This document shows, piece by piece, positions 1 through 64,000 of a stretch of 64,000 nucleotides of DNA. Location: NCBI RefSeq assembly GCF_003233655.1, contig NZ_CP029829.1, positions 754,978-818,977 of the forward strand. The letters are read 5' to 3'. Position numbers and translations under genes: made by a program. Position 1 is the first letter of the stretch. Each line of letters begins with the position of its first letter. Source of the DNA: Azospirillum ramasamyi (GTDB taxonomy: Bacteria; Pseudomonadota; Alphaproteobacteria; Azospirillales; Azospirillaceae). Under the pieces are notes generated by a model. That model was not told where the DNA came from. It did no database searches and saw nothing but the letters and a program-made list of their open reading frames with translations.

Positions 1-417
1 AAGGCAATGACAGCAATCAGCATCGGTGATGGTCGAGCGTCTTCTTTTTCCCCTTGGTTGAGGACCGAGGCCCTGTGGCAATTTCTCAAGAGATTGCTTC
101 CGGGTTGAAGAAGTGTGATTGGCTTCTTTTCAAGGGAAAGAACGGTCGTCCACGACGTCTTCCAGGTGAATGAAAGCGAGGCCCGGCCGCAACCATGGTC
201 GAAGCAACCCGATCCGGCCCTCTCCCGGCCCGGCCTTTTCCGGCGCATCCGTTCCCGCCTCCATCGCGAGCTGACGGCATGTGCGGGTCCGACACAAATT
301 GCAGGAAACCTTACAGCTCTAAAATCATATTCCACCTCACGGTAACCGGCCTTCGGTTGCCCGCCGCCGGTTCGGACGGTATCAGTGGAAGGCGCCGAAC
401 TGGCTGGAGGATCGGGA
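1..417. other. Upstream region, no convincing gene
   Basis: No ORF here has codon use or a start site that looks real. One short frame closing at 108 could be the tail of a gene lying outside the window or a chance 33-codon ORF; I cannot tell which. The stretch 291-350 is clearly poorer in G+C than its surroundings and contains a TTGCAG (299-304) and a TAAAAT (320-325), but their 15-base spacing is short, so it is only a weak promoter candidate for the response regulator that follows. Confidence 0.4.
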
Positions 418-822
418 ATGGATAGACAGGCGATCGACTACTCCCGGCACCGTATCCTGGTCGTGGAGGACCAGCCCTTCGTCCGCCGCACCATCGTCCA
501 GATCCTGGGTCAGATCGGCTTCCGCGATGTCGCCGAGGCCGACAATGGCGAGTCGGCGATGTACGAGAACATCCGCGTCAATCCCGACCTGATCGTCTGC
601 GACATCGACATGAAGCCGGTTTCCGGCCTGCAGTTCCTGGCCCAACTGCGCGCCAGCAGCGAGGCCGCAAACCCGCGCGCCCCGGTGGTGTTCCTGACCA
701 ACCACACCGAATCCGAAATCGTGAAGCAGGCGATGGCGCTGGGCGTCAACGGCTTCGTGGTCAAGCCACCGTCCTTTGCCGCGCTGAAGGAGCGGGTGGA
801 CAGACTGCTGGGGGCACGGTGA
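418..822 (+). CDS. CheY-like single-domain response regulator
   Basis: The 134-residue protein is a lone receiver domain with no output domain. The acidic pocket (E17, D18) and the phospho-acceptor D62 in the CDIDMKP stretch are visible, followed by FLTNHT and the conserved lysine of VVKPP. The usual MP after the aspartate is replaced by MKP. An upstream GTG at 385 is in frame, but the ATG at 418 has GGAGG about eight bases ahead and starts right before the domain, so I chose it. It probably passes a phosphoryl group between proteins or acts by contact. The stop overlaps the GTG start of the following lipoprotein gene (GTGA), which suggests coupled translation. Its cognate kinase is not in the adjacent DNA. 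Confidence 0.85.
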   Translation: MDRQAIDYSRHRILVVEDQPFVRRTIVQILGQIGFRDVAEADNGESAMYENIRVNPDLIVCDIDMKPVSGLQFLAQLRASSEAANPRAPVVFLTNHTESEIVKQAMALGVNGFVVKPPSFAALKERVDRLLGAR

Positions 823-1163
823 GGCTCCGCACGGGCATTCCGGTCCTTGCGCTGATCCTGACGGCCTGCTCCGGCGAGCCGTCGGAGGGCGACATGCGCA
901 AGCTGGTGGAGACGCACACCCGCCGCGCGCTGGAACGGCAGGGCAATTCCACCTTCCGCGCCTTCGACGACTTCCGCAAGCAGGGCTGCGTCGAGACGAA
1001 GCTGAAGAATGGGCAGGACGGCAGCGGGCAGTATGACTGCTATTACGCCGCCACCTTCGTGCCGCAGCCGGGGCGGCAGCCGCTGACCGTCAACGGCAAG
1101 GGGCGCTTCCGCCACACCGACAAGGGAATGGCCTTCGAGGATCTGGGCGCCCAACCGCGCTGA
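819..1163 (+). CDS. Small putative lipoprotein
   Basis: The 114-residue product begins with a short basic end, a hydrophobic stretch and a lipobox LTAC, so Cys17 is the likely lipidated residue. The mature part is hydrophilic and has two further cysteines (in QGCVE and YDCYY) that might form a disulfide. I do not recognise a family. The start is a GTG overlapping the stop of the preceding response regulator, so the two genes are almost certainly co-transcribed. That pairing is unusual because the proteins should sit in different compartments. Confidence 0.7.
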   Translation: MRLRTGIPVLALILTACSGEPSEGDMRKLVETHTRRALERQGNSTFRAFDDFRKQGCVETKLKNGQDGSGQYDCYYAATFVPQPGRQPLTVNGKGRFRHTDKGMAFEDLGAQPR

Positions 1164-1208
1164 TGCCCGCCAGTCATTCCGGCTAGCCCTTCCCGTCAGC
1201 CGCTTCCG

Positions 1209-1838
1209 TCAGCCATTGCGGGCAAGGCGCGACAGCGTTGCCAGCGGATCGCCGGTCTCCTCGCCGAAGCAGACCTCCACGTCGTCGCACACCTCGCAAT
1301 TGGGCGATTTGCACAGCATCAGCCCCTCGCGCTCGCAAAGTTGCCGGTAGAAGAACTTCTTCCACTTCATGTCGCCGGCATTCAACGCCACCAGCGTCGG
1401 GAAATGGCGGCGGAACATCGTGTTGAGTTCGCCCCGGTCGTGGAACCCCATATCCTGCCACAGATGGTTCGGCTCCAGCGACCGGCGGGCCAGGATGGCG
1501 GCCAGCCAGCGCACCTCGTCCGTTCCGCCCGCGCCCGTACCCCTGCCCGCGCCATGATCGACCAGGAACGCGCGCAGGTCGGCCTCCTCGATGGCGTCCT
1601 CGCCGGCTTCCGCCTCATCGGGGAGGGCCGCGACGGCAGCGGCGAAATGCGGGGCGTGGCGGGCCGCCATCTCCGCAAGCTCGGCCTTGGTCAGGGCGAG
1701 CGCCCGGGGCATCGTCCGCGCCTCATCCGCGGCGGCAAATGCCAGGATGCGGCCGAAGATCATGCGGTCGGCGGCGGGATCGTCCGGGTCCGTGCAATCA
1801 GGAGCGCAGGCAGGCGAATGGGCTGAGAGTTTGGACAT
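1209..1838 (-). CDS. nifQ: NifQ, molybdenum donor for FeMo-cofactor
   Basis: The C-terminal part carries the NifQ signature of four cysteines spaced Cx4Cx2Cx5C (C176, C181, C184, C190 in a 209-residue protein). In characterised NifQ proteins this binds a Mo-Fe-S cluster used to deliver molybdenum for nitrogenase cofactor synthesis in the cytoplasm. Of the possible starts, the ATG at 1838 is preferred because GGTGGAG lies six bases ahead; the ATG at 1844 abuts that site and longer frames add unrelated sequence. No other nif gene is present in the window. The gene follows a CoxG-like gene on the same strand after 121 bases. Confidence 0.9.
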   Translation of the reverse strand: MSKLSAHSPACAPDCTDPDDPAADRMIFGRILAFAAADEARTMPRALALTKAELAEMAARHAPHFAAAVAALPDEAEAGEDAIEEADLRAFLVDHGAGRGTGAGGTDEVRWLAAILARRSLEPNHLWQDMGFHDRGELNTMFRRHFPTLVALNAGDMKWKKFFYRQLCEREGLMLCKSPNCEVCDDVEVCFGEETGDPLATLSRLARNG

Positions 1839-1959
1839 GTCCATCTCCACCGGCTGGAAGCACCCGCGACGCCTGCTATCCTGACCCAGGATGCTGCATG
1901 TGCGAAAGATGCTCTCCCGATCGCCTGCCTGTGGCATTGCGCCGCATGAACCTGCCGCG

Positions 1960-2412
1960 TCAGCCCGGACGGGCGTCGATCTCCTCGGCGAAGCGTTCGA
2001 AGAAGGCGGCAAGCACCCGGTCGGTCTTGGCCTGCACCAGCTTCACCGCCAGCCGGCCGACGGCGCCGCCCAGCGCGACCGTCAGGCTGTAGGTCAGCAG
2101 GGTGCGTCCGCCGCCATCCTCATCCAGCACCACCAGCGCCTCGCCCTTCACGGCACCGGCCAGCCCGCCGTTGCCCTGGGCGATCAGCCGGTAGCGGTGG
2201 ATGCCGTCCTCCGGCGCGAGGGTCAGCCGACCGGAAAAGCGCGCCTTCAACGGCCCGACGGTGGTCCGCACCCGCGCGGCGTAGTCGGTGGGGGACAGGC
2301 GCTCCATCTCTTCCAGTACGGGGATGCAGCGCATCAGCACCGCCGGGTCGCAGAGCGCCGCGAACACGCGGTCGCGCGCACCGGGGACGCTGTGGGTGCC
2401 GGTGATGTCCAT
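1960..2412 (-). CDS. CoxG-like SRPBCC family protein
   Basis: This is a 150-residue protein of the CoxG type (carbon monoxide dehydrogenase subunit G), one of the START/SRPBCC folds that bind hydrophobic ligands. The N-terminal segment with VPGARDRVFAALCDP and the following CIPVLEEME match the family pattern. No coxMSL genes are nearby, so a role in CO oxidation is not supported. Members of this family also occur as stand-alone genes near other molybdoenzymes, and here the neighbour downstream is nifQ. The start has AGAGGAAG about seven bases ahead. It is transcribed divergently from yjbQ. Confidence 0.75.
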   Translation of the reverse strand: MDITGTHSVPGARDRVFAALCDPAVLMRCIPVLEEMERLSPTDYAARVRTTVGPLKARFSGRLTLAPEDGIHRYRLIAQGNGGLAGAVKGEALVVLDEDGGGRTLLTYSLTVALGGAVGRLAVKLVQAKTDRVLAAFFERFAEEIDARPG

Positions 2413-2535
2413 GCGCCGTCTTCCTCTTTGGCAGATCCGTTGCTACGCGATCCCGACGCGATGGCCGGGCAGACAGATCTGGTAATGCGGGGAGCCGGAG
2501 CCAAGCCGGTGAATTTCAAGACAAGGAACGATCCC

Positions 2536-2955
2536 ATGCGACAAGCCGCCACGATCCTGACGATCCCCACCCGCGGCGCCGGAATGGTCGAGGTGACGGC
2601 GCCGGTGCGGCGCTGGGTGTCGGAGCAGGGAATGGCCACGGGGCTGCTGACGGTCTACTGCCGGCACACCTCGGCCTCGCTCACCATCCAGGAGAACGCC
2701 GATCCCGATGTGCAGGCCGACCTGCTGCACTTCTTCCGCCGGCTGGTGGCGGAGGACCCGTCTCTCTACGACCACACCACGGAAGGGCCGGACGACATGC
2801 CCGCGCATATCCGCTCGGTGCTGACCGGCGTCAGTCTGTCGATCCCGGTGATGGAGGGGGAGCCGGTGCTGGGCACCTGGCAGGGCATCTACCTGTTCGA
2901 GCACCGCGCGCGCCCCCACCGGCGCGAGATCGCCCTGCACCTGCTGGGGGAATAG
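2536..2955 (+). CDS. YjbQ/UPF0047 family protein
   Basis: The 139-residue protein matches the compact YjbQ family along its whole length. Conserved stretches include HTSASLTIQEN (about 44-54), DMPAHI (87-92) and GTWQGIYLFEHR (113-124), whose histidines and acidic residues line the metal-binding pocket. E. coli YjbQ has been linked to thiamin phosphate synthase activity, but the physiological role is uncertain. A much longer upstream frame (from 1891) overlaps nifQ and coxG on the other strand and is not credible. The ATG at 2536 has AAGGAA ahead and begins where family members begin. Confidence 0.88.
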   Translation: MRQAATILTIPTRGAGMVEVTAPVRRWVSEQGMATGLLTVYCRHTSASLTIQENADPDVQADLLHFFRRLVAEDPSLYDHTTEGPDDMPAHIRSVLTGVSLSIPVMEGEPVLGTWQGIYLFEHRARPHRREIALHLLGE

Positions 2956-3071
2956 GCAGGCGATCCGCCTGAAATTTCTTTCATCCAGTCGCAAGGCGGC
3001 GGTCAAGAACGCCTTCCTAGATTTCGGGCAACACCGGAAGGCCGGAACCGAATCACTGGAGAGCCGCCATA

Positions 3072-4631
3072 ATGACCCCCAATTCCTCCCCCACACCGAA
3101 TCGCCAGAACCGCCTGCGCCGCACCGTCGCAGCCCTGCTGCTGGGCTCCACGGTGCTGACGGGGCCGGCGCTGGCCGGATGGGCGGCATCGCAAGCGCAG
3201 CTGACGGCCACGCCGCCCGCCGTGGCGATGGTGCAGGAGTCGCCCTCCACCTTCGCCGATCTCGCCGCCAAGGTCAGCCCCGCAGTCGTCAACATCGCCG
3301 CGACGCAGGAGGCGAAGGCCGCACCGCGGGCGCAGCGCGGCCCCGGCATCCCCGGCTTCCCGCCCGGCTCGCCCTTCGAGGAGTTCTTCCGCCAGTTCCA
3401 GGGCCCCATGGGCCGTGACGGCGGCCCCGATCAGAATGAGCAGGCCCCCGGGCCGCGGGGCAAGGGCGGCGCCCTCGGCTCCGGCTTCATCATCGACCCG
3501 GCCGGCTTCGTCGTGACCAACAACCACGTCATCGACGGCGCCAGCGAGATCACCATCACCCTGCAGGACGGCACCGCCATGCCGGCCAAGGTGATCGGCC
3601 GCGACGCCAAGACCGACATCGCCCTGCTGAAGGTGGAGCCGAAGTCGCCGCTTCCCTTCGTCGAGTGGGCAGACAGCGACACCACCCGCGTCGGCGACTG
3701 GGTGATGGCGGTCGGCAACCCGTTCGGCCTGGGCGGGACCGTCACCAAGGGCATCGTGTCGGCCCGCGGGCGCGACATCCACAGCGGTCCCTATGACGAC
3801 TACTTCCAGCTCGACGCCGCCATCAACCGCGGCAATTCGGGCGGCCCGACCTTCGACCTCGCCGGCCGGGTGATCGGCATCAACACCGCCATCTACTCCC
3901 CCAACGGCGGCTCGGTCGGCATCGGCTTCGCCATCCCGTCCAACCTCGCCAAGGACGTGGTGGCCCAGTTGAAGGAATCCGGCAAGGTCGATCGCGGCTG
4001 GCTCGGCGTGCGGATCCAGGAGGTGACGCCCGACATCGCCGACAGCGTCGGCCTGTCCGCCGCCAAGGGCGCCCTGGTGGCCGAGGTGACCGCCGACAGC
4101 CCGGCCCAGCGTGCCGGCCTGCGCCAGGGCGACGTGGTGCTGAGCTATGACGGCAAGCCGATCAACACCCTGCGCGACCTGACCCGCAGCGTGGGCAACA
4201 CCAAGCCCGGCGAAACGGTCGAGTTGAAGGTCATGCGCGGCGGCAAGGAAACCGCTGTGAAGGTGAGCATCGACCTTATGAGCGACCAGACGCAGGTCGC
4301 TTCGGCCGAAACCGGCGACGGTGCCGGCGCCCAGGCCGAGGCCGCTCCGGTCAAGGGGCTGAAGCTGGCCCCGCTGGACCAGGCGGCGCGCAAGCGCCTC
4401 GGCATCGGCGACGACGTCCAGGGCGTGCTGGTGACCGGGCTGGCCGGCAACGTCGACGCGGCGATCCGCCCCGGCGACGTGATCGCGCGGGTCGGCGACG
4501 CCGAGGTCAAGAGCCCAGCCGACGTCCGCCGCCAGGTGACCGAGGCCGAGAAGGCCGGGCGCAAGGCCGTGCTGATGCTGATCAACCGTCAGGGCAACGA
4601 GTCCTTCGTCGCGCTGAAGCTGAAGGCGTGA
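3072..4631 (+). CDS. DegP/HtrA-type periplasmic serine protease
   Basis: The 519-residue protein has an N-terminal signal peptide (basic residues, then a hydrophobic core near 18-36 ending ALA). A trypsin-like domain follows with catalytic His152 (TNNHVIDG), Asp182 (KTDIALLKV) and Ser256 (RGNSGGP). Two PDZ domains cover roughly 300-395 and 420-519. A Gln/Pro/Gly-rich insert at about 85-130 matches the flexible LA-loop region seen in DegP and DegQ. It should degrade or refold damaged envelope proteins. GGAGAG lies ahead of the ATG. The gene is followed by a strong hairpin at 4678-4708. I cannot assign it to DegP versus DegQ versus MucD from sequence alone. Confidence 0.93.
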   Translation: MTPNSSPTPNRQNRLRRTVAALLLGSTVLTGPALAGWAASQAQLTATPPAVAMVQESPSTFADLAAKVSPAVVNIAATQEAKAAPRAQRGPGIPGFPPGSPFEEFFRQFQGPMGRDGGPDQNEQAPGPRGKGGALGSGFIIDPAGFVVTNNHVIDGASEITITLQDGTAMPAKVIGRDAKTDIALLKVEPKSPLPFVEWADSDTTRVGDWVMAVGNPFGLGGTVTKGIVSARGRDIHSGPYDDYFQLDAAINRGNSGGPTFDLAGRVIGINTAIYSPNGGSVGIGFAIPSNLAKDVVAQLKESGKVDRGWLGVRIQEVTPDIADSVGLSAAKGALVAEVTADSPAQRAGLRQGDVVLSYDGKPINTLRDLTRSVGNTKPGETVELKVMRGGKETAVKVSIDLMSDQTQVASAETGDGAGAQAEAAPVKGLKLAPLDQAARKRLGIGDDVQGVLVTGLAGNVDAAIRPGDVIARVGDAEVKSPADVRRQVTEAEKAGRKAVLMLINRQGNESFVALKLKA

Positions 4632-4677
4632 GGCGCATCGCCGCCTGACTGACGACGGTCCGGCCCGGCGTCGTTCG

Positions 4678-4708
4678 AAGCCCCTCTCCCCATTCGGGAG
4701 AGGGGCTT
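4678..4708 (+). terminator. Hairpin terminator after the DegP-type gene
   Basis: A perfect 13-bp stem (AAGCCCCTCTCCC pairing with GGGAGAGGGGCTT) encloses a 5-base loop CATTC. Only a short T-poor tail follows (TCTGCGATT). It separates the protease gene from the two-component operon. The core CCCTCTCCC recurs in other intergenic hairpins in this window. Confidence 0.7.
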
Positions 4709-4768
4709 CTGCGATTGGCAGGGGCGACATGCTCGCGCTTGGCCGGGCTGTTTTGGGAGGATACACTC

Positions 4769-5455
4769 GTGCTCATGAAGATTCTCGTCATTGAAGATGA
4801 TCGCCAGGCCGCCAGTTACCTCGCCAAGGGGCTGAAGGAGGCCGGCCATGTGGTGGACGTCGCCAACGACGGGAAGGAGGGCATGTATCTCGCCGGGGCC
4901 GAGCATTACGACGTGATGATCGTCGACCGCATGCTGCCCGGCCGCGACGGGCTGTCGCTGGTCCAGGTGCTGCGGGCGGCCGGCAACGACACGCCTGTGC
5001 TGTTCCTGTCGGCGCTGGGCAGCGTCGACGACCGGGTGAAGGGGTTGAAGGCCGGCGGCGACGATTATCTGACCAAGCCCTTCGCCTTTTCCGAGCTTCT
5101 CGCCCGCATCGAGGTGCTGGTGCGCCGGCGCGGCGCGGCCCAGCCGCAGACCCGGCTGGTGGTGGGCGACCTGGAGCTGGACCTGCTGTCGCGCAGCGTG
5201 AAGCGCGCCGGCAAGACCATCGACCTGCTGCCGCGCGAGTTCTCGCTGCTGGAGTACCTGATGCGCAACGCCGGCAGCGTGGTGACCCGCACCATGATGC
5301 TGGAGAATGTCTGGGACTATCATTTCGACCCCCAGACCAACGTCATCGACGTTCACATCGCCCGCCTGCGCCAGAAGATCGACAAGGATTTCCCGACCGC
5401 CCTGATCCACACCGTGCGCGGCGCCGGCTACAGCCTGCGCGCGCCGGAAGAGTGA
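4769..5455 (+). CDS. OmpR/PhoB-family response regulator
   Basis: An N-terminal receiver domain (IEDD acidic pocket, phospho-acceptor Asp in VDRMLPGRDG, Lys in TKPF) is joined to a C-terminal winged-helix DNA-binding domain containing LLPREFSLLEYLM and VDVHIARLRQKID. The layout matches CusR/QseB-type transcription factors, usually about 225 residues. GGGAGG at 4755-4760 fits a GTG start at 4769 best (8-base gap); the ATG at 4775 is the alternative and loses only two residues. It is followed at once by a histidine kinase gene, its likely partner. The inducing signal is unknown. Confidence 0.93.
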   Translation: MLMKILVIEDDRQAASYLAKGLKEAGHVVDVANDGKEGMYLAGAEHYDVMIVDRMLPGRDGLSLVQVLRAAGNDTPVLFLSALGSVDDRVKGLKAGGDDYLTKPFAFSELLARIEVLVRRRGAAQPQTRLVVGDLELDLLSRSVKRAGKTIDLLPREFSLLEYLMRNAGSVVTRTMMLENVWDYHFDPQTNVIDVHIARLRQKIDKDFPTALIHTVRGAGYSLRAPEE

Positions 5456-5470
5456 AGGGGCTTGACGACC

Positions 5471-5485
5471 ATGCGTGACGCATGA
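5471..5485 (+). other. Four-codon mini-ORF before the kinase start
   Basis: AAGGGG at 5455-5460 is well placed for the ATG at 5471, which opens a four-codon frame (Met-Arg-Asp-Ala) whose TGA overlaps the kinase ATG at 5482 as ATGA. The kinase ATG itself has no good ribosome site of its own. This looks like a device for translational coupling or re-initiation, though chance cannot be excluded for so short a frame. Confidence 0.4.
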
Positions 5486-6909
5486 GGCAGGACGGCGCCG
5501 GCGGCCTGCACGGCTTCCTCGGCGCGGGCCTGCGGCTGGTGCGGACCACCGCGTTCCGGCTGGCGCTGCTCTATCTGGCGATGTTCGTCCTGTCGGTCGG
5601 GCTGATCCTGGGCGTGGTCTACCGCACAACCGCCGGCTTCCTGGAGCAGGAGATCGGCGAGACCATCGCGCTGGAGGTCGCCGGGCTGGAGGATCTCTAC
5701 CGCAACCACGGGCTGCCCGGTCTGGTGGAGGCGGTGAGGACGCGCAGTGCGGTTCCCAACAACAACTCCATCTATCTGTTGACCACCGCCGCCGGGGCGA
5801 TCCTGGCCGGCAACCTGTCGGGCTGGCCGGCGGCGGTGCCGAACGCCAGCGGCTGGACCCATTTCAAGGTCGCCGATTATGGCGGCGTCAACAACCGGCC
5901 TTCGACCGCGCAGGCCGTGACCTTCACCCTGCCGGGACAGTTCCGCCTGCTGGTCGGCCGCGACATGAGCGAGATCGACCAGCTGCGCACCCGCATGTTC
6001 CGCTCGCTCGGCTGGATTCTGGGCTGCACCGCCCTGCTGGGGCTGGGAGGCGGGCTGCTGATGAGCCGCGGCGCCATGCGCCGGATCGAGGCGATCAACC
6101 GCACCACCCGCCAGATCATGAGTGGCGACCTGAGCGACCGGGTGCCGCGCTTCGGCGGCGGCGACGAGATGGACCGGCTGGCCGGCAACCTCAACGCCAT
6201 GCTGGACCGCATCGAGCGGCTGATGACCGGGATGCAGCAGGTCACGGAAAGCGTCGCCCACGACCTGCGCACGCCGCTGACGCGCCTGCGCTCCCGCATC
6301 GAGCTGGCCCTGCTGCACGAGACCGAGGATCCCGAGGTCTACCGCGCCGTCCTTCAGGACACGATCACCGAGGCCGATCGGCTGCTCGCCACCTTCAGCG
6401 CCCTGCTGTCGATCGCGGAGGCCGAATCGGGCGCCAAGCGGCAGGACTTCCAGCCGGTCGATCTGGCCGAGGTGGTCGAACTCGCCGCCGACCTGTACGA
6501 GCCGGTGGCGGAGGAGCGCGGCCAGCGGCTGAGCGTGGATGTCCGGGGCAAGCCGACGGTCCACGGCAACGGCCAGCTTCTGGCGCAGGCGGTGTCCAAC
6601 CTGCTGGACAACGCCATCAAATACACCCCGGAAGGCGGCGCCATCTCGCTGGTGCTGGAAGGGCCGGGGCCGGGCCGGTCCGCCTGCATTTCGGTGGCCG
6701 ACAGCGGTCCGGGCATCCCGGCGGAGATGCGCGACAAGGTGCTGCAGCGCTTCGTCCGGCTGGACACCGCCCGCGCCTCGCCCGGCAACGGGCTGGGGCT
6801 GAGCCTCGTCGATGCGGTGGCGACGCTGCACGGCGCGCGTCTGGAGTTGGACGACAATGCGCCGGGTCTGCGGGTCAGCCTGATCTTCCCGCCTGAAGCG
6901 CGGCGTTAG
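5482..6909 (+). CDS. Membrane sensor histidine kinase
   Basis: The 475-residue protein has a transmembrane segment near 26-48, a periplasmic sensor region, a second membrane segment near 173-195, a HAMP linker, and a dimerisation domain with phospho-acceptor His260 (VAHDLRTPLTRL). An ATPase domain follows with the N box (LLDNAIKYTPEGG) and G boxes (DSGPGIP, GNGLGLSLV). It is the expected partner of the OmpR-type regulator just upstream. The general form resembles QseC/CusS-type kinases, but the sensor region gives no ligand. A terminator follows at 6930-6953. Confidence 0.92.
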   Translation: MRQDGAGGLHGFLGAGLRLVRTTAFRLALLYLAMFVLSVGLILGVVYRTTAGFLEQEIGETIALEVAGLEDLYRNHGLPGLVEAVRTRSAVPNNNSIYLLTTAAGAILAGNLSGWPAAVPNASGWTHFKVADYGGVNNRPSTAQAVTFTLPGQFRLLVGRDMSEIDQLRTRMFRSLGWILGCTALLGLGGGLLMSRGAMRRIEAINRTTRQIMSGDLSDRVPRFGGGDEMDRLAGNLNAMLDRIERLMTGMQQVTESVAHDLRTPLTRLRSRIELALLHETEDPEVYRAVLQDTITEADRLLATFSALLSIAEAESGAKRQDFQPVDLAEVVELAADLYEPVAEERGQRLSVDVRGKPTVHGNGQLLAQAVSNLLDNAIKYTPEGGAISLVLEGPGPGRSACISVADSGPGIPAEMRDKVLQRFVRLDTARASPGNGLGLSLVDAVATLHGARLELDDNAPGLRVSLIFPPEARR

Positions 6910-6924
6910 AGGCTGCGCCGGCCT

Positions 6925-6953
6925 AAAAAAAAGCCCGCCATGCGGCGGGCTTT
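6925..6953 (+). terminator. Terminator of the two-component operon
   Basis: A run of A is followed by a 10-bp perfect stem (AAAGCCCGCC with GGCGGGCTTT) around the loop ATGC, ending in TTT. The flanking A and T runs make it a plausible bidirectional Rho-independent terminator. Confidence 0.8.
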
Positions 6954-7143
6954 CGAAGTGACATCAGCGAGAATGACTCCTTGGCGTCCCACCTGATATG
7001 GGGCGACGCCGACCGGCTTCCACACTCATCTTCGGACTACCGCCGACGGCCTAGCCTGCTGACTTTCCGCAACGTCGGGTCGGCTCGGACGTTCTTCCCC
7101 AGAGCGGTCCATCAGGCGGCCGCAAGCGCGGGAGTTCCGAGAG

Positions 7144-8256
7144 ATGGCGATACCCAGCCGCCCAACCGGCCACCAGACCGCTCCGTCGGGCGCCGTTCCG
7201 CCCGGCCAGCCCGGCAGCGGAACGACGCAGCAGGATCCGCCGGCGCGGGCCGCGCGCGGCGAACTGGCGGTCTTCACCTGGAAGGTGCTGATCGTCGCCG
7301 GCGTCGCCGCGCTGGGGTTGTTCCTATGGAAGGTGTCGGACACGCTGCTGCTGATTTTCACCGGGGTGCTGTTCGCCATCCTGCTGCAGCGGCTGGCGGG
7401 CTATGTGCGGCAGGCGACCGGTCTGGCCCATGGCTGGGCGCTGGCCATCGTGCTGGTGGCGCTGATTCTGCTGGTCGGCGGCGGCGTCTGGCTGATGGGA
7501 ACCTCGATGGCGGCGCAACTCGGCCAGTTGCAGGAGCAGGTGACCAAGGCCGTCGGCAATCTGCCGGAGGAGTGGCGCCAGCGCATCATGGACGAGAGCA
7601 AGGACTGGCCTTGGATGAACCAGTTGAGCAGCTTCGCCAGCGGTCTCGTCTATGTCCTCGGCGACACCGTGGTGGTGATGTTCGCCGCGCTTTATCTGGC
7701 GGCCTCGCCCGGCATCTATCGCCGCGGCGTGGTGCTGCTGGTGCCGCCGCAGGGGCAGGAGCGGGCCTGGGAGGTGATGAATGTGGTCGGCGACAGCCTG
7801 TGGAAATGGCTGATCGGCCAGATGGTGGCGATGGCCGCGGTGGGTACGCTGACCGCGGCCGGGCTCTGGCTGCTGGGGATTCCGTCGGCCTTGGGCCTGG
7901 GAATGGTGGCCGGGCTTCTGGAGTTCATCCCGCTGATCGGCCCCTTCCTGGCGGCGATTCCGGCGCTGTTGATCGCATTCGCCCAGTCGCCGCAGGATGC
8001 GCTGTGGGTCGCCGGGCTCTATCTGGTCATCCAGCAGGTGGAGGGAAACCTCGTCACCCCTCTGTTGCAGAAGCGGGTGGTCGATCTGCCGCCGGTGGTC
8101 ACCATCGGCGCCATCGCCGCTGGCGGCGTCCTCTTCGGCATCCTCGGCATGTTCCTGGCGACGCCGATCGCCGTGGTCGTGCTGGTGCTGGTCAACCTGC
8201 TCTATATCGAGGACAAGCTGGGCGAGCCCAGGCATTTCCCCAGCAACGGATCCTGA
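7144..8256 (+). CDS. AI-2E (PerM) family membrane permease
   Basis: A 370-residue integral membrane protein with about eight hydrophobic segments. The order is two or three helices near the N-terminus, an amphipathic region around 120-165, then a cluster of helices including GLLEFIPLIGPFLAAIPA and the conserved QQVEGNLVTPLL stretch typical of the family. Members have been linked to autoinducer-2 export or Na+/H+ exchange; most are uncharacterised, so the substrate cannot be named. The first 45 residues are Pro/Gln/Ala-rich and probably cytoplasmic. GGAG at 7131 supports the start. It converges on the drug exporter gene with only four bases between the stops. Confidence 0.87.
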   Translation: MAIPSRPTGHQTAPSGAVPPGQPGSGTTQQDPPARAARGELAVFTWKVLIVAGVAALGLFLWKVSDTLLLIFTGVLFAILLQRLAGYVRQATGLAHGWALAIVLVALILLVGGGVWLMGTSMAAQLGQLQEQVTKAVGNLPEEWRQRIMDESKDWPWMNQLSSFASGLVYVLGDTVVVMFAALYLAASPGIYRRGVVLLVPPQGQERAWEVMNVVGDSLWKWLIGQMVAMAAVGTLTAAGLWLLGIPSALGLGMVAGLLEFIPLIGPFLAAIPALLIAFAQSPQDALWVAGLYLVIQQVEGNLVTPLLQKRVVDLPPVVTIGAIAAGGVLFGILGMFLATPIAVVVLVLVNLLYIEDKLGEPRHFPSNGS

Positions 8257-8260
8257 CGCC

Positions 8261-9832
8261 TCACCCCTTCGCCGCCGGGGTGGCGGCCGGCCGGTCCGTG
8301 CGCGAGGAGCGCAGCGGCAGCTCCTTCAGGAACAGGGTCATGGCGAAGGAAAGGACCGCCAGGGCGGCAGCCAGCAGGAACAGGGTGGCGAAGCCGTGTT
8401 CCAGCGTCGCCATCACTCCGCCGCGGACGGCCGGGGGCAACTCGGCCAGCGCCGCGGCGCCATGGTCCAGCACCGCGCGGCCGGACAGGCCGTTCCCTTC
8501 CAGCCGCTCCGACACCACGGCGTTGAACACGGCGCCGAACACCGCGACGCCGATCGAACCGCCGAGCGAGCGGAAGAAGCCGACCGAAGCGGTGGCCGCA
8601 CCCAGATCGCGCTGCTCCACCGCGTTCTGCACGGCGACCGTCATCACCGGCATCACCAGCCCCAGCCCCATGCCGAGGGGCACCAGGATCAGGGTCGACC
8701 ACAGCCCGCTGGCCGCCAGCTCCGGCAGGATGCCGAGCAGCGCGTACATCGCCCCCGACAGCGCCAGCCCGACCAGCGGAATGGCCTTGTAGCGCCCGGT
8801 CCGCGCGATCAGCCGGCCGCCGCCGACCGACCCGAAGGTCATGCCCAGCACCAGCGGCAGAAGCAGCAGGCCGGACATGGTGGCGCTGGCGCCCTGCACC
8901 AGCTGCAGTTGCAGCGGCAGATAGACGATGCCGGCGAACAGCACCATCGCCGAAACCGCGACCACCGGCGTTGCCACCGCGACCACCGGGCGGCGGAACA
9001 GGTGCAGCGGCAGGATCGGCTCCTCGATCCGGCGCTCGTGCCACAGGAAGACCGCCAGCATTGCGAGGCCCGCCGCCAGCAGCGCGAGGCCCGCCGGACT
9101 GCCCCAGCCCATCGCCTCGCCACGGGTGGCATAGACCAGCAGGCAGGTCACGGCCCCGGTCAGCAGCGCGGCGCCGGCCACGTCGATGCGCGGCTTGGCC
9201 CGGCCGGCGGGCAGGCGCGACAGGGTGCTGCGGGTCATGGCGAAGGCCGCCACCCCCAGCGGCAGGTTGATCAGGAAGATCCAGTGCCAGCCGATCGTCT
9301 CGGTGAAGATGCCGCCCAGCAGCGGCCCGGCGACGCTGGCCAGGGCGAAGACGCCGCCGATCATGCCCTGGTAGCGACCGCGCTCGCGCGGGGCCACCAC
9401 GTCGCCGATGATGGTGAAGGCCAGCGACATCAGCCCGCCGCCGCCCAACCCCTGGAGGCCGCGGAACAGGATCAGCTGGGTCATGCTCTGCGCCACCGCG
9501 CACAGGACGGAGCCGACCAGGAACAGCAGGATCGCCGTCTGCAGCACGCGCTTGCGGCCGTAGAGGTCCGACAGCTTGCCGTAGATCGGCGTCGTGGTGG
9601 TGGAGGTCAGCAGATAGGCGGTGACCACCCAGGGCAGCATCTCCAGCCCGCCGAACTGGCTCGCCATCGTCGGCAGCGCCGTGGCGACGATGGTCTGGTC
9701 CATCGCCGCCATGAGCATCGCCAGCGCCACACCGCTGAACACGCGCAGGATCTCCTGATGGGTGAAGACCGGCGGGGCATCGTCGGGGGACGCTGCTGCA
9801 GGCGTTGCGGAGCGGGCGGCGGTCTCGGTCAT
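8261..9832 (-). CDS. DHA2-family MFS drug exporter (14 TM)
   Basis: The 523-residue protein has about fourteen predicted membrane helices. It carries the MFS motif A variant KLSDLYGRKRV and a motif C-like segment around GPLLGGIFTETIGWHW, both typical of EmrB/QacA proton-driven multidrug exporters in the inner membrane. A possible upstream start at 9913 adds a basic stretch; the ATG at 9832 gives the family's usual N-terminus (MTETAARS). There is no adjacent emrA-type adaptor or regulator, so it is a single-gene unit. Substrates are unknown. Confidence 0.9.
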   Translation of the reverse strand: MTETAARSATPAAASPDDAPPVFTHQEILRVFSGVALAMLMAAMDQTIVATALPTMASQFGGLEMLPWVVTAYLLTSTTTTPIYGKLSDLYGRKRVLQTAILLFLVGSVLCAVAQSMTQLILFRGLQGLGGGGLMSLAFTIIGDVVAPRERGRYQGMIGGVFALASVAGPLLGGIFTETIGWHWIFLINLPLGVAAFAMTRSTLSRLPAGRAKPRIDVAGAALLTGAVTCLLVYATRGEAMGWGSPAGLALLAAGLAMLAVFLWHERRIEEPILPLHLFRRPVVAVATPVVAVSAMVLFAGIVYLPLQLQLVQGASATMSGLLLLPLVLGMTFGSVGGGRLIARTGRYKAIPLVGLALSGAMYALLGILPELAASGLWSTLILVPLGMGLGLVMPVMTVAVQNAVEQRDLGAATASVGFFRSLGGSIGVAVFGAVFNAVVSERLEGNGLSGRAVLDHGAAALAELPPAVRGGVMATLEHGFATLFLLAAALAVLSFAMTLFLKELPLRSSRTDRPAATPAAKG

Positions 9833-10016
9833 GGTCGGGCGTCTCGGCCGTTGATGTCGTTGCACGGGGCAGCGAAGGCGGTTCCACCATAGACTTGGAA
9901 GCGTTCCACGCAAGTCCGTTGGCGGATGGGCTGCGGCAAACCGTCCACACGATCAACCGCGCCCATGATCAACCGTCATCCGCGCGTTGGTTCCGCCCCG
10001 TTCCTCAACGAACGCC

Positions 10017-10045
10017 TTGCCGCGCCGCCAAAGCGCCTCTATAAA
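10017..10045 (+). promoter_or_regulatory. Candidate sigma-70-type promoter of ndk
   Basis: TTGCCG (10017-10022) and TATAAA (10040-10045) are separated by exactly 17 bases and lie about 85 bases ahead of the ndk start codon. This is the best-matched vegetative promoter seen in the window. Confidence 0.6.
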
Positions 10046-10130
10046 GCGGCCCATCCGGCGCCCCGGTTCAACCGGTGGCGCCTGCATGCTTTTTAATTGG
10101 CGAAAAGCCCCACCTGCAGGAGTCACCACC

Positions 10131-10553
10131 ATGGCCGTCGAACGGACCCTCTCGATCATCAAGCCCGATGCCACCCGCCGCAACCTGACCGGCAAGATCA
10201 ACGCCAAGTTCGAGGACGGTGGCCTGCGCATCGTCGCCCAGAAGCGCGTCCAGCTGTCGAAGGCCCAGGCCGAGCAGTTCTACGGCGTGCACCGCGAGCG
10301 CCCGTTCTTCAACGACCTGGTGTCCTTCATGATCTCCGGCCCGGTGGTCCTGCAGGTCCTGGAAGGCGAGAACGCCATCGCCCGCAACCGCGAGATCATG
10401 GGCGCCACCAACCCGGCCAACGCCGCCGAGGGCACCATCCGCAAGGAGTTCGCCGAATCGATCGAGGCCAACTCGGTCCACGGTTCGGACGCCCCGGAGA
10501 CGGCCGCCCAGGAGATCGCCTTCTTCTTCGCCGGCATCGAGCTGGTGGGCTGA
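10131..10553 (+). CDS. ndk: Nucleoside diphosphate kinase
   Basis: The 140-residue protein is NDK over its full length. It transfers the gamma phosphate from ATP to nucleoside diphosphates through a phosphohistidine. The catalytic His117 lies in NSVHGSD and the N-terminus [11 protein letters not shown] is the classic family opening. A longer in-frame start upstream is not needed: GCAGGAG lies eight bases ahead of the ATG at 10131. It is probably monocistronic, given the promoter at 10017-10045 and the terminator at 10595-10624. Confidence 0.97.
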
Positions 10554-10594
10554 TCCTGCCGGGCCGGGCCTCGAGCCCGGCCGGCTGAGAAAAG

Positions 10595-10624
10595 GGCCGC
10601 TTCCGCGAGGAGGCGGCCTTTTTT
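10595..10624 (+). terminator. Rho-independent terminator of ndk
   Basis: A 10-bp stem (GGCCGCTTCC with GGAGGCGGCC, one G-T pair) closes a GCGA loop and is followed by six T. A second GC hairpin (CCGGGC/GCCCGG) lies just before it, directly after the ndk stop. Confidence 0.88.
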
Positions 10625-10712
10625 GCGTTTTGCATCTGGCTCTGGCAGTATCGGGGGCCGTAGACCTTTTGCCCCGCGAGCGCCGGGGCCGAATCCGACA
10701 GGAGTGCCCGCG

Positions 10713-11222
10713 ATGGAATCCCAATCCGCAAAGCCGATCATCGCGGCGCTGCTGCAACCGCTGCCGATCCTGACCCAGCCGCAGGCCCGCAACGATCTGG
10801 CCGACGAGACGGTGGTGCAGCTGCTGGTCCGCCAGTTCGTCGACCTCAGCCTCGACGCCTTCAATCAGGTGCTGCAGGGCAAGCTCGACCTGGACGAGGC
10901 GGTGGACGGCATCAACCGGCAGGCGACCGCGCTGAACGCCGTCTTCCTCGGCACCAGCGGCTTCGAAACCGTCGTCACCCATCCCTGGAACACGCCGGAA
11001 CAGCTGGGCGCCTTCCTGAAGGACACGGTGGCGCTGGAGTATCCCGAGGACGATTGCGTCCGCGCCATGCTGATCCATCTGGCGACCCAGCTGATGCATG
11101 CGCTGCGCCTGCCGGACGAGGACCGCCAGGAGGAGGTGGAGGCGCTGACCCTGGACGCCGCCGATCTGCTGCTCGGCCGTAAGCCGGAGGATGACGACGA
11201 CGGCATCGAGATCGACGTCTGA
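10713..11222 (+). CDS. Conserved-looking hypothetical protein, acidic tail
   Basis: The 169-residue protein is predicted to be soluble and mostly helical, with no signal peptide or membrane segment. Its last 15 residues are strongly acidic (a run of four Asp). I do not recognise the family. Third-position G/C bias is high and GGAG at 10701 is well placed for the ATG at 10713, so it is very likely expressed. It follows ndk but is separated from it by a terminator. The stop codon is the first unit of a 14-bp tandem repeat. Confidence 0.72.
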   Translation: MESQSAKPIIAALLQPLPILTQPQARNDLADETVVQLLVRQFVDLSLDAFNQVLQGKLDLDEAVDGINRQATALNAVFLGTSGFETVVTHPWNTPEQLGAFLKDTVALEYPEDDCVRAMLIHLATQLMHALRLPDEDRQEEVEALTLDAADLLLGRKPEDDDDGIEIDV

Positions 11223-11302
11223 GGCGGCAGCGCTGAGACGGCAGCGTTGAGGCGGCGGGTTTGAGATCGCGGGTTTGAGATCGCGGGTCTGAGGTTGCGG
11301 GG
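11219..11302. repeat. Six-copy 14-bp tandem repeat
   Basis: Six consecutive 14-base units begin at the stop of the preceding gene, all fitting YTGAGryngCGggy. The first reads CTGAGGCGGCAGCG; the fourth and fifth are identical (TTGAGATCGCGGGT); the sixth reads CTGAGGTTGCGGGG. The array fills nearly all of the space between two convergent genes. Changes are graded along the array, as expected from slippage. Confidence 0.85.
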
Positions 11303-11314
11303 ATACCGCCGTAC

Positions 11315-11632
11315 TCAGCCCGCGGGCTGCAGATTCACCTCGATCAGCACGGTATCCTCGACGAAGTCCGCGCTGTGCCAGGCGTCGGGATCGAAACGGA
11401 TGACCATGCCCGGACGCAGGTCCACCGGCCCGGCCTCGCAAGTCAGCAGGACGCGCCCCTCCACAACGATGACGAACTGTTCATGGGCGTGGCTGTGGCG
11501 CGGGGCGGAGGTTCCCGCGCTGACGGCGACATGCTTCAGCGATGCCCCCGCGCCGAGAAATTCGTGCCGCTTCACGCCGCCGGCGGAGTGGGACGGGAGA
11601 TCGCACCATCTGACGACGTCTGCCGTGGGCAT
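11315..11632 (-). CDS. Small cupin-domain protein
   Basis: A 105-residue single-domain cupin. The metal-binding motif 1 (HSHAHEQFVIVVEG, with H46, H48, H50 and E51) and the motif 2 histidine H86 (DAWHSAD) are present. Such proteins bind a divalent metal and act as dioxygenases, isomerases or sugar-binding sensors; the function cannot be narrowed here. AGGAAAGGAA precedes the ATG. It is transcribed divergently from the hybrid kinase gene. Confidence 0.82.
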   Translation of the reverse strand: MPTADVVRWCDLPSHSAGGVKRHEFLGAGASLKHVAVSAGTSAPRHSHAHEQFVIVVEGRVLLTCEAGPVDLRPGMVIRFDPDAWHSADFVEDTVLIEVNLQPAG

Positions 11633-11951
11633 GCCCGGTTCCTTTCCTCATGATGACAACGGGTTGATACGTGCGCCGGCGCCGTCTGGATCTCTCGTCG
11701 GGCGAACGAAATTCGACAGGTTCCTTTCGGGCGGGAAAAATATCCGCCTGAAAAAGCGTGGGCCGGCGAGTTGAATTTGCCATCGTCATGCGATGCGGAG
11801 CGGTAGTCCGCAGCTGGCCCAAAGTGATTCCCGATGTCGCACCCCAGGGAAAGCTTGGCTTCGAAACCTGCTGTTAACGCCTCACCTACTAAGACGGTGT
11901 AGTTCGATGCACTGGTATCGGACAACCACCCTTCGGACCGGCGGAGGCACC
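11633..11951. other. Divergent intergenic region, cupin / hybrid kinase
   Basis: No gene is evident. It holds the promoters of both flanking genes. The notable element is the imperfect inverted repeat at 11725-11753; the rest shows nothing I recognise. Confidence 0.5.
11725..11753. promoter_or_regulatory. Inverted repeat, candidate operator
   Basis: TTTCGGGCGG and CCGCCTGAAA form a 10-bp arm with one mismatch around the A/T-rich spacer GAAAAATAT. Its place between divergent genes and the A/T centre suit a protein-binding site. No adjacent regulator gene is obvious. Confidence 0.35.
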
Positions 11952-14567
11952 GTGGACGTTGCAGACACCGACCATCCGCTCCGCACTGCGGGTACCGTCG
12001 AACCGGTCGCCGGCGGCTTCCGTCTTCCCGCGTCACTTCCCGGGCTTCTCGCCGGGCTGGCCGGCTTCGGCACCCTGGCAGGTCTGGCCGCGACCGGGCA
12101 GGCCGGGTGGCCGGTGGCCGGCGCCCTCACCCTTGCCGGCGGACTGGCGCTGTGGAGCGCCCGGCGGGCCGGCGGCAACGCGGCTGCGCTGGCACGGTCG
12201 GAAGCGGCCCTGCGACAGGCGCGCGGCGAATTGGCCGAAACGCAGGCCCGCGCGCGGGATTTCACCGCCGCTTCCCCCGGCTGGTTCTGGGAGACCGGGG
12301 CCGACCACCGCTATCTCACCCTGTCCGACCGGCTGGGGACGCTGCTGCGCTGCGATCCCGGCAGCGTGTTCGGCGAATCGCTGCTCGATCTGGCGGCCCT
12401 GGTCGATGACGAGGCGACCTGGGCGGAATACCGCGCCGACATCGAGGCCGGGCGGCCCTTCCGCGACCTGGAGGTGAGCTTCGAGGGGGTGGACGGCCGC
12501 GACCTCGTGCTTAGGCTCAGCGCCGTGCCGGTGCGCGACGCCGACGGGCGCTTTTGCGGCTATCGCGGCTGCGGAGTCGACGCCACCGCCGAAACGCTGG
12601 CGCTGGTGGAGGCGCATTTCATGCAGGCGGTGGTGCATGACGCCATCGACAGCGTGTCGGAGGGCTTCGTGCTGTTCAGCGCCGACGGTCGGCTGCTGAT
12701 CTGCAACGAGCAGTACCGCCGCGCCTATCCCACCATCGCCGACCTGCTGACCCCCGGCCGCAGCTTTGCCGAGATCCTGCGGGCGGCGGCGGAGCGCGGC
12801 GGTTATGAGGGCGAGGGCGACATCGGCAGCTGGGTGGAACAGCGGCTGACCCGTCACCTCCAGCATTCCGCCCCGGTGGACGGCCGGCTGTCCGATGGCC
12901 GCTGGTACCGCATCAGCGAGCATGCGACCGGCACCGGCGGCGTCGTGAAGATCCTGATGGACATCACCGAACTGAAGACGCGGGAGGAGGAGTTGGCCGG
13001 CCAGACCGCCCGGCTGAAGCAGACCGTCACCGCGCTCCGGGAAAGCGAGCTGCGCTACCGCCAGCTGGTGGAACTGGCGCCCTACGGCATCGTCATCTGG
13101 GACCGCAGCGCCATCCGCTTCGCCAACGGCGCCGCCGCCGCGATCCTGGGCCTCGCCGCCGATGCGCTGGAAGGCCTGTCCCTGGCAGGATTCCTGGAGA
13201 ATGGCAACGCGCTGGAGGCGACCTTCGCCGCTGCGGCTGAGGGGGAAGAGCGGCGGCTGGAATGCGACGCCCTGCGCCCGGACGGCGAGCGCCGCCGGCT
13301 GGAGGTCGCGGCGAGTGCCGCGATCCATGGCGGCGAACCGGCGGTCCTGCTGGTGCTGAACGACATCACCGACCGCCGCCGGGTGGAAGGCGAGCTTCAG
13401 CGCGCCCAGAAGATGGAGGCGGTCGGCCGCATGGCCGGCGGTATCGCCCACGAATTCAACAACATGCTGACCGCCATCGGCGGCTTCGCCCGGCTGGCGG
13501 AGCGCAACCCAGCCGATCCCGACCGCGTGCTGACCTGCGTGCAGGAGATCGCCAAGGCGTCCGAACGGGCGGCGGCACTGACCGGCCAGCTGCTGGACTT
13601 CTCCCACCGCCGGGTGACGGACGAGCGCGAGGTGGTGGCCATCGCCCCGCTGGTGCGCGACCTGCGCGTCTTCCTGAAACCGTTGCTGAGCGCCGGCATC
13701 GACGTGGAGATCCGCGACGGCGCCAAGGAGGCGCAGCGGGACATCGCGCAAGACACCCACCAGGACGCTCATGCGCTGGTCAATCCGGTCACGCTGAACC
13801 AGGCGCTTCTGAACCTTGCGCTGAACGGGCGGGACGCCATGCCGGACGGCGGCACCCTGACCATCGCCCTGACGGTGGAGACGCCCGACGACGCCTTCTT
13901 CGCCCGGCATCGCGGGCTGAAGCGCGGCCGCTATGTGGCGATCCGCGTGTCCGACCAGGGCGGCGGCGTTCCGGCGGCGATCCGCGACCGCATCTGGGAG
14001 CCCTTCTTCACCACCAAGGAGCCGGGGAAGGGCACCGGGCTCGGGCTGTGGATGGTCTATGGCACGGCGCAGCAGGCCGGCGGCGCCGTCGAACTCGAAG
14101 GGGAGGAGGGACACGGCGCCACCTTCGCCCTGTTCCTGCCCGCGGTCGATCCGCCGGCCGCGCCCGCCGGATTGGATCCGCTGAATGTGGCGGAAGGGGA
14201 AGGGGCCGTCATCCTGCTGGTTGACGACGAGGACTCGGTGCGCCGCTATCTCCGCCTCGTGCTGGAGGAGGCCGGCTGCACGGTGGTCGAGGCGTCGGAC
14301 GGGCGGGAGGCGCTGGAGCGCTATGAGGAGGCCGGGGGCCTGTTCGACGCGGTGGTCAGCGACGTTTCGATGCCGCGGATGAACGGGCTGGAGCTTGCCC
14401 GCGCCCTGGAGGCGCGCAACCAGCTTCTGCCCATCCTGTTCCTGACCGGCTATGCCTCGCGGGAGACGGCGGCGGGGCTGACGGCGCAGGAGGGGCGGCA
14501 GATCGTGATGAAGCCGGTGGCGCCGGAGCGGCTGCTCCAGGCCCTGCGCGACCTTCTGGCCTTGTGA
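11952..14567 (+). CDS. Hybrid sensor histidine kinase with PAS domains
   Basis: The protein (about 871 residues) starts with two hydrophobic segments (about 20-65). PAS-type domains follow, recognisable at PGWFWETG, at [20 protein letters not shown] and at [16 protein letters not shown]. The kinase core has His500 in [10 protein letters not shown] and an ATPase domain ([26 protein letters not shown]). A C-terminal receiver has Asp804 ([10 protein letters not shown]), giving an internal His-to-Asp relay. The GTG at 11952 has GGAGG four bases ahead; an ATG at 11907 without a clear ribosome site is the alternative. Its stop overlaps the region of the next gene, a receiver-ended protein that is a natural partner. 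Confidence 0.9.
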
Positions 14568-14575
14568 GGTCGGTG

Positions 14576-16486
14576 ATGATGGAGCCGCCCCGCCACGACG
14601 ACCGCACCGAACCGATCCCATCCGCCGCGCCGGAGGATGCGGAGGGTACCGCTCCCGCCGTCTGCCGGGAGCCGGCGGATTTCTACGCGCCCGCCGGGCG
14701 CGACAGCGTCGGCCGCTTCTGCCGCCGCTTCCTCGACGAGAATGCGCTGACGGCGACGGAACTGCTGCACCATCCGCGCCACCAGACATCGCTGTCCAAC
14801 ACCGCCACCTTCGTCGCCATCCTGACCCAGGCGGAGCGGGCGATGGAGCGGCCCGGCGGTCAGAAGGGCGCGTTGACCCCGCTGGTCAACGAGATCGCCC
14901 GGTTGACGCGGGAAAGGCTGAAGGAGAACCCGCCGCCCGACTTCCTGCCGGACGCCTATCCCGGCACGGCGGCGGAGCTTCTGTCCAATGGCGGCTTTCT
15001 CGGCCGATTCCTGCTCGACGCCGCCATCACCCAGCACATCGCCGCCGGACGCAGCTTTGCCGAGAAGGCGGAATCCCTGCTGGAACTGGCCGCGACCACC
15101 GGGCATCCCGACGCGCTGGTTCCGCTGGAGCGGTTGCTGGGCGAGATCGTCCTGAGCGATTCCGGCACCGCGTCCTGCGCGCGCGATGCGCCCTTCGTCA
15201 CGCTGATCGACCTGATCGTGACCCTGATCGCCGCCGACCGGCCGATGCCGGAGGACGCGCCGCCGGTCTTCCGCGGGCTGGACGCGCTGATGCGGCGGGT
15301 GCAGATGCCGGTTCTGCGCGAATCGCTGACCGCCGCCTTCCGCCGCGAGATGGCCAAGCCGGCCTGCTTCACCATCGCCAGTGCCGGCGACATGTTCGGC
15401 ATCGAGGCGGTGCAGCGCGAGATCCTGGCGCTGAGCGACCTGTCCGCCCGGCTGCGCGACCGCGAGGGCAACTACGCCGGCGGCGCCCGGACCGAGGCGG
15501 CGTTGCAGCGGCGCACCGCCCTGCTGGTCAACGAGGACACGGTCCCGGAGATCACGCGCGGCCGCAACTTCATGCAGAAGCTGCGCATCCTGTTCGTTCT
15601 GCAGAAGATGCCGCTGTCGCCCACCGCGGCCAAGGCGGTCACCGATTACCTGAAGAGCTTCTTCGACAGCCGCGACTTCGCCGGCCGGCTGCTGGACTGC
15701 TGGAAGGACCGCAATGAAAAGCTGAAGGGGGTGGCGGAGGTCCAGCGCATGGTGCAGTCCAGCGCCTTCCCGGAGGAGGAGCGCGAGTTTCTGGCCGGCC
15801 AGATCGACGACATCCAGAACGCCTTCCTGCGCACCCAGCGCGTGCTGGCGCCGCTGATCCAGGCTAAGGACGACCCGCCGGCCGACACCGTGCTGGACAT
15901 CGTCCGTCTGGCGGGGGAGGGGGCCTTCTGTAACGGCAAGAGCCGGTTGGCGGTGGCCCGCGTCCTCTACCGCCACTGCCACCGGCCTCGCTTCGTCCGC
16001 CATGTGCTGCTGAACGCGCCGGGGCCGAAGGAGCGGGCGGCGCGGGCCGGCTGGCTGCGCCAGTCGCTGGCGATGGTCGGCGTGCCCTTCCTCGATCTCT
16101 CCACCCAGCGGGTGCTGGTGGTGGATGACGAGGACGGGCCGCGCGCCTTCGTCACCTCCGTCCTTCGCGAACTGGGCATCGGGCGGGTCGACACCGCGGT
16201 CGACGGCCAGGACGCGCTGGACCGCTTCCAGGCGGACGGAGCCGCCTACGACCTGATCGTCTGCGACTGGATGATGCCGCGGCTGAGCGGACTGGACCTG
16301 CTGAAGCATGTGCGCGAGACGCGCAGCGACCTGCCCTTCCTGATGGTCACGGCGCTCGCCACGCTGGAGGCGGTAAAGAAGGCGCTGGCCCATCATGTCA
16401 GCGGCTACATCGCCAAGCCATTCACCCCGGACCAGTTGGAGGAAAAGGTCTTTCTGGTGATGGCGCAGAAGGGGATCGGGGAATAG
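14576..16486 (+). CDS. Large protein of unknown function ending in a receiver
   Basis: Only the last ~130 of 636 residues are recognisable: a receiver domain with VVDDED, phospho-acceptor Asp564 in CDWMMPRLSG and Lys in IAKPF. The first 500 residues look helical and soluble and match no family I know; there is no HTH or GGDEF motif. Having the receiver at the C-terminus, after a long unknown region, is unusual. Start choice: GAGG six bases ahead of the ATG at 14576; a GTG at 14564 overlapping the kinase stop is also possible. It is the second gene of an operon with the hybrid kinase, which should be its phosphodonor. Confidence 0.85.
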   Translation: MMEPPRHDDRTEPIPSAAPEDAEGTAPAVCREPADFYAPAGRDSVGRFCRRFLDENALTATELLHHPRHQTSLSNTATFVAILTQAERAMERPGGQKGALTPLVNEIARLTRERLKENPPPDFLPDAYPGTAAELLSNGGFLGRFLLDAAITQHIAAGRSFAEKAESLLELAATTGHPDALVPLERLLGEIVLSDSGTASCARDAPFVTLIDLIVTLIAADRPMPEDAPPVFRGLDALMRRVQMPVLRESLTAAFRREMAKPACFTIASAGDMFGIEAVQREILALSDLSARLRDREGNYAGGARTEAALQRRTALLVNEDTVPEITRGRNFMQKLRILFVLQKMPLSPTAAKAVTDYLKSFFDSRDFAGRLLDCWKDRNEKLKGVAEVQRMVQSSAFPEEEREFLAGQIDDIQNAFLRTQRVLAPLIQAKDDPPADTVLDIVRLAGEGAFCNGKSRLAVARVLYRHCHRPRFVRHVLLNAPGPKERAARAGWLRQSLAMVGVPFLDLSTQRVLVVDDEDGPRAFVTSVLRELGIGRVDTAVDGQDALDRFQADGAAYDLIVCDWMMPRLSGLDLLKHVRETRSDLPFLMVTALATLEAVKKALAHHVSGYIAKPFTPDQLEEKVFLVMAQKGIGE

Positions 16487-16495
16487 GGCCGCCGG

Positions 16496-16915
16496 TCAGC
16501 GGAAGAGGCCGGGCATGATCCTCACGATGATGCCGCTGGTGGAGGCGACCAGCACGGCGTCGGGGCCGACGCGGACCCAGCGGTGGCCGGGCGGCGGACG
16601 GTGCAGATGGTGGGCGGCGGGCTTGGCGATGACGTGGCGCGGCGCACGCCATTCCGGCGGCAACCGCTGTCCGGCCCGCCAGCCGCGGCCGTCCGGCGGG
16701 CCGAAACGGTGGGGCGCCACATGGGCGGGCGGTTCCATCCGGCGGCCCCGGTCCCGCTGGTCCCAGCCCTGGTGCGGCCCCCGTTCGGGGCCTTGACGTT
16801 GGGCGGCGTGACGGTTGTCCTGACCGGGCTGCCATCCCTGGGCAAAGGCGGGAGTGCCGGTCGCGGTTGTGAGGGCGAGGACCGCGGCGGCCATGGCGAG
16901 CAAGCTCTTCTTCAT
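16496..16915 (-). CDS. RcnB-like periplasmic protein
   Basis: The 139-residue product has a clear signal peptide (MKKSLLAMAAAVLAL, cleavage after AFA). The mature part is rich in His, Arg, Pro and Gly. The C-terminal segment (HRWVRVGPDAVLVAST) matches the conserved end of the RcnB family, whose E. coli member affects nickel/cobalt homeostasis. Metal binding by the His-rich middle is an inference. AAAGG is about nine bases ahead of the ATG at 16915. The stop lies nine bases from that of the convergent receiver-ended gene. Confidence 0.7.
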   Translation of the reverse strand: MKKSLLAMAAAVLALTTATGTPAFAQGWQPGQDNRHAAQRQGPERGPHQGWDQRDRGRRMEPPAHVAPHRFGPPDGRGWRAGQRLPPEWRAPRHVIAKPAAHHLHRPPPGHRWVRVGPDAVLVASTSGIIVRIMPGLFR

Positions 16916-17107
16916 GCTGTCCATCCTTTTGCTTCCGGTGCCGGCCGGTCGTGCCGGGGCATCCATAGCGGTCAGGATGGCGCGCCTTCGTTGCGGGGTT
17001 GTGTCCGCCCGCCGGCGATTCGGTAACAGAGTGTATCCGGCCCCATTGGGGACGAAATCCCACATCCGCCTGTTGTGGTACGGAAACCCTATGGAAGGAG
17101 CCGTCCC

Positions 17108-17290
17108 ATGGCAGACCAGACAGCGAAGGAAGGCAACGTCCTGTCCAACGAGCCCGACCGCGACATCGCCGATCCGCTCGAAGCGGCGAAGGCGGTCTCC
17201 GATACCGGCAAGCCGATCACCCCCGATACCGAATCGGCCAAGCACATCGACCGTCCGGCGGAGAAGGGCAAGGCTGGGAAGAACAAGTAA
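17108..17290 (+). CDS. Short hydrophilic protein (60 aa)
   Basis: A 60-residue, strongly charged, probably disordered protein with Lys-rich ends and no hydrophobic core. AAGGAG is seven bases ahead of the ATG at 17108, which makes it likely to be translated. I do not know the family. Small disordered proteins of this kind are often stress-related in soil alphaproteobacteria, but that is only a guess. It converges on the small HTH gene. Confidence 0.6.
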   Translation: MADQTAKEGNVLSNEPDRDIADPLEAAKAVSDTGKPITPDTESAKHIDRPAEKGKAGKNK

Positions 17291-17314
17291 AAGGCGGAAG
17301 GGCTTGCGAACCGC

Positions 17315-17500
17315 TCAGCGCAGGTCGACACCGGCCTGTTTGAAGGCACGGGCGAGGGCATCGACGATGGCCGGATCGACCTCGCCCGTCCCGTAATCGA
17401 GATTCATCACGGCGTACCACGGCACACCGGCCTTGTCCGCCAGCATCCGTGTCGACCAGCCAAGGCGCAGGCGTGCCTCTTGGCACTGCGTCCCGGTCAT
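17315..17500 (-). CDS. Small helix-turn-helix protein
   Basis: This 61-residue protein is essentially one HTH motif of the Cro/C1 (XRE) kind: QEARLRLGWSTRMLADKAG as the first helices and a recognition region around PWYAVMNLDYG. The acidic second half is less typical. GGAG lies about eleven bases ahead of the ATG at 17500. A longer frame upstream runs through A/T-rich, repeat-rich DNA that looks like a promoter, not protein. It may regulate itself or the small genes around it. Confidence 0.7.
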   Translation of the reverse strand: MTGTQCQEARLRLGWSTRMLADKAGVPWYAVMNLDYGTGEVDPAIVDALARAFKQAGVDLR

Positions 17501-17807
17501 GATGCGTCGACTCCACACGTTAGCGTCCGCCTTCCATGTCCCGGCCCTTGCCGGACAGCGGCTGTCCGTTTCGGACCGATGGTCAGCGATAATAATGCTG
17601 CAAATGGCCAAGCTTGTCATGTGTCGGTTTGTTGCAAAGCGGAACGCTCTGCTTTGCCGGACTGTCATAATGGACAGGCGGTGGACAATCGGCAAAAGCA
17701 CCTAAAGTTTGCGGGACAATCGATTTGACCTTTCGACGTTTGGGGACTTTGGGGCGGCGCTTTTTGTAAGTGAGTCCCGCCGCGCCATTCGCCGCCGAAG
17801 GTTGCGG
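17501..17807. other. Intergenic region rich in short inverted repeats
   Basis: No credible gene. The region is poorer in G+C than its surroundings and contains several small dyads: GGACAG/CTGTCC near 17557-17571, GCAAAGC/GCTTTGC at 17634-17657 (10-base loop), and CTGTC/GACAG near 17664-17680. It lies upstream of the small HTH gene on the minus strand and downstream of the RsbW-like gene, so it could hold the promoter and operators of the HTH gene and a terminator for rsbW. Confidence 0.45.
17634..17657. promoter_or_regulatory. Perfect 7-bp inverted repeat
   Basis: GCAAAGC and GCTTTGC flank a 10-base centre, upstream of the minus-strand HTH gene. It could be an operator for that protein or a terminator stem for the gene before it. 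Confidence 0.3.
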
Positions 17808-18251
17808 TCAGCCGAAGCTCTTGGCGAGCAGGACCAGATTGCGGCCGCCTTCGCGCCTGTAGCTGGCGCGGTCCATCGTCTTCTTGACCAGAAACACGCC
17901 AAGGCCGCCGACGCGGCGGTCATCGACCTCGCTGGTCAGGTCGGGTGGCGGGGCGTCGGCGAAGGGATCGAAGGCGGCGGCGTCGTCCTCCACCTCCGCC
18001 CGCAGTTCCGCGGCATCCGCCTCCATCCGCACCCGGATCTCGTGCGGGCCGGCATCGTCGTAGCCGTAGGAAACGGTGTTGGTGATCAACTCGTCGAAGC
18101 AGAGATTGAACTTGAAGGCGAGGTCGGGCGGCAGCTGGTTGCGCTCGATGAATTCGTCCACCGCTTCGGCCAGCCGTTCCAATTCGGACAGGTCGTTGCG
18201 CAGGAGCATGTCCAGGCGGTTCGCCACGGCACCGTCAGTCCCCTCATCCAT
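17808..18251 (-). CDS. RsbW/SpoIIAB-like ATPase (anti-sigma type)
   Basis: The 147-residue protein is a stand-alone GHKL ATPase domain. The N box (NLCFDELITNTVSYGY), a degenerate D-box region and a G box (GLGVFLVKKTMD) are visible. Such proteins phosphorylate STAS antagonists and, in many systems, bind a sigma factor or another target. No sigma factor gene is nearby. It lies 68 bases after ppkA on the same strand, so it is likely to be the last gene of the tssJ-L-M-ppkA unit. A SpoIIE phosphatase and a STAS protein are encoded beyond the other end of the T6SS locus (56.1-58.7 kb). Confidence 0.82.
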   Translation of the reverse strand: MDEGTDGAVANRLDMLLRNDLSELERLAEAVDEFIERNQLPPDLAFKFNLCFDELITNTVSYGYDDAGPHEIRVRMEADAAELRAEVEDDAAAFDPFADAPPPDLTSEVDDRRVGGLGVFLVKKTMDRASYRREGGRNLVLLAKSFG

Positions 18252-18319
18252 GCGCCGATCCCCCCCTATTCCTTGGCCCGTTTGTCCGGTTGCCTGTTCA
18301 CCGCATCACAAGAAGCGTG

Positions 18320-20329
18320 TCAGACCGCCGCGCCGGCGACCGCCCAGCGGCGCAGCGCGGTTACGGCGATCCGCTCGACCTCGCTCCAGCCCAGCCCGCT
18401 CGCCATCTCTGCCAGCGCCACCAGCCGGGTGCGGGCGCCGGTGTCACCGACCGGCGCATTGCCGAGATCGGCGGTCAGCCCGGCGACGAGGCCGTAGAGC
18501 ATGGTCGACAGGCTGTGCATCAGCGGCGCGCAGTCCGGTGCCGTCAGGCGGGTGGCGAACAGGTAGAGCTGTCCGACGCCGCGCAGGCGGGCGCCGAAGC
18601 TCTCGGGCGTGCCGGCTCCGGTCGCGACCTCGCCGCGCAGTTCCTCCACCGACAGGGTGGCGAATCGGCCGGCGGCGGCGATGAACTCCGCCACCGCGTC
18701 CTGGGGCAGCCCGCCGGTGGCCTGACCGCCGGTCTCGAACAGGCGCTGGGCCATCACGATCAGTTCCTCGATGTTGGCGAGGATGATGGCGACGCCGAAA
18801 CGGGCCAGCCCGTCATTGCCGTCGGTGCAGGCGCGCAGGATCTGCGTCACCTTGCGGATGACCTGAACGGCGAACATCAGCATGGCGCTGCGGCTCTGCG
18901 CCAGTTCGGCCTCGGCCCCCAGCTCCTCCAGGGCGTGCTGAAGGATTTCCAGCCGCAGGAAGTCGAGCGACAGCATCTGGATGTCCGGGTTGTCGCCGTC
19001 CATCAGCACGCGGTTCAACTCGCCGGAATAGAGGAAGAAACGGCCGGACAGGTCGAAGGCGATGCGCGCCGCCGACATCTTCGCCCGGTCGGCGGCCGGC
19101 GTTCCGGCCAGCGCGCGGTTCATCGCGGCGAACAGCCGGACCAGCGGCATCCAGTCGCGCCGCTGGCTTGCCGGCGCGGCGCGCGGCGCCGGGGTGGCCG
19201 CCACGATCAGCTCGGTCAGCGGCTCGATCCCGGCGCCGAGCAGCACCGACTGCCAGCGCTGGGCGTCGCCGCCGGATCCCGCCTGCCACTCCGCCAGCAG
19301 GTCGAGCAGCTCGGTCAGCTTGCGGGCGTCGATCGGTTGGCCCGGAATGGCGCGCAAGGCCGTTTCCAGCGCCGCGGCAAGGGCGTCGCGGTCGCGTGCC
19401 GGGGCGGCGGTCGCCGGAAGCTCGGCGTTGAGCAGGGTCACTTCGGCGGTGGGGGCCGAGGCACCCATGGTGCCGGCGACGGCCAGCGCGTGGCGCAACG
19501 CCTCGGCGAACTCCGCGGCGCCGGCATAGCGGTCGGCCGGGGCCTTCGCCAGGGCCCGCAGGATCACACTGTCGAAGGGCGGCGGCAGTTCCGGGTTGCC
19601 GTGGGATGGCGGCGGCGGTTCCACGAACAGGATCTGCTGCATCACCGTGGCGACGGAGCCGGAGAAGGGCCGCCGTTGCGCCAGCAGGTAATAGAGCACC
19701 ACCCCGGCGGAGAACAGGTCGCTGCGCGCGTCGGCCTTCTCCCCGCGCAGCACCTCCGGCGCCATGTAGGCGGGGGTGCCCAGCAGGTCGCCGGCCTGGG
19801 TCAGGTCGGAGGAGGAGATTTGCGCGATGCCGAAATCGGCCAGTTTCGGCGTCAGGTCGGCTTCCACCACGATGTTGGCCGGCTTGATGTCGCGGTGGAT
19901 GATGTTGCGGGCATGGGCGAAGGCCAGCGCGTCGAGCACCGCCGCCATCAGGGCGCCGCCCTGCTGCACCGAAAGCGGGGTGTCGGCCTCCAGGTAGTGC
20001 TTCAGCTCCTTGCCCTGGATCAGTTCCATGGCGAGGTAGGGCGCGCCGCCATGGGCGGCGTCCAGCATGCCGTAGTCATGCACCCGCACGATGTTGCGGT
20101 GGTCGAGCTTCAGCCCGATTTCCGCCTCGCGCCCGAAGCGGGCGAGCACGGCGTTGCGCTCCGCCGCCGCCAGCAATTCGCCGCGCAGAAGCTTCAGCGC
20201 CACCGGCTGCCCGGTCCGCCCATCGGTCGCGCGGTAGACCACGCTCATGGCGCCCTGGCCCAGCACGCCCTCGACCCGGTAGGGGCCGATGGGACCGGGA
20301 AGCACGCCGCCTACAGAGCCGTCGGGCAT
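18320..20329 (-). CDS. T6SS-associated Ser/Thr kinase (PpkA type)
   Basis: The 669-residue protein begins with a Hanks-type kinase domain. It has the glycine loop LGQGAMSVVY, Lys46 (VALKLL), catalytic Asp147 (HRDIKPAN) and DFG. The remaining ~390 residues are mostly helical, with no transmembrane anchor that I can see, unlike Pseudomonas PpkA. The start at 20329 has GGAGAG six bases ahead and overlaps the end of tssM. In studied T6SSs PpkA phosphorylates the FHA protein to trigger assembly; a TagH-type FHA gene is present at 46.3 kb. No PppA phosphatase gene is in the window, so another phosphatase would be needed to reset it. Confidence 0.87.
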   Translation of the reverse strand: MPDGSVGGVLPGPIGPYRVEGVLGQGAMSVVYRATDGRTGQPVALKLLRGELLAAAERNAVLARFGREAEIGLKLDHRNIVRVHDYGMLDAAHGGAPYLAMELIQGKELKHYLEADTPLSVQQGGALMAAVLDALAFAHARNIIHRDIKPANIVVEADLTPKLADFGIAQISSSDLTQAGDLLGTPAYMAPEVLRGEKADARSDLFSAGVVLYYLLAQRRPFSGSVATVMQQILFVEPPPPSHGNPELPPPFDSVILRALAKAPADRYAGAAEFAEALRHALAVAGTMGASAPTAEVTLLNAELPATAAPARDRDALAAALETALRAIPGQPIDARKLTELLDLLAEWQAGSGGDAQRWQSVLLGAGIEPLTELIVAATPAPRAAPASQRRDWMPLVRLFAAMNRALAGTPAADRAKMSAARIAFDLSGRFFLYSGELNRVLMDGDNPDIQMLSLDFLRLEILQHALEELGAEAELAQSRSAMLMFAVQVIRKVTQILRACTDGNDGLARFGVAIILANIEELIVMAQRLFETGGQATGGLPQDAVAEFIAAAGRFATLSVEELRGEVATGAGTPESFGARLRGVGQLYLFATRLTAPDCAPLMHSLSTMLYGLVAGLTADLGNAPVGDTGARTRLVALAEMASGLGWSEVERIAVTALRRWAVAGAAV

Positions 20330-23300
20330 CGGAAACTCTCCAGCAGGTTCTTGCCGAAGGGGTTGTTCACGCTGTCGGCCCGCAGGGCGAAGACCGCCTT
20401 GCGGGTGCCCACCGTCACCGCGAAGGTGAAGCGGTCGGGCTGCGGCGTGGATTCCAGCTTGCCGTCGGCGAGGAAATGGAACAGGGCCCACGGCCCCTGG
20501 CGCGAGATGCCGGCCGGCTCACCCGCCAGCGGTGGGCCGAAGCCCAGGCGCACGCTGCTGGTGCCCTCCGCGCCCGGCCACTTCATCACCTGCGGGCGGG
20601 GCGGGCCGTGCTGGTAGATCAGCGTCTGGCCGTCGATATCCAGCGCCACCTGTGTCGCCTTGGCGTCCAGTTCGACCGGCGTGATCTCGAACACCACCTT
20701 GGCGGTGGCGGCGCCGGCCGGGAACAGGCTGTCGCGGATGCGCGCCGCCCGTTCGAACTGGTCCAGCACCGCCGGCGGAATGCCGAGATCGACCTGATCC
20801 ACCTTCTGCCAGGCCCAGGGGCTGACCGTCATGTCGACGAAGGGGCGCAGGTTGGTGTTGAAGAACTGGTCGATCATGCCGCCGGGCGCGAACAGCTTGG
20901 CGAAATCGGCCGCGGTCACGTCCACCGGGCTGTTGGGCACCATCGGGAAGCGGTTGTCCAGCGCCGCCCGGCAGAAGGGCAGGACGGTGGATTGCCACGC
21001 CTTGTTGATCTGTGTCCGGGCACCCCCGGCGCTGACGGTCGCCGCACTTTGCGCCACGGTGGCGACCATGCCGCCGACCGGGTCGGGCAGGTCGCGGGCG
21101 AGGGTGCGCAGCTGCGCCGCCACCGCCCCCTTGTCGGCGCCACCGGCCAGCCCGGCGAGCAGGGCGCCGTTCTGGTCGGGGGCGTTCGCCGCGCGGGCGA
21201 TCTGCTGGTACAGCTCGCCCAACAGCTTCAACGAGTCGTCCAGCTTGGGCGGTGCGCCGCCTTCCCCCTGCACGAGGTCGCGCAGCGGCTTGAAATGGTC
21301 GTTGATCGGCTGGCCCGGCGGCGGGCCTGCCGGCTGCAGCGAGACGCCGGCCAGCCGCGCCAGATAGGCCGCGTTTGTGCCGGTGGATTCGGCCGCCTTC
21401 TCCGCAACCTGGGCCTGCTGCGCCACCCCGGCCAGCGGGCCGCCGGCAACCGGACCCTTGCCGTCGGCGGGCTTGTCATTCGGGCCGGGTGCCAGCGTGG
21501 TCTCGCGCACCATGGCGGTCAGCCACAGCTTCAGCGGCGATTGCGGGCCGGACAGCGTGTTCAGCACGTCGGCGGCCTGATTCAGGCTGCGCAGCGGCAC
21601 GACCACCACGTCGCCCAGCAACTCGTCCCACTGGCGGGCGTAGCGGTCGAGATAGACGGCGAGGATGCCCTGTTCGAGCCGTTGCGCGCTGGCGACCGCC
21701 TGCGGGCCGCTGCTCGGCTGGCCCAGCACCCAGTTCTCGTCCACCAGCGCCTTGGCGACCTTGGGCAGCGCCGGCAGCACCGCCTTGTGGAAGCCGTCAT
21801 AGCTGTAGAGGCCGGGCACACCCTCCGACAGGGGCTTGCCCGACGGGCGGATCAGCACGCGGCCGGCCAGCGGCCCGGCATGATCGACCAGCCGCCAGTC
21901 GGCCAGCGCCTGGATCTCCGGCCGGTCGCGCAGGATGGCGAAGCCGCGTTCGGCCAGAGGATAGCGCGTCAGGCTCTGCCGCGCCTCCTCCACCAGCGCC
22001 TCGTCCGGCTCCATGGCGGAAAGCGGGGCCTCCAACATGGCGTCGATATGGACGCGCAGGTCGCGCCGCACCCCGTCATAGGCGGGGCCGGGCAGCGAGG
22101 CCATCCAGTCGAGCGCCATCCATTCCGACACCAGCGCCTTGTCCAGCGGCCCCTTGCCGGCCAGCATCAGATAGACCTTGAGCGCCTGGAACAGGTATTC
22201 GGGCCGGCCGCGCTCGCGGCGCAGCTGCTCCTCCACCCGCAGGAACACGCGCGGCAGCAGGATCGTGCGCAGCGCCCGGCCATAGACCGTCTCGCTCTGC
22301 CGGCCCAGCCGGTCGCCCTGATAGAGACCGCCGGTCATCTCCAGCGGCGCCGGATCGGTCCAGCCGGCGGGGATGGCGCGCAGAGTGTTCAGCGGCGGCA
22401 CGATGGTGATGAAGTCGGTGTCGTCCACCTTGGTCAGCGACCGCGGCGCGGTGGCGAGCGGCGCCAGTTCGGCCTGCGCCTTGCCGGCGGCGGCATCGAC
22501 CCCGGCGACAAGCGCGGCGTTGCCGGTGAAGCTGTTGGCCCAGAAGGCGGCGATCCCCAGACCCGCCAGCAGCATCGCCACCATCGCCCCGCCGCGCAGC
22601 AGGCGCCGCCGCCGCTCCAGCCCGGAATCGGTGCCGACCAGACCGGCCTCGGCGAAGACCACCTCGCGCAGGGTGCGGGTCAGGAAGAAGCTGCGCCCGC
22701 CGCTGGCCGCCGGCAGCACCGGACGGTCGAGCCCGAAGGAGCCCGCCACCATCTCCGACAGCCGGTCGACCGGCGCGCCGTCCTGGGTGCCGCTGGTCAG
22801 ATAGACGCCGCGCAGCAGCGCACGCTCCTCGTAGCGGTTGGGCTCGAAGATCACCATCAGCAGGTCGGTGATGGCCGGCTTCAGCGCGGCGATCTGCGCC
22901 GGGAACAGGGTGTCGAGTGAGCGGCGCTGGATGTCGGATTCGCCATGGACGCGGTCGAGCACCCGACGGGCGATCCGCCCGGTCAGCGCGTCGAACTCCG
23001 CGCCGAAGCGGTAGACCGGGGCGTCGTCGCCGCTCTTGCCGTCGTCCAGCGGGAAGGTGACGCCCCAGACCTGTTCGCGCTCCTCCCGGCTGAGGTCGTC
23101 GAAGAATTCGGCGAAGCCGGCGATCAGGTCCGCCTTGGTCAGCAGCACATAGACCGGCACGCGCGATCCGACCTGTCTGCGCAGTTCCTTCAGCCGCAGC
23201 TTCAGCTGTTCGGCATGGCCCTTGCGCTCCGGCTCGCTCCACACCGCGAGGTCGGCGAGGCTGACGGCCAGCAGGATGCCGTTGACCGGCTGGCGCGGGC

Positions 23301-23952
23301 GGTGGCGCTTCAGCAGGGCGATGAAGTTCTTCCACACCTTGCCGTCGATGGCCGGCTGGCTGTCCTGGGTGATGTAACGGCCGGCGGTGTCGATCAGCAC
23401 CGCCTCGTCGGTGAACCACCAGTCGCAGTTGCGGGTGCCGCCCACGTCGCGCAGCGCCGACCGGCCCATCTCGGCGGCGAGCGGGAAGCGCAGGCCGGAA
23501 TTGGCCAGCGCCGTCGTCTTGCCGGCCCCCGGCGCGCCGATCAGCAGGTACCAGGGAAGCTGGTAGAGGTAGCGCTGCCCCCATTTGCCGCCGAAGCGCG
23601 CCTTGCGCAGCTGGTCCAGCGCCTCGCGCAGGCGTCCGCGCAGCAGGTCGGTCTCCTGGCCCACGGCTTCGGCGTCGGGATCGTCCTTGGCGGCGGGGGT
23701 CGCCTTGGACAGCGCCTGCACCATGCGGTCGTTGGCGCTGCGGTGGCGGTAGAGCGACCATTGCATCGCCAGCGCCCAGACCAGCAGGATGCCGAAGACC
23801 ACCGCCAGCCGGATGGTGGCGTCCTCCAGCGGGAAGGCGCCCGATACGGCGACGAGCGGCCCCAGGAACCAGACGATGGCGCCGAGGCACAGGGCCGCGA
23901 CCAGCGTCAGGAACCAGCGGGAGGTCAGGGCGGACAGGATCGTTTTCAGCAT
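20311..23952 (-). CDS. tssM: TssM/IcmF, T6SS inner-membrane component
   Basis: At 1213 residues this is the usual TssM size. Two transmembrane helices lie near 13-34 and 46-65, followed by a cytoplasmic NTPase-like domain with an intact Walker A (GAPGAGKT, 139-146). A third helix comes near 455-480, then a long periplasmic part. With TssL and TssJ it builds the envelope-spanning membrane complex that docks the baseplate. The stop overlaps the ppkA start, and tssL lies 17 bases upstream, so tssJ-L-M-ppkA form one operon. Confidence 0.95.
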   Translation of the reverse strand: MLKTILSALTSRWFLTLVAALCLGAIVWFLGPLVAVSGAFPLEDATIRLAVVFGILLVWALAMQWSLYRHRSANDRMVQALSKATPAAKDDPDAEAVGQETDLLRGRLREALDQLRKARFGGKWGQRYLYQLPWYLLIGAPGAGKTTALANSGLRFPLAAEMGRSALRDVGGTRNCDWWFTDEAVLIDTAGRYITQDSQPAIDGKVWKNFIALLKRHRPRQPVNGILLAVSLADLAVWSEPERKGHAEQLKLRLKELRRQVGSRVPVYVLLTKADLIAGFAEFFDDLSREEREQVWGVTFPLDDGKSGDDAPVYRFGAEFDALTGRIARRVLDRVHGESDIQRRSLDTLFPAQIAALKPAITDLLMVIFEPNRYEERALLRGVYLTSGTQDGAPVDRLSEMVAGSFGLDRPVLPAASGGRSFFLTRTLREVVFAEAGLVGTDSGLERRRRLLRGGAMVAMLLAGLGIAAFWANSFTGNAALVAGVDAAAGKAQAELAPLATAPRSLTKVDDTDFITIVPPLNTLRAIPAGWTDPAPLEMTGGLYQGDRLGRQSETVYGRALRTILLPRVFLRVEEQLRRERGRPEYLFQALKVYLMLAGKGPLDKALVSEWMALDWMASLPGPAYDGVRRDLRVHIDAMLEAPLSAMEPDEALVEEARQSLTRYPLAERGFAILRDRPEIQALADWRLVDHAGPLAGRVLIRPSGKPLSEGVPGLYSYDGFHKAVLPALPKVAKALVDENWVLGQPSSGPQAVASAQRLEQGILAVYLDRYARQWDELLGDVVVVPLRSLNQAADVLNTLSGPQSPLKLWLTAMVRETTLAPGPNDKPADGKGPVAGGPLAGVAQQAQVAEKAAESTGTNAAYLARLAGVSLQPAGPPPGQPINDHFKPLRDLVQGEGGAPPKLDDSLKLLGELYQQIARAANAPDQNGALLAGLAGGADKGAVAAQLRTLARDLPDPVGGMVATVAQSAATVSAGGARTQINKAWQSTVLPFCRAALDNRFPMVPNSPVDVTAADFAKLFAPGGMIDQFFNTNLRPFVDMTVSPWAWQKVDQVDLGIPPAVLDQFERAARIRDSLFPAGAATAKVVFEITPVELDAKATQVALDIDGQTLIYQHGPPRPQVMKWPGAEGTSSVRLGFGPPLAGEPAGISRQGPWALFHFLADGKLESTPQPDRFTFAVTVGTRKAVFALRADSVNNPFGKNLLESFRCPTAL

Positions 23953-23969
23953 CGGTGGTTCTGCATCGG

Positions 23970-25493
23970 TCAGGGCGCCAGCACGATGTCGACGCGCCGG
24001 TTGGCCTGCCGGCCCTCCGCCGTCGTGTTGGGAGCGATCGGATCGGTGTCGCCGCGCCCTTCGGCGCTCAAGCGGTTGGCGGCGTCGGAGCCCAGGAACT
24101 CCGTCATCAGCTTCTGCACCTGGAACGCCCGTGCCTCCGACAGCTCCTGGTTGGAGGGGTAGCGCAGCGAGCGGATGGCGACGTTGTCGGTGTTGCCGAT
24201 CACGGAGATGCGGCCCGGCTCCCGGCGCAGCGCCTCGGCGACGTGCCTGAACACCTCGACATAGCGCGGCTCGACCCGGTCGCTGCCCGACGCGAAGACG
24301 TTCAGGCGGGTGCGGACCAGCACGCGGCCGTCGGTGCCGCCGCTGACCTCCACCAGCCCGGCCTTGATGTCGGCCGCGAGCGCCAGGGCGACCCGGTCGG
24401 CCACGGTCTGCCGGGGCGGCGGGGCGGGAAGCGTGACCGGCGGCGTGATGCGGGCGATCTCAACCGGCTGGTCCGGGATCACCGCGTCCAGCCGGCGATA
24501 GGCGGCGTCGGACTGGTCGGCCAGCGCGAAGACGAACCAGGAGAAGAGTGCGGCGAGCAGTGCGGCGATCAGCGCGGCCGGCAGCCACAGCGGCACCGTC
24601 GCCGCCAGCGGGCGGAAGCCGTCGGCCTGTCCGCGCCAATGGGGCGACAGGTCGCGTTCCGCCTCGCCGCGCTGCTTGCGGATGATGCGGTAGAGCCGGT
24701 CGCGCAGCTTGGCCAGATCGCTGTAGCCGCGCTGCATGACCCGGAACTTGCCCTCGAAGCCCAGCGACAGGCAGAGGTAGAACAGCTCCAGCTCCATCAG
24801 GTGGCGATCCGGCACCTCCGCCATCTGGTCGAGCAGGTCGAAGAAGCGCTCGCCGCCCCAGGTTTCCTTCTGGATGGTGGAGACGAGGCTCTTGTGCGCC
24901 CACAGGCTCTGGCTGCCCCAGGATGTCGCCAGAACCACGTCGTCCACCGTCGCGCACAGCGCGTAGCCGGCGTTGCGGATCTGGGCGGCCGACAGCCCGG
25001 CGCGGACGGTCGCCGCCTCGAAGCGCTGCATCTCGGCGATGACGCGCTCGCGCAGGGATTCCACGTCGCGGTGCTGCGTCAGGTCGCGCACCCGCACCAC
25101 CATCGCCAGGATGGGGGCCGCCGCGGTGACCAGCGGGTTGTCGCTGACCGCCGTCAACGCCGCCAGCGCCGCGTCGTCCAGCGGCCGGAAGCCGGGCGAG
25201 AGCGGCGCCGACATCGCGGAGGCCGGGGAGGGCGCGGCCTGCGGCGGAGCCGGCTTGGACGTGGCGAAAGCGGCCGGGGTGAAGGCTGAAGGAGCCGCGA
25301 AGGGCTGCGCGCTCTGGCCGAAGGCCGGCGGCACCAGCCCGGCCGACCCGCCGGAGAAGGGCGGCGGAGAGGCGGGCGCGGCGGTGCCGGCCGGCGGCGC
25401 CGGGCGCTGGAACGCCATCGGCTGCATCACCGTGGCGTCGATGTCGTCCGGCTCCTCGAACGGGTTCTTGTCGGGCGGCGGCCGGACGCTCAT
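23970..25493 (-). CDS. tssL: TssL (DotU) with C-terminal OmpA domain
   Basis: The 507-residue protein has a Pro/Ala-rich N-terminal extension (about 1-110), the cytoplasmic DotU domain, a single membrane helix near 290-318 and a periplasmic OmpA-like peptidoglycan-binding domain. That domain carries GNTDNVAIRS, NQELSEARA and GRGDTDPIAPN. This is the 'extended TssL' form that anchors the T6SS membrane complex to the cell wall. Its ATG overlaps the tssJ stop (ATGA). Confidence 0.95.
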   Translation of the reverse strand: MSVRPPPDKNPFEEPDDIDATVMQPMAFQRPAPPAGTAAPASPPPFSGGSAGLVPPAFGQSAQPFAAPSAFTPAAFATSKPAPPQAAPSPASAMSAPLSPGFRPLDDAALAALTAVSDNPLVTAAAPILAMVVRVRDLTQHRDVESLRERVIAEMQRFEAATVRAGLSAAQIRNAGYALCATVDDVVLATSWGSQSLWAHKSLVSTIQKETWGGERFFDLLDQMAEVPDRHLMELELFYLCLSLGFEGKFRVMQRGYSDLAKLRDRLYRIIRKQRGEAERDLSPHWRGQADGFRPLAATVPLWLPAALIAALLAALFSWFVFALADQSDAAYRRLDAVIPDQPVEIARITPPVTLPAPPPRQTVADRVALALAADIKAGLVEVSGGTDGRVLVRTRLNVFASGSDRVEPRYVEVFRHVAEALRREPGRISVIGNTDNVAIRSLRYPSNQELSEARAFQVQKLMTEFLGSDAANRLSAEGRGDTDPIAPNTTAEGRQANRRVDIVLAP

Positions 25494-26164
25494 GACGCCC
25501 CCTCCAGGATCAGGTTGTGCTTTGCCGCGGGCGGCTGATCGGCATCGGGATCCGGCGCGCCGTCCGGCTTTCCAGGGCTTGGCTTCTCGGCATCGGGCTT
25601 TCCGGCTTCCGGCTTGGCCTCATCCGCCTTGGCGTCCGCCGGGGCGTCCGTGCCGGAACTCGCGCCGTCACCGGGGACGAGCGTGATGGTGCTGGCCGTG
25701 GCGGTCAGGACGAAGCTGTTGGCCTTGTTCGGCTGGATGGGCTGCATGGCGCGCCAGCCCGCTTCCTCGTAGGCGCGGAAGGCGGCGGCGACGGCCAGCG
25801 TCTTGACGTCCGGCTTGGGCTGGACGGTCACGGTCTGCCGGCTTTCGGGCGGCACCGCCAGTTCCTGCCGGTCGAGCAGGGTGGGGCCGAGCGTCGCCTT
25901 GTCCTGGTCGATGACCTGGAAGAAATCCGCGTTGGCGAAGGCGTCGCTGGGGCCGAGCTGGTAGAGCCGCAGCATGACCGGCGACGGCCGGCCGTTGGGA
26001 TCGGGGTTCAGCGTCTTGTCGCCGATCACCGTCAACTGGATCGTGGTCGGCGGCGGGGGAGGCGGCGGAGCGGAGGAGCAGGCGGCAAGCGCCGGCATTG
26101 CGGCCAGGACGGCAGCGGACCAAATCGTCTTCCGGATCCGCATCCGGCCGGCAATCCTCAGCAT
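25490..26164 (-). CDS. tssJ: TssJ, T6SS outer-membrane lipoprotein
   Basis: The signal peptide ends in a lipobox with Cys29 (PALAAC), followed by a run of prolines and the TssJ transthyretin-like fold. The TIQLTVIGDKTLNPD and RPSPVMLRLYQLG stretches are typical. The last ~55 residues are a low-complexity Asp/Pro/Lys/Ala tail not found in standard TssJ. The ATG at 26164 is supported by AAAGG seven bases ahead. TssJ tethers TssM to the outer membrane. It is the first gene of tssJ-L-M-ppkA and is transcribed away from the Sel1 gene. Confidence 0.9.
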   Translation of the reverse strand: MLRIAGRMRIRKTIWSAAVLAAMPALAACSSAPPPPPPPTTIQLTVIGDKTLNPDPNGRPSPVMLRLYQLGPSDAFANADFFQVIDQDKATLGPTLLDRQELAVPPESRQTVTVQPKPDVKTLAVAAAFRAYEEAGWRAMQPIQPNKANSFVLTATASTITLVPGDGASSGTDAPADAKADEAKPEAGKPDAEKPSPGKPDGAPDPDADQPPAAKHNLILEGAS

Positions 26165-26331
26165 CACCACACCTTTCCCCTTATGCGAACGGGTATAGCA
26201 GGGCGCGAATGGATGGTCATCCTTAACCAAAGGCGCCTGCGTGACAATTCCTCGACAGCCGGCTGGGGAGGTTGATCGCCGCGCCCCGGGGGGACAGACT
26301 CGGGCGCAGGGGCTGCTCCGCAACCGTGAAG

Positions 26332-26353
26332 AGAATAGAATAAAACCTATTCT
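26332..26353. promoter_or_regulatory. A/T-rich inverted repeat between tssJ and sel1 gene
   Basis: AGAATAG and CTATTCT flank AATAAAAC. It is one of the few A/T-rich patches in the locus and sits in the 243-base divergent region, 55 bases ahead of the Sel1 gene, so it may be an operator or part of a promoter. Confidence 0.35.
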
Positions 26354-26407
26354 TTCATTGTTTGCAGAGCAAGAGCTCGGGGGATAATTGACGAAGGTGC
26401 CAGCGCC

Positions 26408-27157
26408 ATGCCCAAGCATGCCATGCCCACGCTCTGGAACCGGATGAAAGCCGAACTGGGCGACGCCGACGCGCAGTACCTGCTCGCCGAATCGCTGCGG
26501 CCGGAGGATGTCGCCGCCGCGGTTCCCTGGTATCGGCGCGCGGCGCGCCAGGGCCATGTCGCCGCCCAGACCATGCTGGCCTTCCTGCTCGCCAACGGCA
26601 TCGGCGTGCCGCCCGATCCGGGCCGGGCGGTGTCCTGGTACCGCCGCGCCGCCGCCAAGGGCGATGTCGGAGCGCAGAACAACCTCGGCTACATGCACGA
26701 GCATGGCGCCGGCGTGCCGTGCAACCCGGCCAAGGCGGCGCTGTGGTACCGGCTGGCCGCCCTGCAGCAGTCGGCCCCCGCCCAGGTCAACCTCGCCCTG
26801 CTTCTGCTCGACGGCCGCGGGGTGGACCGGGACGAGGCGGAAGCCGTGCATTGGCTGCGCGCCGCCGCCGGGCAGGGGCACCCCGCCGCGCAATACCGCC
26901 TCGCCCTGTGCCTGCGCGAAGGCGTCGGCACCGTGCGCGACCCGGCCGAGGCTGCGCTGTGGATGCAGGCCGCCGCCGCCGCCGGCGACCGCGATGCGCT
27001 GGCGGCGCTCGCCAACCTGAGCGCGGCATCCGATGAGGCCGCCGATGAGGCCGCCGAGGACGGCGAAGGCTTGGAGGAGGAGGCGGTCGGCTGGCAGCAT
27101 CAGGCGGAACGGCGCCCCATGGAGGGCGCCCATGCCGGAGCGATGCCGCCGGGCTGA
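26408..27157 (+). CDS. Sel1-repeat protein in the T6SS locus
   Basis: The 249-residue protein consists of about five Sel1-like repeats of roughly 36 residues each. Recurring blocks include AVPWYRRAARQGH, AVSWYRRAAAKGD, ALWYRLAALQQS and AVHWLRAAAGQGH. No signal peptide is present, so it should be cytoplasmic. The last 50 residues are acidic and low in complexity. Sel1 proteins act as adaptors in protein complexes. It is read away from tssJ and towards the methyltransferase gene at the end of the tssA unit; its role in secretion is an inference from location. Confidence 0.85.
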   Translation: MPKHAMPTLWNRMKAELGDADAQYLLAESLRPEDVAAAVPWYRRAARQGHVAAQTMLAFLLANGIGVPPDPGRAVSWYRRAAAKGDVGAQNNLGYMHEHGAGVPCNPAKAALWYRLAALQQSAPAQVNLALLLLDGRGVDRDEAEAVHWLRAAAGQGHPAAQYRLALCLREGVGTVRDPAEAALWMQAAAAAGDRDALAALANLSAASDEAADEAAEDGEGLEEEAVGWQHQAERRPMEGAHAGAMPPG

Positions 27158-27179
27158 TACTCGGCGCATGCGGAGCGCA

Positions 27180-28721
27180 TCATCCGATCATGCCCAGCTT
27201 GCGCCAGACCGGCAGGCTGTTGGCCATGCACCAGCCCATGCTGTCGGCGATGGCCTTGCGGCTGCCCTCGTCGGCGTTCTCCGGCGCATCCAGGCGGCGC
27301 ATCGCGTGGGCGACCAGCGGGTCCAGCGCCTCCGGCACGCCTTCGCAGAGGCCGTCATAGAGCAGCGCCTCCATCGTGCTGACATGCAGGCCGGCGCCGC
27401 CGATCGACGCGGCGAGCGCGGTGCTCTTGCGTCCCTCGCTGGTGGCGAGTTCGTTGGCGGCGGCGCGGTTGTGGGCCAGAACGCCGGGCAGCGGGTCCAC
27501 CCTTTCCGGCGGGTTCAGGACCGGAATGGCCTGGTTGGAGCCGGTCAGCATCCCGGCGATCTCCACCGCCGACAGGTTGCCGCCGGCCCGGCGGATTTCC
27601 GGCAACTCCATCAGGTCGCCGATGCGGCGCGGCCCCTCGGCCAGCGCGTCGAAGATCGGCTCGTAATGCTTGGCCTCCAGCGTCGCCTCGCCCAGCGGCA
27701 CCTGGATGGTGGTGCGGGCGTCGGCGCGCGGGAGGATCATCGCCATCGCCATGTCCATCAGCATCGCGTCGCGCTTGCCCACGCTGATGCGGCGCGCGCC
27801 GCGGACGAAGACGTCGCGGCGGAAGGGACGGCCGACGCAATAGTCCTTGAAGGTCTCGCGCAGGCTCGGCACGCCGATGCTGTCCAGCGCCTGACGCTGG
27901 TCGGGCGTCAGCGACAGGTCCGGGTAGTTCTCGAACAGCGTGGCGGAGCCGGCATAGGTCAGCTTCGCCTCACCCAGTTCGCGGGCGACATCGACATGGT
28001 AGAGCGGCTGCCAGCTGCCGTTCAGATACTCGTGCGCCAGATAGACCGACTGTTCGGTGCTGTTCTTGGCCTTGGTCTCGCCGCGCAGCTTGCCGAACAT
28101 CGCATCGTCGCCGAGGATCTTGGCCCCGGCCTTGTAGAGCTGTTCGGCGAAGTCCAGGCCGGCCTTGACCTGCACGTCGCTGCGCTGGTGGACCAGACCT
28201 GAATATTCGTAGAGCAGCCGCTGCAGCGGCATCATCGGCGCCCAGCCGGGCATGGCGTTGTAGCTGACATAGACCACGCCGCCCGGCTTCAGCTTCTTCG
28301 CCAGGAAGCGGGCGATGGCGCCGCGGTTCATCGGGCTGACCCAGCTGTAGACGCCATGCAGCGTGACGAAGTCGAATTCCGGCAGCTCCGGCCCTGCGCC
28401 CTCCGCCATCTCGGCGAAGCTCGCCTCATGGAAGCTGATGTTGGTCAGGCCGGCGGCCTCGGCGGCATCGCGGGCGCGGGCGATGTGGGCGGGGTGGAAG
28501 TCCACCGCATGGAACCGCCCCTGCGGGTTGGCCGCCGCGAACAGCGCCACCGTCGTGCCGTGGCCGCAGCCGAGTTCGCAATAGTCGAACCCGTTGGCCG
28601 TGGAGGGCGGGGCGATGCCGTTGATCAGGCAGCTCAGCGTCAGATGCGCCGGCCCCTGTTCGCGGTAGAAGCCCGGCAGATATTCGATGTCCGACACATA
28701 GCCGGCGCTCCAGTCGCTCAT
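27180..28721 (-). CDS. Class I SAM methyltransferase with regulatory domain
   Basis: The first ~200 of 513 residues form a SAM-dependent methyltransferase: CELGCGHGTTVAL is motif I, HAVDFHP is motif II, FDFVTLHGVYSWV is motif IV, and LKPGGVVYVSYNAMPG follows. The middle part (near 170-250) fits the 'methyltransferase regulatory' domain type. The C-terminal half is helical. The gene lies 96 bases after tssG on the same strand, across a palindromic stretch, and ends the tssA-to-tssG unit. Its target is unknown; modification of a secretion component or effector is a guess. GAGGA precedes the ATG. Confidence 0.82.
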   Translation of the reverse strand: MSDWSAGYVSDIEYLPGFYREQGPAHLTLSCLINGIAPPSTANGFDYCELGCGHGTTVALFAAANPQGRFHAVDFHPAHIARARDAAEAAGLTNISFHEASFAEMAEGAGPELPEFDFVTLHGVYSWVSPMNRGAIARFLAKKLKPGGVVYVSYNAMPGWAPMMPLQRLLYEYSGLVHQRSDVQVKAGLDFAEQLYKAGAKILGDDAMFGKLRGETKAKNSTEQSVYLAHEYLNGSWQPLYHVDVARELGEAKLTYAGSATLFENYPDLSLTPDQRQALDSIGVPSLRETFKDYCVGRPFRRDVFVRGARRISVGKRDAMLMDMAMAMILPRADARTTIQVPLGEATLEAKHYEPIFDALAEGPRRIGDLMELPEIRRAGGNLSAVEIAGMLTGSNQAIPVLNPPERVDPLPGVLAHNRAAANELATSEGRKSTALAASIGGAGLHVSTMEALLYDGLCEGVPEALDPLVAHAMRRLDAPENADEGSRKAIADSMGWCMANSLPVWRKLGMIG

Positions 28722-28759
28722 GGGGTCCTCGTCGTTCTACGGGGTGCGGTAGGGGCGGT

Positions 28760-28801
28760 GCCCCCCTCTCCCGCGAAGCGGGGGATGGTTGGGGAGGGGG
28801 C
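28760..28801. repeat. Palindromic CCCTCTCCC element after tssG
   Basis: The arms GCCCCCCTCTCCC (28760-28772) and GGGGAGGGGGC (28791-28801) pair imperfectly around an inner hairpin CCCGC-GAA-GCGGG (28770-28782). It lies between tssG and the methyltransferase gene and may act as an attenuator or RNA-stability element. It shares its core with hairpins at 4678 and 32187. Confidence 0.55.
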
Positions 28802-28817
28802 AACGCGCCCGCACGCC

Positions 28818-29903
28818 TTACAAATCCTGCATCGGGAAAACCGCGTCCTTGCGCTCGACCGGGCTCGGCGCGTGCAGCACCCAGCCGTTCCAGCCGAGCC
28901 GCGCGGCGTTGGGATCGTCGTCGCCGGCGGCGAGCCGGGCGGCGGGAACCTCGGGCGCCTGCAAGGTCACCTGAAGCTCGAAATCCAGTTCCGGCCCCAC
29001 ATACATGCGGACCAGATCCTGCAGCTTCCGGAACTCCCGGCCTTCCGGCATGAAGTCGCGGAACTGGTCGTGGTTCAGCGGGCCGATGCGCAGGCGGAAC
29101 TTGCCCTGCACGTCCCAGGCGCGGTCGCCGGCCAGCGCGTCGATCCCCAGCCGGCAGTGCTGGCCCTCGGGATCGGACAGGCTGGGCAGGCGGGTCTGAC
29201 CGTCCGGCGCGATCGGCAGCCAGCCGCCGACGAAGCTCTCCACCGTCACCGGGCGGCCGAGGAAGTCCGACAGCATCGCCTGCAGATCGGCGGCCGAGCG
29301 GGTGCCGCGCGACATCAGGCCGGAATAATGCAGGAGGGTCTCGTCCTCCACCACCAGCCGCTTGCTCAGCGAAGGCTGGCCGATGCCGACGAAGCTGGAC
29401 AGCGTGGTGCTGACCGGGTCGGGCTCGCGCTGTCCCTGGCCGCGCTCGAAGGACACCGGCAGCCGGTACTTGGCCCAGGCCCGGTAGAACAGCGAGAAGC
29501 TGCGGTGATGGAAGACGTCGAAAAAGTCGCGCAGCGCCCGGTTCCGCTCGCGCAAGGAGCGGATCATCAACTCGGTATAGTGCTGCGGCAGCACGCCAAG
29601 CGGGCCGACCAGCCCCAGGAAGGCTCCGACCACCGTCGGCGGGCGCCCGTCCGCACCCGGCTCCGCCCCGGCCACCTGATTGCCGGGGAAGGTCAGCGAG
29701 GTTTCGGCACGCAGGCGCACGACCTCCTCGCGCGGGTCATGGTCGTGGCCCACGGCATGGCGGCGCGCGGTGCGCGGATCGCGCGCGTCGCGCCGGGCCT
29801 GCCATTCCAGCACCCGCACCGCCTGGAAGAAGTCGAAGCGGTGGGGCGCGCGGAACAGCCGGTCGATTACAGAAGCGGGCGGTTGCCGGCGCGGGCGGGC
29901 CAT
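28818..29903 (-). CDS. tssG: TssG, T6SS baseplate component
   Basis: The 361-residue protein fits TssG/ImpH. The N-terminal DRLFRAPHRFDFFQAVRVLE and the segment GPLGVLPQHYTELMIR are hallmark family stretches, followed by FHHRSFSLFYRAW. TssG forms the baseplate wedge with TssE, TssF and TssK in the cytoplasm. Its ATG at 29903 lies inside the tssF coding region (37-base overlap), with GGAG about ten bases ahead, which suggests coupled production of the two partners. Confidence 0.94.
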   Translation of the reverse strand: MARPRRQPPASVIDRLFRAPHRFDFFQAVRVLEWQARRDARDPRTARRHAVGHDHDPREEVVRLRAETSLTFPGNQVAGAEPGADGRPPTVVGAFLGLVGPLGVLPQHYTELMIRSLRERNRALRDFFDVFHHRSFSLFYRAWAKYRLPVSFERGQGQREPDPVSTTLSSFVGIGQPSLSKRLVVEDETLLHYSGLMSRGTRSAADLQAMLSDFLGRPVTVESFVGGWLPIAPDGQTRLPSLSDPEGQHCRLGIDALAGDRAWDVQGKFRLRIGPLNHDQFRDFMPEGREFRKLQDLVRMYVGPELDFELQVTLQAPEVPAARLAAGDDDPNAARLGWNGWVLHAPSPVERKDAVFPMQDL

Positions 29904-31699
29904 GTGCGAAGCACTCCGGTGCGGCCCTTGACCGTAGCGGTCAGCCGCGTGAAGGAATTGATCGAGCAGTACAGCCCCAGGAAATGGTCGAGGATCATCG
30001 CCAGCAGGAACATGCCGCTGCCGCTGAAGCGCTGCGGGTCGAACTCGATGCCGATGTCGATGCCCCGGCACATGGCGTCGCCCCAGGCGACGTCGCCCGG
30101 CCGGGACGGCGCCCGCGCGGTGCCGCGTTTGGTCGTCACCTTGACGATGCCGTCGGCGATGCCGCGGGTCTCGGCGGAATCGCGGAAGTCGTAGAGCCGC
30201 AGGATCTCGCGCAGCGCCTCCGTCCCCTCCGCCCCGCCGGAGATCGACAGGTGGTTCAGCAGCAGGTGGGACACGAGGCGCCAGCGGTGGCCCTTGCGCT
30301 CGGCGATGCGCAGGGTCGGCGTCGGCGGCGTCAGGCAGGACAGGCCGGCGACCGCCGCCATCCCCTCCGTCAGCTTCAGATGCGGGTGGCCGCCGCCATA
30401 GGGCAGTTGTCCCGGCAGGTCGCGGTTGAGGCAGGTCGTCTCCACCGACAGCACCGATTCCGCCGGGCTCGACGGGTCGAAATCAAGATCGACCAGCGCC
30501 AGATGCACCTCGGTGCCGGGATCGCGCCCGCCGGCCGGGCGGCGGCTGGCGGTGTAATAGGTGCGGCTGACCGCTTCGACGCCGCCATGGCGCAGGCCGT
30601 AGAAGGGCAGGAAGCGCCGCTGCTTCCCGTCGGGATCGGTGGCGAGCACGCCGTCCACCGAATAGACCTCCAGCGCGCCGGGGCGGCGGGCATCGGGAAC
30701 CACGCGATGCTCGTGCTGGGTCTGGGTCAGGGCGACCGGCTCCGCCCGCTGGCGGAACAGGTTGACCACCGGGGTGCAACCGAGCGCGAAATTGTCCTTC
30801 GACACCGCGCGTTCCAGGTCGCCGTCGGTGCTGTTCAGATAGATGAAGATCTCCAGCGTGTTGCCGGCGCGGCGCAGCACCTTCGGCGAGACGTGGAGAT
30901 CGAAGAACAGGAACTTTTCCGGGAAGGCGAAATACTCGGTCAGCAGCCGGTAGCCGCCATGGGAGCGGGCGGGGTAGGGCAGCATGCCCTCGTCCTCGCC
31001 GAAGCCGACCGGGCGGATGGCGTCTGGACCGAGGATCACCGCGTTCGGGTCGCGCGGATCGTCGGCCAGCGCCACCGAGACCGCGTTGTTGAAGATCAGT
31101 TCGTGCAGGGCATAGACCTGCTGCGGCTGGCCGCGCAGGAAGAAGCGCAAGGTGTCGGGCGCCAGCTCGGTGAAGGTCATTTCCGGCACGCGGCAGCGCA
31201 GGGTCAGGCGCAGCGAGGCCACCGCGTCGCCCGCGCGCGGGTTGGGCGGCGCCACCAGCGGCCGGCCGGCGAGCACCGCCTGATCCAGTTCGATCGGCCA
31301 GAGCGTCGCGGGATAGACGGTGCGGAAGCGGCAGGTTTCCCCGCGCAGCGCCTCCGTCTCCAGCTCCGTTCCCTTGGGCACGGTGTGCGAGCCGGTCAGG
31401 TCCGGGCTGCTCTTCATCTGCACCACCGCCATCGACGGGATCGGCGCCAGATAATGCGGGTAGAGCACGTCGAGCAGCGTGTCCACCAGCTCTGGATACT
31501 CGTCGTCCAGCTTGCGGCTGATGCGGGCGTTGAGGAAGGCGACGCCTTCCAGCAGGCGGGCGACATGCGGATCCTCCACCGCATCCGCGCTGAGCCGCAG
31601 CCGGCCGGCGATCTTCGGATGCGCCTCCGAGAACTCCGCCGCCATGCGGCGAAGATAGGTCAGCTCGCGGTTGTAGTATGGGAGGAGTTCGTCAGCCAC
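29867..31699 (-). CDS. tssF: TssF, T6SS baseplate component
   Basis: At 610 residues this is full-length TssF/ImpG. The opening LLPYYNRELTYLRRMAAEFSE and the later HPHYLAPIPSMAV are classic family motifs. Two TssF and one TssG form the baseplate wedge around the VgrG spike. The start overlaps the end of tssE by eight bases and the end overlaps tssG. Confidence 0.95.
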   Translation of the reverse strand: MADELLPYYNRELTYLRRMAAEFSEAHPKIAGRLRLSADAVEDPHVARLLEGVAFLNARISRKLDDEYPELVDTLLDVLYPHYLAPIPSMAVVQMKSSPDLTGSHTVPKGTELETEALRGETCRFRTVYPATLWPIELDQAVLAGRPLVAPPNPRAGDAVASLRLTLRCRVPEMTFTELAPDTLRFFLRGQPQQVYALHELIFNNAVSVALADDPRDPNAVILGPDAIRPVGFGEDEGMLPYPARSHGGYRLLTEYFAFPEKFLFFDLHVSPKVLRRAGNTLEIFIYLNSTDGDLERAVSKDNFALGCTPVVNLFRQRAEPVALTQTQHEHRVVPDARRPGALEVYSVDGVLATDPDGKQRRFLPFYGLRHGGVEAVSRTYYTASRRPAGGRDPGTEVHLALVDLDFDPSSPAESVLSVETTCLNRDLPGQLPYGGGHPHLKLTEGMAAVAGLSCLTPPTPTLRIAERKGHRWRLVSHLLLNHLSISGGAEGTEALREILRLYDFRDSAETRGIADGIVKVTTKRGTARAPSRPGDVAWGDAMCRGIDIGIEFDPQRFSGSGMFLLAMILDHFLGLYCSINSFTRLTATVKGRTGVLRTWPARAGNRPLL

Positions 31700-32168
31700 G
31701 GGCCTTGCTCGTCACGGTGACCATGTTGGAGGTGGGATCGACCACCGAATCGAAGACCATCGGCTCGGGCGCCGGGTCGGCATGGATCAGCGCCTCGATC
31801 CGGAAGCGCAGGGTGCGGTCGGCCGGATCGCTGTTCTCGACCATGCTCACCGCCAGATGGGCGAAGCGCGGCTCCCACCGGCGGATCGCCGCCTCGATCT
31901 GCGCCACCACCTCGCGCCGGCGGGATTCGGTGGCGACATTCTCCACCAACAGGTCATGGCAGCCGTAGCCGAGGATCGAGTCCGCCAGCTCCGTCAGGTC
32001 GTCCGGCCAGCCCAGCACCCGCCGCCGGGTGTTCAGCAGGTTCTCCAGGTCGCGCCGGATGGCCGCCCGCAGATCCGCCACGGTGTGCGGTCGCGGCGCC
32101 ACATGCTCCGGCGTGTCGTCGAGCAGACGGTCCAGGACGGACAGGGTGATGGACTGGTTGCGATCCAT
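31692..32168 (-). CDS. tssE: TssE, gp25-like baseplate protein
   Basis: The 158-residue protein matches TssE/ImpF, homologous to phage T4 gp25 (lysozyme-like fold without lytic activity). SVLDRLLDD, the DLENLLNTRR segment and the terminal LRFRIEALI block are visible. The segment AIRRWEPRF holds the conserved E-P-R pattern. It starts sheath polymerisation at the baseplate. The gene is preceded by a strong hairpin in the tagJ-tssE gap. Confidence 0.94.
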   Translation of the reverse strand: MDRNQSITLSVLDRLLDDTPEHVAPRPHTVADLRAAIRRDLENLLNTRRRVLGWPDDLTELADSILGYGCHDLLVENVATESRRREVVAQIEAAIRRWEPRFAHLAVSMVENSDPADRTLRFRIEALIHADPAPEPMVFDSVVDPTSNMVTVTSKARG

Positions 32169-32186
32169 TGCTGACCTTTGCGTCGT

Positions 32187-32213
32187 CGCCCTCTCCCGGC
32201 CCGGGAGAGGGCG
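32187..32213 (-). repeat. Perfect 11-bp hairpin between tagJ and tssE
   Basis: CGCCCTCTCCC pairs perfectly with GGGAGAGGGCG around a 5-base loop. It fills the 51-base gap between tagJ and tssE. No T-run follows in the direction of transcription, so it looks more like an RNA-processing or stability element than a full terminator inside the operon. Confidence 0.6.
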
Positions 32214-32219
32214 TTAACC

Positions 32220-33017
32220 TCACACCGCCCCGGAGAACTCCAGCGTGCCAAGCTGCAGCATCGGAACGCTCTCCTCGCCGACGAGGAAGCAGCGCTGGCC
32301 GGTCCCGCGCACCGGCGCATCCTCCGACCAGTCCGTCGCCCGGCCCAGCTTCAGCGCATCATCGGCGTCGGCCGGGGCGCCGCCGTACAGCGTGGGCAGA
32401 TACACCTCGCCGTCCGGGCCGCCGCGCACCACCATGTGGGCCGGGCGCCACAGCAGGTCGCGCGGGCGCTGGGGGGCGCGGAACTCGACCAGCTCCACCG
32501 TCTCGGTGGCGATCCAGAAATACTTGCCGGTGCTGGTGTAGACCTCGAAGAAGCCGCCGGTCAGGTCGTCCAGGTCGCGGAAATCGTCGAAGGACGTGCC
32601 GTCATGGCTGCCGGACACCGGCGGGCGCATCTCCTCGGCCTGGGCCAGCTTGGCCAAAGCCTCGGCGGTGTCGCCGGCGCGCAGCGCGACCAGCGCCTCC
32701 AGATGCAGGCGCAGATGGTCGGCCGGCTGGTCGATGAATTCCGGCACGCGGCCGTCGGCGAACAGCTGGCGCCGCGCCTGCTCGGCCCGCACCAGCTGGC
32801 GGAACAGCGCCATGGTGACGGCCACCTGCGGCTCCTGCGTGCCGATGGTGTCGAGCTGCAGGTCGGCGCGCTCCAGATTGCCGGAGAAGCTCAGCAGCTC
32901 GGCCAGGAAGACGCGGCGGTCGAGATCGGTCGGCTTCTTCTTGATCTCGCCGTTCAGCGCGGCGATCGCCTCGTCGAGACGGCCAGCCTGGAACAGTTGG
33001 GCTGCGGTTTCGCTCAT
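32220..33017 (-). CDS. tagJ: TagJ/ImpE-like T6SS accessory protein
   Basis: The 265-residue protein matches the ImpE/TagJ family. A helical, TPR-like N-terminal half (LFQAGRLDEAIAALNGEIKKK and related segments) is followed by a beta-rich C-terminal domain with RPRDLLWRPAHM and VYLPTLYGG. TagJ of Pseudomonas binds TssB and is found in systems whose ClpV recognises the sheath differently. GGGAGAG lies nine bases ahead of the ATG at 33017. It follows the second TssC gene. Confidence 0.9.
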   Translation of the reverse strand: MSETAAQLFQAGRLDEAIAALNGEIKKKPTDLDRRVFLAELLSFSGNLERADLQLDTIGTQEPQVAVTMALFRQLVRAEQARRQLFADGRVPEFIDQPADHLRLHLEALVALRAGDTAEALAKLAQAEEMRPPVSGSHDGTSFDDFRDLDDLTGGFFEVYTSTGKYFWIATETVELVEFRAPQRPRDLLWRPAHMVVRGGPDGEVYLPTLYGGAPADADDALKLGRATDWSEDAPVRGTGQRCFLVGEESVPMLQLGTLEFSGAV

Positions 33018-33067
33018 GGTCTGTATCTCTCCCTGGATGGAGCGCCTGACTCCGTTTGACGGTCGGG

Positions 33068-34630
33068 TCAGGCCGCGCCGCCGGTTTGGGCCAGCTCGGT
33101 CACCAGCTTGAAGGTCGAAAAGACCTGATCCAGCTGGAAGTGCGGCCGAAGATGGATGACGCATTGATAGTTGCCGGGCTTGCCCGGAATGGCGCGGACC
33201 TGGATGCTGCCCTCGCGCAAGGGATAGCGGGCCTTCTGGTCCAGGCTGGCGTCGTCGTTGCCCAGGCAATAGCCGTGCAGCCAGCTCTGCAGGTCGCGCT
33301 CGCATTCCTCCGGCGTGACGAAGGAGCCGACGCGGTCGCGCACCATCACCTTCATGAAATGGGCGAAGCGGGCGACGCAGAACATGTAGCGCAGCATCGC
33401 CGACAGCCGGGCGTTGGCCGTCGCCGTCGCGGTGGTGAACTGGCCGACCCGCTGGACCGACTGGTTGCCGTAGAAGACCAGATAGGGCGTGTCCTTGCAG
33501 CGGCTGACCGGGATGAATCCGAGGTCGTCGAGATCGCGCTCCAACTGGTCGGAGATCGAGACCTCGACCGAGAACTTCTGCGCCACCCTGACGCTGTCGG
33601 TGGCGAAATCCGGCACCACCAGCTCGGTCACCAATCCGCCGCCCACCACGTCGCGCTGCGCGCCGCGGATGTCGGCGAACCAGCCATGCTGAAGGAAGGA
33701 GCGGATCAGCACGGTGCCGAAGGCGAAGACGGCATTGCCCCAGCAATGGTCCTCCAGCCGCATGCCGCCCCCGTATCCACTGGCACCGCCGACCGATTCC
33801 TCGCGGAAGCGGAAGCCGTGGCGGGCCTGCGGATCGTCGCCATAGGGCTCGCGCATCAGCACGCGCGGCAGGGCCACGCCGACGAACCGCGAATCCTCGG
33901 TTTCCTGGAAGCGCTGCCAGCGCTGGTATTCCGCCTGCCGCAGCACCGATTTCAGGTCGAGCGGCAGGCCGAGCTCGTGGAAGGTCTCCAGGCCGAACAG
34001 CTCGGGCGCCGCACCGACGATGGCGGGCGCGAAGGCGGCGGCGGCGACCTGCGCCAGCCCCTTGAGGCCGGACACGTCGTCGGTCGGCCGCTCCTTGGTC
34101 GGGCGATGCTGGACGGCGTAGTCGCACAGCAGCACGCCGAAGGGGCGGCCGCCGGGCATGCCGAACTCGTCGCTGTAGACCTTGTTGAACAGCTGGCTCT
34201 GGTCGAACTCGATGGCGCGTTCCTGGTCGCGGCACAGTTCGGGCCAGGTCAGGTTGAGCAGGCGCAGCACCACCGTCTCGGCGTTCTGCGACTGCTTCAC
34301 CAGCGCGCGCACCCCGCGCCAGGAGCCTTCCAGCGACTGGAAGCGCTTGTGGTGCAGGATGGCGTTGACCTGTTCGGACAGCAGCGCGTCGATCGCCGCG
34401 ATGTCGCGGTCGAGGGCGGCGCGCAGCTTGTCCAGACTGTCATGTACGGGAAGCGTGATGCCGAACCACAGCCGCAACGCCTCCCCGGGGCCATCGGCCG
34501 CCAGGAAGGCATCGAGCGGGCCGGCATCGTCGCGGCCGAGCGCCATGTCGACCGCCCGCAGACGCAACGGCCGTTCAAGGACCGTTGCCTCCGCGTCGTC
34601 AGCATGAATTTCGGCCGCTGCCTCGGTCAT
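33068..34630 (-). CDS. TssC paralogue (ImpD-type sheath protein)
   Basis: The 520-residue protein is homologous to TssC along its length and sits right after the true tssC gene with a seven-base gap. Shared blocks include LEGSWRGVRALV, FDQSQLFNKVYSDEFG, PFGVLLCDY and the C-terminal GNYQCVIHLRPHFQL. It is clearly divergent, with an added N-terminal 55 residues and fewer conserved core residues. Tandem TssC-like genes are typical of 'imp' clusters (impC-impD). Whether the protein enters the sheath or acts at the baseplate is not known to me. Confidence 0.88.
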   Translation of the reverse strand: MTEAAAEIHADDAEATVLERPLRLRAVDMALGRDDAGPLDAFLAADGPGEALRLWFGITLPVHDSLDKLRAALDRDIAAIDALLSEQVNAILHHKRFQSLEGSWRGVRALVKQSQNAETVVLRLLNLTWPELCRDQERAIEFDQSQLFNKVYSDEFGMPGGRPFGVLLCDYAVQHRPTKERPTDDVSGLKGLAQVAAAAFAPAIVGAAPELFGLETFHELGLPLDLKSVLRQAEYQRWQRFQETEDSRFVGVALPRVLMREPYGDDPQARHGFRFREESVGGASGYGGGMRLEDHCWGNAVFAFGTVLIRSFLQHGWFADIRGAQRDVVGGGLVTELVVPDFATDSVRVAQKFSVEVSISDQLERDLDDLGFIPVSRCKDTPYLVFYGNQSVQRVGQFTTATATANARLSAMLRYMFCVARFAHFMKVMVRDRVGSFVTPEECERDLQSWLHGYCLGNDDASLDQKARYPLREGSIQVRAIPGKPGNYQCVIHLRPHFQLDQVFSTFKLVTELAQTGGAA

Positions 34631-34637
34631 GCGGCTA

Positions 34638-36131
34638 TCAGCCGGCCTGCGGGATGCGGGCGACCATGCGCATGGAGGTGGTCAGTTCCTCCATCTGCAG
34701 CCACGGGCGCATCCAGGCGACGGCGTTGTAGGAGCCGGGCTTGCCCGGGATCTCCTTCACCTGCACCTTGGCTTCGGCCAGCGGGTACTTCGCCTTCATC
34801 TCCTGGCCCGCGGCTTCGTTGCCGTTGACGTAGTTGAGGATCCAGCGGTTCAGCCACGCCTCGCAGTCGCTCGCCTCCATGAAGGAGCCGATCTTGTCGC
34901 GCGCCATGATCTTCAGGTAATGGGCGAAACGCGAGGTCGCCATGATGTAGGGCAGGCGGGCGGAGATCGCGGCGTTCGCGGTCGCCTCCGGCCGGTCGTA
35001 CTTCTTGGGCTTCTGCGTGGTCTGGGCGCCGAAGAAGACGGCGTAGTCCTGGTTCTTGTAATGGCAGAGCGGCAGGAAGCCCAGCTTCGACAGTTCGGCC
35101 TCGCGGCGATCGGTGATGCCGATCTCGGTCGGGCACTTGGCGTCGCTGTCGCCGTCGTCCGAGGTGAAGGTGTGGAAGGGCAGGTTCTCCACCTTGCCGC
35201 CGCCCTCGGCGCCGCGGATGGCCGTGCACCAGCCATACTGCGAGAAGGCGTTGGTCAGGCGCTGGCCCAGCGCGTAGGAGGCGTTCATCCAGCAGTAATC
35301 GTTGTGGGCCATCGGCCGGGCGATACCGCCTTCGTACGGAGCCTCTTCGTACTCGAACTCCTCGATCGGCTTGGTGTTGGCGCCGTAGGGCATGCGGGCG
35401 AGCACGCGCGGCATGGTCAGCGTGACGAAGCGGCTGTCGTCGCTCTCACGGAAGCTGCGCCACTTGGTGTACTCGACGCTGTCGAAGATCTTCTCGAGGT
35501 CGCGCGGCTTCGACAGCTCGGTCATGTCCTCGAAGCCGAACAGCTTCGGGCTGGCGGCCGAGATGAAGGGCGCGAAGGCGGCCGCCGCGACGTTGGAGAC
35601 GCCGGTCAGCAGCTCCATGTCGTCGGGGTGGTTGGTGAACTCGTAGTCGCCGATCAGGGCGCCGTAGGGCTCGCCGCCGGCGATGCCGAACTCGTTCTCG
35701 TAGATCTTCTTGAACAGGTTGCTCTGGTCGAACTCGACCGCCTTCGAGATGTCCTTGTACAGGTCCTTCTTCGGGCAGTTCATGACGCGGATCTTGAGCG
35801 TGGAGCCCGTCTCCGAGTTCATGACCAGATAGTTCAGGCCGCGCCACGAGCCTTCCAGCTTCTGGAACTTCTCGTGGTGCATGATTGCGTTGAGCTGCTT
35901 GCTGATCTTGGCGTCGATCGCGGCGATCGCCTTGTTGATCGTCTGGCCCAGGTTCTTGTTGAAGGTGACCGTGCCGGCCAGCGCTTCCTGGGTCAGGGTG
36001 CGCAGCAACTCCTGCGCACGGTCCGGCTCGGTCTGCTTGGTGGCGGCGATGGCCTGGTCGAGGATGGAGAGGCCGGTGCCTTCGGCAACGGCGGCGCCGG
36101 CGGCCGCGCCCTGGGACTGAGCGTCGCTCAT
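34638..36131 (-). CDS. tssC: TssC, T6SS contractile sheath large subunit
   Basis: The 497-residue protein is canonical TssC/VipB. Conserved blocks are [42 protein letters not shown], the [21 protein letters not shown] stretch (split by the family's variable insert) and the terminal [14 protein letters not shown]. With TssB it forms the tube that contracts to propel Hcp/VgrG. It starts four bases after tssB on the same strand. Confidence 0.97.
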
Positions 36132-36135
36132 CGGA

Positions 36136-36642
36136 TCAACCCTCCTTCTTCTCGGTGCCGAGCTCGCCGCTCAGCGCGGCCAGCTCGTCGGTGTTCTGCA
36201 GCACGCGCTCCAGCAGGCCCTCCAGCTCTTCCGAGCGGTCGGCCTTGCTCAGCAGGTCGCGCAGCTGGTTGCGGGTCTCCAGCAGCTTGCGCAGCGGCTC
36301 GACCTGCTGGACGACGCGGCCCGGCTCGAAATCCTCCATCGACTTGAAGGCGAGGTCGACCGACAGCTGGGTGCCGTCGTCGGCGAGCGTGTTGTCGACC
36401 TTCATCTTCAGGCCGGGCGTCATGCGGGCCATGACGTCGTTGAAGTTGTCGCGGTCGATCTGAATGAACTTGCGGTCCTTCAGGGGCTTCAGCGGCTCCG
36501 TCGGATCGCCCGAGAAGTCGCCGAGCACGCCCACGACGAAGGGCAGCTCCTTGACGACGGTCGCACCTTCGGTCTCGACGTCGTAGGTGATGTGGACGCG
36601 GGGCTTGCGCACGCGATCCAGCTTCTGGTGGATACTCGCCAT
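36136..36642 (-). CDS. tssB: TssB, T6SS contractile sheath small subunit
   Basis: The 168-residue TssB/VipA protein opens with [22 protein letters not shown], broken here only by normal family variation. [14 protein letters not shown] and [14 protein letters not shown] follow. The C-terminal helix, with [17 protein letters not shown], is the part that contacts ClpV or TagJ in other systems. AGGGAGG lies before the ATG. It is the second gene of the tssA-led unit. Confidence 0.97.
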
Positions 36643-36686
36643 GTTATCGGACCTCCCTGCTCACGCCGTAGGATAGGCGGTGATCG

Positions 36687-37832
36687 TCAATACCCTGATT
36701 GCTCTGCCGGCGGCGGCGCCTTGGCGCCGGACGCGATGAAGAACTGCCGCCGTGTTTCCTCGTCGGTGATGAGCTCCTGCAGGAGTTCCTGCAACGACAT
36801 GCGGCCGCGGCGGACCACCTCCTCCAGCGTGTAGGAGATGGGGGAATGGGGTTCCGTCTTGCGGAAGAAATCGGCGACCTGCAAGAGGACCTTGAATGCC
36901 TCCTCGCGCGTTGTCACAGTCCCGCTGGCCTGCACCTTGGCGCCGGCCGCCGCGACGGCGCCGCCTCCGCCGCCGGTTGCGACCATGTCGGTGGACGCGG
37001 AGACGGACTCCTCGACGGCGGGCTCTTCGCCGCCCAGCGTCGCCAGACGGTCGCGCGCGGCATAGTTCACCGCGTCGAGCGCCGCGGTCAGGACGTTGCG
37101 GATGTTGCCGGCCGGCGGCGCATCGTAGCCGGCCTTGTCGTAGAGCACCTTGCCCAGCGCCTCGAACTCGTCGATGGCGCCCTGGATGTCCTCCAGCAGG
37201 GTCTTGAACTCCGATGCCGGCGTCTCGCGGACGCTCTGCTCGAACTGCTCCCAGGTGACGGCGCCGTTGTCGATGCGCGCCTGCCGGCGCGCCTCGTCGG
37301 TGATCTTCGCCAGTTCGATGGCCTGTTCGTACTGCCAGAGCGAATAGGGAATGTCGCCAAGGGTCAGCGGCACCTTGCGGACCGGCTGGATCAGCGTGCC
37401 GTCGGCGGATTCGCCGTTCAGGCCGGTCAGCGGGCCGACGCGGGTGGAGATGCCGTCCTCGTCCGGGGCCGGATACAGGTTGTCCCAGAACCGCTCCACC
37501 AGACCGCGGGCGAGCGCGAAGCCGTCGCGCAGGCCGGCATAACCCTCCGCCCGCAGCAGCGCCTCGATGAACCAGGCGGTGACCTCGAGATCCTTCGCCT
37601 GGGTGCGCAGGATCCGCGGGCTGACCTCCAGGATGGTGCGCCATTCCGGCAGAAGGCCGCCGGCGTCGTCCTCGACATCCATGGAGCGTTCGGCGGCGCG
37701 GGCGGCGCTGCGGGCATCCTTGACGGTGTAATAGTCGGCCGAGGCGTTCTCGCGAAGGTCGATTCCGCATTCGGAATCGCCTTCTACTGGTTGCAGAAGC
37801 TCTTCGATGTCGAAAATCTGCGGTGTCGGCAT
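36687..37832 (-). CDS. tssA: TssA, T6SS baseplate/sheath cap protein
   Basis: The ~381-residue protein has the ImpA N-terminal domain (GIDLRENASADYYTVKDARS, then LLRAEGYAGLRDGFALA and RFWDNLYPAPDEDG). After a Gly/Ala linker near 290-310 comes a short C-terminal domain with the SPISYTLEEVVRRGRMSL motif. TssA primes assembly of tube and sheath. I chose the ATG at 37832 because GGAAAGGG lies ahead; a start at 37859 adds nine residues but has no ribosome site. It is the first gene of the minus-strand sheath/baseplate unit. Confidence 0.94.
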   Translation of the reverse strand: MPTPQIFDIEELLQPVEGDSECGIDLRENASADYYTVKDARSAARAAERSMDVEDDAGGLLPEWRTILEVSPRILRTQAKDLEVTAWFIEALLRAEGYAGLRDGFALARGLVERFWDNLYPAPDEDGISTRVGPLTGLNGESADGTLIQPVRKVPLTLGDIPYSLWQYEQAIELAKITDEARRQARIDNGAVTWEQFEQSVRETPASEFKTLLEDIQGAIDEFEALGKVLYDKAGYDAPPAGNIRNVLTAALDAVNYAARDRLATLGGEEPAVEESVSASTDMVATGGGGGAVAAAGAKVQASGTVTTREEAFKVLLQVADFFRKTEPHSPISYTLEEVVRRGRMSLQELLQELITDEETRRQFFIASGAKAPPPAEQSGY

Positions 37833-37993
37833 GAAGGAAAGTACCCTTTCCACATTCATATGAAGAAGGTCAGAGCCGCAGGTTACGGTGCCCGCCGATT
37901 TGGGGGTGAGCGTTCGCGCCGGGAAATTGATAGCGTTACTTCCGTCGATTCGACAAGGCTATTCGTGTTTGGGGAGCCGCCGAACAGAATATT

Positions 37994-38054
37994 GCAATTG
38001 CGTAACAAATCAGCGCCCAGATTACCCCTATGAGCTTGACGAAACGCAATTGCG
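37994..38054. promoter_or_regulatory. Paired GCAATTGCG sites in the T6SS divergent region
   Basis: GCAATTGCG occurs at 37994-38002 and again at 38046-38054; the second is part of the perfect palindrome CGCAATTGCG. The two copies are 52 bases apart (start to start, about five helical turns) in the A/T-richer region between divergent tssA and the PAAR unit. This arrangement suits a dimeric regulator bound at two in-phase sites. Confidence 0.4.
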
Positions 38055-38109
38055 GATGAATGCTGTTCGCCTGACGTCGGAATGAACCCTTGCCGGGATC
38101 CCGTTTGCA

Positions 38110-38424
38110 ATGACTCCTGACGCCATTCCATCTGAAGTCTCGGGCATCTCTGCCGTTCCGGTGGAAGGTTCCGGGGGTGCCGCTCCCGTTTTGATTGAAA
38201 GGCGCGATGCGGCCGGCCGCCTGGTCGCGCGGGTCGGCATCGCCGGCGGGATGCTGGAGGGGCCCTGCCTCTTCTATGCGGAGGATGGCGAGACGGTGGT
38301 CGCGCGGACGGTGTTCCGCGCCGGCCGGCAGGTGCTGCCGCCTCCCGGATTGCCGCCGGCCGGCTACGGTTCCGCGTCCTCGCTGCTCGGCGCCCCGGTG
38401 GCGTCGGGTGAATCGCCGTTCTGA
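38110..38424 (+). CDS. Small protein with YwqK/MORN-like repeat
   Basis: The 104-residue protein contains a segment of the YwqK antitoxin/MORN kind: VLIERRDAAGRLVARVGIAGG then MLEGPCLFYAEDGETVVAR, built of short beta-hairpins with the G-x-x-x-G-P-x-x-x-Y pattern. No signal peptide is visible. The Pro/Gly/Ser-rich end is probably flexible. It lies 17 bases before the PAAR gene and leads the plus-strand T6SS arm. It could be a PAAR-loading or immunity-type protein, but this rests only on position. The ribosome site is weak. Confidence 0.6.
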   Translation: MTPDAIPSEVSGISAVPVEGSGGAAPVLIERRDAAGRLVARVGIAGGMLEGPCLFYAEDGETVVARTVFRAGRQVLPPPGLPPAGYGSASSLLGAPVASGESPF

Positions 38425-38441
38425 CCGGCCGGAGACACCGG

Positions 38442-38825
38442 ATGCCGCCCGCCGCCCGCCTCGGCGACCTGATCAAGCAGGACACGCCGCACTGCCACGC
38501 ACCGATCCACCCGCCGGCCCCCGTGCCGGCGCCGGCACCGCATCCCGGCCTGCCGCTGGCGATCGTGCTGGGCAGCCCGACGGTGCTGATCGGAAACATG
38601 CCGGCTGCGCGGGCGACCGACATCTCCGCGCCCTGCGTGCTGCCGGGCTGCGTTCCGGCCGGACCGGGCATGATCTCCCAAGGATCGACGACGGTGCTGA
38701 TCAACAACCTGCCGGCGGCGCGCATCAACGACATGACCGCCCACGTAAGCTGCGTCGCGCCCATTCCGGCCCCGGTGGGCAAGGTGCTGCCGCCCGGCTG
38801 TCCGACCGTCATCATCGGCGGCTGA
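38442..38825 (+). CDS. PAAR-domain spike tip protein
   Basis: The 127-residue protein is a PAAR domain with no extension. It shows PAARLGD at the start, the His-rich DTPHCHAPIHP, and two repeats (GSPTVLIGNMPAARATD and GSTTVLINNLPAARINDMTAH). It ends with GCPTVIIGG, all typical of the sharp cone that caps VgrG and binds zinc. A Pro/Ala-rich loop (about 25-40) interrupts the first part. With no toxin domain attached, effectors must be carried another way. GGAG is eight bases ahead of the ATG. Confidence 0.92.
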   Translation: MPPAARLGDLIKQDTPHCHAPIHPPAPVPAPAPHPGLPLAIVLGSPTVLIGNMPAARATDISAPCVLPGCVPAGPGMISQGSTTVLINNLPAARINDMTAHVSCVAPIPAPVGKVLPPGCPTVIIGG

Positions 38826-38829
38826 GCGC

Positions 38830-39897
38830 ATGCGCCTGTCCCATTTCGAGCGCCTGCGCCCGGTCTGCCCGCGCTGCCTCGCCACCCGCGGCGCGGCGGT
38901 GCCGCTCGCGCTTGGAATGGTGGAGGAGGCCGGCGCCGACGACGTCCGCTGGGGAACGCTGGTCTGTGGCGACCCGGCCTGCGCGATGGAATACCCGATC
39001 GTCGACGGCGCGCCGATCCTAGTGCCCGACCTGCGCGGCTGGATGGCGGCGAACGGGCATCTGCTGACCACGCGCGCCGACATCCCGGCGGCGATGGAAG
39101 GGGTCCTGGGCGACGGGTTCGGTCCCGACAGCGCCTTCAACGCCACCCGCCAGCATCTGTCCAGCTATGGCTGGGACCATTACGGAGACCTCGGCCCCGC
39201 CACGCCGGACGGGCAGGCCGGCTCGGTCGCCCGCTGCCTCGCCACGGGACTGGAGCGGCTTGGGGCGCTGCCGGCGGGGCCGGCGCTGGACCTCGGCTGC
39301 GGCGCCGGACGCACCAGTTTCGAACTGGCGGCGCGGGGGGAGGATCTGGTGCTCGGCCTCGATCTGCACTGGCCGCTTCTGATGCTGGCGCGGCGGGTGA
39401 TGGAGCGTGGAGAGGCGGTTTTCCCGCTGCGCCGTTCCGGCATCGCCTATGACCGGCAGCGGATCGAGGCGCGATTCGCCGGGGCGGAGCGGGTGGATTT
39501 CTGGATCGGCGACGCGTTGTTCCCGCCCTTCGCCCCGCGCGGCTTCGCCCTGGTTGCTGCCATGAATGTCCTCGACTGCGTCGCCTCGCCGCCGGCCCTG
39601 CTGCACGCCATCGACGGCATGGTGGCGGATGGCGGCGGCGCGGTCCTGGCGACGCCCTTCGACTGGTCGACGCAGGCTACGCCAGTCGAGGCCTGGCTGG
39701 GCGGCCATTCGCAGCGCGGGGACGATGCCGGCCATTGCGAGGCGGTGCTGGCGCGGCTCCTGACACCGGGCGCCCATCCGCAGTCGGTCGAGCGACTGCG
39801 CCTTTTGGGTGAGCCAGTAGATATTTCTTGGACGGTTCGGATGCATGACCGCGCCACCATGCAATATAGATCGCATCTGGCGATGTTGCGTGCATGA
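38830..39897 (+). CDS. SAM methyltransferase with Cys-rich N-terminal domain
   Basis: The N-terminal ~70 residues look like a Trm112-type zinc-binding domain: CPRC near residue 15, then CGDPAC near 47-52, followed by YPIVDGAPILVPDLR. The rest of the 355 residues form a class I methyltransferase with motif I LDLGCGAGRTSFELA and LGLDLH. The gene starts four bases after the PAAR gene, so co-expression is near certain. Modification of a T6SS component or cargo is an inference. It is not related closely to the other methyltransferase of the locus (27.2 kb). Confidence 0.82.
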   Translation: MRLSHFERLRPVCPRCLATRGAAVPLALGMVEEAGADDVRWGTLVCGDPACAMEYPIVDGAPILVPDLRGWMAANGHLLTTRADIPAAMEGVLGDGFGPDSAFNATRQHLSSYGWDHYGDLGPATPDGQAGSVARCLATGLERLGALPAGPALDLGCGAGRTSFELAARGEDLVLGLDLHWPLLMLARRVMERGEAVFPLRRSGIAYDRQRIEARFAGAERVDFWIGDALFPPFAPRGFALVAAMNVLDCVASPPALLHAIDGMVADGGGAVLATPFDWSTQATPVEAWLGGHSQRGDDAGHCEAVLARLLTPGAHPQSVERLRLLGEPVDISWTVRMHDRATMQYRSHLAMLRA

Positions 39898-40086
39898 TTC
39901 GCGAATGAAGAGAAGCAATTTCGTTCATATTGCGAAGCATAGCAGTGGATTTTTCAGAATGGCTTGGTCAAAGTCCGGGGCACAGCCACAGGACGAACCG
40001 GCCGACCGGTTGAGTTGGTGCGGGCGTCGCAGGCGCTCTGCCCGCATGGGTTGAAGACAAGCAAGTCACACGAAGGGGGTGGAGCC

Positions 40087-42774
40087 ATGGTGGCGGTCGA
40101 TCTGCAGAGCATGATTTCGCGGCTGAATCCTCCGTGCCGGCGGGCGCTGGAGGCTGCGGCCGGACAAACGCTGTCGCGCACGCATTACAACTGCGAGATC
40201 GAGCACTGGCTTCTCCAGCTGATCGGGGCCGCCGACGGCGACATCTCCGCCATCCTGCGCGTCTACGAGATCGACGCCGGCCGCCTGTCCGCCGACCTGA
40301 CGCGGGTGCTGGACAAGCTGAAGACCGGCAACAGCCGCGCGCCCGCCCTGTCGCCCAATCTGGTGCAGCTGATGCGCGAGGCGTGGGTGCTGGCCTCGCT
40401 GCAGTATGGCGAGGGGGCGGTTCGCTCCGGCCATCTGCTGGCCGCGCTGCTGTCCGACGAATCCCTGTCCGCCCAGGCGCGCGACATGTCCGGCCAGTTC
40501 GCGAAGATCACCGCCGAGGCGCTGCGCCGCGACCTGCCCAAGATCGTCGCCGACACCGCCGAGGCGCGAACCAGCGCGCCGGTCACGGCGGCGGCCGGCG
40601 CCGGCGGGGCTGCCGCGGGCGGCGCGCCGAAGGCCGGCGGGGCGACCCCCAACCTCGACCAGTACACCATCGACCTGACCGACCGCGCCAAGAACGGCAA
40701 GATCGATCCGGTGCTGGGCCGCGACGCCGAGATTCGCCAGATCATCGACGTGCTGACCCGCCGCCGCCAGAACAACCCGATCCTGACCGGCGAGGCCGGC
40801 GTCGGCAAGACGGCGGTGGTCGAAGGCTTCGCGCTGCGCATCGCCGCCGGCGACGTGCCGCCGGATCTGCGCAACGTCCGCCTGCTGTCGCTCGACCTCG
40901 GCCTGCTGCAGGCCGGCGCCGGCATGAAGGGCGAGTTCGAGAACCGCCTGAAGGGCGTGATCGACGAGGTGAAGGGCTCCACCCAGCCGATCATCATGTT
41001 CATCGACGAGGCGCACACCCTGATCGGCGCCGGTGGGCAGGCCGGGCAGAACGATGCCGCCAACCTGCTGAAGCCGGCGCTGGCGCGCGGCGAGATGCGC
41101 ACAATCGCCGCCACCACCTGGGCCGAATACAAGAAGTACTTCGAGAAGGATCCGGCGCTGACCCGCCGCTTCCAGGTGGTGAAGGTGGAGGAGCCGGCGG
41201 AGCCGGTCGCCGTCGACATGATGCGCGGCCTGACCGCCACGCTGGAGAAGCACCACAAGGTCCGCATCGTGACCGAGGGGCTGATCGAATCGGTCCGCCT
41301 GTCCAGCCGCTACATTCCGGCGCGCCAGCTTCCCGACAAGGCGGTCAGCCTGCTGGATACCGCCTGCGCCCGCGTGGCGATGAGCCAGACCGCGACCCCG
41401 CCGGCCATCGAGGACCGCCGCCGCACCATCCAGCTGACCGAGACCGAGGTCGCGATCCTGGAGCGCGAGCAGGCCATCGGCATCGACCATGCCGAGCAGA
41501 TCGGCGCGCTGAAGGACAGGATCGCCGCCACCCAGGCCGATCTTGAGGCGCTGGAGGCGCGCTGGACCAAGGAACTGGAGCTGGTCCGCGCCATCAACGA
41601 GACGCGCGACCAGCTGGTCGCCGTGCATGAGCAGTCGAAGGCGCCGGCCGCCGAGGGCGCTGCGCCCGCCGAGCCGCTCGACGCCGATGCGCTGAACGCC
41701 AAGCTGTCGGCGCTGACCGCCGAGCTGACCGCGCTGCAAGGCGAGGATCCGCTGGTCAAGGTCGCGGTGGACGGGCAGGCGGTGGCCGAGGTGGTCGCCA
41801 ACTGGACCGGCGTTCCGGTCGGCCGCATGGTTTCCAACGAGATCAAGACCATCCTGTCGCTCGCCGACCGCATGAAGGAGCGGATCATCGGCCAAGACCA
41901 CGCGCTGGACGCCATCGCCCAGGCGATGTGGACCAGCCGCGCCAAGCTGACCGACCCGCGCAAGCCGATCGGCGTCTTCCTGATGGTCGGCACGTCGGGC
42001 GTCGGCAAGACCGAGACGGCGCTGACCCTGGCCGACCTGATCTATGGCGGCGAGCAGAACGTCACCACCATCAACATGACCGAGTACAAGGAGGAGCATA
42101 AGGTCTCCCTGCTGCTCGGTTCGCCTCCCGGCTATGTCGGCTTCGGCGAGGGCGGCGTCCTGACCGAGGCGGTGCGCCGCCGGCCCTACAGCGTCGTCCT
42201 GCTGGACGAGCTGGAGAAGGCCCATCCCGGCGTGCAGGACATCTTCTTCCAGGTGTTCGACAAGGGCACGATCAAGGACGGCGAAGGCCGCGACATCGAC
42301 TTCAAGAACACCGTCATCATCATGACGTCGAACGCCGGCACGGACCTGATCCACAAGCTGTGCGCCGACCCGGAGACCGCGCCCGACGCCGAGGGTCTGC
42401 TGGAGGCCCTGCATCCCGAGCTGCAGAAAAGCTTCAAGCCGGCCTTCCTCGGCCGCTGCACGGTCATCCCGTATTTCCAGCTGTCGGACGAGAATCTGGC
42501 CAAGATCGTGGTCCTGCAGCTGAACCGCATCGCCAAGCGGGTGGTGCAGAACTACAAGGCCGCCTTCTCCTACTCCGACGATCTGGTCCAGAGCATCGTC
42601 AACCGGTGCCAGGAGGTTTCCAGCGGCGCCCGCAACATCGAGACGATCCTGAGCCGCACCCTGCTGCCGGAGATCTCGTCCCGCATCCTCGCCCGCATGG
42701 GCGACGGCGAACCGATCACCCGCGTCCACGTCTCGGTCGATGGCGAAGACCGCTTCGTCTACGACATCGCCTGA
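40087..42774 (+). CDS. clpV: ClpV/TssH, T6SS sheath-recycling ATPase
   Basis: The 895-residue AAA+ protein has an N-terminal Clp domain, then two ATPase domains. The first has Walker A GEAGVGKT (235-242) and Walker B IIMFIDEAHTL; the second has GTSGVGKT (635-642) and VVLLDELEKAHP. A coiled middle domain lies between them. It is the ClpV type, not ClpB, by context and by its N-terminal domain. It unfolds contracted TssB/C for reuse. The ATG at 40087 is preceded by a purine-rich site; an upstream in-frame GTG is unlikely. Confidence 0.96.
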   Translation: MVAVDLQSMISRLNPPCRRALEAAAGQTLSRTHYNCEIEHWLLQLIGAADGDISAILRVYEIDAGRLSADLTRVLDKLKTGNSRAPALSPNLVQLMREAWVLASLQYGEGAVRSGHLLAALLSDESLSAQARDMSGQFAKITAEALRRDLPKIVADTAEARTSAPVTAAAGAGGAAAGGAPKAGGATPNLDQYTIDLTDRAKNGKIDPVLGRDAEIRQIIDVLTRRRQNNPILTGEAGVGKTAVVEGFALRIAAGDVPPDLRNVRLLSLDLGLLQAGAGMKGEFENRLKGVIDEVKGSTQPIIMFIDEAHTLIGAGGQAGQNDAANLLKPALARGEMRTIAATTWAEYKKYFEKDPALTRRFQVVKVEEPAEPVAVDMMRGLTATLEKHHKVRIVTEGLIESVRLSSRYIPARQLPDKAVSLLDTACARVAMSQTATPPAIEDRRRTIQLTETEVAILEREQAIGIDHAEQIGALKDRIAATQADLEALEARWTKELELVRAINETRDQLVAVHEQSKAPAAEGAAPAEPLDADALNAKLSALTAELTALQGEDPLVKVAVDGQAVAEVVANWTGVPVGRMVSNEIKTILSLADRMKERIIGQDHALDAIAQAMWTSRAKLTDPRKPIGVFLMVGTSGVGKTETALTLADLIYGGEQNVTTINMTEYKEEHKVSLLLGSPPGYVGFGEGGVLTEAVRRRPYSVVLLDELEKAHPGVQDIFFQVFDKGTIKDGEGRDIDFKNTVIIMTSNAGTDLIHKLCADPETAPDAEGLLEALHPELQKSFKPAFLGRCTVIPYFQLSDENLAKIVVLQLNRIAKRVVQNYKAAFSYSDDLVQSIVNRCQEVSSGARNIETILSRTLLPEISSRILARMGDGEPITRVHVSVDGEDRFVYDIA

Positions 42775-42825
42775 GGCCATGGAAACGGGAGTACCGGGGC
42801 GGGCATGCGGAAAAAGCGACGGGCG

Positions 42826-42839
42826 GTGACGGCCGTCAC
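42826..42839. promoter_or_regulatory. 14-bp perfect palindrome upstream of hcp
   Basis: GTGACGGCCGTCAC is a perfect dyad 88 bases ahead of the hcp start and 52 bases after the clpV stop. It is flanked by GGGCG and CACCCGCC, which can extend the pairing. It may be an operator controlling hcp or the stem of a clpV terminator; there is no T-run. Confidence 0.4.
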
Positions 42840-42926
42840 AGCACCCGCCTCAATTCTTTCGTAACCATACAGCACAGACAGAGCTTACCCCGTTAAGTCC
42901 GACTTCAAGAGAGCGAGGAGACAACC

Positions 42927-43403
42927 ATGGCGATCTATATCAAGTACGACGGCATCGACGGCGAGGCCACGCACGAGACCCACAAGAAGTGGCTGGACGT
43001 CAGCTCGCTGCAGTGGGGCGTCGGCCGCGCCATCAGCACGCCGTCGGGCTCGACCGCCAACCGCGAAGCGTCGGAGCCGTCGGTTTCGGAAGTGACCATC
43101 ACCAAGCTGATGGACAGTTCCTCGCCGAAGTTCTTCGTCGAGTCCTGCACCGGCGCCGTCGGCAAGAAGGTGCAGATCCACCTCGTCACCACCGGCAGCC
43201 CGGGCAACACCTATGCCGAATACACCCTGACCAACGCCCTGGTCTCGGCCTACTCGATGTCGTCGGGCGGTGACCGTCCGTCGGAGTCGATCTCCATCAG
43301 CTTCACCAAGATGGAGTACAAGTTCATCCCCTTCGACGACAAGAACAAGGCCGGCACGCCGATCTCGGTCTCCTACGACCTGTCGACGACCAAGAGCGCC
43401 TAA
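42927..43403 (+). CDS. hcp: Hcp (TssD), T6SS tube protein
   Basis: The 158-residue protein is Hcp over its full length: AIYIKYDGIDGEATHETHKKW (with one normal change), then VTITKLMDSSSPKFFVES and the GGDRPSESISISFTKMEY end. Hcp hexamers stack into the secreted tube and can carry small effectors. The start has GAGGAG seven bases ahead, one of the strongest ribosome sites in the locus, fitting its high demand. A large hairpin follows the stop. Confidence 0.97.
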   Translation: MAIYIKYDGIDGEATHETHKKWLDVSSLQWGVGRAISTPSGSTANREASEPSVSEVTITKLMDSSSPKFFVESCTGAVGKKVQIHLVTTGSPGNTYAEYTLTNALVSAYSMSSGGDRPSESISISFTKMEYKFIPFDDKNKAGTPISVSYDLSTTKSA

Positions 43404-43407
43404 GTTC

Positions 43408-43421
43408 GGCACGGGGCTTGC
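43408..43421 (+). promoter_or_regulatory. Sigma-54-like element between hcp and vgrG
   Basis: GGCACGGGGCTTGC has the exact GG-N10-GC spacing and most of the TGGCAC-N5-TTGC consensus. It lies 121 bases ahead of vgrG. It overlaps the foot of the long hairpin, so the match may reflect the hairpin and not a promoter. No sigma-54 activator gene is in the window. Confidence 0.3.
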
Positions 43422-43497
43422 CCCACCCAAACCCTTCCCCGCTCTCGGCCGGCCAAAGGCCGGTCCGATCGCAGGGGAGGGGGAAGGGCGGGGCAAG
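43417..43497. terminator. Three-tier hairpin between hcp and vgrG
   Basis: Three nested perfect arms are present. CTTGCCCC (43417-43424) pairs with GGGGCAAG (43490-43497). CCCTTCCCC (43432-43440) pairs with GGGGAAGGG (43480-43488). CCGGCC (43449-43454) pairs with GGCCGG (43458-43463) around AAA. It fills most of the gap, has no T-run, and probably attenuates reading into vgrG or protects the hcp mRNA end. Confidence 0.65.
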
Positions 43498-43541
43498 TCC
43501 TTCTTCGACCATTGCTTCCCAACACATAGGACCAAGCCCGC

Positions 43542-45662
43542 ATGTCGGATGCGCCCACCATCTCGCAGACCGGCCGGCTTCTGTCGCTGACCTCGCCGCT
43601 CGGCGCGGACGTGCTGATCCCGGTGGCCGTCGAGGGGGAGGAAGGGCTGTCGCGCCTGTTCCGCTACACCGTTTCGATGATCTCGCCGCGGATGACCATC
43701 GCGCCGGCCGACATCCTGGGAAAGTCGCTGACGCTGTCCGTCGCGCGCCAGGGCGGCAGTCCCCGCGTCATCAACGGCATCGTGAAGAGCTTTTCCGCCG
43801 GGCCGCTGGCCCTGCGCGGCTACCGCCGCTACACGGCGGAGATCGTGCCGTCCCTGTGGCTGGCGACCCTGCGCTCCGACTGCCAGGTGTTCCAGGACAA
43901 GAGCGTCGTCCAGATCGTCGACGCCATGCTGTCCGACTGCGGCGTGACCGAGGTGAAGAAGCAGGGGCTGTCCGGCACCCACAACGCCCGCCCGGTCTGC
44001 GTGCAGTACCGCGAAACCCATTACGACTTCATCGCCCGCCTGCTGCAGGACGAGGGCATCTATTTCTATTTCCAGCACGAGGCCGGCAAGCACACGCTGG
44101 TGCTGAGCGACAGCGCGTCAGGCTACACCGACTGCCTGGACAAGGACGTCAACCACGCCGCCGCGTCGCAGGGCAATACGCTGGCCATCGACGGCTGGTC
44201 GCATTCCCAGTCCTACGTGTCCGGCAAATGGACGCTGAAGGACTATAATTTCGAGACGCCCAGCACCGACCTGACCGCAAGCACCACCACGGTGCTCGGC
44301 GTTTCCGCCTTCAAGTCGCACGAGATGTTCGACTATCCCGGAGGCCACATGGTCAAGGCCGACGGCACCGACCTGTCCCGCCTGCGCATGGAGGAGACGG
44401 AGACCGGCCATGAGCGGGTGGAGGGCACGGCGACCTATCGCGGCCTGTCGGCCGGCGGCAAGATCTCCATGGCCGGCCATGCGGTGTCGGCGGAGGTCGG
44501 CAAGGGCTATGTCGTCACCGATCTGGCGCTGAGCGCCCAGGACGAGAGCCATCTCGGCAACGGCGGCATGCCGCCGCAATTCTCCTGCCGCTTCGCCGCG
44601 ATTCCCGAGGCCACCGTGTTCCGCCCGCCGCCGGTGCCGCGCCCGCGCACCCATGGTCCCGACACCGCGACGGTCGTCGGTCCCAGCGGCGAGGAGATCT
44701 ACTGCGACAAGTACGGCCGCGTCCGGGTGCAGTTCCATTGGGACCGCAAGGGCGCCAAGGACGAGAAGAGCTTCGTCTGGCTGCGCGTCGCCCAGACCAT
44801 GGCCGGCAAGAACTGGGGCACCATCTTCACCCCGCGCGTGGGCATGGAGGTGCTGGTCGACTACATCGGCGGCGACCCCGACCGGCCGCTGATCGTCGGC
44901 TGCGTCTACAACGCCGAGAACATGCCGCCCTACGCGCTGCCCGACAACAAGACGCAGAGCGGCATCAAGACCCGCTCCAGTAAGGGAGGCGACGCGTCGG
45001 CCTTCAACGAGCTGCGCTTCGAGGACAAGAAGGACTCGGAGGAGATCTATTTCCACGCCCAGAAGGACTTCACCCGGATGGTGGAGAACGACGACAAGCT
45101 GACCGTCGATCACGACCAGACCATCACCATCAAGAACGACCGCACCGAAACGGTGTCGGAAGGCAACGAATCCGTCACCATCGCCAAGGGCAACCGCACC
45201 GTCACCGTGTCGAAGGGAAACGACACCCATGAGGTGACCGAGGGCGACCAGACCCTGACGGTGGGGAAGGGCAACCGGACCGTCACCGTCAGCAAGGGCA
45301 ACGACACCCATACGGTCGCCAAGGGCAACCGGACGGTCGAGGTCGGGCAGGGCAACGACAGCCTGACCGTCAAGCAGGGCGACATGTCGGTCGACGTCAA
45401 GCAGGGCGATTACACGCTGAAAACCGGGCTGGGCGACGTTTCGGTCAAGGCGTCCGCCGGGCAGATCACAATGCAGGCCGCGACCGGCATCGAACTGAAG
45501 GTCGGCGGCAACAGCATCAAGATCGACCAGATGGGCGTCACCATCAAGGGCAGCATGGTCAAGCTCACCGGCGACATGCAGGTGCAGATCAAGGGCAAGA
45601 TTACCCAGGTCAACGGGGATGCCATGGTCCAGGTCAAGGGCGGCGTGGTAACCATCAATTGA
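43542..45662 (+). CDS. vgrG: VgrG (TssI), T6SS spike protein
   Basis: The 706-residue protein has the gp27-like base (opening with GRLLSLTSPLGADVLIPVAVEGEE, seen in pieces, then YRETHYDFIARLLQDEGIYFYF). It continues with the gp5 OB-fold (YGRVRVQFHWDRKG, WLRVAQTMAGKNWG, VGMEVLVDYIGGDPDRP) and a long beta-helix needle with octad repeats (about 535-630). It ends at VQVKGGVVTIN with no extra effector domain. It forms the trimeric spike that PAAR caps. It is read after the hcp hairpin. Confidence 0.96.
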   Translation: MSDAPTISQTGRLLSLTSPLGADVLIPVAVEGEEGLSRLFRYTVSMISPRMTIAPADILGKSLTLSVARQGGSPRVINGIVKSFSAGPLALRGYRRYTAEIVPSLWLATLRSDCQVFQDKSVVQIVDAMLSDCGVTEVKKQGLSGTHNARPVCVQYRETHYDFIARLLQDEGIYFYFQHEAGKHTLVLSDSASGYTDCLDKDVNHAAASQGNTLAIDGWSHSQSYVSGKWTLKDYNFETPSTDLTASTTTVLGVSAFKSHEMFDYPGGHMVKADGTDLSRLRMEETETGHERVEGTATYRGLSAGGKISMAGHAVSAEVGKGYVVTDLALSAQDESHLGNGGMPPQFSCRFAAIPEATVFRPPPVPRPRTHGPDTATVVGPSGEEIYCDKYGRVRVQFHWDRKGAKDEKSFVWLRVAQTMAGKNWGTIFTPRVGMEVLVDYIGGDPDRPLIVGCVYNAENMPPYALPDNKTQSGIKTRSSKGGDASAFNELRFEDKKDSEEIYFHAQKDFTRMVENDDKLTVDHDQTITIKNDRTETVSEGNESVTIAKGNRTVTVSKGNDTHEVTEGDQTLTVGKGNRTVTVSKGNDTHTVAKGNRTVEVGQGNDSLTVKQGDMSVDVKQGDYTLKTGLGDVSVKASAGQITMQAATGIELKVGGNSIKIDQMGVTIKGSMVKLTGDMQVQIKGKITQVNGDAMVQVKGGVVTIN
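45148..45435 (+). repeat. 24-bp (octapeptide) repeats in vgrG needle
   Basis: The needle region repeats an eight-residue unit of the form KGNRTVTV / KGNDTHTV about a dozen times. A 16-residue double unit (KGNRTVTVSKGNDTH) occurs twice almost unchanged, also at DNA level. The later units switch to QGD-based versions. The period matches the gp5 triple-stranded beta-helix. Confidence 0.85.
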
Positions 45663-45708
45663 CGAACGCCGTCCACACTGGGACGGATTTTCAAGCGGGG
45701 TTGGGACG

Positions 45709-46296
45709 GTGGACATCGGGCTTTTGCCGAAGTTGCGCTTTGCCCGCGCGGCCGAAGCGGTCGCGGGGCTGGACCTGTCGCCGGAGGCGAAGGCGCTGTA
45801 CGCGCCGAACGCTCCGACGGCGGCCTTTCTGAAGGCGCTGATCGACGCCGAACTGTATGTGGACGCCATCCGGCTGCTGGGCATGGCCCTGCCGCGGCGC
45901 GAGGCCGTGTGGTGGGGCTGCCTGTCCGCCCGCGGCGCGCTGCCGGACGAGCCGGCGCCGGCCGACGTCGCGGCGCTGGAGGCGGCGGAGGCCTGGGTCT
46001 ACCGCCCGACGGAGGAGAACCGCCGCGCCTGCTTCGCGCCGGCCGAGGCGATGAATTTCGATACCCCCTGCGCCTATGCCGCCATGGCCGCCTTCTGGTC
46101 GGGCGGCAGCCTCGCCCCGCCCGATGCGGCGGTGGTGGTGCCGCCGGGCGACGGGCTGACCGGAACGGCCGCCGCCGCCGCGGTGCTGATCGCCGCCGCG
46201 GCGGTGCCGAAGGAGATCGCGGCCCGCCAACGCGCCTCGCTGGTCCAGGCATTGGACATCGCCAACGGCGGCAGCGGCAAGGTGGGGGCGGCGTGA
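45709..46296 (+). CDS. T6SS-linked protein of unknown function (DUF6931-like)
   Basis: A 195-residue, Ala-rich, soluble protein encoded between vgrG and fha. Conserved-looking parts are LRFARAAEAVAGLDLSPEAK, the AFLKALIDAELYVDAIRLLG helix and REAVWWGC with a following CFAPAEAMNFDTPCAYAAMAAF region. I think it belongs to DUF6931, a family found in T6SS loci, but I could not verify this. The GTG start at 45709 has GGGA ahead. Its position right after vgrG would suit an adaptor or spike-loading protein. Confidence 0.65.
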   Translation: MDIGLLPKLRFARAAEAVAGLDLSPEAKALYAPNAPTAAFLKALIDAELYVDAIRLLGMALPRREAVWWGCLSARGALPDEPAPADVAALEAAEAWVYRPTEENRRACFAPAEAMNFDTPCAYAAMAAFWSGGSLAPPDAAVVVPPGDGLTGTAAAAAVLIAAAAVPKEIAARQRASLVQALDIANGGSGKVGAA

Positions 46297-46300
46297 TCCG

Positions 46301-47563
46301 ATGAAGCTGCGCCTGACCCTGATCCAATGCCCGCCCGCCCAGGGCGGCGACATCGCCCGCGATCTCGGCACCGGACGGTTGGTGATCGGCCGCGGTCCCG
46401 ACTGCGACTGGGTGCTGAACGACCCGGAGCGGATGCTGTCCAAGACCCATTGCATGGTGGAGTTCAAGGGCGGCGTCTACATCGTCATCGACAGTTCCAC
46501 CAACGGCGTCTTCCTGAACGACGCGCCGACCCCCATCGGCCGCGGCAACTCCGCCGTGGTGGGGGAGGGCGACCGGCTGCGGATGGGCGGCTTCGTCATG
46601 CGCGCCGGCTTCGCCGCGGAGGAGGCGCCGCCCGCCAACGACCCCTTCCTGGCGGTCCTGCGCGGTTCCGGCGAAACGGCGCAGTCGTCGGCGGCCTCGC
46701 CCGAGGAGGATCCCTTCGCCCTGCCGGCCTTCGGCCGTGGGCCGGTGTCGGTGATGCCGATCCCCGACGACGACGACCTGTTCGGCGACCTGCCGAAGCC
46801 GGACGACCGTTGGGGCGGCAAGCCGGGTGGCAATTCGGGCGGTGGCTGGCAGCCAACCGCAGCCGGAAACACGCCGGGCGGCGATCCCGATTGGCCGGGT
46901 TCCGCCCAGACCGACTTCTCGCCGGACAGCCTCGGCACCATCCGGGTATCGACCGAACAGGCGGGCTTCGGCCATGGCAATGGCGGAACGTCGATCCCCG
47001 ACGATTGGCTCGACGATCCGGTCGAACTGACGCCGGCCGCCCAGCCGTCCGGCCCGCCGCCCGTCCAGCCCTTCGCGGCGCAGCCGGCCGCCCCGTCCGC
47101 AATTCCGGCCGCCACCCCGCCTGCCGATTGGGCCGCCGACTGGAACGAGGAGCCGCTGGTCCCGCCGGCCTTCGGTGCGCGTCCGTCGACCTCCACCCCT
47201 CTGGCCGACGAGGCCTCCGACGCGCTCAGCCTTGCGCTGGTCGATGCCGTGCTGTCGCTGGTGCGGCGGCAGGCGGCGCTTGAGGCGCTGCTCGGCCTCG
47301 ACCCGGACGAGACGATGGCGCAGGGGGACTCGATCCTGCGCCGCGCCGTGGATGCCGACGACGCGCTGGCCCGCCTGCGCGCCCTGCCGCCCGCCGAGGC
47401 GGAGGCGCTGCTGCAGGCGGCGGTGTCCGACGGTGCGGCCCATCAGTCGGCCCTGCTGGCGGCGGTGCGCGAGCTTACCGGAGAGACCGCCGACGGCGGC
47501 ACCCGGCTGGCCGCGCTGTACCGCCGGCTCCTGCCGATCCACCGCCACGCGCTGGGCGGCTGA
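46301..47563 (+). CDS. TagH-type FHA-domain protein of the T6SS
   Basis: The first ~100 of 420 residues form a forkhead-associated domain, with GRLVIGRGPDCDWVL, SKTHCMVEF and STNGVFLND holding the phosphothreonine-binding Arg, Ser, His and Asn. A long Pro/Gly/Asp-rich disordered linker follows (about 105-305). A C-terminal helical domain follows (ALSLALVDAVLSLVRRQAALE onward) typical of T6SS FHA proteins. In other bacteria this protein is the substrate of PpkA and turns on secretion. It starts four bases after the gene upstream. Confidence 0.92.
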   Translation: MKLRLTLIQCPPAQGGDIARDLGTGRLVIGRGPDCDWVLNDPERMLSKTHCMVEFKGGVYIVIDSSTNGVFLNDAPTPIGRGNSAVVGEGDRLRMGGFVMRAGFAAEEAPPANDPFLAVLRGSGETAQSSAASPEEDPFALPAFGRGPVSVMPIPDDDDLFGDLPKPDDRWGGKPGGNSGGGWQPTAAGNTPGGDPDWPGSAQTDFSPDSLGTIRVSTEQAGFGHGNGGTSIPDDWLDDPVELTPAAQPSGPPPVQPFAAQPAAPSAIPAATPPADWAADWNEEPLVPPAFGARPSTSTPLADEASDALSLALVDAVLSLVRRQAALEALLGLDPDETMAQGDSILRRAVDADDALARLRALPPAEAEALLQAAVSDGAAHQSALLAAVRELTGETADGGTRLAALYRRLLPIHRHALGG

Positions 47564-47579
47564 CCGGAGGAGGGTACCC

Positions 47580-47621
47580 ATGGCAACGACCATCAGCCTG
47601 CAAGAGGGAAAGCGCCCATGA
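47580..47621 (+). CDS. 13-residue leader ORF ahead of tssK
   Basis: GGAGGAGGG (47566-47574) is the strongest ribosome site in the locus and lies five bases ahead of an ATG opening a 13-codon frame (MATTISLQEGKRP). Its TGA overlaps the tssK ATG as ATGA. It probably serves translational coupling of tssK; whether the peptide itself matters is unknown. Confidence 0.45.
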   Translation: MATTISLQEGKRP

Positions 47622-48952
47622 GTTGGGACGACAAGGTCATCTGGTCCGAAGGCATGTTCCTGCGGGCGCAGCATTTCCAACAGCAGGACCGCTATGTCGA
47701 GCGGCTGGTGCGCGGCCGCGTCGCCGGCATCCGTCCCTTCGCCTGGGGCATCAGCGAACTCACCATCAACCGCGAGCTTCTGGCCGTCGGCAAATTCGCC
47801 GTCCTGCGCTGCAAGGGCATTCTGGAGGACGGGACGCCGATCAACATCCCCGACGACGACGACCCGCCGCCGCCGCTCGACCTGCCGGAGACGCTGGCGA
47901 ACAGCATCGTCTATCTGGCCCTGCCGGTCCGCCAGCGCGGCGGCGTGGAGTTCGAGGTGGGCGAGAGCGCCGACGCCGCCACCCGCTATGTCGGCGAGGA
48001 GACGGAGACGGTCGACGCCATCGCCGGGTCGGCCAGCGTGTCGCGCATCCGCACCGGGCGCCTGCGCCTGCGCTACCGGCTGGAACGGCAGGAGCGCGCC
48101 GGCTACCACTGCCTTGGCCTCGCCCGCATCCAGGAGGTGCGCTCCGACCGCCACGCCACGCTGGACGAGCGCTACATCCCGCCGGCCCTGAACGTCCAGG
48201 CGCTGGCGCCGCTGGCCGGCTTCGTCACCGAGATCCAGGGACTGCTGAACAGCCGGTCGGAGGCCCTGGCCGCCCGCGTCGGCGGCTCCAACGGGCGCGG
48301 CGCCGGCGAAATGGCCGATTTCCTGATGCTGCAGGTCGCCAACCGCTCCGAACCGTTGTTCGCCAACATCGCCCGCATGCCCGACATCCACCCGGAACGG
48401 CTGCACGGCATGATGCTGGGGCTGGCCGGCGAACTGGCGACCTTCACCGCCGTCAACAAGCGTCCGCCCAGTTTCCCGCCCTACCGGCACGAGGATCTGC
48501 AGGGCACGCTGGAGCCGGTGATGGCGGAGATCCGCCGTTCGCTGAGCGCCGTGCTGGAACAGACCGCCATCCCCATCGATCTGCAGGAGCGCAAATACGG
48601 CATCCGCGTCGGCACCATCGCCGACCGTTCGCTGATCACCACGGCGACCTTCGTGCTGGCGGTGCGGGCGGACATGCCGGGCGAGGCGTTGCGCCGCAAC
48701 TTTCCGGCGCTGGTGAAGATCGGCCCGGTGGAGCAAATCCGAGAGCTGGTCAATGTACAGTTGCCCGGAATCCGAGTAAGGCCATTGCCGGTCGCTCCGC
48801 GCCAACTGCCCTACCACGCCGGTGCCGTGTATTTCGAGCTCGAACGCGGTAGCCCTATTTGGAAACAGCTTGCAACATCGGGCGGAATCGCGGTTCATCT
48901 AGCAGGTGATTTTCCCCAGGTGGCGATGGAGCTTTGGGCGATCCGTGGCTGA
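47618..48952 (+). CDS. tssK: TssK, T6SS baseplate adaptor
   Basis: The 444-residue protein is TssK/VasE. It opens with VIWSEGMFLRAQHFQQQDRY, where the LRPQHFQ-like motif is conserved, and has the later DIHPERLHGMMLGLAGELATF and YRHEDLQGTLEPVMAEIRRSL stretches (each with normal variation). TssK links the baseplate to the TssJLM membrane complex. Its start codon overlaps the stop of a 13-codon leader ORF. The multi-sensor operon begins 30 bases after its stop, so both may share a transcript. Confidence 0.96.
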   Translation: MSWDDKVIWSEGMFLRAQHFQQQDRYVERLVRGRVAGIRPFAWGISELTINRELLAVGKFAVLRCKGILEDGTPINIPDDDDPPPPLDLPETLANSIVYLALPVRQRGGVEFEVGESADAATRYVGEETETVDAIAGSASVSRIRTGRLRLRYRLERQERAGYHCLGLARIQEVRSDRHATLDERYIPPALNVQALAPLAGFVTEIQGLLNSRSEALAARVGGSNGRGAGEMADFLMLQVANRSEPLFANIARMPDIHPERLHGMMLGLAGELATFTAVNKRPPSFPPYRHEDLQGTLEPVMAEIRRSLSAVLEQTAIPIDLQERKYGIRVGTIADRSLITTATFVLAVRADMPGEALRRNFPALVKIGPVEQIRELVNVQLPGIRVRPLPVAPRQLPYHAGAVYFELERGSPIWKQLATSGGIAVHLAGDFPQVAMELWAIRG

Positions 48953-48982
48953 TGCATTACCTTTTCCGGTTGTAGGGGCAGC

Positions 48983-49741
48983 ATGAGGCTGGGCGGGGTG
49001 CTGGCCCTGCGCACCGGCGCCGTTATCGCGGCGACGGTTGCGACCGCCGTTCTGTTGTCGGTCGCGCTGTCCGAACTGAAGTTCGAACAGAAATTGCGCG
49101 AGGTCACCGGTTCCCGCCTCATGGTGGTGGCGGACGAGATGCGGAGACGGGTCGAATACGGCCTGACGCTGGGGCTCGACCTCTCCGAACTGGTCGATCT
49201 GCAGGCGCAGGCCGAACGCGCCGCCTCCGGCGAGGAAATCCTCGGCGTCGAGGTGGTGGACGACCGCGGCATCATCCTGTTCGCCGCCGACCGCAACGCT
49301 GTCGGACAGCCCACGCCGGTGCGTTGGAGCGGCGACGCTTCCGCCGGCACCCTGCGGCAGCAGATCGACGGCGACGTCCTGATCCTCGGTTCCGACGTGC
49401 GCAACAGCTTCGGCCAGACGGTGGGGCAGGTGATCCTGCGCTCTTCCCTGGCCGGGCTGAAGGCGCGGGTCGCGGCGGTCGAGGAGGGGTTGCGCGGCAA
49501 CATCCTGGCGCTGGTGGGGGGCGCCGCGCTGGTGACGCTGGCCGCCGTCTTCGTCGTGGTGCGGCAGGGCGGCGGGCGCGGCGGGTTGGCGGCCGGCACC
49601 GCGCCGCTGGGCATGGTGCGCGACCGGCTGAACCACGGCATCGCCGACGCCGATCACGCCATGGAAGAACTTGAACGCGAATTGGATGCCGTGGCGCCGA
49701 ATGCCCCCGGACCACTCCCGGCGAAGGGCGTGGTGACATGA
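48983..49741 (+). CDS. Two-TM protein with extracytoplasmic sensor-like domain
   Basis: A 252-residue protein: TM helix near 12-32, a periplasmic domain of about 135 residues, and a second TM near 170-195. A short cytoplasmic tail ends in an acidic amphipathic helix (DHAMEELERELDAV). The periplasmic part has RRRVEYGLTLGLDLSELVDL and VEVVDDRGIILFAADRNAVG, the pattern of a small Cache/PAS-like sensor that recurs in the genes at 49.7, 53.8, 54.6 and 56.1 kb. There is no kinase, cyclase or HAMP-plus-output, so it may sense for a partner protein. First gene after tssK; stop overlaps the next start (ATGA). Confidence 0.72.
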   Translation: MRLGGVLALRTGAVIAATVATAVLLSVALSELKFEQKLREVTGSRLMVVADEMRRRVEYGLTLGLDLSELVDLQAQAERAASGEEILGVEVVDDRGIILFAADRNAVGQPTPVRWSGDASAGTLRQQIDGDVLILGSDVRNSFGQTVGQVILRSSLAGLKARVAAVEEGLRGNILALVGGAALVTLAAVFVVVRQGGGRGGLAAGTAPLGMVRDRLNHGIADADHAMEELERELDAVAPNAPGPLPAKGVVT

Positions 49742-51897
49742 GCGGTCCGGCCCGCAACGGCTCCTCCGATCAGGCCAACCATCAGGCCAGCAATCCGGCC
49801 AAGCGGCGCGACCCGATCAGCGCGCTGGTTCTGCGGCTGACCATCGTCACGGTCGCGGTGCTGCTGCTGGCGGCCGGTGCGGCCTCCTGGCTGTCGCTGC
49901 GCGGATTCGACCCGCTGTTCCAGCCCGAACTGGCGCGCAAGGCGCAGACGGTCGGCGGCCTGATGGGAGCGCAGATCGACCGCGGGCTCGGCGTCCGCAT
50001 TCCGCTGGACCGCATGGCCGGTCTCGACGCCCTGCTGGAGGCGGAGGTCCGACGCCACGACGACATCGCCTACATCGCGGTGACCGACCCCGCCGGTCGC
50101 ACCGTCGCGGCGGCGGGCGGGCCGCTGGACGGCCTCACCGCCCTGTCGCCGGACCGGCTGAGCGGCCCCGCCGACGGTCGGCTGGCCCGCGGCTTCGTCG
50201 ATGTCCAGCGCCCGCTGGGCGACGCCGCCGACCCGGCCGGCGCGCTGCATGTCGGCGTCGACAGCGCCTATCTGGCCAAGGCCTCGACCGATCTGGCTCT
50301 GGACGTGCTGTCGGTGGTCATCGTCTCCGTCCTGCTGATCTTCGAGGTGCTGCAGCTGGTGGTGAACCTCGCCATGCGGCGGGTGCTGACCCTGCGGCTG
50401 CTGGCCGATCGGGCGGAGCAGGGGGATTTCCGCGCCACCCTGCCGGAGATTCCGGGTCCACTCGCGGCGCGGGAGGACCGGGCGCTGGAGAGCGGCGTGC
50501 GCGCGGCGCTGGACGGCGTCAACGCCCGCTATGCCGGCCTCGCCGCGCGGGTGGCGGAGCTGCGCCGCCGGCTGGGCGGCGACGACCCGCGGGTCGGCCG
50601 GGCGGAGGCCGGGCTGTCGGCGCTCGCCCGCCGCTTCCGCTTCCGCGATCCGGACACCGCGCATCCGCCGACGCCGCCGCTGAACCTCGTCTTCCTGAGG
50701 CTGCCGGTTTTCCTGTTCTGCCTGTCGGAGGAGCTGTCGCGCCCCTTCCTGCCGGCCTATGCCAAGTCCTTCGCCGGCGAGGTGCCGTGGCTGACGCCGG
50801 ACATGGTGGTCAGCCTGCCGATCACGCTGTTCATGCTGATCTGGGCGCTGTCGCAGCCGGGCGGCGCCCGTTTCTCCGAGCGCTGGGGCCGGTCGCGCGC
50901 CTTCACCATCGGCGCCCTGCTGGGCTCCGTCAGCCTCGCGCTGACCGCCTTCGCCGGGTCGCTGGCCGAACTGATGCTGTGGCGCTGCCTGACCGCGCTC
51001 GGCTACGGGCTGGTGCTGATCACCGCGCAGGGCATCGTCGTCGACCACACCACGCCGCGCAACCGCGCCGCCGGCATGGCGATGTTCATCGGCGCGCTGC
51101 TGGCCGCCGGCGTCTGCGGCCCGGTCAGCGGCGGCATCATCGCCGACCAGATCGGCTTCCGCGCCACCTTCCTGCTGGGTGCGCTTCTGGCCCTGGGCTC
51201 CGGCCTGTCGGTCAGCCTGCTCCTGCTGCGCGGCCGTGGAGCGGGGCAGTCCGCTGCCGGCGCCGGTGCCGCGGCCCGGCCGGCGATGGGCAGCGCCCTG
51301 CCGCTGTTCCGCGACTTCCGCTTCTCCGCCCTGATGGTGCTGAGCGCCATCCCGACCAAGATCGCCTCGACCGCCTTCCTCTTCTGCCTCGTGCCGCTGC
51401 TGCTGACCGCCGACGGCGCGTCGAAGGCGGAGATCGGGCGGGTGCAGATGATGTATTTCGTCGCCTTCATCCTGGTGTCGCCGCTGGCCGCCAGCCTGTC
51501 CGACCGCTGGCAGGCGCGGCGCGGCTTCATCGCCGCCGGCGGCATCGGCACGCTGGCGAGCTGCCTGCCCATCCTCGCCACCCAGTCGCTGTGGGGGCCG
51601 CCGCTGGCCATCGCCCTGTTCGGTCTGTCCCAGGCCCTGGTCGGCGCGCCGCAGCTGACCCTGGTCTCGCAGATCGCCCGCGACGGCGGCCTGCCCGAGA
51701 CCGCGGCGATCGGCTGGTACCGGCTGATCGAACGGCTGGGCGGCGCGCTCGGCCCCGTCACCGCGATGGCGGTGGCGGTCGCCACCTCCTACCGCGAGGC
51801 GATGCTGAGCATCGGCCTGCTGTGCGGGGCGAGCGCGCTTCTGTTCTGGATCCTTTTCCGCACCGGGCGCCCGGCCGCCCGGCCACAGGAGGCATGA
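49738..51897 (+). CDS. MFS transporter fused to an N-terminal sensor module
   Basis: The 719-residue protein has two parts. Residues 1-310 repeat the sensor layout: TM near 28-50, a periplasmic domain with IDRGLGVRIPLDRMAGLDALL and VTDPAGRTVAAAG, a TM near 180-206, and a HAMP-like linker. Residues ~318-710 form an MFS transporter of about twelve helices, with a motif A-like ARFSERWGRSRAF and GFRATFLLGALLAL. A transporter joined to a transduction-type sensor is unusual; the substrate is unknown. It could import or export in response to the signal, or act as a transceptor. ATGA overlap with the gene before. Confidence 0.82.
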   Translation: MSGPARNGSSDQANHQASNPAKRRDPISALVLRLTIVTVAVLLLAAGAASWLSLRGFDPLFQPELARKAQTVGGLMGAQIDRGLGVRIPLDRMAGLDALLEAEVRRHDDIAYIAVTDPAGRTVAAAGGPLDGLTALSPDRLSGPADGRLARGFVDVQRPLGDAADPAGALHVGVDSAYLAKASTDLALDVLSVVIVSVLLIFEVLQLVVNLAMRRVLTLRLLADRAEQGDFRATLPEIPGPLAAREDRALESGVRAALDGVNARYAGLAARVAELRRRLGGDDPRVGRAEAGLSALARRFRFRDPDTAHPPTPPLNLVFLRLPVFLFCLSEELSRPFLPAYAKSFAGEVPWLTPDMVVSLPITLFMLIWALSQPGGARFSERWGRSRAFTIGALLGSVSLALTAFAGSLAELMLWRCLTALGYGLVLITAQGIVVDHTTPRNRAAGMAMFIGALLAAGVCGPVSGGIIADQIGFRATFLLGALLALGSGLSVSLLLLRGRGAGQSAAGAGAAARPAMGSALPLFRDFRFSALMVLSAIPTKIASTAFLFCLVPLLLTADGASKAEIGRVQMMYFVAFILVSPLAASLSDRWQARRGFIAAGGIGTLASCLPILATQSLWGPPLAIALFGLSQALVGAPQLTLVSQIARDGGLPETAAIGWYRLIERLGGALGPVTAMAVAVATSYREAMLSIGLLCGASALLFWILFRTGRPAARPQEA

Positions 51898-51902
51898 CCG
51901 CG

Positions 51903-52976
51903 ATGGGATTGGACGAAAGCGATCTGCTCCGCATCCGCCGCCGCTCGCTGCTGCGCCTTGCCGCCGCCGGCGGGCTGGCCCTGCCCGGACTGCCGCTGGC
52001 CGGCGGGTCTCTGATCGGCTCGGCGCTGGCCGCCACGGCTCCCGACAGGACCTTCCGCATCACCATGGTGCTGGGCCGCGGCGAGAGCGACAACGAATTC
52101 GGCTTCAAGGATTATCTGGCCCGGCGCGGCCTGAAGGTGGAGTACACCATCCGCAACACCGGCGGAGACACAGCCAAGCTTCCGGGCATCATCCAGGAGA
52201 TCAAGGATACCCGCCCCGACCTCGTCTACAGCTGGGGCACGCCGCAGACCCGCGCGCTGGTCGGCCCCCATGACGAGGCGGACCCGCGCAAGCACGTCAC
52301 CGACATCCCGGTGGTCTTCACCTTCGTCGCCGCCCCGGTGGATGCGAAGATCGTGCCCGATCTCGCCCGGTCGGGGCGCAACGTCACCGGAACCATCCAC
52401 ATCGCGCCGATCGCGGTGCAGCTCAACACCATCCAGGCCTATCGCACGATCAAGCGGCTGGGCGTGGTCTACAACCCTCAGGAACGCAACTCCGTCCTCA
52501 CCATCGAGGGGCTGCGGGCGGAGACCGCGCTGCGCGGGCTGGAACTGATCGAGGAGCCGGTCCCCCTGAACGACCGCGGCGAGCCGATCGCCGCCGCGGT
52601 GCCCGACGCGCTGGGCCGGGTGGCGAGGCGCGGGGGCGAGGTGCTCTATATCGGCCCCGACACCTTCATCGCCTTCCACAACCGCAGCGTCGTGGCGGCG
52701 GAGGCGTTGCGCCTGGGCCTGCCGACCTTCTCGGTGACCGAACTGATCGTGCGCACCGACAAGGCGATGCTGGCTCTGGCGAGCAGCGCCTACGGCATCG
52801 GCCGCTTCACCGCCTTCAAGGCGGCGCAGATCCTGGTGGACGGCGTCAGTCCGGCGGAAATTCCCGTGGAAACGCTGAAGCGCTTTTCCGTCATCATCAA
52901 CATGGCCACGGTCCGGGCGCTGGAATACTACCCGCCGATCGGGCTTCTGAATTTCGCGGAAATCATCGAATCATGA
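51903..52976 (+). CDS. ABC-type substrate-binding protein with Tat signal
   Basis: The ~357-residue product starts with a twin-arginine signal (IRRRSLLRLAAAGG...AATA) for folded export. It then has the two-lobed fold of the ABC substrate-binding family often next to signalling genes (PF04392 type). FRITMVLGRGESD, RPDLVYSWGTPQT, PVVFTFVAAPVDAKIV and KRLGVVYNPQERNS are typical blocks. No ABC permease or ATPase gene is nearby, so it probably hands its ligand to a sensor. AGGAGG is ten bases ahead of the ATG at 51903; the ATG at 51894, overlapping the previous stop, is too close to that site. Confidence 0.85.
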   Translation: MGLDESDLLRIRRRSLLRLAAAGGLALPGLPLAGGSLIGSALAATAPDRTFRITMVLGRGESDNEFGFKDYLARRGLKVEYTIRNTGGDTAKLPGIIQEIKDTRPDLVYSWGTPQTRALVGPHDEADPRKHVTDIPVVFTFVAAPVDAKIVPDLARSGRNVTGTIHIAPIAVQLNTIQAYRTIKRLGVVYNPQERNSVLTIEGLRAETALRGLELIEEPVPLNDRGEPIAAAVPDALGRVARRGGEVLYIGPDTFIAFHNRSVVAAEALRLGLPTFSVTELIVRTDKAMLALASSAYGIGRFTAFKAAQILVDGVSPAEIPVETLKRFSVIINMATVRALEYYPPIGLLNFAEIIES

Positions 52977-53788
52977 GCGCCCGCATTCCCATGACGATGC
53001 CGTTCGGCGGCGCTCCCCTGTGCGGCGAGGCCGCCCGCGCGGTGGCCGCCGTCCGCCTGAGGACGCTGGCCGCCGATCTGCCGGACGGGTTGACCGTCCG
53101 CATGATGGACCTGGACGATTCCAACCTGCTGGCCGATTTCCGCGTCCGCGTGGTGGCGACGCTGGAGGATCCCGACCATTACCGCATGGCGGGCGAGGTC
53201 GGGAACTTCGTCACCGACCATCTGGGCGACCGGGGGCTGACCGCCGGCATCTTCCGGCAGGATGGGCGCTCAGGCACCCGTCTGGTCGCCTACGGCGCGC
53301 TGGGCCTGCCGTCCGGCGACGATCCCAACCGGGGCCGCGACCTCGACCTGCCGGAAGCGGAACTGCCCTGGGTCGCGCACATGTCGTCGGCTATGGTCGA
53401 TCCGTCGGAGCGCGGGCGCGGCCTGCATCACCGTCTGATCGACTGGCGGATCGAGGTGGCGGAGGCGCTGGGCCGCCGGCACCTGATCACCACCGTCAGC
53501 ACCCGCAACCACCGCAGCTGGGGCCATCTGGCCGGTCACGGCATCTATCCGAAGCGGCTGGTGCGCGTCGGCGGCGATCTGGTCCGGCTGCTGGTCCACC
53601 GCGACTTCACCGCCGATCCGGTCTTCGACACCGCCAGCGCCGAACTGGTGGCTGTCGAGGATTTGGTCGGGCGCTGGGACGTGTTCGAGCGCGGCCATGT
53701 CTGGGGCCGCGTCGCCGTCGGCGAGGGCGCCGCGCTGCGCTGGTACGCGCTGTGCGGCCGGGAAAAGGGCTCCGCTGGAGCGGCATGA
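52973..53788 (+). CDS. GNAT-family N-acetyltransferase
   Basis: The 271-residue protein has the acetyl-CoA-binding motif A (SERGRGLHHRLIDWRIEVAE) and the following HLITTVSTRNHRSWGHLAGHG segment of GNAT enzymes, at about residues 140-190. The N-terminal ~120 residues carry TVRMMDLDDSNLLADFRVRV. The target cannot be named. Its ATG overlaps the stop of the binding-protein gene, so it belongs to the operon. It could modify a protein of the signalling path or a ligand, but there is no direct sign of which. Confidence 0.78.
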   Translation: MSARIPMTMPFGGAPLCGEAARAVAAVRLRTLAADLPDGLTVRMMDLDDSNLLADFRVRVVATLEDPDHYRMAGEVGNFVTDHLGDRGLTAGIFRQDGRSGTRLVAYGALGLPSGDDPNRGRDLDLPEAELPWVAHMSSAMVDPSERGRGLHHRLIDWRIEVAEALGRRHLITTVSTRNHRSWGHLAGHGIYPKRLVRVGGDLVRLLVHRDFTADPVFDTASAELVAVEDLVGRWDVFERGHVWGRVAVGEGAALRWYALCGREKGSAGAA

Positions 53789-53845
53789 CGGGACGGGGCC
53801 GGGCGGGCGCTGAGGCGCGCGGCCGGCTGAAGGGGGATGGCCGGA

Positions 53846-54637
53846 ATGGGATCGGGGAGTTTCGGGGCGCGGCTGGCGGCGTTCGTGGCGGTGGCGGTGT
53901 TCGTCGCCGCGCTGTCCGCCGTCGTGCTGTGGACGAGCGAACAGGCGCGCCGCCTGGACGAGGCCGTGACCTCCCAGGTCGGCTTCGTGCTGAGCGAGGC
54001 CAAGGCGTCGCTCGAAACCCAGCTGAACCTCGGCCTCGCCCTGGGCGACCTGCCGCAGGTCGACGGGCTGCTGTCCCGCGCCCGTACCGCCCTTCCCGGC
54101 ATCCAGTCCGTCACCGTCCTGGACGAGACCGGCACCGTTCTGTTCTCCACCAACGCGGTGGAGGTGGGTGAACTTCTGCCCGTCCGCACCGGGGCCGAAG
54201 CCGGTTCCGGCGTCAGCGGCTTCTGGTCGGAGGAGCGCGGGGGCGAGCGGGTCTACGGCGTCGGTCTCGCCACCAGCTTCGATACGGCGGCCGGCAGCCT
54301 GCTGGTCCGCATGCCGGCCGGCGCGATGGCCGAGCCGATGCGCCACTACGCCCTGACCCTCTCCATCGGCGCGGTGCTGATCGCGCTTCCGCTGGCCCTG
54401 CTGGGCTGGCTGGCCGGTCTGCGGCTTGCCGCCGGGCCGCGCCGCTCGCTGGCCGACCTCGCCACCACCCTCGAAGGGCTGGGGGAGGGCGGGCGGGTCC
54501 GCGCCGAGCCGTCGGCGCAATCGCCGCAGCAGACATTGGGGCTGCCGGCCGCCGCCTTCACCGACGCGGTGCGGCGGCGCCTGACCATCCTGGACGAGGC
54601 GGAGCGCGAAGTCGCACGCCTGGACGAACTCGCATGA
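53846..54637 (+). CDS. Two-TM protein with sensor-like domain, no output
   Basis: A 263-residue protein with TM segments near 10-30 and 168-192. The periplasmic domain contains KASLETQLNLGLALGDLPQV and VLDETGTVLFSTNAVEVG, the clearest copy of the shared sensor pattern. The cytoplasmic part (about 70 residues) is HAMP-like at first and ends in a charged helix (LDEAEREVARLDELA). No enzymatic output is present. GGGGG nine bases ahead supports the ATG at 53846; an ATG at 53837 abuts that site. The stop overlaps the next start (ATGA). Confidence 0.72.
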   Translation: MGSGSFGARLAAFVAVAVFVAALSAVVLWTSEQARRLDEAVTSQVGFVLSEAKASLETQLNLGLALGDLPQVDGLLSRARTALPGIQSVTVLDETGTVLFSTNAVEVGELLPVRTGAEAGSGVSGFWSEERGGERVYGVGLATSFDTAAGSLLVRMPAGAMAEPMRHYALTLSIGAVLIALPLALLGWLAGLRLAAGPRRSLADLATTLEGLGEGGRVRAEPSAQSPQQTLGLPAAAFTDAVRRRLTILDEAEREVARLDELA

Positions 54638-56091
54638 CGACCCGCAGTGCCTCCCGCAATGCCTCCCATGGCCCTTACCGCGGCCCTTCCGGCGGCAATC
54701 GCCTGTTCATGGCCGGCATTCCGGCCGTCATCCTGCTGGCGGCCGCGCTGGCGATGGCCGGCGTCGGGCTGCTCGGCACCTGGCTGGCTCAGGACCAGCT
54801 GGGAGAGGCGCGCGCCGCCAAGGCCGCCGCGGTGGCGGAGGCGGTTCAGCACGATCTGGAGCGCGCCATCGCCTACGGCATTCCCCTGCCGCGCATCGAA
54901 GGGGTCGGGACCTTCCTTCAGGGCATTGCCGGCCGCAACCCGGACCTGGGCTTCCTGGCGCTGACCGGCGGCGACGGGGTGCTGCTGCAGGGGGCGGTGA
55001 ATGCCGGCGGCGGCATCGACGCCGCGGGACTGCAGGCGCTGACCGCCGGACTGAGCGGTCTGCCGACGCCGGAAACCCGGGCGGCGACCCTCCAGCCGAT
55101 CGAGCGCGACGGCCTTCTGATCCTGCGGGTGCCGGTTCGGGTCGGCCGGCTGTCGTCCGAGGGCGGCGGCGGGGTGGGCAATCAGCCGGCCGGCCATGTG
55201 CTGGTCGGCGTCCAGCCGCAGCAGGTGCGCGGCCAGATCGCCGGGGAATTGGCGACGGTGGCGCTGGGCGGGCTGGCGGTTCTGCTGCTGTTGGCCGAGC
55301 TGGCCGGCGTTCTGGCCCGCGCCAGCTTCCGTGCGCCGCTGCGCCGTCTCGCCCTGGCGATGGAGGAGGCGGTGGACGGGCGCTTCGCCACCCTGCTGGG
55401 CCGCCGTCCGCGCGATCAGGTCGGCCGGCTGCTGTTCGCCTTCAATGCCGTCGTCTTCGGCCTGCACGACCGCCGCCAGCGCTTCGCCGCCCATGCCGAC
55501 GAGGTGCGCGCCGCCGTTTTCGATCCGGAGGTCGCGTCCGCCGTCGAAACCACGCGGCTGTCGGCGCTGACCGCCCTCGGCCCCGGGCTGGAGGCGCCGC
55601 CGCGGCGCGAGATCGATGCCCGGTCCGACGATGTCCATGCCTTCGCCCTGCTGTCCGCATCGGCGGCGGCGATGCTGGTTTCCGGCTGCGGGCCTGCCGT
55701 CGCCGGTCCGGCGCTGGCCGCCGCATTGGCCGGCGCGTTCGCCGGCTATGCCGTTCCCTTCGGCTGGCGCCGTGTCGCGGCGGTGTCGGGCGCGCTGGTG
55801 CTGGCCTCCGCGGCGGCCGTGCTGCTGCTCTGCGGCGCCCCGCTGGCGGCCGGGCTGGCCGGCGGATTGGCGGGCGGTTCCGCCGCCGGGCTGGCGCTGT
55901 CCTATGGGCGCCGGCAGGCCGCCGACGGCGGGCAGTTCCCGCTGCTGCGGGCGCTGTGCTCCGGGATCGCCGCGGCCCTGCTGTGGGCGGCGGCGGTCGG
56001 CTGGGACGGCGGAATGCTTGCCGCATCGTCGCTGCTGCCCGCCGTGCTGGCGGCACTGCTGGCCCGCCCCATCGTCGTTCTGCGGAGTTGA
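54634..56091 (+). CDS. Sensor-like protein with polytopic C-terminal region
   Basis: The 485-residue protein starts with the sensor layout: TM near 24-50, a periplasmic domain with VQHDLERAIAYGIPLPRIEG and GRNPDLGFLALTGGDGVLL, TM near 205-230, then a HAMP-like linker. Unlike its neighbours it continues with about 150 strongly hydrophobic Ala/Gly/Leu residues that could form five or six membrane helices. I do not recognise that part as a known transporter. It may be a membrane signalling partner of the phosphatase encoded next. Confidence 0.68.
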   Translation: MTTRSASRNASHGPYRGPSGGNRLFMAGIPAVILLAAALAMAGVGLLGTWLAQDQLGEARAAKAAAVAEAVQHDLERAIAYGIPLPRIEGVGTFLQGIAGRNPDLGFLALTGGDGVLLQGAVNAGGGIDAAGLQALTAGLSGLPTPETRAATLQPIERDGLLILRVPVRVGRLSSEGGGGVGNQPAGHVLVGVQPQQVRGQIAGELATVALGGLAVLLLLAELAGVLARASFRAPLRRLALAMEEAVDGRFATLLGRRPRDQVGRLLFAFNAVVFGLHDRRQRFAAHADEVRAAVFDPEVASAVETTRLSALTALGPGLEAPPRREIDARSDDVHAFALLSASAAAMLVSGCGPAVAGPALAAALAGAFAGYAVPFGWRRVAAVSGALVLASAAAVLLLCGAPLAAGLAGGLAGGSAAGLALSYGRRQAADGGQFPLLRALCSGIAAALLWAAAVGWDGGMLAASSLLPAVLAALLARPIVVLRS

Positions 56092-56100
56092 GAGGCCCCG

Positions 56101-58254
56101 ATGCTGCTTCAGACCCGCATCATCCTGTTCGTCCTCGCCACCGTCACCGTGGTGGCCGGCCTTCTCCTCGGCTTCGCCGCGCTGCGCGAGGATGCCCTCG
56201 ACCGCCGTGCGCGCGAGCTGGAGCTGGAGCGCCTCGAAACCTCCTGGCAGCTGGCGGTGTCGGGCGCCGTCGGGCGCATCGACCAGGGGCTGGGCCGTCT
56301 GGCGGGCGACGCCGAGATCGCCCGCGCGGTGGAGGGGGAGGAGCGCGGCGCGTTGGACCGCCGCGTCGCGGCGCTCGGCGTCGTTACCGCGCCGGCCACC
56401 GGTGGGATCACCGACGTCAACCTGCTGTCGAAGTCGGGGGAGCTGCTCTACAGCACCGATCCGGCGCTGGAGCCGGAACCGCTGCTGAACCGCGGCGCGC
56501 TCGACGCCATCCTGTCCGGCCAGAAGCTGGCGCGCGGCGTCCGTCTGGTCGACGGCGAACGTCTGGTCGTGGTCGCCGGCGTGCCGATCTATGCCGGGAC
56601 CGGGGCCGGCGGCGGGCAGGGCAGCGGGGCCGGCGTGACCGGCGCCGCCGTCGCCGGGCTGGATTTCGTCGCCGCGCTGGACGTGCTGCGGCGGACCACC
56701 GGCGGGCGCGTCTTCGCCGTGACCCGCAACGGCGCCGCCTTCGACGGGGAAAGCGATCCGCTGTGGCCGGCGGTCAAGCCGCTGGTCCGTCCGGCGGAAC
56801 GCAGCATCACCACCGTCGCCGGCGGCGGGCGCCGCTATGCGCTGGCCAGCCTGCCGGTCGCCGATCTTGCCGGCGGACGCGTCGCCACGGTGCTGATCGC
56901 CAGCGACGTCACCCAGGCGGTGGAGGAGCAGGCGCTGTGGTCGGTCGCCTATGTCGCGGCGGTCGGGCTGGTGCTGCTCGGCGCGCTCGGCCTGCTCTAC
57001 GGTTTCCTGCGGCGGAACTTCTCCACGCTGGACGGCGCGGTGAAGGCTCTGCAGGATCTCTCGCGCGGACGCGCCATGGGCTATGTCGAGCTGCCGGCCG
57101 GCAATGACGAGATCGGCCGCATCGCCGGAGCGGTGGAGGTCTTCCGTGGCGTGATGCGCGAGATCGAGCGCAGCGCCGGCCAGCGCGAGCGCCGCCTGCG
57201 CCGCCAGCAGCGCTTCATCCGCCGCCAGATGGAGGCGCTGGCCGTCACCCTGGAGGAGGACGCCCGCCAGAACCTGCTGGAGGAGCTGCGCCAGATCGAG
57301 GCGGAAACCCACGATGCCCAGTCCGCCCAGTCCAAGGGCGTCGGCGACGAGCTGGGGCTGCTGGCGCTGGGCTTCTCGCGGCTGGCGACGCGGGTCAGCA
57401 CCCAGCAGGTGCAGCTGACCCAGATGGTGCGCGACCTGCGCGAGGCGTTGGAGGACAAGCGGCGGCTGATCAGCCTGCAGCAGGAGCTGGAGATCGCCCG
57501 CACCATGCAGCTGACCATCCTGCCGCAGGTCTTCCCCGATCTGCCGGAACTGGACATCGCCGCGCGGATGATCCCGGCGAAGGAGGTCGGCGGCGATTTC
57601 TACGATTTCTTCCCGATTTCCGAACACAAGGTGGCGCTGGTCATCGCCGATGTGTCCGGCAAGGGCATCCCGGCCGCCTTCTTCATGCTGATCACCCGCA
57701 CCATGCTGCGCGCCATCGCCGAATCCGGCGTCGGTCCGGCGGAAACCATGCGCCGGGTCAACAACCTGCTCGCCGCGGAGAACGAGCAGATGATGTTCGT
57801 CACCGTCTTCTACGGCGAGCTGGACCTGCGCACCGGCGTGCTGGCCTTCTCCAACGGCGGTCATAACCCGCCGCTGCGCATGACCGCGTCGGGCGCGGTG
57901 AAGGAGTTTGAGCGCACCCCCGGCATCGCCCTGGCCGCCATGCCCGACATGCCCTTCGGCGAAAAGAGCGTGACGCTGGACACCGGCGACATGGTCGTTC
58001 TGTTCACCGACGGCGTGACCGAGGCCTTCAACGGTGAAGAGGTGATGTATGGCGACCCCCGGCTCGTTGCCGCGGTCGCCGGGCAGAGCAGCGCCTCGGC
58101 ACGCGACGGGTTGGACGGGGTGTTGGCCGATGTCGCCCGTTTCACCGCAGGCGCGCCGCAGTCCGACGACATCACGTGTCTGGTCCTGCGCTGGCGCGGG
58201 GCGGCGGACGCGCCGGCCGCCATCCTGGCGCAGCAGGCCGATCCCGTCGCCTGA
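56101..58254 (+). CDS. Membrane-bound SpoIIE/RsbU-type phosphatase
   Basis: The 717-residue protein has TM helices near 7-27 and 278-303 around a periplasmic sensor domain (VNLLSKSGELLYSTDPALE). A HAMP domain (about 305-360) and a long charged coiled coil (360-460) follow. The PPM/SpoIIE phosphatase domain carries EVGGDFYDFF, VIADVSGKGIPAAFFM, LFTDGVTEAF and DDITCLVLR, whose aspartates bind the metal pair. Such enzymes dephosphorylate STAS antagonists in partner switching. A STAS gene follows 132 bases downstream and an RsbW-like gene lies beyond the T6SS. Catalytic residues look intact. Confidence 0.92.
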   Translation: MLLQTRIILFVLATVTVVAGLLLGFAALREDALDRRARELELERLETSWQLAVSGAVGRIDQGLGRLAGDAEIARAVEGEERGALDRRVAALGVVTAPATGGITDVNLLSKSGELLYSTDPALEPEPLLNRGALDAILSGQKLARGVRLVDGERLVVVAGVPIYAGTGAGGGQGSGAGVTGAAVAGLDFVAALDVLRRTTGGRVFAVTRNGAAFDGESDPLWPAVKPLVRPAERSITTVAGGGRRYALASLPVADLAGGRVATVLIASDVTQAVEEQALWSVAYVAAVGLVLLGALGLLYGFLRRNFSTLDGAVKALQDLSRGRAMGYVELPAGNDEIGRIAGAVEVFRGVMREIERSAGQRERRLRRQQRFIRRQMEALAVTLEEDARQNLLEELRQIEAETHDAQSAQSKGVGDELGLLALGFSRLATRVSTQQVQLTQMVRDLREALEDKRRLISLQQELEIARTMQLTILPQVFPDLPELDIAARMIPAKEVGGDFYDFFPISEHKVALVIADVSGKGIPAAFFMLITRTMLRAIAESGVGPAETMRRVNNLLAAENEQMMFVTVFYGELDLRTGVLAFSNGGHNPPLRMTASGAVKEFERTPGIALAAMPDMPFGEKSVTLDTGDMVVLFTDGVTEAFNGEEVMYGDPRLVAAVAGQSSASARDGLDGVLADVARFTAGAPQSDDITCLVLRWRGAADAPAAILAQQADPVA

Positions 58255-58282
58255 GCCCAAAAAAATCATTAGGGGTTGCTGC

Positions 58283-58314
58283 CCGGTCCGACGGCGAATG
58301 CATCGTCGGACCGG
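58283..58314. terminator. 11-bp hairpin after the phosphatase gene
   Basis: CCGGTCCGACG pairs perfectly with CGTCGGACCGG around a 10-base loop, 28 bases after the phosphatase stop. No T-run follows on the plus strand. It is a likely terminator or transcript-end stabiliser separating the sensor operon from the STAS gene. Confidence 0.6.
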
Positions 58315-58322
58315 CCAGGGCA

Positions 58323-58331
58323 TGCTATAAT
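58323..58331 (+). promoter_or_regulatory. Extended -10 promoter element for the STAS gene
   Basis: TGCTATAAT is a perfect extended -10 (TGnTATAAT), 55 bases ahead of the STAS start and just after the hairpin. There is no clear -35, as is common for extended -10 promoters. A related TGCTATAAG lies ahead of the next gene at 58773-58781. Confidence 0.5.
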
Positions 58332-58386
58332 CAACGGGCAGGAAAGATCCGGGTAAGAACCGGCTAATGCTAGGTGAGGGCAGGGG

Positions 58387-58725
58387 ATGAATATTACCGA
58401 ACAGTCGGTCAACGGCGTTACGGTGCTGCGCGCGGACGGCCGCATCGACAGCGGCAACGCCGCGCAGTTCGAGGCGGCGCTGCTGTCGGCCATCGCGGCC
58501 GAGGGCACGCGGCTTGTTGTCGACATGGAACAGCTTTCCTACATCAGTTCTGCCGGGCTTCGCTGTCTGCTGGTCGCCGCCAAGGCGGCCCGGGCGAAGC
58601 GCGGCGCCATTGCGCTTTCGGCCATGGCGCCGCACATTCGTGAGGTATTCGACGTCAGCGGCTTCTCGTCGCTGTTCGAAATCCATGCCGACGCGGCTGC
58701 CGCCGTTGCGGCGCTGGGTGGATGA
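58387..58725 (+). CDS. STAS-domain anti-sigma-factor antagonist
   Basis: The 112-residue protein is a single STAS domain of the RsbV/SpoIIAA kind: VTVLRADGRIDSGNAAQFE, then LVVDMEQLSYISSAGLRCLL with the phosphorylatable serine loop (Ser54 or Ser55). In partner switching the unphosphorylated form binds the RsbW-type ATPase and frees its target; the SpoIIE phosphatase encoded just upstream is the natural activator. Its own extended -10 promoter suggests it can be made separately from the sensor operon. GAGGG lies six bases ahead of the ATG. Confidence 0.92.
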   Translation: MNITEQSVNGVTVLRADGRIDSGNAAQFEAALLSAIAAEGTRLVVDMEQLSYISSAGLRCLLVAAKAARAKRGAIALSAMAPHIREVFDVSGFSSLFEIHADAAAAVAALGG

Positions 58726-58809
58726 AGACGGGACAGGCGTCGGGGGCGTATTCCGCCGGCTGTGGCCGGCCTTGCTATAAGGCGGTTTCCGAAAGGGGCC
58801 GGGCGTGAG

Positions 58810-59208
58810 ATGGAAAGTGCCATTCGGCCAAACATCCTGGTTGTCGAGGACTCACCGGCCGTGCGGCTGTCCGTCGCCGGCTATCTGGAGGGTCGCGGTT
58901 TCGACGTGACCGAGGCGGAGAATGGCCGTGCCGCCATCCGCGCGATGGACCGCCGCAGCTTCGACCTGATCGTCACCGACGTGCTGATGCCGGAGGTGGA
59001 CGGGATCGAGCTGATCAAGGCGGCGCGCAACGCCCAGCCCGACGTGAAGATCCTCGCCATGTCCGGTGGCGCGCCGAACATGCCGGCCGGCTATCTGCTG
59101 AAGATGACGCGCATGTTCAATGCGGATGAAATCATCTACAAGCCCTTCCTCAACGAAGAGTTGGGGGCCGCGGTCGCCCGTCTGCTCGACCGACCGCTTG
59201 TAAATTAA
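58810..59208 (+). CDS. Single-domain response regulator
   Basis: The 132-residue protein is a lone receiver domain with VVEDSP, phospho-acceptor Asp57 (VTDVLMPEVDG), the MSGG switch region and Lys in YKPF. The loop between the last strands is longer than usual (NMPAGYLLKMTRMF). An upstream in-frame start at 58762 would add unrelated residues, so I used 58810. It closes the signalling cluster. It may bring input from a histidine kinase into the partner-switch path; no kinase gene is adjacent. Confidence 0.85.
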   Translation: MESAIRPNILVVEDSPAVRLSVAGYLEGRGFDVTEAENGRAAIRAMDRRSFDLIVTDVLMPEVDGIELIKAARNAQPDVKILAMSGGAPNMPAGYLLKMTRMFNADEIIYKPFLNEELGAAVARLLDRPLVN

Positions 59209-59249
59209 GCAGATCGAAGCTTCTGCCCAACAATAGGGCGCAAAAGAAA

Positions 59250-59280
59250 GCGGCTTCGGTGCATGAAGCGCCGAAGCCGC
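59250..59280. terminator. 10-bp hairpin after the response regulator
   Basis: GCGGCTTCGG pairs perfectly with CCGAAGCCGC around an 11-base loop, 41 bases after the stop. The T-rich flank (CTTTCTTTTG) is on the minus strand, so as a Rho-independent terminator it fits that strand better, although the gene ends on the plus strand. Confidence 0.55.
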
Positions 59281-59487
59281 AAGTGTTGCGTGGAACCAAC
59301 CGCTTCCTGCTTCGCAATCCTCGTGCCAGAATCCATCCACTGGACCGCCGGCGGCCGGGAAAAATCCGGAACGCCATATGGTCCCTCCTGTTGTTCGGGA
59401 AACGCGGATGTACAGGCGCCGGTGGCCTATGCCAATCGCGCCATGCCGACCGCGGTTCAAGAATCCAACAAGAGGGAGCCGACCACG

Positions 59488-61098
59488 ATGGCGCAGAACG
59501 AGAATCGGTGGCGCGGTCAGGGCCGCGACTGGCGCGACGATGATCGCGAACCCAACCGGCACAGGGATTGGGGCGCGGCGCGGCATGCCGGCGTCTACGA
59601 CCAGGACGATTACCGGTCCACCGAACACGAGAGCATGTATCACCCGCAGGCGCACCTGCACCAGGACGAGCGCGGACACCTCTACCGCGACCCGGGCTAC
59701 AGGGGGCATGTCGGCAACGAATCCGGCGGCTACGGCCCCGAATTCCACATGGACAGCGCCGACAGCCGCGCCGAAAGCCGCCACGACAACGCCCGCGAGA
59801 TGGAGCGGGTCTATGACCGCAGCTTCGGCGGCGGGCGAGGCATCAACCGCGGCGGCTACGGCGCCGGCTATGGCGGGCGGTCCGGGTCGAGCGGCTATGG
59901 CGGTTATGCCGGCGCCGGCAATGCCGGGACGGAAGGCAACTACACCAGCCGCGACGTCGGCAGCGGCGACTATCGCGACCGCGAATATGGCGTGCGCCCC
60001 TATGGCGAAGGCGGGCAGGGCGCCCGCGGCCGCGGTTCGCTGGGCTATGGCGGCCGGGAGTATGGCGAGCGCGAGGGCAGCAGCGACCGCAACTATGCCA
60101 GCCGCGACTACCGCAATCGCGATTACGGCAATCGCGATTACGGGGCTCAGGGTGGTTACGGCAGCGGCTATGGCGGCGGTTACGAATCCGGCCGCGACCG
60201 TGGCGATTGGGAGCGCGGAGACTATGGCCGGCGCGACTACGGCGGCAGTTCCTCTTCCAGCTCAGGTGGCGGCTACAGCGGCAGCTATGAGCGCGACGAA
60301 GGCCGCGACCGCTCCTGGGGCGAGGATCGCGGCGGCATGTACCGTGACCGGGAGATGCGGGGCGGCTACGGCGGCGGCCGCAACGAGCGCTGGGATGACG
60401 ACCGTGGCCGCGCGCGCCAGCGCGGCTTCTGGGAGCAGGCGGGCGACGAGATCGCCTCCTGGTTCGGCGATGACGACGCCGAACGCCGCCGGGCCGAGGA
60501 CGAGCGCCGCGCCTCCCAGCATCGCGGCCGTGGTCCGCGCGGCTACAGCCGCTCCGACGAGCGGGTGCGCGAGGACGTCAGCGACCGCCTGACCGACGAC
60601 GCCTACATCGACGCCTCCGACATCGAGGTGACGGTCAGCGGCGGCGAGGTGACGCTGGCGGGCATGGTCCCCGACCGACGCACCAAGCGCCGCGCCGAGG
60701 ATGTCGCGGAGGCGGTGTCCGGCGTGACCCATGTGCAGAACAACCTGCGCGTCCGCAACCAGGCCGGCAGCCAGGGCGGTTCCAACTGGGGCAGCTCGAC
60801 CGGCGCCGGCGCCTCGGCGATGGCGAATGCGGGGAGCGGTTCGGCTTCCGGCGCCTCGGCCATGGGCGGAACGACGGGCGGACTCCAGGGGAGCGACACC
60901 ACGGCCGGCACCGCTGCCGGTCTCGGCGCCTCCACCGGCAGCGGCACCGGGGCCGCGTCGCCCTCCTCGACCGGCACCGGGGCCGGAGCCAGCGGCGGGC
61001 CTGCCGGCGCTTCCGCCGGGACCGGGTCGATGGCCGGCTCCACCACCGGCATCACCGGCTCCACCGGAGCCAACCGGTCCTCCACCACGCGGAGCTGA
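59488..61098 (+). CDS. BON-domain protein with Gly/Arg/Tyr-rich repeats
   Basis: The 536-residue protein has a hydrophilic N-terminal region and a long low-complexity stretch of Gly, Tyr, Arg and Asp with RDYGNRDYG-like repeats (about 130-310). A short block WEQAGDEIASWFGDDDAERRR and a BON domain follow (about 350-425, including EDVSDRLTDDAYIDASDIEV and a terminal VQNNLRVRN). The tail is a 110-residue Gly/Ser/Thr/Ala tail. BON domains bind membranes or surface ligands and occur in stress proteins such as OsmY. No signal peptide is visible. GAGGGAG supports the ATG at 59488. A terminator follows. Confidence 0.82.
   Translation: MAQNENRWRGQGRDWRDDDREPNRHRDWGAARHAGVYDQDDYRSTEHESMYHPQAHLHQDERGHLYRDPGYRGHVGNESGGYGPEFHMDSADSRAESRHDNAREMERVYDRSFGGGRGINRGGYGAGYGGRSGSSGYGGYAGAGNAGTEGNYTSRDVGSGDYRDREYGVRPYGEGGQGARGRGSLGYGGREYGEREGSSDRNYASRDYRNRDYGNRDYGAQGGYGSGYGGGYESGRDRGDWERGDYGRRDYGGSSSSSSGGGYSGSYERDEGRDRSWGEDRGGMYRDREMRGGYGGGRNERWDDDRGRARQRGFWEQAGDEIASWFGDDDAERRRAEDERRASQHRGRGPRGYSRSDERVREDVSDRLTDDAYIDASDIEVTVSGGEVTLAGMVPDRRTKRRAEDVAEAVSGVTHVQNNLRVRNQAGSQGGSNWGSSTGAGASAMANAGSGSASGASAMGGTTGGLQGSDTTAGTAAGLGASTGSGTGAASPSSTGTGAGASGGPAGASAGTGSMAGSTTGITGSTGANRSSTTRS
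59880..60260 (+). repeat. Low-complexity repeats in the BON-domain gene
   Basis: Degenerate short repeats encode Tyr-Gly and Arg-Asp-Tyr motifs. The cleanest copy is the 15-base unit GGCAATCGCGATTAC in tandem near 60112-60142. Such DNA tends to change length by slippage. Confidence 0.7.
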
Positions 61099-61150
61099 CC
61101 TGTGACGCTCGCAAGGGTGTGGGTCCGATAATCGTAAGTCCGCAGCAAGG

Positions 61151-61208
61151 GCGCGGGTTCCGGCTTCCCAGGCAGCGCCGCCTCGGGGCTCTGGAACCCG
61201 CGCTTTTT
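61151..61208 (+). terminator. Terminator after the BON-domain gene
   Basis: GCGCGGGTTCC (61151-61161) pairs perfectly with GGAACCCGCGC (61193-61203), which is followed at once by five T. The 31-base loop is long but contains its own GC-rich dyads. Confidence 0.75.
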
Positions 61209-61327
61209 CGCGGTTGAATGCTCCCGCTCCTCGAACAGGTCAACGCGCGGTGGTCGTCCCGCGGCGAGCTCAATCCCATGGCCGGGATAGGCTTTTGAGG
61301 ATGACGCCGATTTCATTTTTACTGGAG

Positions 61328-61364
61328 AGTGGTTCCTTGACACTCTAAGGAACTCCACTATCGT
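61328..61364 (+). promoter_or_regulatory. Promoter with overlapping inverted repeat before tetR
   Basis: TTGACA (61337-61342) and TATCGT (61359-61364) are 16 bases apart, ending 28 bases ahead of the tetR start. The inverted repeat AGTGGTTCCTT / AAGGAACTCCACT (61328-61359, with a two-base bulge) covers the spacer and -35. This fits an operator for the TetR protein itself. Confidence 0.6.
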
Positions 61365-61392
61365 CTTTTTTTGAAATCCGTGGGTTCCATTC

Positions 61393-62001
61393 ATGCCTCT
61401 CGATGCGGAAGAGATACCTGACTGGCGGGCTCGGCGGCGCGAGGTGATCCTCAACGCCGCGGCGGAGCTGTTCGCCGGCCGCGATTATGCCTCCGTCCAG
61501 GTCGAGGAGGTGGCGAAGCGGGCCGGCGTCGGCAAGGCGACGCTGTACCGCTACTTCCCCTCCAAGGAGGAGCTTTATCTGGAATCGCTGGAACGGGCGC
61601 TGGGCGGGCTGGAGCAGAAGCTGACCGCCGAAATCGCTCCGCAGCCGATCCCGGCTTCCGTCCGGCTGACGGCGATGGTTTCCGCCCTTGTCGGCACCCT
61701 GGGCGAACAGTTGCTGACGCTGAAGCGGCTGGGCGGCGACCAGTCGGCGCTCGCCGACCGCACGCGCCGGATCATTGGCCGGCGCAGCGAACGCACCGCG
61801 ACCGCGCTGCAGCGGGTCATGGCCGAGGGCATGGCGTCGGGAGAGTTCCGCAAGATCGATCTGGAGATCGTGCCGATTCTGGTTATCGGCATGGTGAGCG
61901 GCGGCATCATGCAGGCGGAGGAACGCCCGCGCGAGGCGCTGGAGCGCTCCGTCATCGACTTCCTGATGTCCGGCCTGACCAATCTGCCTCCCTTCATTTA
62001 A
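61393..62001 (+). CDS. TetR-family repressor of the efflux operon
   Basis: The 202-residue protein has a TetR HTH near 15-60 (REVILNAAAELFAGRDYASV, then EEVAKRAGVGKATLYRYFPSKEELY). The helical C-terminal domain for ligand and dimer contacts follows. Proteins of this kind repress an adjacent exporter until a drug or metabolite binds. The inverted repeat over its promoter suggests autorepression. The RND adaptor gene starts 36 bases downstream, so the three genes probably form one operon. Confidence 0.92.
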   Translation: MPLDAEEIPDWRARRREVILNAAAELFAGRDYASVQVEEVAKRAGVGKATLYRYFPSKEELYLESLERALGGLEQKLTAEIAPQPIPASVRLTAMVSALVGTLGEQLLTLKRLGGDQSALADRTRRIIGRRSERTATALQRVMAEGMASGEFRKIDLEIVPILVIGMVSGGIMQAEERPREALERSVIDFLMSGLTNLPPFI

Positions 62002-62037
62002 GCGCAAGCCGGTCCCCGGCATTTGGAGTCCCAACGG

Positions 62038-63309
62038 ATGAGACGGCTTTTCCTGGCCCTGCTGATCGCGGCACTGCTCGGCGGCGGCGGGTACTACTGG
62101 TATGAGACCCGCGATGCCGGGAACCAGTCGCAGACCGCCAAGGCCGACGCGGCGCCGGCCGGGGCCCGCGCGATCCCGGTGGTGACCCAGAAGGTGGCGG
62201 TCCAGGCCGTGCCGGAGCAGCTCGTCACCATCGGCAGCGTCCAGCCCATCGCCGCCATCGCCATAAAGGCCCGCGTCGACAGCGTGGTCGAGACGGTGGA
62301 GTTCGTCGAGGGGCAGGAGGTGAAGGCGGGCGACACGCTGTTCACCCTCGACAGCCGTGCCCTGGAGGCCCAGCTGCGCCAGGCCCAGGCCAATCTGGAG
62401 CGCGACCGCGCCAATCTGGAAAAGGCCAAGGGGGATGTGCGGCGCTATGCGGAGCTGGTGCGCACCAGCGCCATCTCCCGCACCACCTATGACGCCGCCG
62501 TCGCCACCGCCGACGCTCTGGAAGGTACGGTGAAGGCCGATCTGGCGGCGATCGAAGCTGCCAAGGTCTCGCTCAGCTTCACCCGCATCACCGCGCCGAT
62601 GGACGGGCGCACCGGCACCGTGAACGCGAAGGTCGGCACCATGGTCCGCGCCGCCGACACCAACCCGCTGGTCACGCTGACCCAGCTGCGCCCGATCAAC
62701 GTCGCCTTCAACGTCCCGGAAAGGCACCTGCCGGCGATCCGCGCCGCGATGGCGACAGGAACCTTGCCGGTCACCGCCTCCATCGCCGGCACCCGCGGCG
62801 AGACGGCGGAGGGCAAGCTGTCCTTCGTCGACAGCCAGGTCGACCAGCAGACCGGCACAATCCTGGTGAAGGGAGAGTTTCCGAACGCCGACACCCGGCT
62901 GTGGCCGGGCCAGTTCGTCGACACCGTGCTGACCCTGCGGGTGGAGCCCGACGCCCTGACCATCCCCGATCTCGCGGTGCAGACCAGCCAGACGGGCCGC
63001 TACGTCTATGTCGTGAAGGCCGACGAGACGGTGGAGGTCCGCCCGGTCACGGTCGAGCGCACCCATGGCGGGCTCAGCATCATCTCGTCCGGCCTGAAGG
63101 CCGGTGACCGCGTGGTGGTCGACGGCCAGTCGCGCCTCTCCCCCGGCGCCAAGGTGACCGAGCGTCCCGGCGGCAAGCCTGCGGGTGAACCCGCGGGCGC
63201 AACGTCCGGCGAGACCGCCGAGGGCGACCGCCAGCAGGGATCCGCCGCACAGGATGCCGCCGGCCGCAGCGTCCTGACCCAGGGCAAGACGGGCGGGGGC
63301 GCGACATGA
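62038..63309 (+). CDS. RND efflux periplasmic adaptor
   Basis: The 423-residue membrane-fusion protein has an N-terminal anchor (about 3-22), then the lipoyl/barrel-sandwich halves (ARVDSVVETVEFVEGQEVKAGD and FTRITAPMDGRTGTV). A helical hairpin (about 103-170, Ala/Glu/Arg-rich) and beta-barrel and membrane-proximal domains follow. It is of the MdtA/AcrA type. The last 60 residues are a flexible Gly/Ala/Gln tail. It joins the inner-membrane pump to an outer-membrane channel. GGAG nine bases ahead supports the ATG at 62038. The stop overlaps the pump start (ATGA). Confidence 0.93.
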   Translation: MRRLFLALLIAALLGGGGYYWYETRDAGNQSQTAKADAAPAGARAIPVVTQKVAVQAVPEQLVTIGSVQPIAAIAIKARVDSVVETVEFVEGQEVKAGDTLFTLDSRALEAQLRQAQANLERDRANLEKAKGDVRRYAELVRTSAISRTTYDAAVATADALEGTVKADLAAIEAAKVSLSFTRITAPMDGRTGTVNAKVGTMVRAADTNPLVTLTQLRPINVAFNVPERHLPAIRAAMATGTLPVTASIAGTRGETAEGKLSFVDSQVDQQTGTILVKGEFPNADTRLWPGQFVDTVLTLRVEPDALTIPDLAVQTSQTGRYVYVVKADETVEVRPVTVERTHGGLSIISSGLKAGDRVVVDGQSRLSPGAKVTERPGGKPAGEPAGATSGETAEGDRQQGSAAQDAAGRSVLTQGKTGGGAT

Positions 63310-64000
63310 ACATATCCGAACTCTGCATCCGCCGTCCGGTGATGACCATTCTCCTGACGGCGGCACTGGTTCTCGGCGGTCTGGCAGCCTATCGCCAATT
63401 GCCGACCGCGGCGCTTCCGCGGGTCGATTTCCCGGTGGTCAGCGTCACCGCCACACTGCCCGGCGCCTCGCCGGAGACGATGGCGGCCTCGGTCGCCAGC
63501 CCGTTGGAGCGGGAATTCTCCACCATCGCCGGCATCGACACGCTGACTTCCAACAGCACGCTCGGCAGCACCAACATCACCATCCAGTTCGTGCTGGAGC
63601 GCGACATCGACGCGGCGGCGGCCGACGTGCAGGCGGCGATCGCCCGCACCCAGCGCCGGCTGCCGTCGGAGATGACCACGCCGCCCAGCTACCGCAAGGT
63701 GAACCCGGCCGACCAGCCGATCCTGTTCCTGTCGCTGAACTCGCCCACCCTGCCGCTGGCGAGGCTGAACGACATCGCCGAAACGCTGATCCAGCCCAAG
63801 GTCGCGACCCTGCCGGGCGTGGCGCAGGTGCAGATCTACGGGTCGCAGAAATACGCGGTTCGGGTGCAGGTGAACCCCAATGCGCTGTCGCTGCGCGGCA
63901 TCGGCATCGACGAGCTGCAGAACGCGCTTGCCGCCGCCAACGCCAATACCCCCGTCGGCACCCTGACCGGACAGCAGCAGCAGCTGGTCATCGCCGCGAA
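63306..64000 (+). CDS. RND efflux pump, inner-membrane subunit (partial)
   Basis: The window ends inside this gene; 231 codons are visible of an expected ~1,030. The opening NISELCIRRPVMTILLTAAL with the first TM helix, then LPRVDFPVVSVTATLPGASPE, is typical of MdtB/MdtC/AcrB-type proton-driven pumps. The porter-domain segments VATLPGVAQVQIYGSQKYAV and LRGIGIDELQNALAAAN (one substitution each from common forms) follow. It overlaps the adaptor stop. The class (multidrug rather than metal) is suggested by the adaptor. Confidence 0.93.
   Translation, partial: MNISELCIRRPVMTILLTAALVLGGLAAYRQLPTAALPRVDFPVVSVTATLPGASPETMAASVASPLEREFSTIAGIDTLTSNSTLGSTNITIQFVLERDIDAAAADVQAAIARTQRRLPSEMTTPPSYRKVNPADQPILFLSLNSPTLPLARLNDIAETLIQPKVATLPGVAQVQIYGSQKYAVRVQVNPNALSLRGIGIDELQNALAAANANTPVGTLTGQQQQLVIAA

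What the first reader, a model, noticed from the sequence alone, without database searches (positions are those of the whole stretch)
48983..59208. Multi-sensor partner-switch operon attached to a T6SS
Thirty bases after tssK begins a run of tightly overlapping genes: sensor-only protein, sensor-MFS fusion, Tat-exported ABC-type binding protein, GNAT, two more sensor-only proteins, and a HAMP-SpoIIE phosphatase. These are followed by a STAS antagonist and a lone receiver. Four ATGA overlaps show they are made together. I know of no described system with this mix. It looks like a ligand-sensing machine whose output is dephosphorylation of a STAS protein.
Basis: partly seen in the sequence, partly recalled or inferred. 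Interest (0 to 1): 0.85.

Follow-up and report, generated by a model that had tools for sequence, protein, structure and literature searches.

The report
Secretion-linked sensor and partner-switch locus
A soil bacterium carries, wrapped around a type VI secretion system, a set of membrane sensors, a transporter-like protein and a binding protein, joined to a phosphatase-antagonist-kinase switch; parts of this set sit in secretion gene clusters of distant bacteria too, which suggests an undescribed way to sense a ligand there.

Summary
In detail: gene order, the 30-nt tssK gap and four ATGA overlaps are correct. The reading is right in kind, with additions and limits. W and STAS protein H co-occur: 28 both, 2 H only, 15 neither, none W only, of 45 genus genomes. 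(2) T6SS linkage is real and old: T6SS-less relatives keep a tssK end scar (5 of 12 loci), and in a family of another class the binding protein C lies between B and a T6SS gene in 15 of 15 genomes that have it, of 150 searched. (3) The set is not one indivisible machine: A-B-C occurs with T6SS, with SpoIIE/STAS/kinase, with both, or with neither. Best reading: A-B-C is a ligand-sensing head recurrently wired to T6SS and, mainly in alphaproteobacteria, to an RsbU/V/W-type switch. Ligand, target and direction are unknown. New variant of a known kind.

The parts
48983..49741 (+). A: membrane sensor-only protein
   Evidence: relative of the N-terminal sensors of B, E and F; Pfam Cache support weak; fused to B in L058 and, by eye, in P0102
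49738..51897 (+). B: sensor domain plus MFS protein
   Evidence: MFS_1 E 5e-35, sCache_3_2 E 0.012; 120 homologues at E<=1e-30; ATGA with A
51894..52976 (+). C: periplasmic substrate-binding protein with twin-Arg start, ABC_sub_bind family
   Evidence: TrpX 90 bits against cut-off 390; twin-Arg in 16 of 16 genus loci and 7 of 15 others checked; C-type domain fused to an MFS in P0117
52973..53788 (+). D: GNAT acetyltransferase
   Evidence: ATGA with C
53837..54637 (+). E: membrane sensor-only protein, relative of A
54634..56091 (+). F: sensor, HAMP region, C-terminal hydrophobic block
   Evidence: F-like sensor and HAMP with SpoIIE in one ORF in L195
56101..58254 (+). G: sensor-HAMP-SpoIIE phosphatase, RsbU-like
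58387..58725 (+). H: STAS antagonist, RsbV-like, motif YISSAGLR
58762..59208 (+). I: single-domain receiver
   Evidence: beside H in the reduced loci
17808..18251 (-). W: RsbW-like HATPase_c_2 kinase, 147 aa, 68 nt behind the T6SS kinase gene
26408..27157 (+). S: Sel1-repeat protein inside the T6SS; next to W in T6SS-less loci
   Evidence: Sel1 E 1.7e-42
26165..26407 (.). Divergent gap between S and tssJ; its homologue separates S from W in six T6SS-less genomes
   Evidence: 73-77% identity
18320..48952 (.). T6SS cluster. By Pfam: Ser/Thr kinase, TssM, TssL, TssJ, TssG, TssF, TssC, TssA, ClpV, Hcp, VgrG, FHA, TssK; tssE, tssB, a second tssC and PAAR named by resemblance only
58283..58314 (+). 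12-bp hairpin in the G-H gap
   Evidence: z -2.9
59250..59280 (+). 13-bp hairpin after I, no T-run on this strand
   Evidence: z -5.7

Best explanation
A-B-C is a ligand-sensing head: C, a periplasmic binding protein, captures a small, perhaps amino-acid-like ligand and presents it to the sensor-MFS B, which works with sensor A. This head is recurrently wired to a type VI secretion system, as a trigger or regulator, and in alphaproteobacteria mainly to an RsbU/V/W-type partner switch. Here both are present. With signal, E-F and G are activated, G dephosphorylates H on the serine of YISSAGLR, H captures W, and a target held by W, or H itself, is freed; without signal W rephosphorylates H. The likely use here is to set T6SS production or firing together with other targets. 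Shown by sequence: gene content, motifs, junctions, linkage, co-occurrence, scars of the lost T6SS, fusions. Inferred: ligand, direction of signalling, contact of A-D with E-G, target of W/H, and control of the T6SS.
For: Switch: W is the top HATPase_c_2 match in the genome. W and H: 28 both, 0 W only, 2 H only, 15 neither of 45 genus genomes at the search cut-offs (Fisher 4e-10, kinship ignored). All 20 genus genomes with G have both. In the 10 of 37 family genomes outside the genus with both, W and H lie within 250 bp. Outside the family W and/or H lie in 7 of the 10 C loci with SpoIIE-type G and 0 of the 15 without (Fisher 2.5e-4). H motif in 21 of 21 aligned (one YMSSAGLR), W N-box in 26 of 26; G metal motifs in 14 of 15 aligned, the 15th a broken gene. 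T6SS: 13 of 13 genus genomes with the orthologous tssK have G. In one family of another class C is found in 15 of 150 genomes and lies between B and a T6SS gene in 15 of 15 (vgrG in 4, an FHA gene in 11). L210-L213 show the surrounding T6SS clusters; L192 has A-B-C, SpoIIE and then clpV, hcp, vgrG. Scars: the end of tssK is still readable before A, C or H in 5 of 12 T6SS-less loci, and the S-tssJ gap stands before W in 6 of 12. Head: B present in 21 of 25 C loci outside the family; a natural MFS-binding-protein fusion (P0117).
Against: 9 of the 10 SpoIIE-type loci outside the family have no T6SS gene in the stretch fetched. 7 of 20 genus genomes with G lack this T6SS, and 6 of these have no tssK match at E<=1e-20. 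W, H and I persist where T6SS and G are both gone. The T6SS-linked B-C loci of the other class have no G, H or W in the stretches seen. No target is known; no systematic search for a linked sigma factor was made. Sensor folds are weakly supported and unmodelled. In G035 the G gene is broken.
Confidence: 0.5

Rival explanations
1. The partner switch is independent of the T6SS; the secretion genes are neighbours without a control link.
For: 9 of 10 SpoIIE-type loci outside the family show no T6SS gene; 7 of 20 genus genomes with G lack this T6SS; W, H, I outlive it.
Against: 15 of 15 C loci of another class's family are T6SS-linked; scars show the link is old in the genus; W stands behind the tssJ-to-kinase operon in 12 of 13 genomes with this T6SS.
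Confidence: 0.27
2. A-B-C(-D) is a transport cassette (binding protein feeding an MFS carrier, or export with recapture), not a sensor; G/H/W answers only to E and F.
For: B has a full MFS match; enzymes lie beside B-C in relatives; A-D occurs without G/H/W in genus genomes G004, G010, G036, G043.
Against: Sensor domains in A and B related to those of E and F; G or a cyclase-type G is linked in 12 of 25 loci.
Confidence: 0.15
3. G replaces the missing PppA phosphatase of the T6SS threonine-phosphorylation pathway and does not act on H.
For: T6SS kinase and FHA gene present, no PP2C among the T6SS ORFs scanned.
Against: G occurs with H and W and without a tssK match in six genus genomes.
Confidence: 0.05
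4. A remnant ABC importer for an aromatic amino acid; other genes are passengers.
For: C is in the ABC_sub_bind superfamily.
Against: No ABC permease or ATPase in the operon; C sits with B in 21 of 25 loci.
Confidence: 0.03

Closest known systems
RsbU/RsbV/RsbW and SpoIIE/SpoIIAA/SpoIIAB partner switches
   Same: PPM phosphatase, STAS antagonist and HATPase_c_2 kinase with the defining residues
   Different: No sigma factor identified; binding protein and sensor-MFS beside the phosphatase; T6SS within the locus
TagQRST-PpkA trigger of Pseudomonas T6SS (two passages of the review PMC10482370)
   Same: Periplasmic and transporter-like proteins in a T6SS cluster that start secretion through a kinase and Fha
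   Different: TagTS is ABC-transporter-like; here an MFS and an ABC_sub_bind protein; whether they act on PpkA is unknown
BtrU/BtrV/BtrW of Bordetella (passages of the review PMC8256260)
   Same: Partner-switch proteins tied to an injection apparatus
   Different: T3SS there; no head of this kind (recalled)
RbaV/RbaW/RbaY of Rhodobacter capsulatus (PMC3999984, abstract and section 15 read)
   Same: Alphaproteobacterial partner switch; no sigma factor found near the genes
   Different: Phosphatase is REC-PP2C; no sensor-MFS or binding protein in the parts read
SiaA of Pseudomonas aeruginosa
   Same: HAMP-SpoIIE membrane phosphatase (recalled)
   Different: 58.9 bits against cut-off 700

Membership tests
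RsbU/V/W-type partner switch | SpoIIE phosphatase with intact metal motifs | tested here: met
RsbU/V/W-type partner switch | STAS antagonist with phosphoacceptor serine | tested here: met
RsbU/V/W-type partner switch | HATPase_c_2 kinase with N-box | tested here: met
RsbU/V/W-type partner switch | Phosphatase, antagonist and kinase genetically linked | tested here: met
   in the window W and H are about 40 kb apart across the T6SS
RsbU/V/W-type partner switch | Sigma factor or other target of the kinase | tested here: inconclusive
   None among the window proteins scanned with Pfam; no systematic search
RsbU/V/W-type partner switch | Phosphorylation of H by W and dephosphorylation by G | not testable with these tools
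   Needs purified proteins
SiaA | Equivalog score | tested here: not met
   58.9 bits against 700
TrpX ABC importer | Equivalog score | tested here: not met
   90.4 bits against 390
TrpX ABC importer | Adjacent ABC permease and ATPase | tested here: not met
   None in the operon
PppA of the T6SS (G) | Present only with a T6SS | tested here: not met
   Six genus genomes with G have no tssK match at E<=1e-20
TagQRST-type T6SS trigger | TagT/TagS ABC transporter pair | tested here: not met
   No ABC permease or ATPase domain in A-G; likeness is of role only

The most novel reading that the evidence does not exclude
A-B-C is a new class of ligand-gated trigger for type VI secretion, the counterpart of TagQRST built from an ABC_sub_bind protein and a sensor-MFS instead of an ABC transporter, spread over at least two classes of its phylum. 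In alphaproteobacteria the same head was plugged into exchangeable outputs (SpoIIE with STAS and kinase, or a class III cyclase), and in Azospirillum one locus holds head, switch and T6SS, so that a partner switch controls a T6SS. The enzymes found beside B-C in different relatives (GNAT, ATP-grasp, D-Ala-D-Ala-ligase-like, alanine racemase, formyltransferase, ketopantoate-hydroxymethyltransferase types) may make the ligand, an amino-acid-like signal.
Probability: 0.27. Interest if true: 0.87.

Novelty: new variant of a known kind. Interest (0 to 1): 0.7.

Why it matters
It completes a partner switch in a plant-associated genus, kinase included, and shows that a binding-protein and sensor-MFS pair is repeatedly placed in T6SS gene clusters. 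A 2023 review of T6SS regulation (PMC10482370) does not contain the words partner switch, STAS, SpoIIE, major facilitator or substrate-binding in its main text. If A-B-C reads a ligand, the signal that starts these secretion systems becomes directly testable; if B and C transport together, it would be a binding-protein-dependent MFS, a kind I do not know of (recalled).

Tried and rejected
Searches show the contrary: that draft had not searched those loci for T6SS genes. The T6SS reading, the odds and the interest were changed for this reason.

Not settled: how often the T6SS came and went. Scars show loss in G003 and in the clade of G021, G023, G030, G031, G033, G041; no scar was found in G012, G017, G042, G044; basal G024 has tssK beside A with W on another contig, basal G018 has H beside tssL, tssM and a kinase gene (L129) without a tssK match, and G013's T6SS has no S in it and a second W with S, H, I elsewhere. 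The tree rests on best tblastn matches with many missing genes.

Set aside: F as sensor-only; P0113 as a fusion (its middle reads out of frame); Cache fold of A by sequence. Literature: searches gave no paper with this gene set, judged from listings; the library holds open-licence PMC papers only and three listings were cut (25 of 137, 15 of 40, 10 of 68).

Rows dropped: of 28 non-family genomes with a C match (22, 6 new) context was fetched for 25 (not G363, G440, G087). Some of the 25 share a genus, and several end at contig ends, so absences are weak. Counts of G required a match into the SpoIIE domain and of B into the MFS part. T6SS genes were sought with Azospirillum queries by tblastn; Hcp genes by Pfam in L057 and L187 were only seen because I looked there.
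Full report
What is there. A to G run from 30 nt after tssK with ATGA overlaps at A/B, B/C, C/D and E/F. Over 17 loci, window included, A/B is ATGA in 16, C/D in 11, E/F in 13 of 16, B/C in only 3 or 4. H and I follow after 132 nt with a 12-bp hairpin. F is more than a sensor. A, E and the N-terminal parts of B and F align as relatives, but their naming as Cache domains is weak.

The missing kinase. The best HATPase_c_2 match of the genome lies in the window at 17808-18251, minus strand: W, 147 residues, 68 nt behind the T6SS kinase gene. By sequence its only solved relative at E<0.01 is RsbW. In the genus 28 of 45 genomes have W and H, 2 H only, 15 neither, none W only; all 20 with G have both. 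Outside the genus but in the family, all 10 genomes with both have them within 250 bp; in G047 and G050 a SpoIIE domain, W and H are neighbours.

A ladder at one site. Between the same flanking genes, genomes show W/S/H/I (G021, G023), W/S/C/H/I (G033, G041), W/S/A-D/H/I (G031; G030 alike over two contigs, left flank not seen) and, in the window, W-T6SS with S inside-A to I. G003 has W/S/A-G/H/I without the T6SS. In five of the seven T6SS-less genomes with G, W is divergent from A (G003, G012, G017, G042, G044); in G032 W stands behind H, in G018 it is unlinked. S lies between W and the next gene in 10 T6SS-less genomes, and between tssJ and a methyltransferase gene in 11 of 13 genomes with this T6SS. 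W stands behind the T6SS kinase gene in 12 of 13. tssK beside A was seen in 10 of 13 and is inferred from spacing in G034, G045 and G022.

The T6SS was lost, not only gained. The 243-nt gap between S and tssJ matches the gap between S and W in six T6SS-less genomes at 73-77% (6 of 12 loci compared), so there W stands where tssJ starts in the T6SS-bearing genomes. The last codons of tssK, MELWAIRG and stop, can still be read in altered form before A in G031, G030 and G003, before C in G033 and before H in G023 (5 of 12). With the tree this means at least two losses. In the clade that lost it, E-F-G are gone as well (6 of 6), while W, S, H and I remain.

Beyond the genus. C occurs in 24 of 385 class genomes (E<=1e-30) and 9 of 398 phylum genomes (E<=1e-35). 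In 25 of 28 non-family loci examined, B is present in 21, SpoIIE-type G in 10, W in 7, H in 6, T6SS genes in 5 (L192, L210-L213); W and H only where G is (7 of 10 against 0 of 15); G and T6SS together only in L192; 11 have neither. For scale, this genome has 5 places matching G in 6.3 Mb, so a chance SpoIIE within 20 kb is about 2%. L208, from another class, has matches to W, E, G, D, B, C and H, none to A or F. In L185 and L186 the relative of G ends in a class III cyclase (by Pfam in L185, by likeness in L186), and H and W are absent.

T6SS linkage elsewhere. L211 and L213: B-C, vgrG, a DUF6931 gene, PAAR, tssA, tssB, tssC in one direction, with an A-like ORF before B. L210 and L212: clpV, B, C, FHA, tssJ, tssK, tssL, tssM; in L210 an unknown gene lies between C and FHA. 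In the family of G762, 15 of 150 genomes have C; in 15 of 15 it stands between B and a T6SS gene (vgrG 4; FHA 11, there with one unknown gene between C and FHA). Three of these genomes were already. L057 and L187 have two Hcp-family genes each near C, L057 and L068 a DUF4280 gene, L068 also clpV and vgrG.

Fusions. A-B in L058 (and by eye P0102), MFS with C-type binding protein in P0117, F-like sensor-HAMP with SpoIIE in L195.

Mechanism. The switch part (G, H, W) rests on well-known chemistry. The head part (A-B-C) rests on linkage and fusions. Since the head goes with T6SS in one class and with the switch in another, and with both here, it most likely supplies a ligand signal to either. The ligand may be amino-acid-like: C's solved relatives by sequence are 3lkv, 6hni and 3lft, which I recall as including aromatic-amino-acid binders, and linked enzymes in relatives include GNAT, ATP-grasp, ligase-like, racemase, formyltransferase and ketopantoate-hydroxymethyltransferase types. 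A precedent for a transporter-like T6SS trigger is TagQRST, which activates PpkA (passage in PMC10482370); the window has a T6SS kinase and FHA gene and no PP2C among the T6SS ORFs scanned.

Compared with what is known. It meets the tested features of an RsbU/V/W switch and fails those of SiaA and TrpX. I found no paper with this gene set, within an open-licence library.

Limits. All is inference from sequence; no structure, no expression data. Fisher values ignore kinship.

Noticed in passing
window 18320-20491 and 46301-47563: The T6SS has a Ser/Thr kinase and an FHA protein, but no PP2C phosphatase among its ORFs scanned with Pfam.
   Followed up: partly
L143, L142, L132 (genome G035): Gene G lies in three separated pieces (query residues 1-81, 85-572, 608-705), so it is broken there by rearrangement.
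   Followed up: partly
L185:15980-18163 and L186:1758-3941: G-like sensor and HAMP carrying a class III cyclase instead of SpoIIE, beside A-B-C-D, an ATP-grasp-like gene and E-F.
   Followed up: partly
L053:11840-18937, L055, L068: A-D-like clusters with an ATP-grasp gene; in L053 also a 7TMR-DISM hybrid kinase and a response regulator.
   Followed up: partly
L129 (genome G018): H stands divergent from tssL, tssM and kinase genes (47-62% identity) in a genome without a tssK match at E<=1e-20.
   Followed up: no
window 27180-28721 and 38830-39897: Two methyltransferase-like genes lie within the T6SS cluster.
   Followed up: no
window 59263-61098: A BON-domain protein follows I and stays beside it at the reduced loci.
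   Followed up: no
L130 and L144 (genome G013): Two copies of W: one behind the T6SS, one in a separate W/S/H/I locus.
   Followed up: partly
L193:8509-9438: A Sel1-repeat gene stands between an A-like gene and C outside the family, like S.
   Followed up: no
window 11793-16486: A hybrid histidine kinase and a receiver protein flank the locus on the left and are kept there in the reduced genomes.
   Followed up: no
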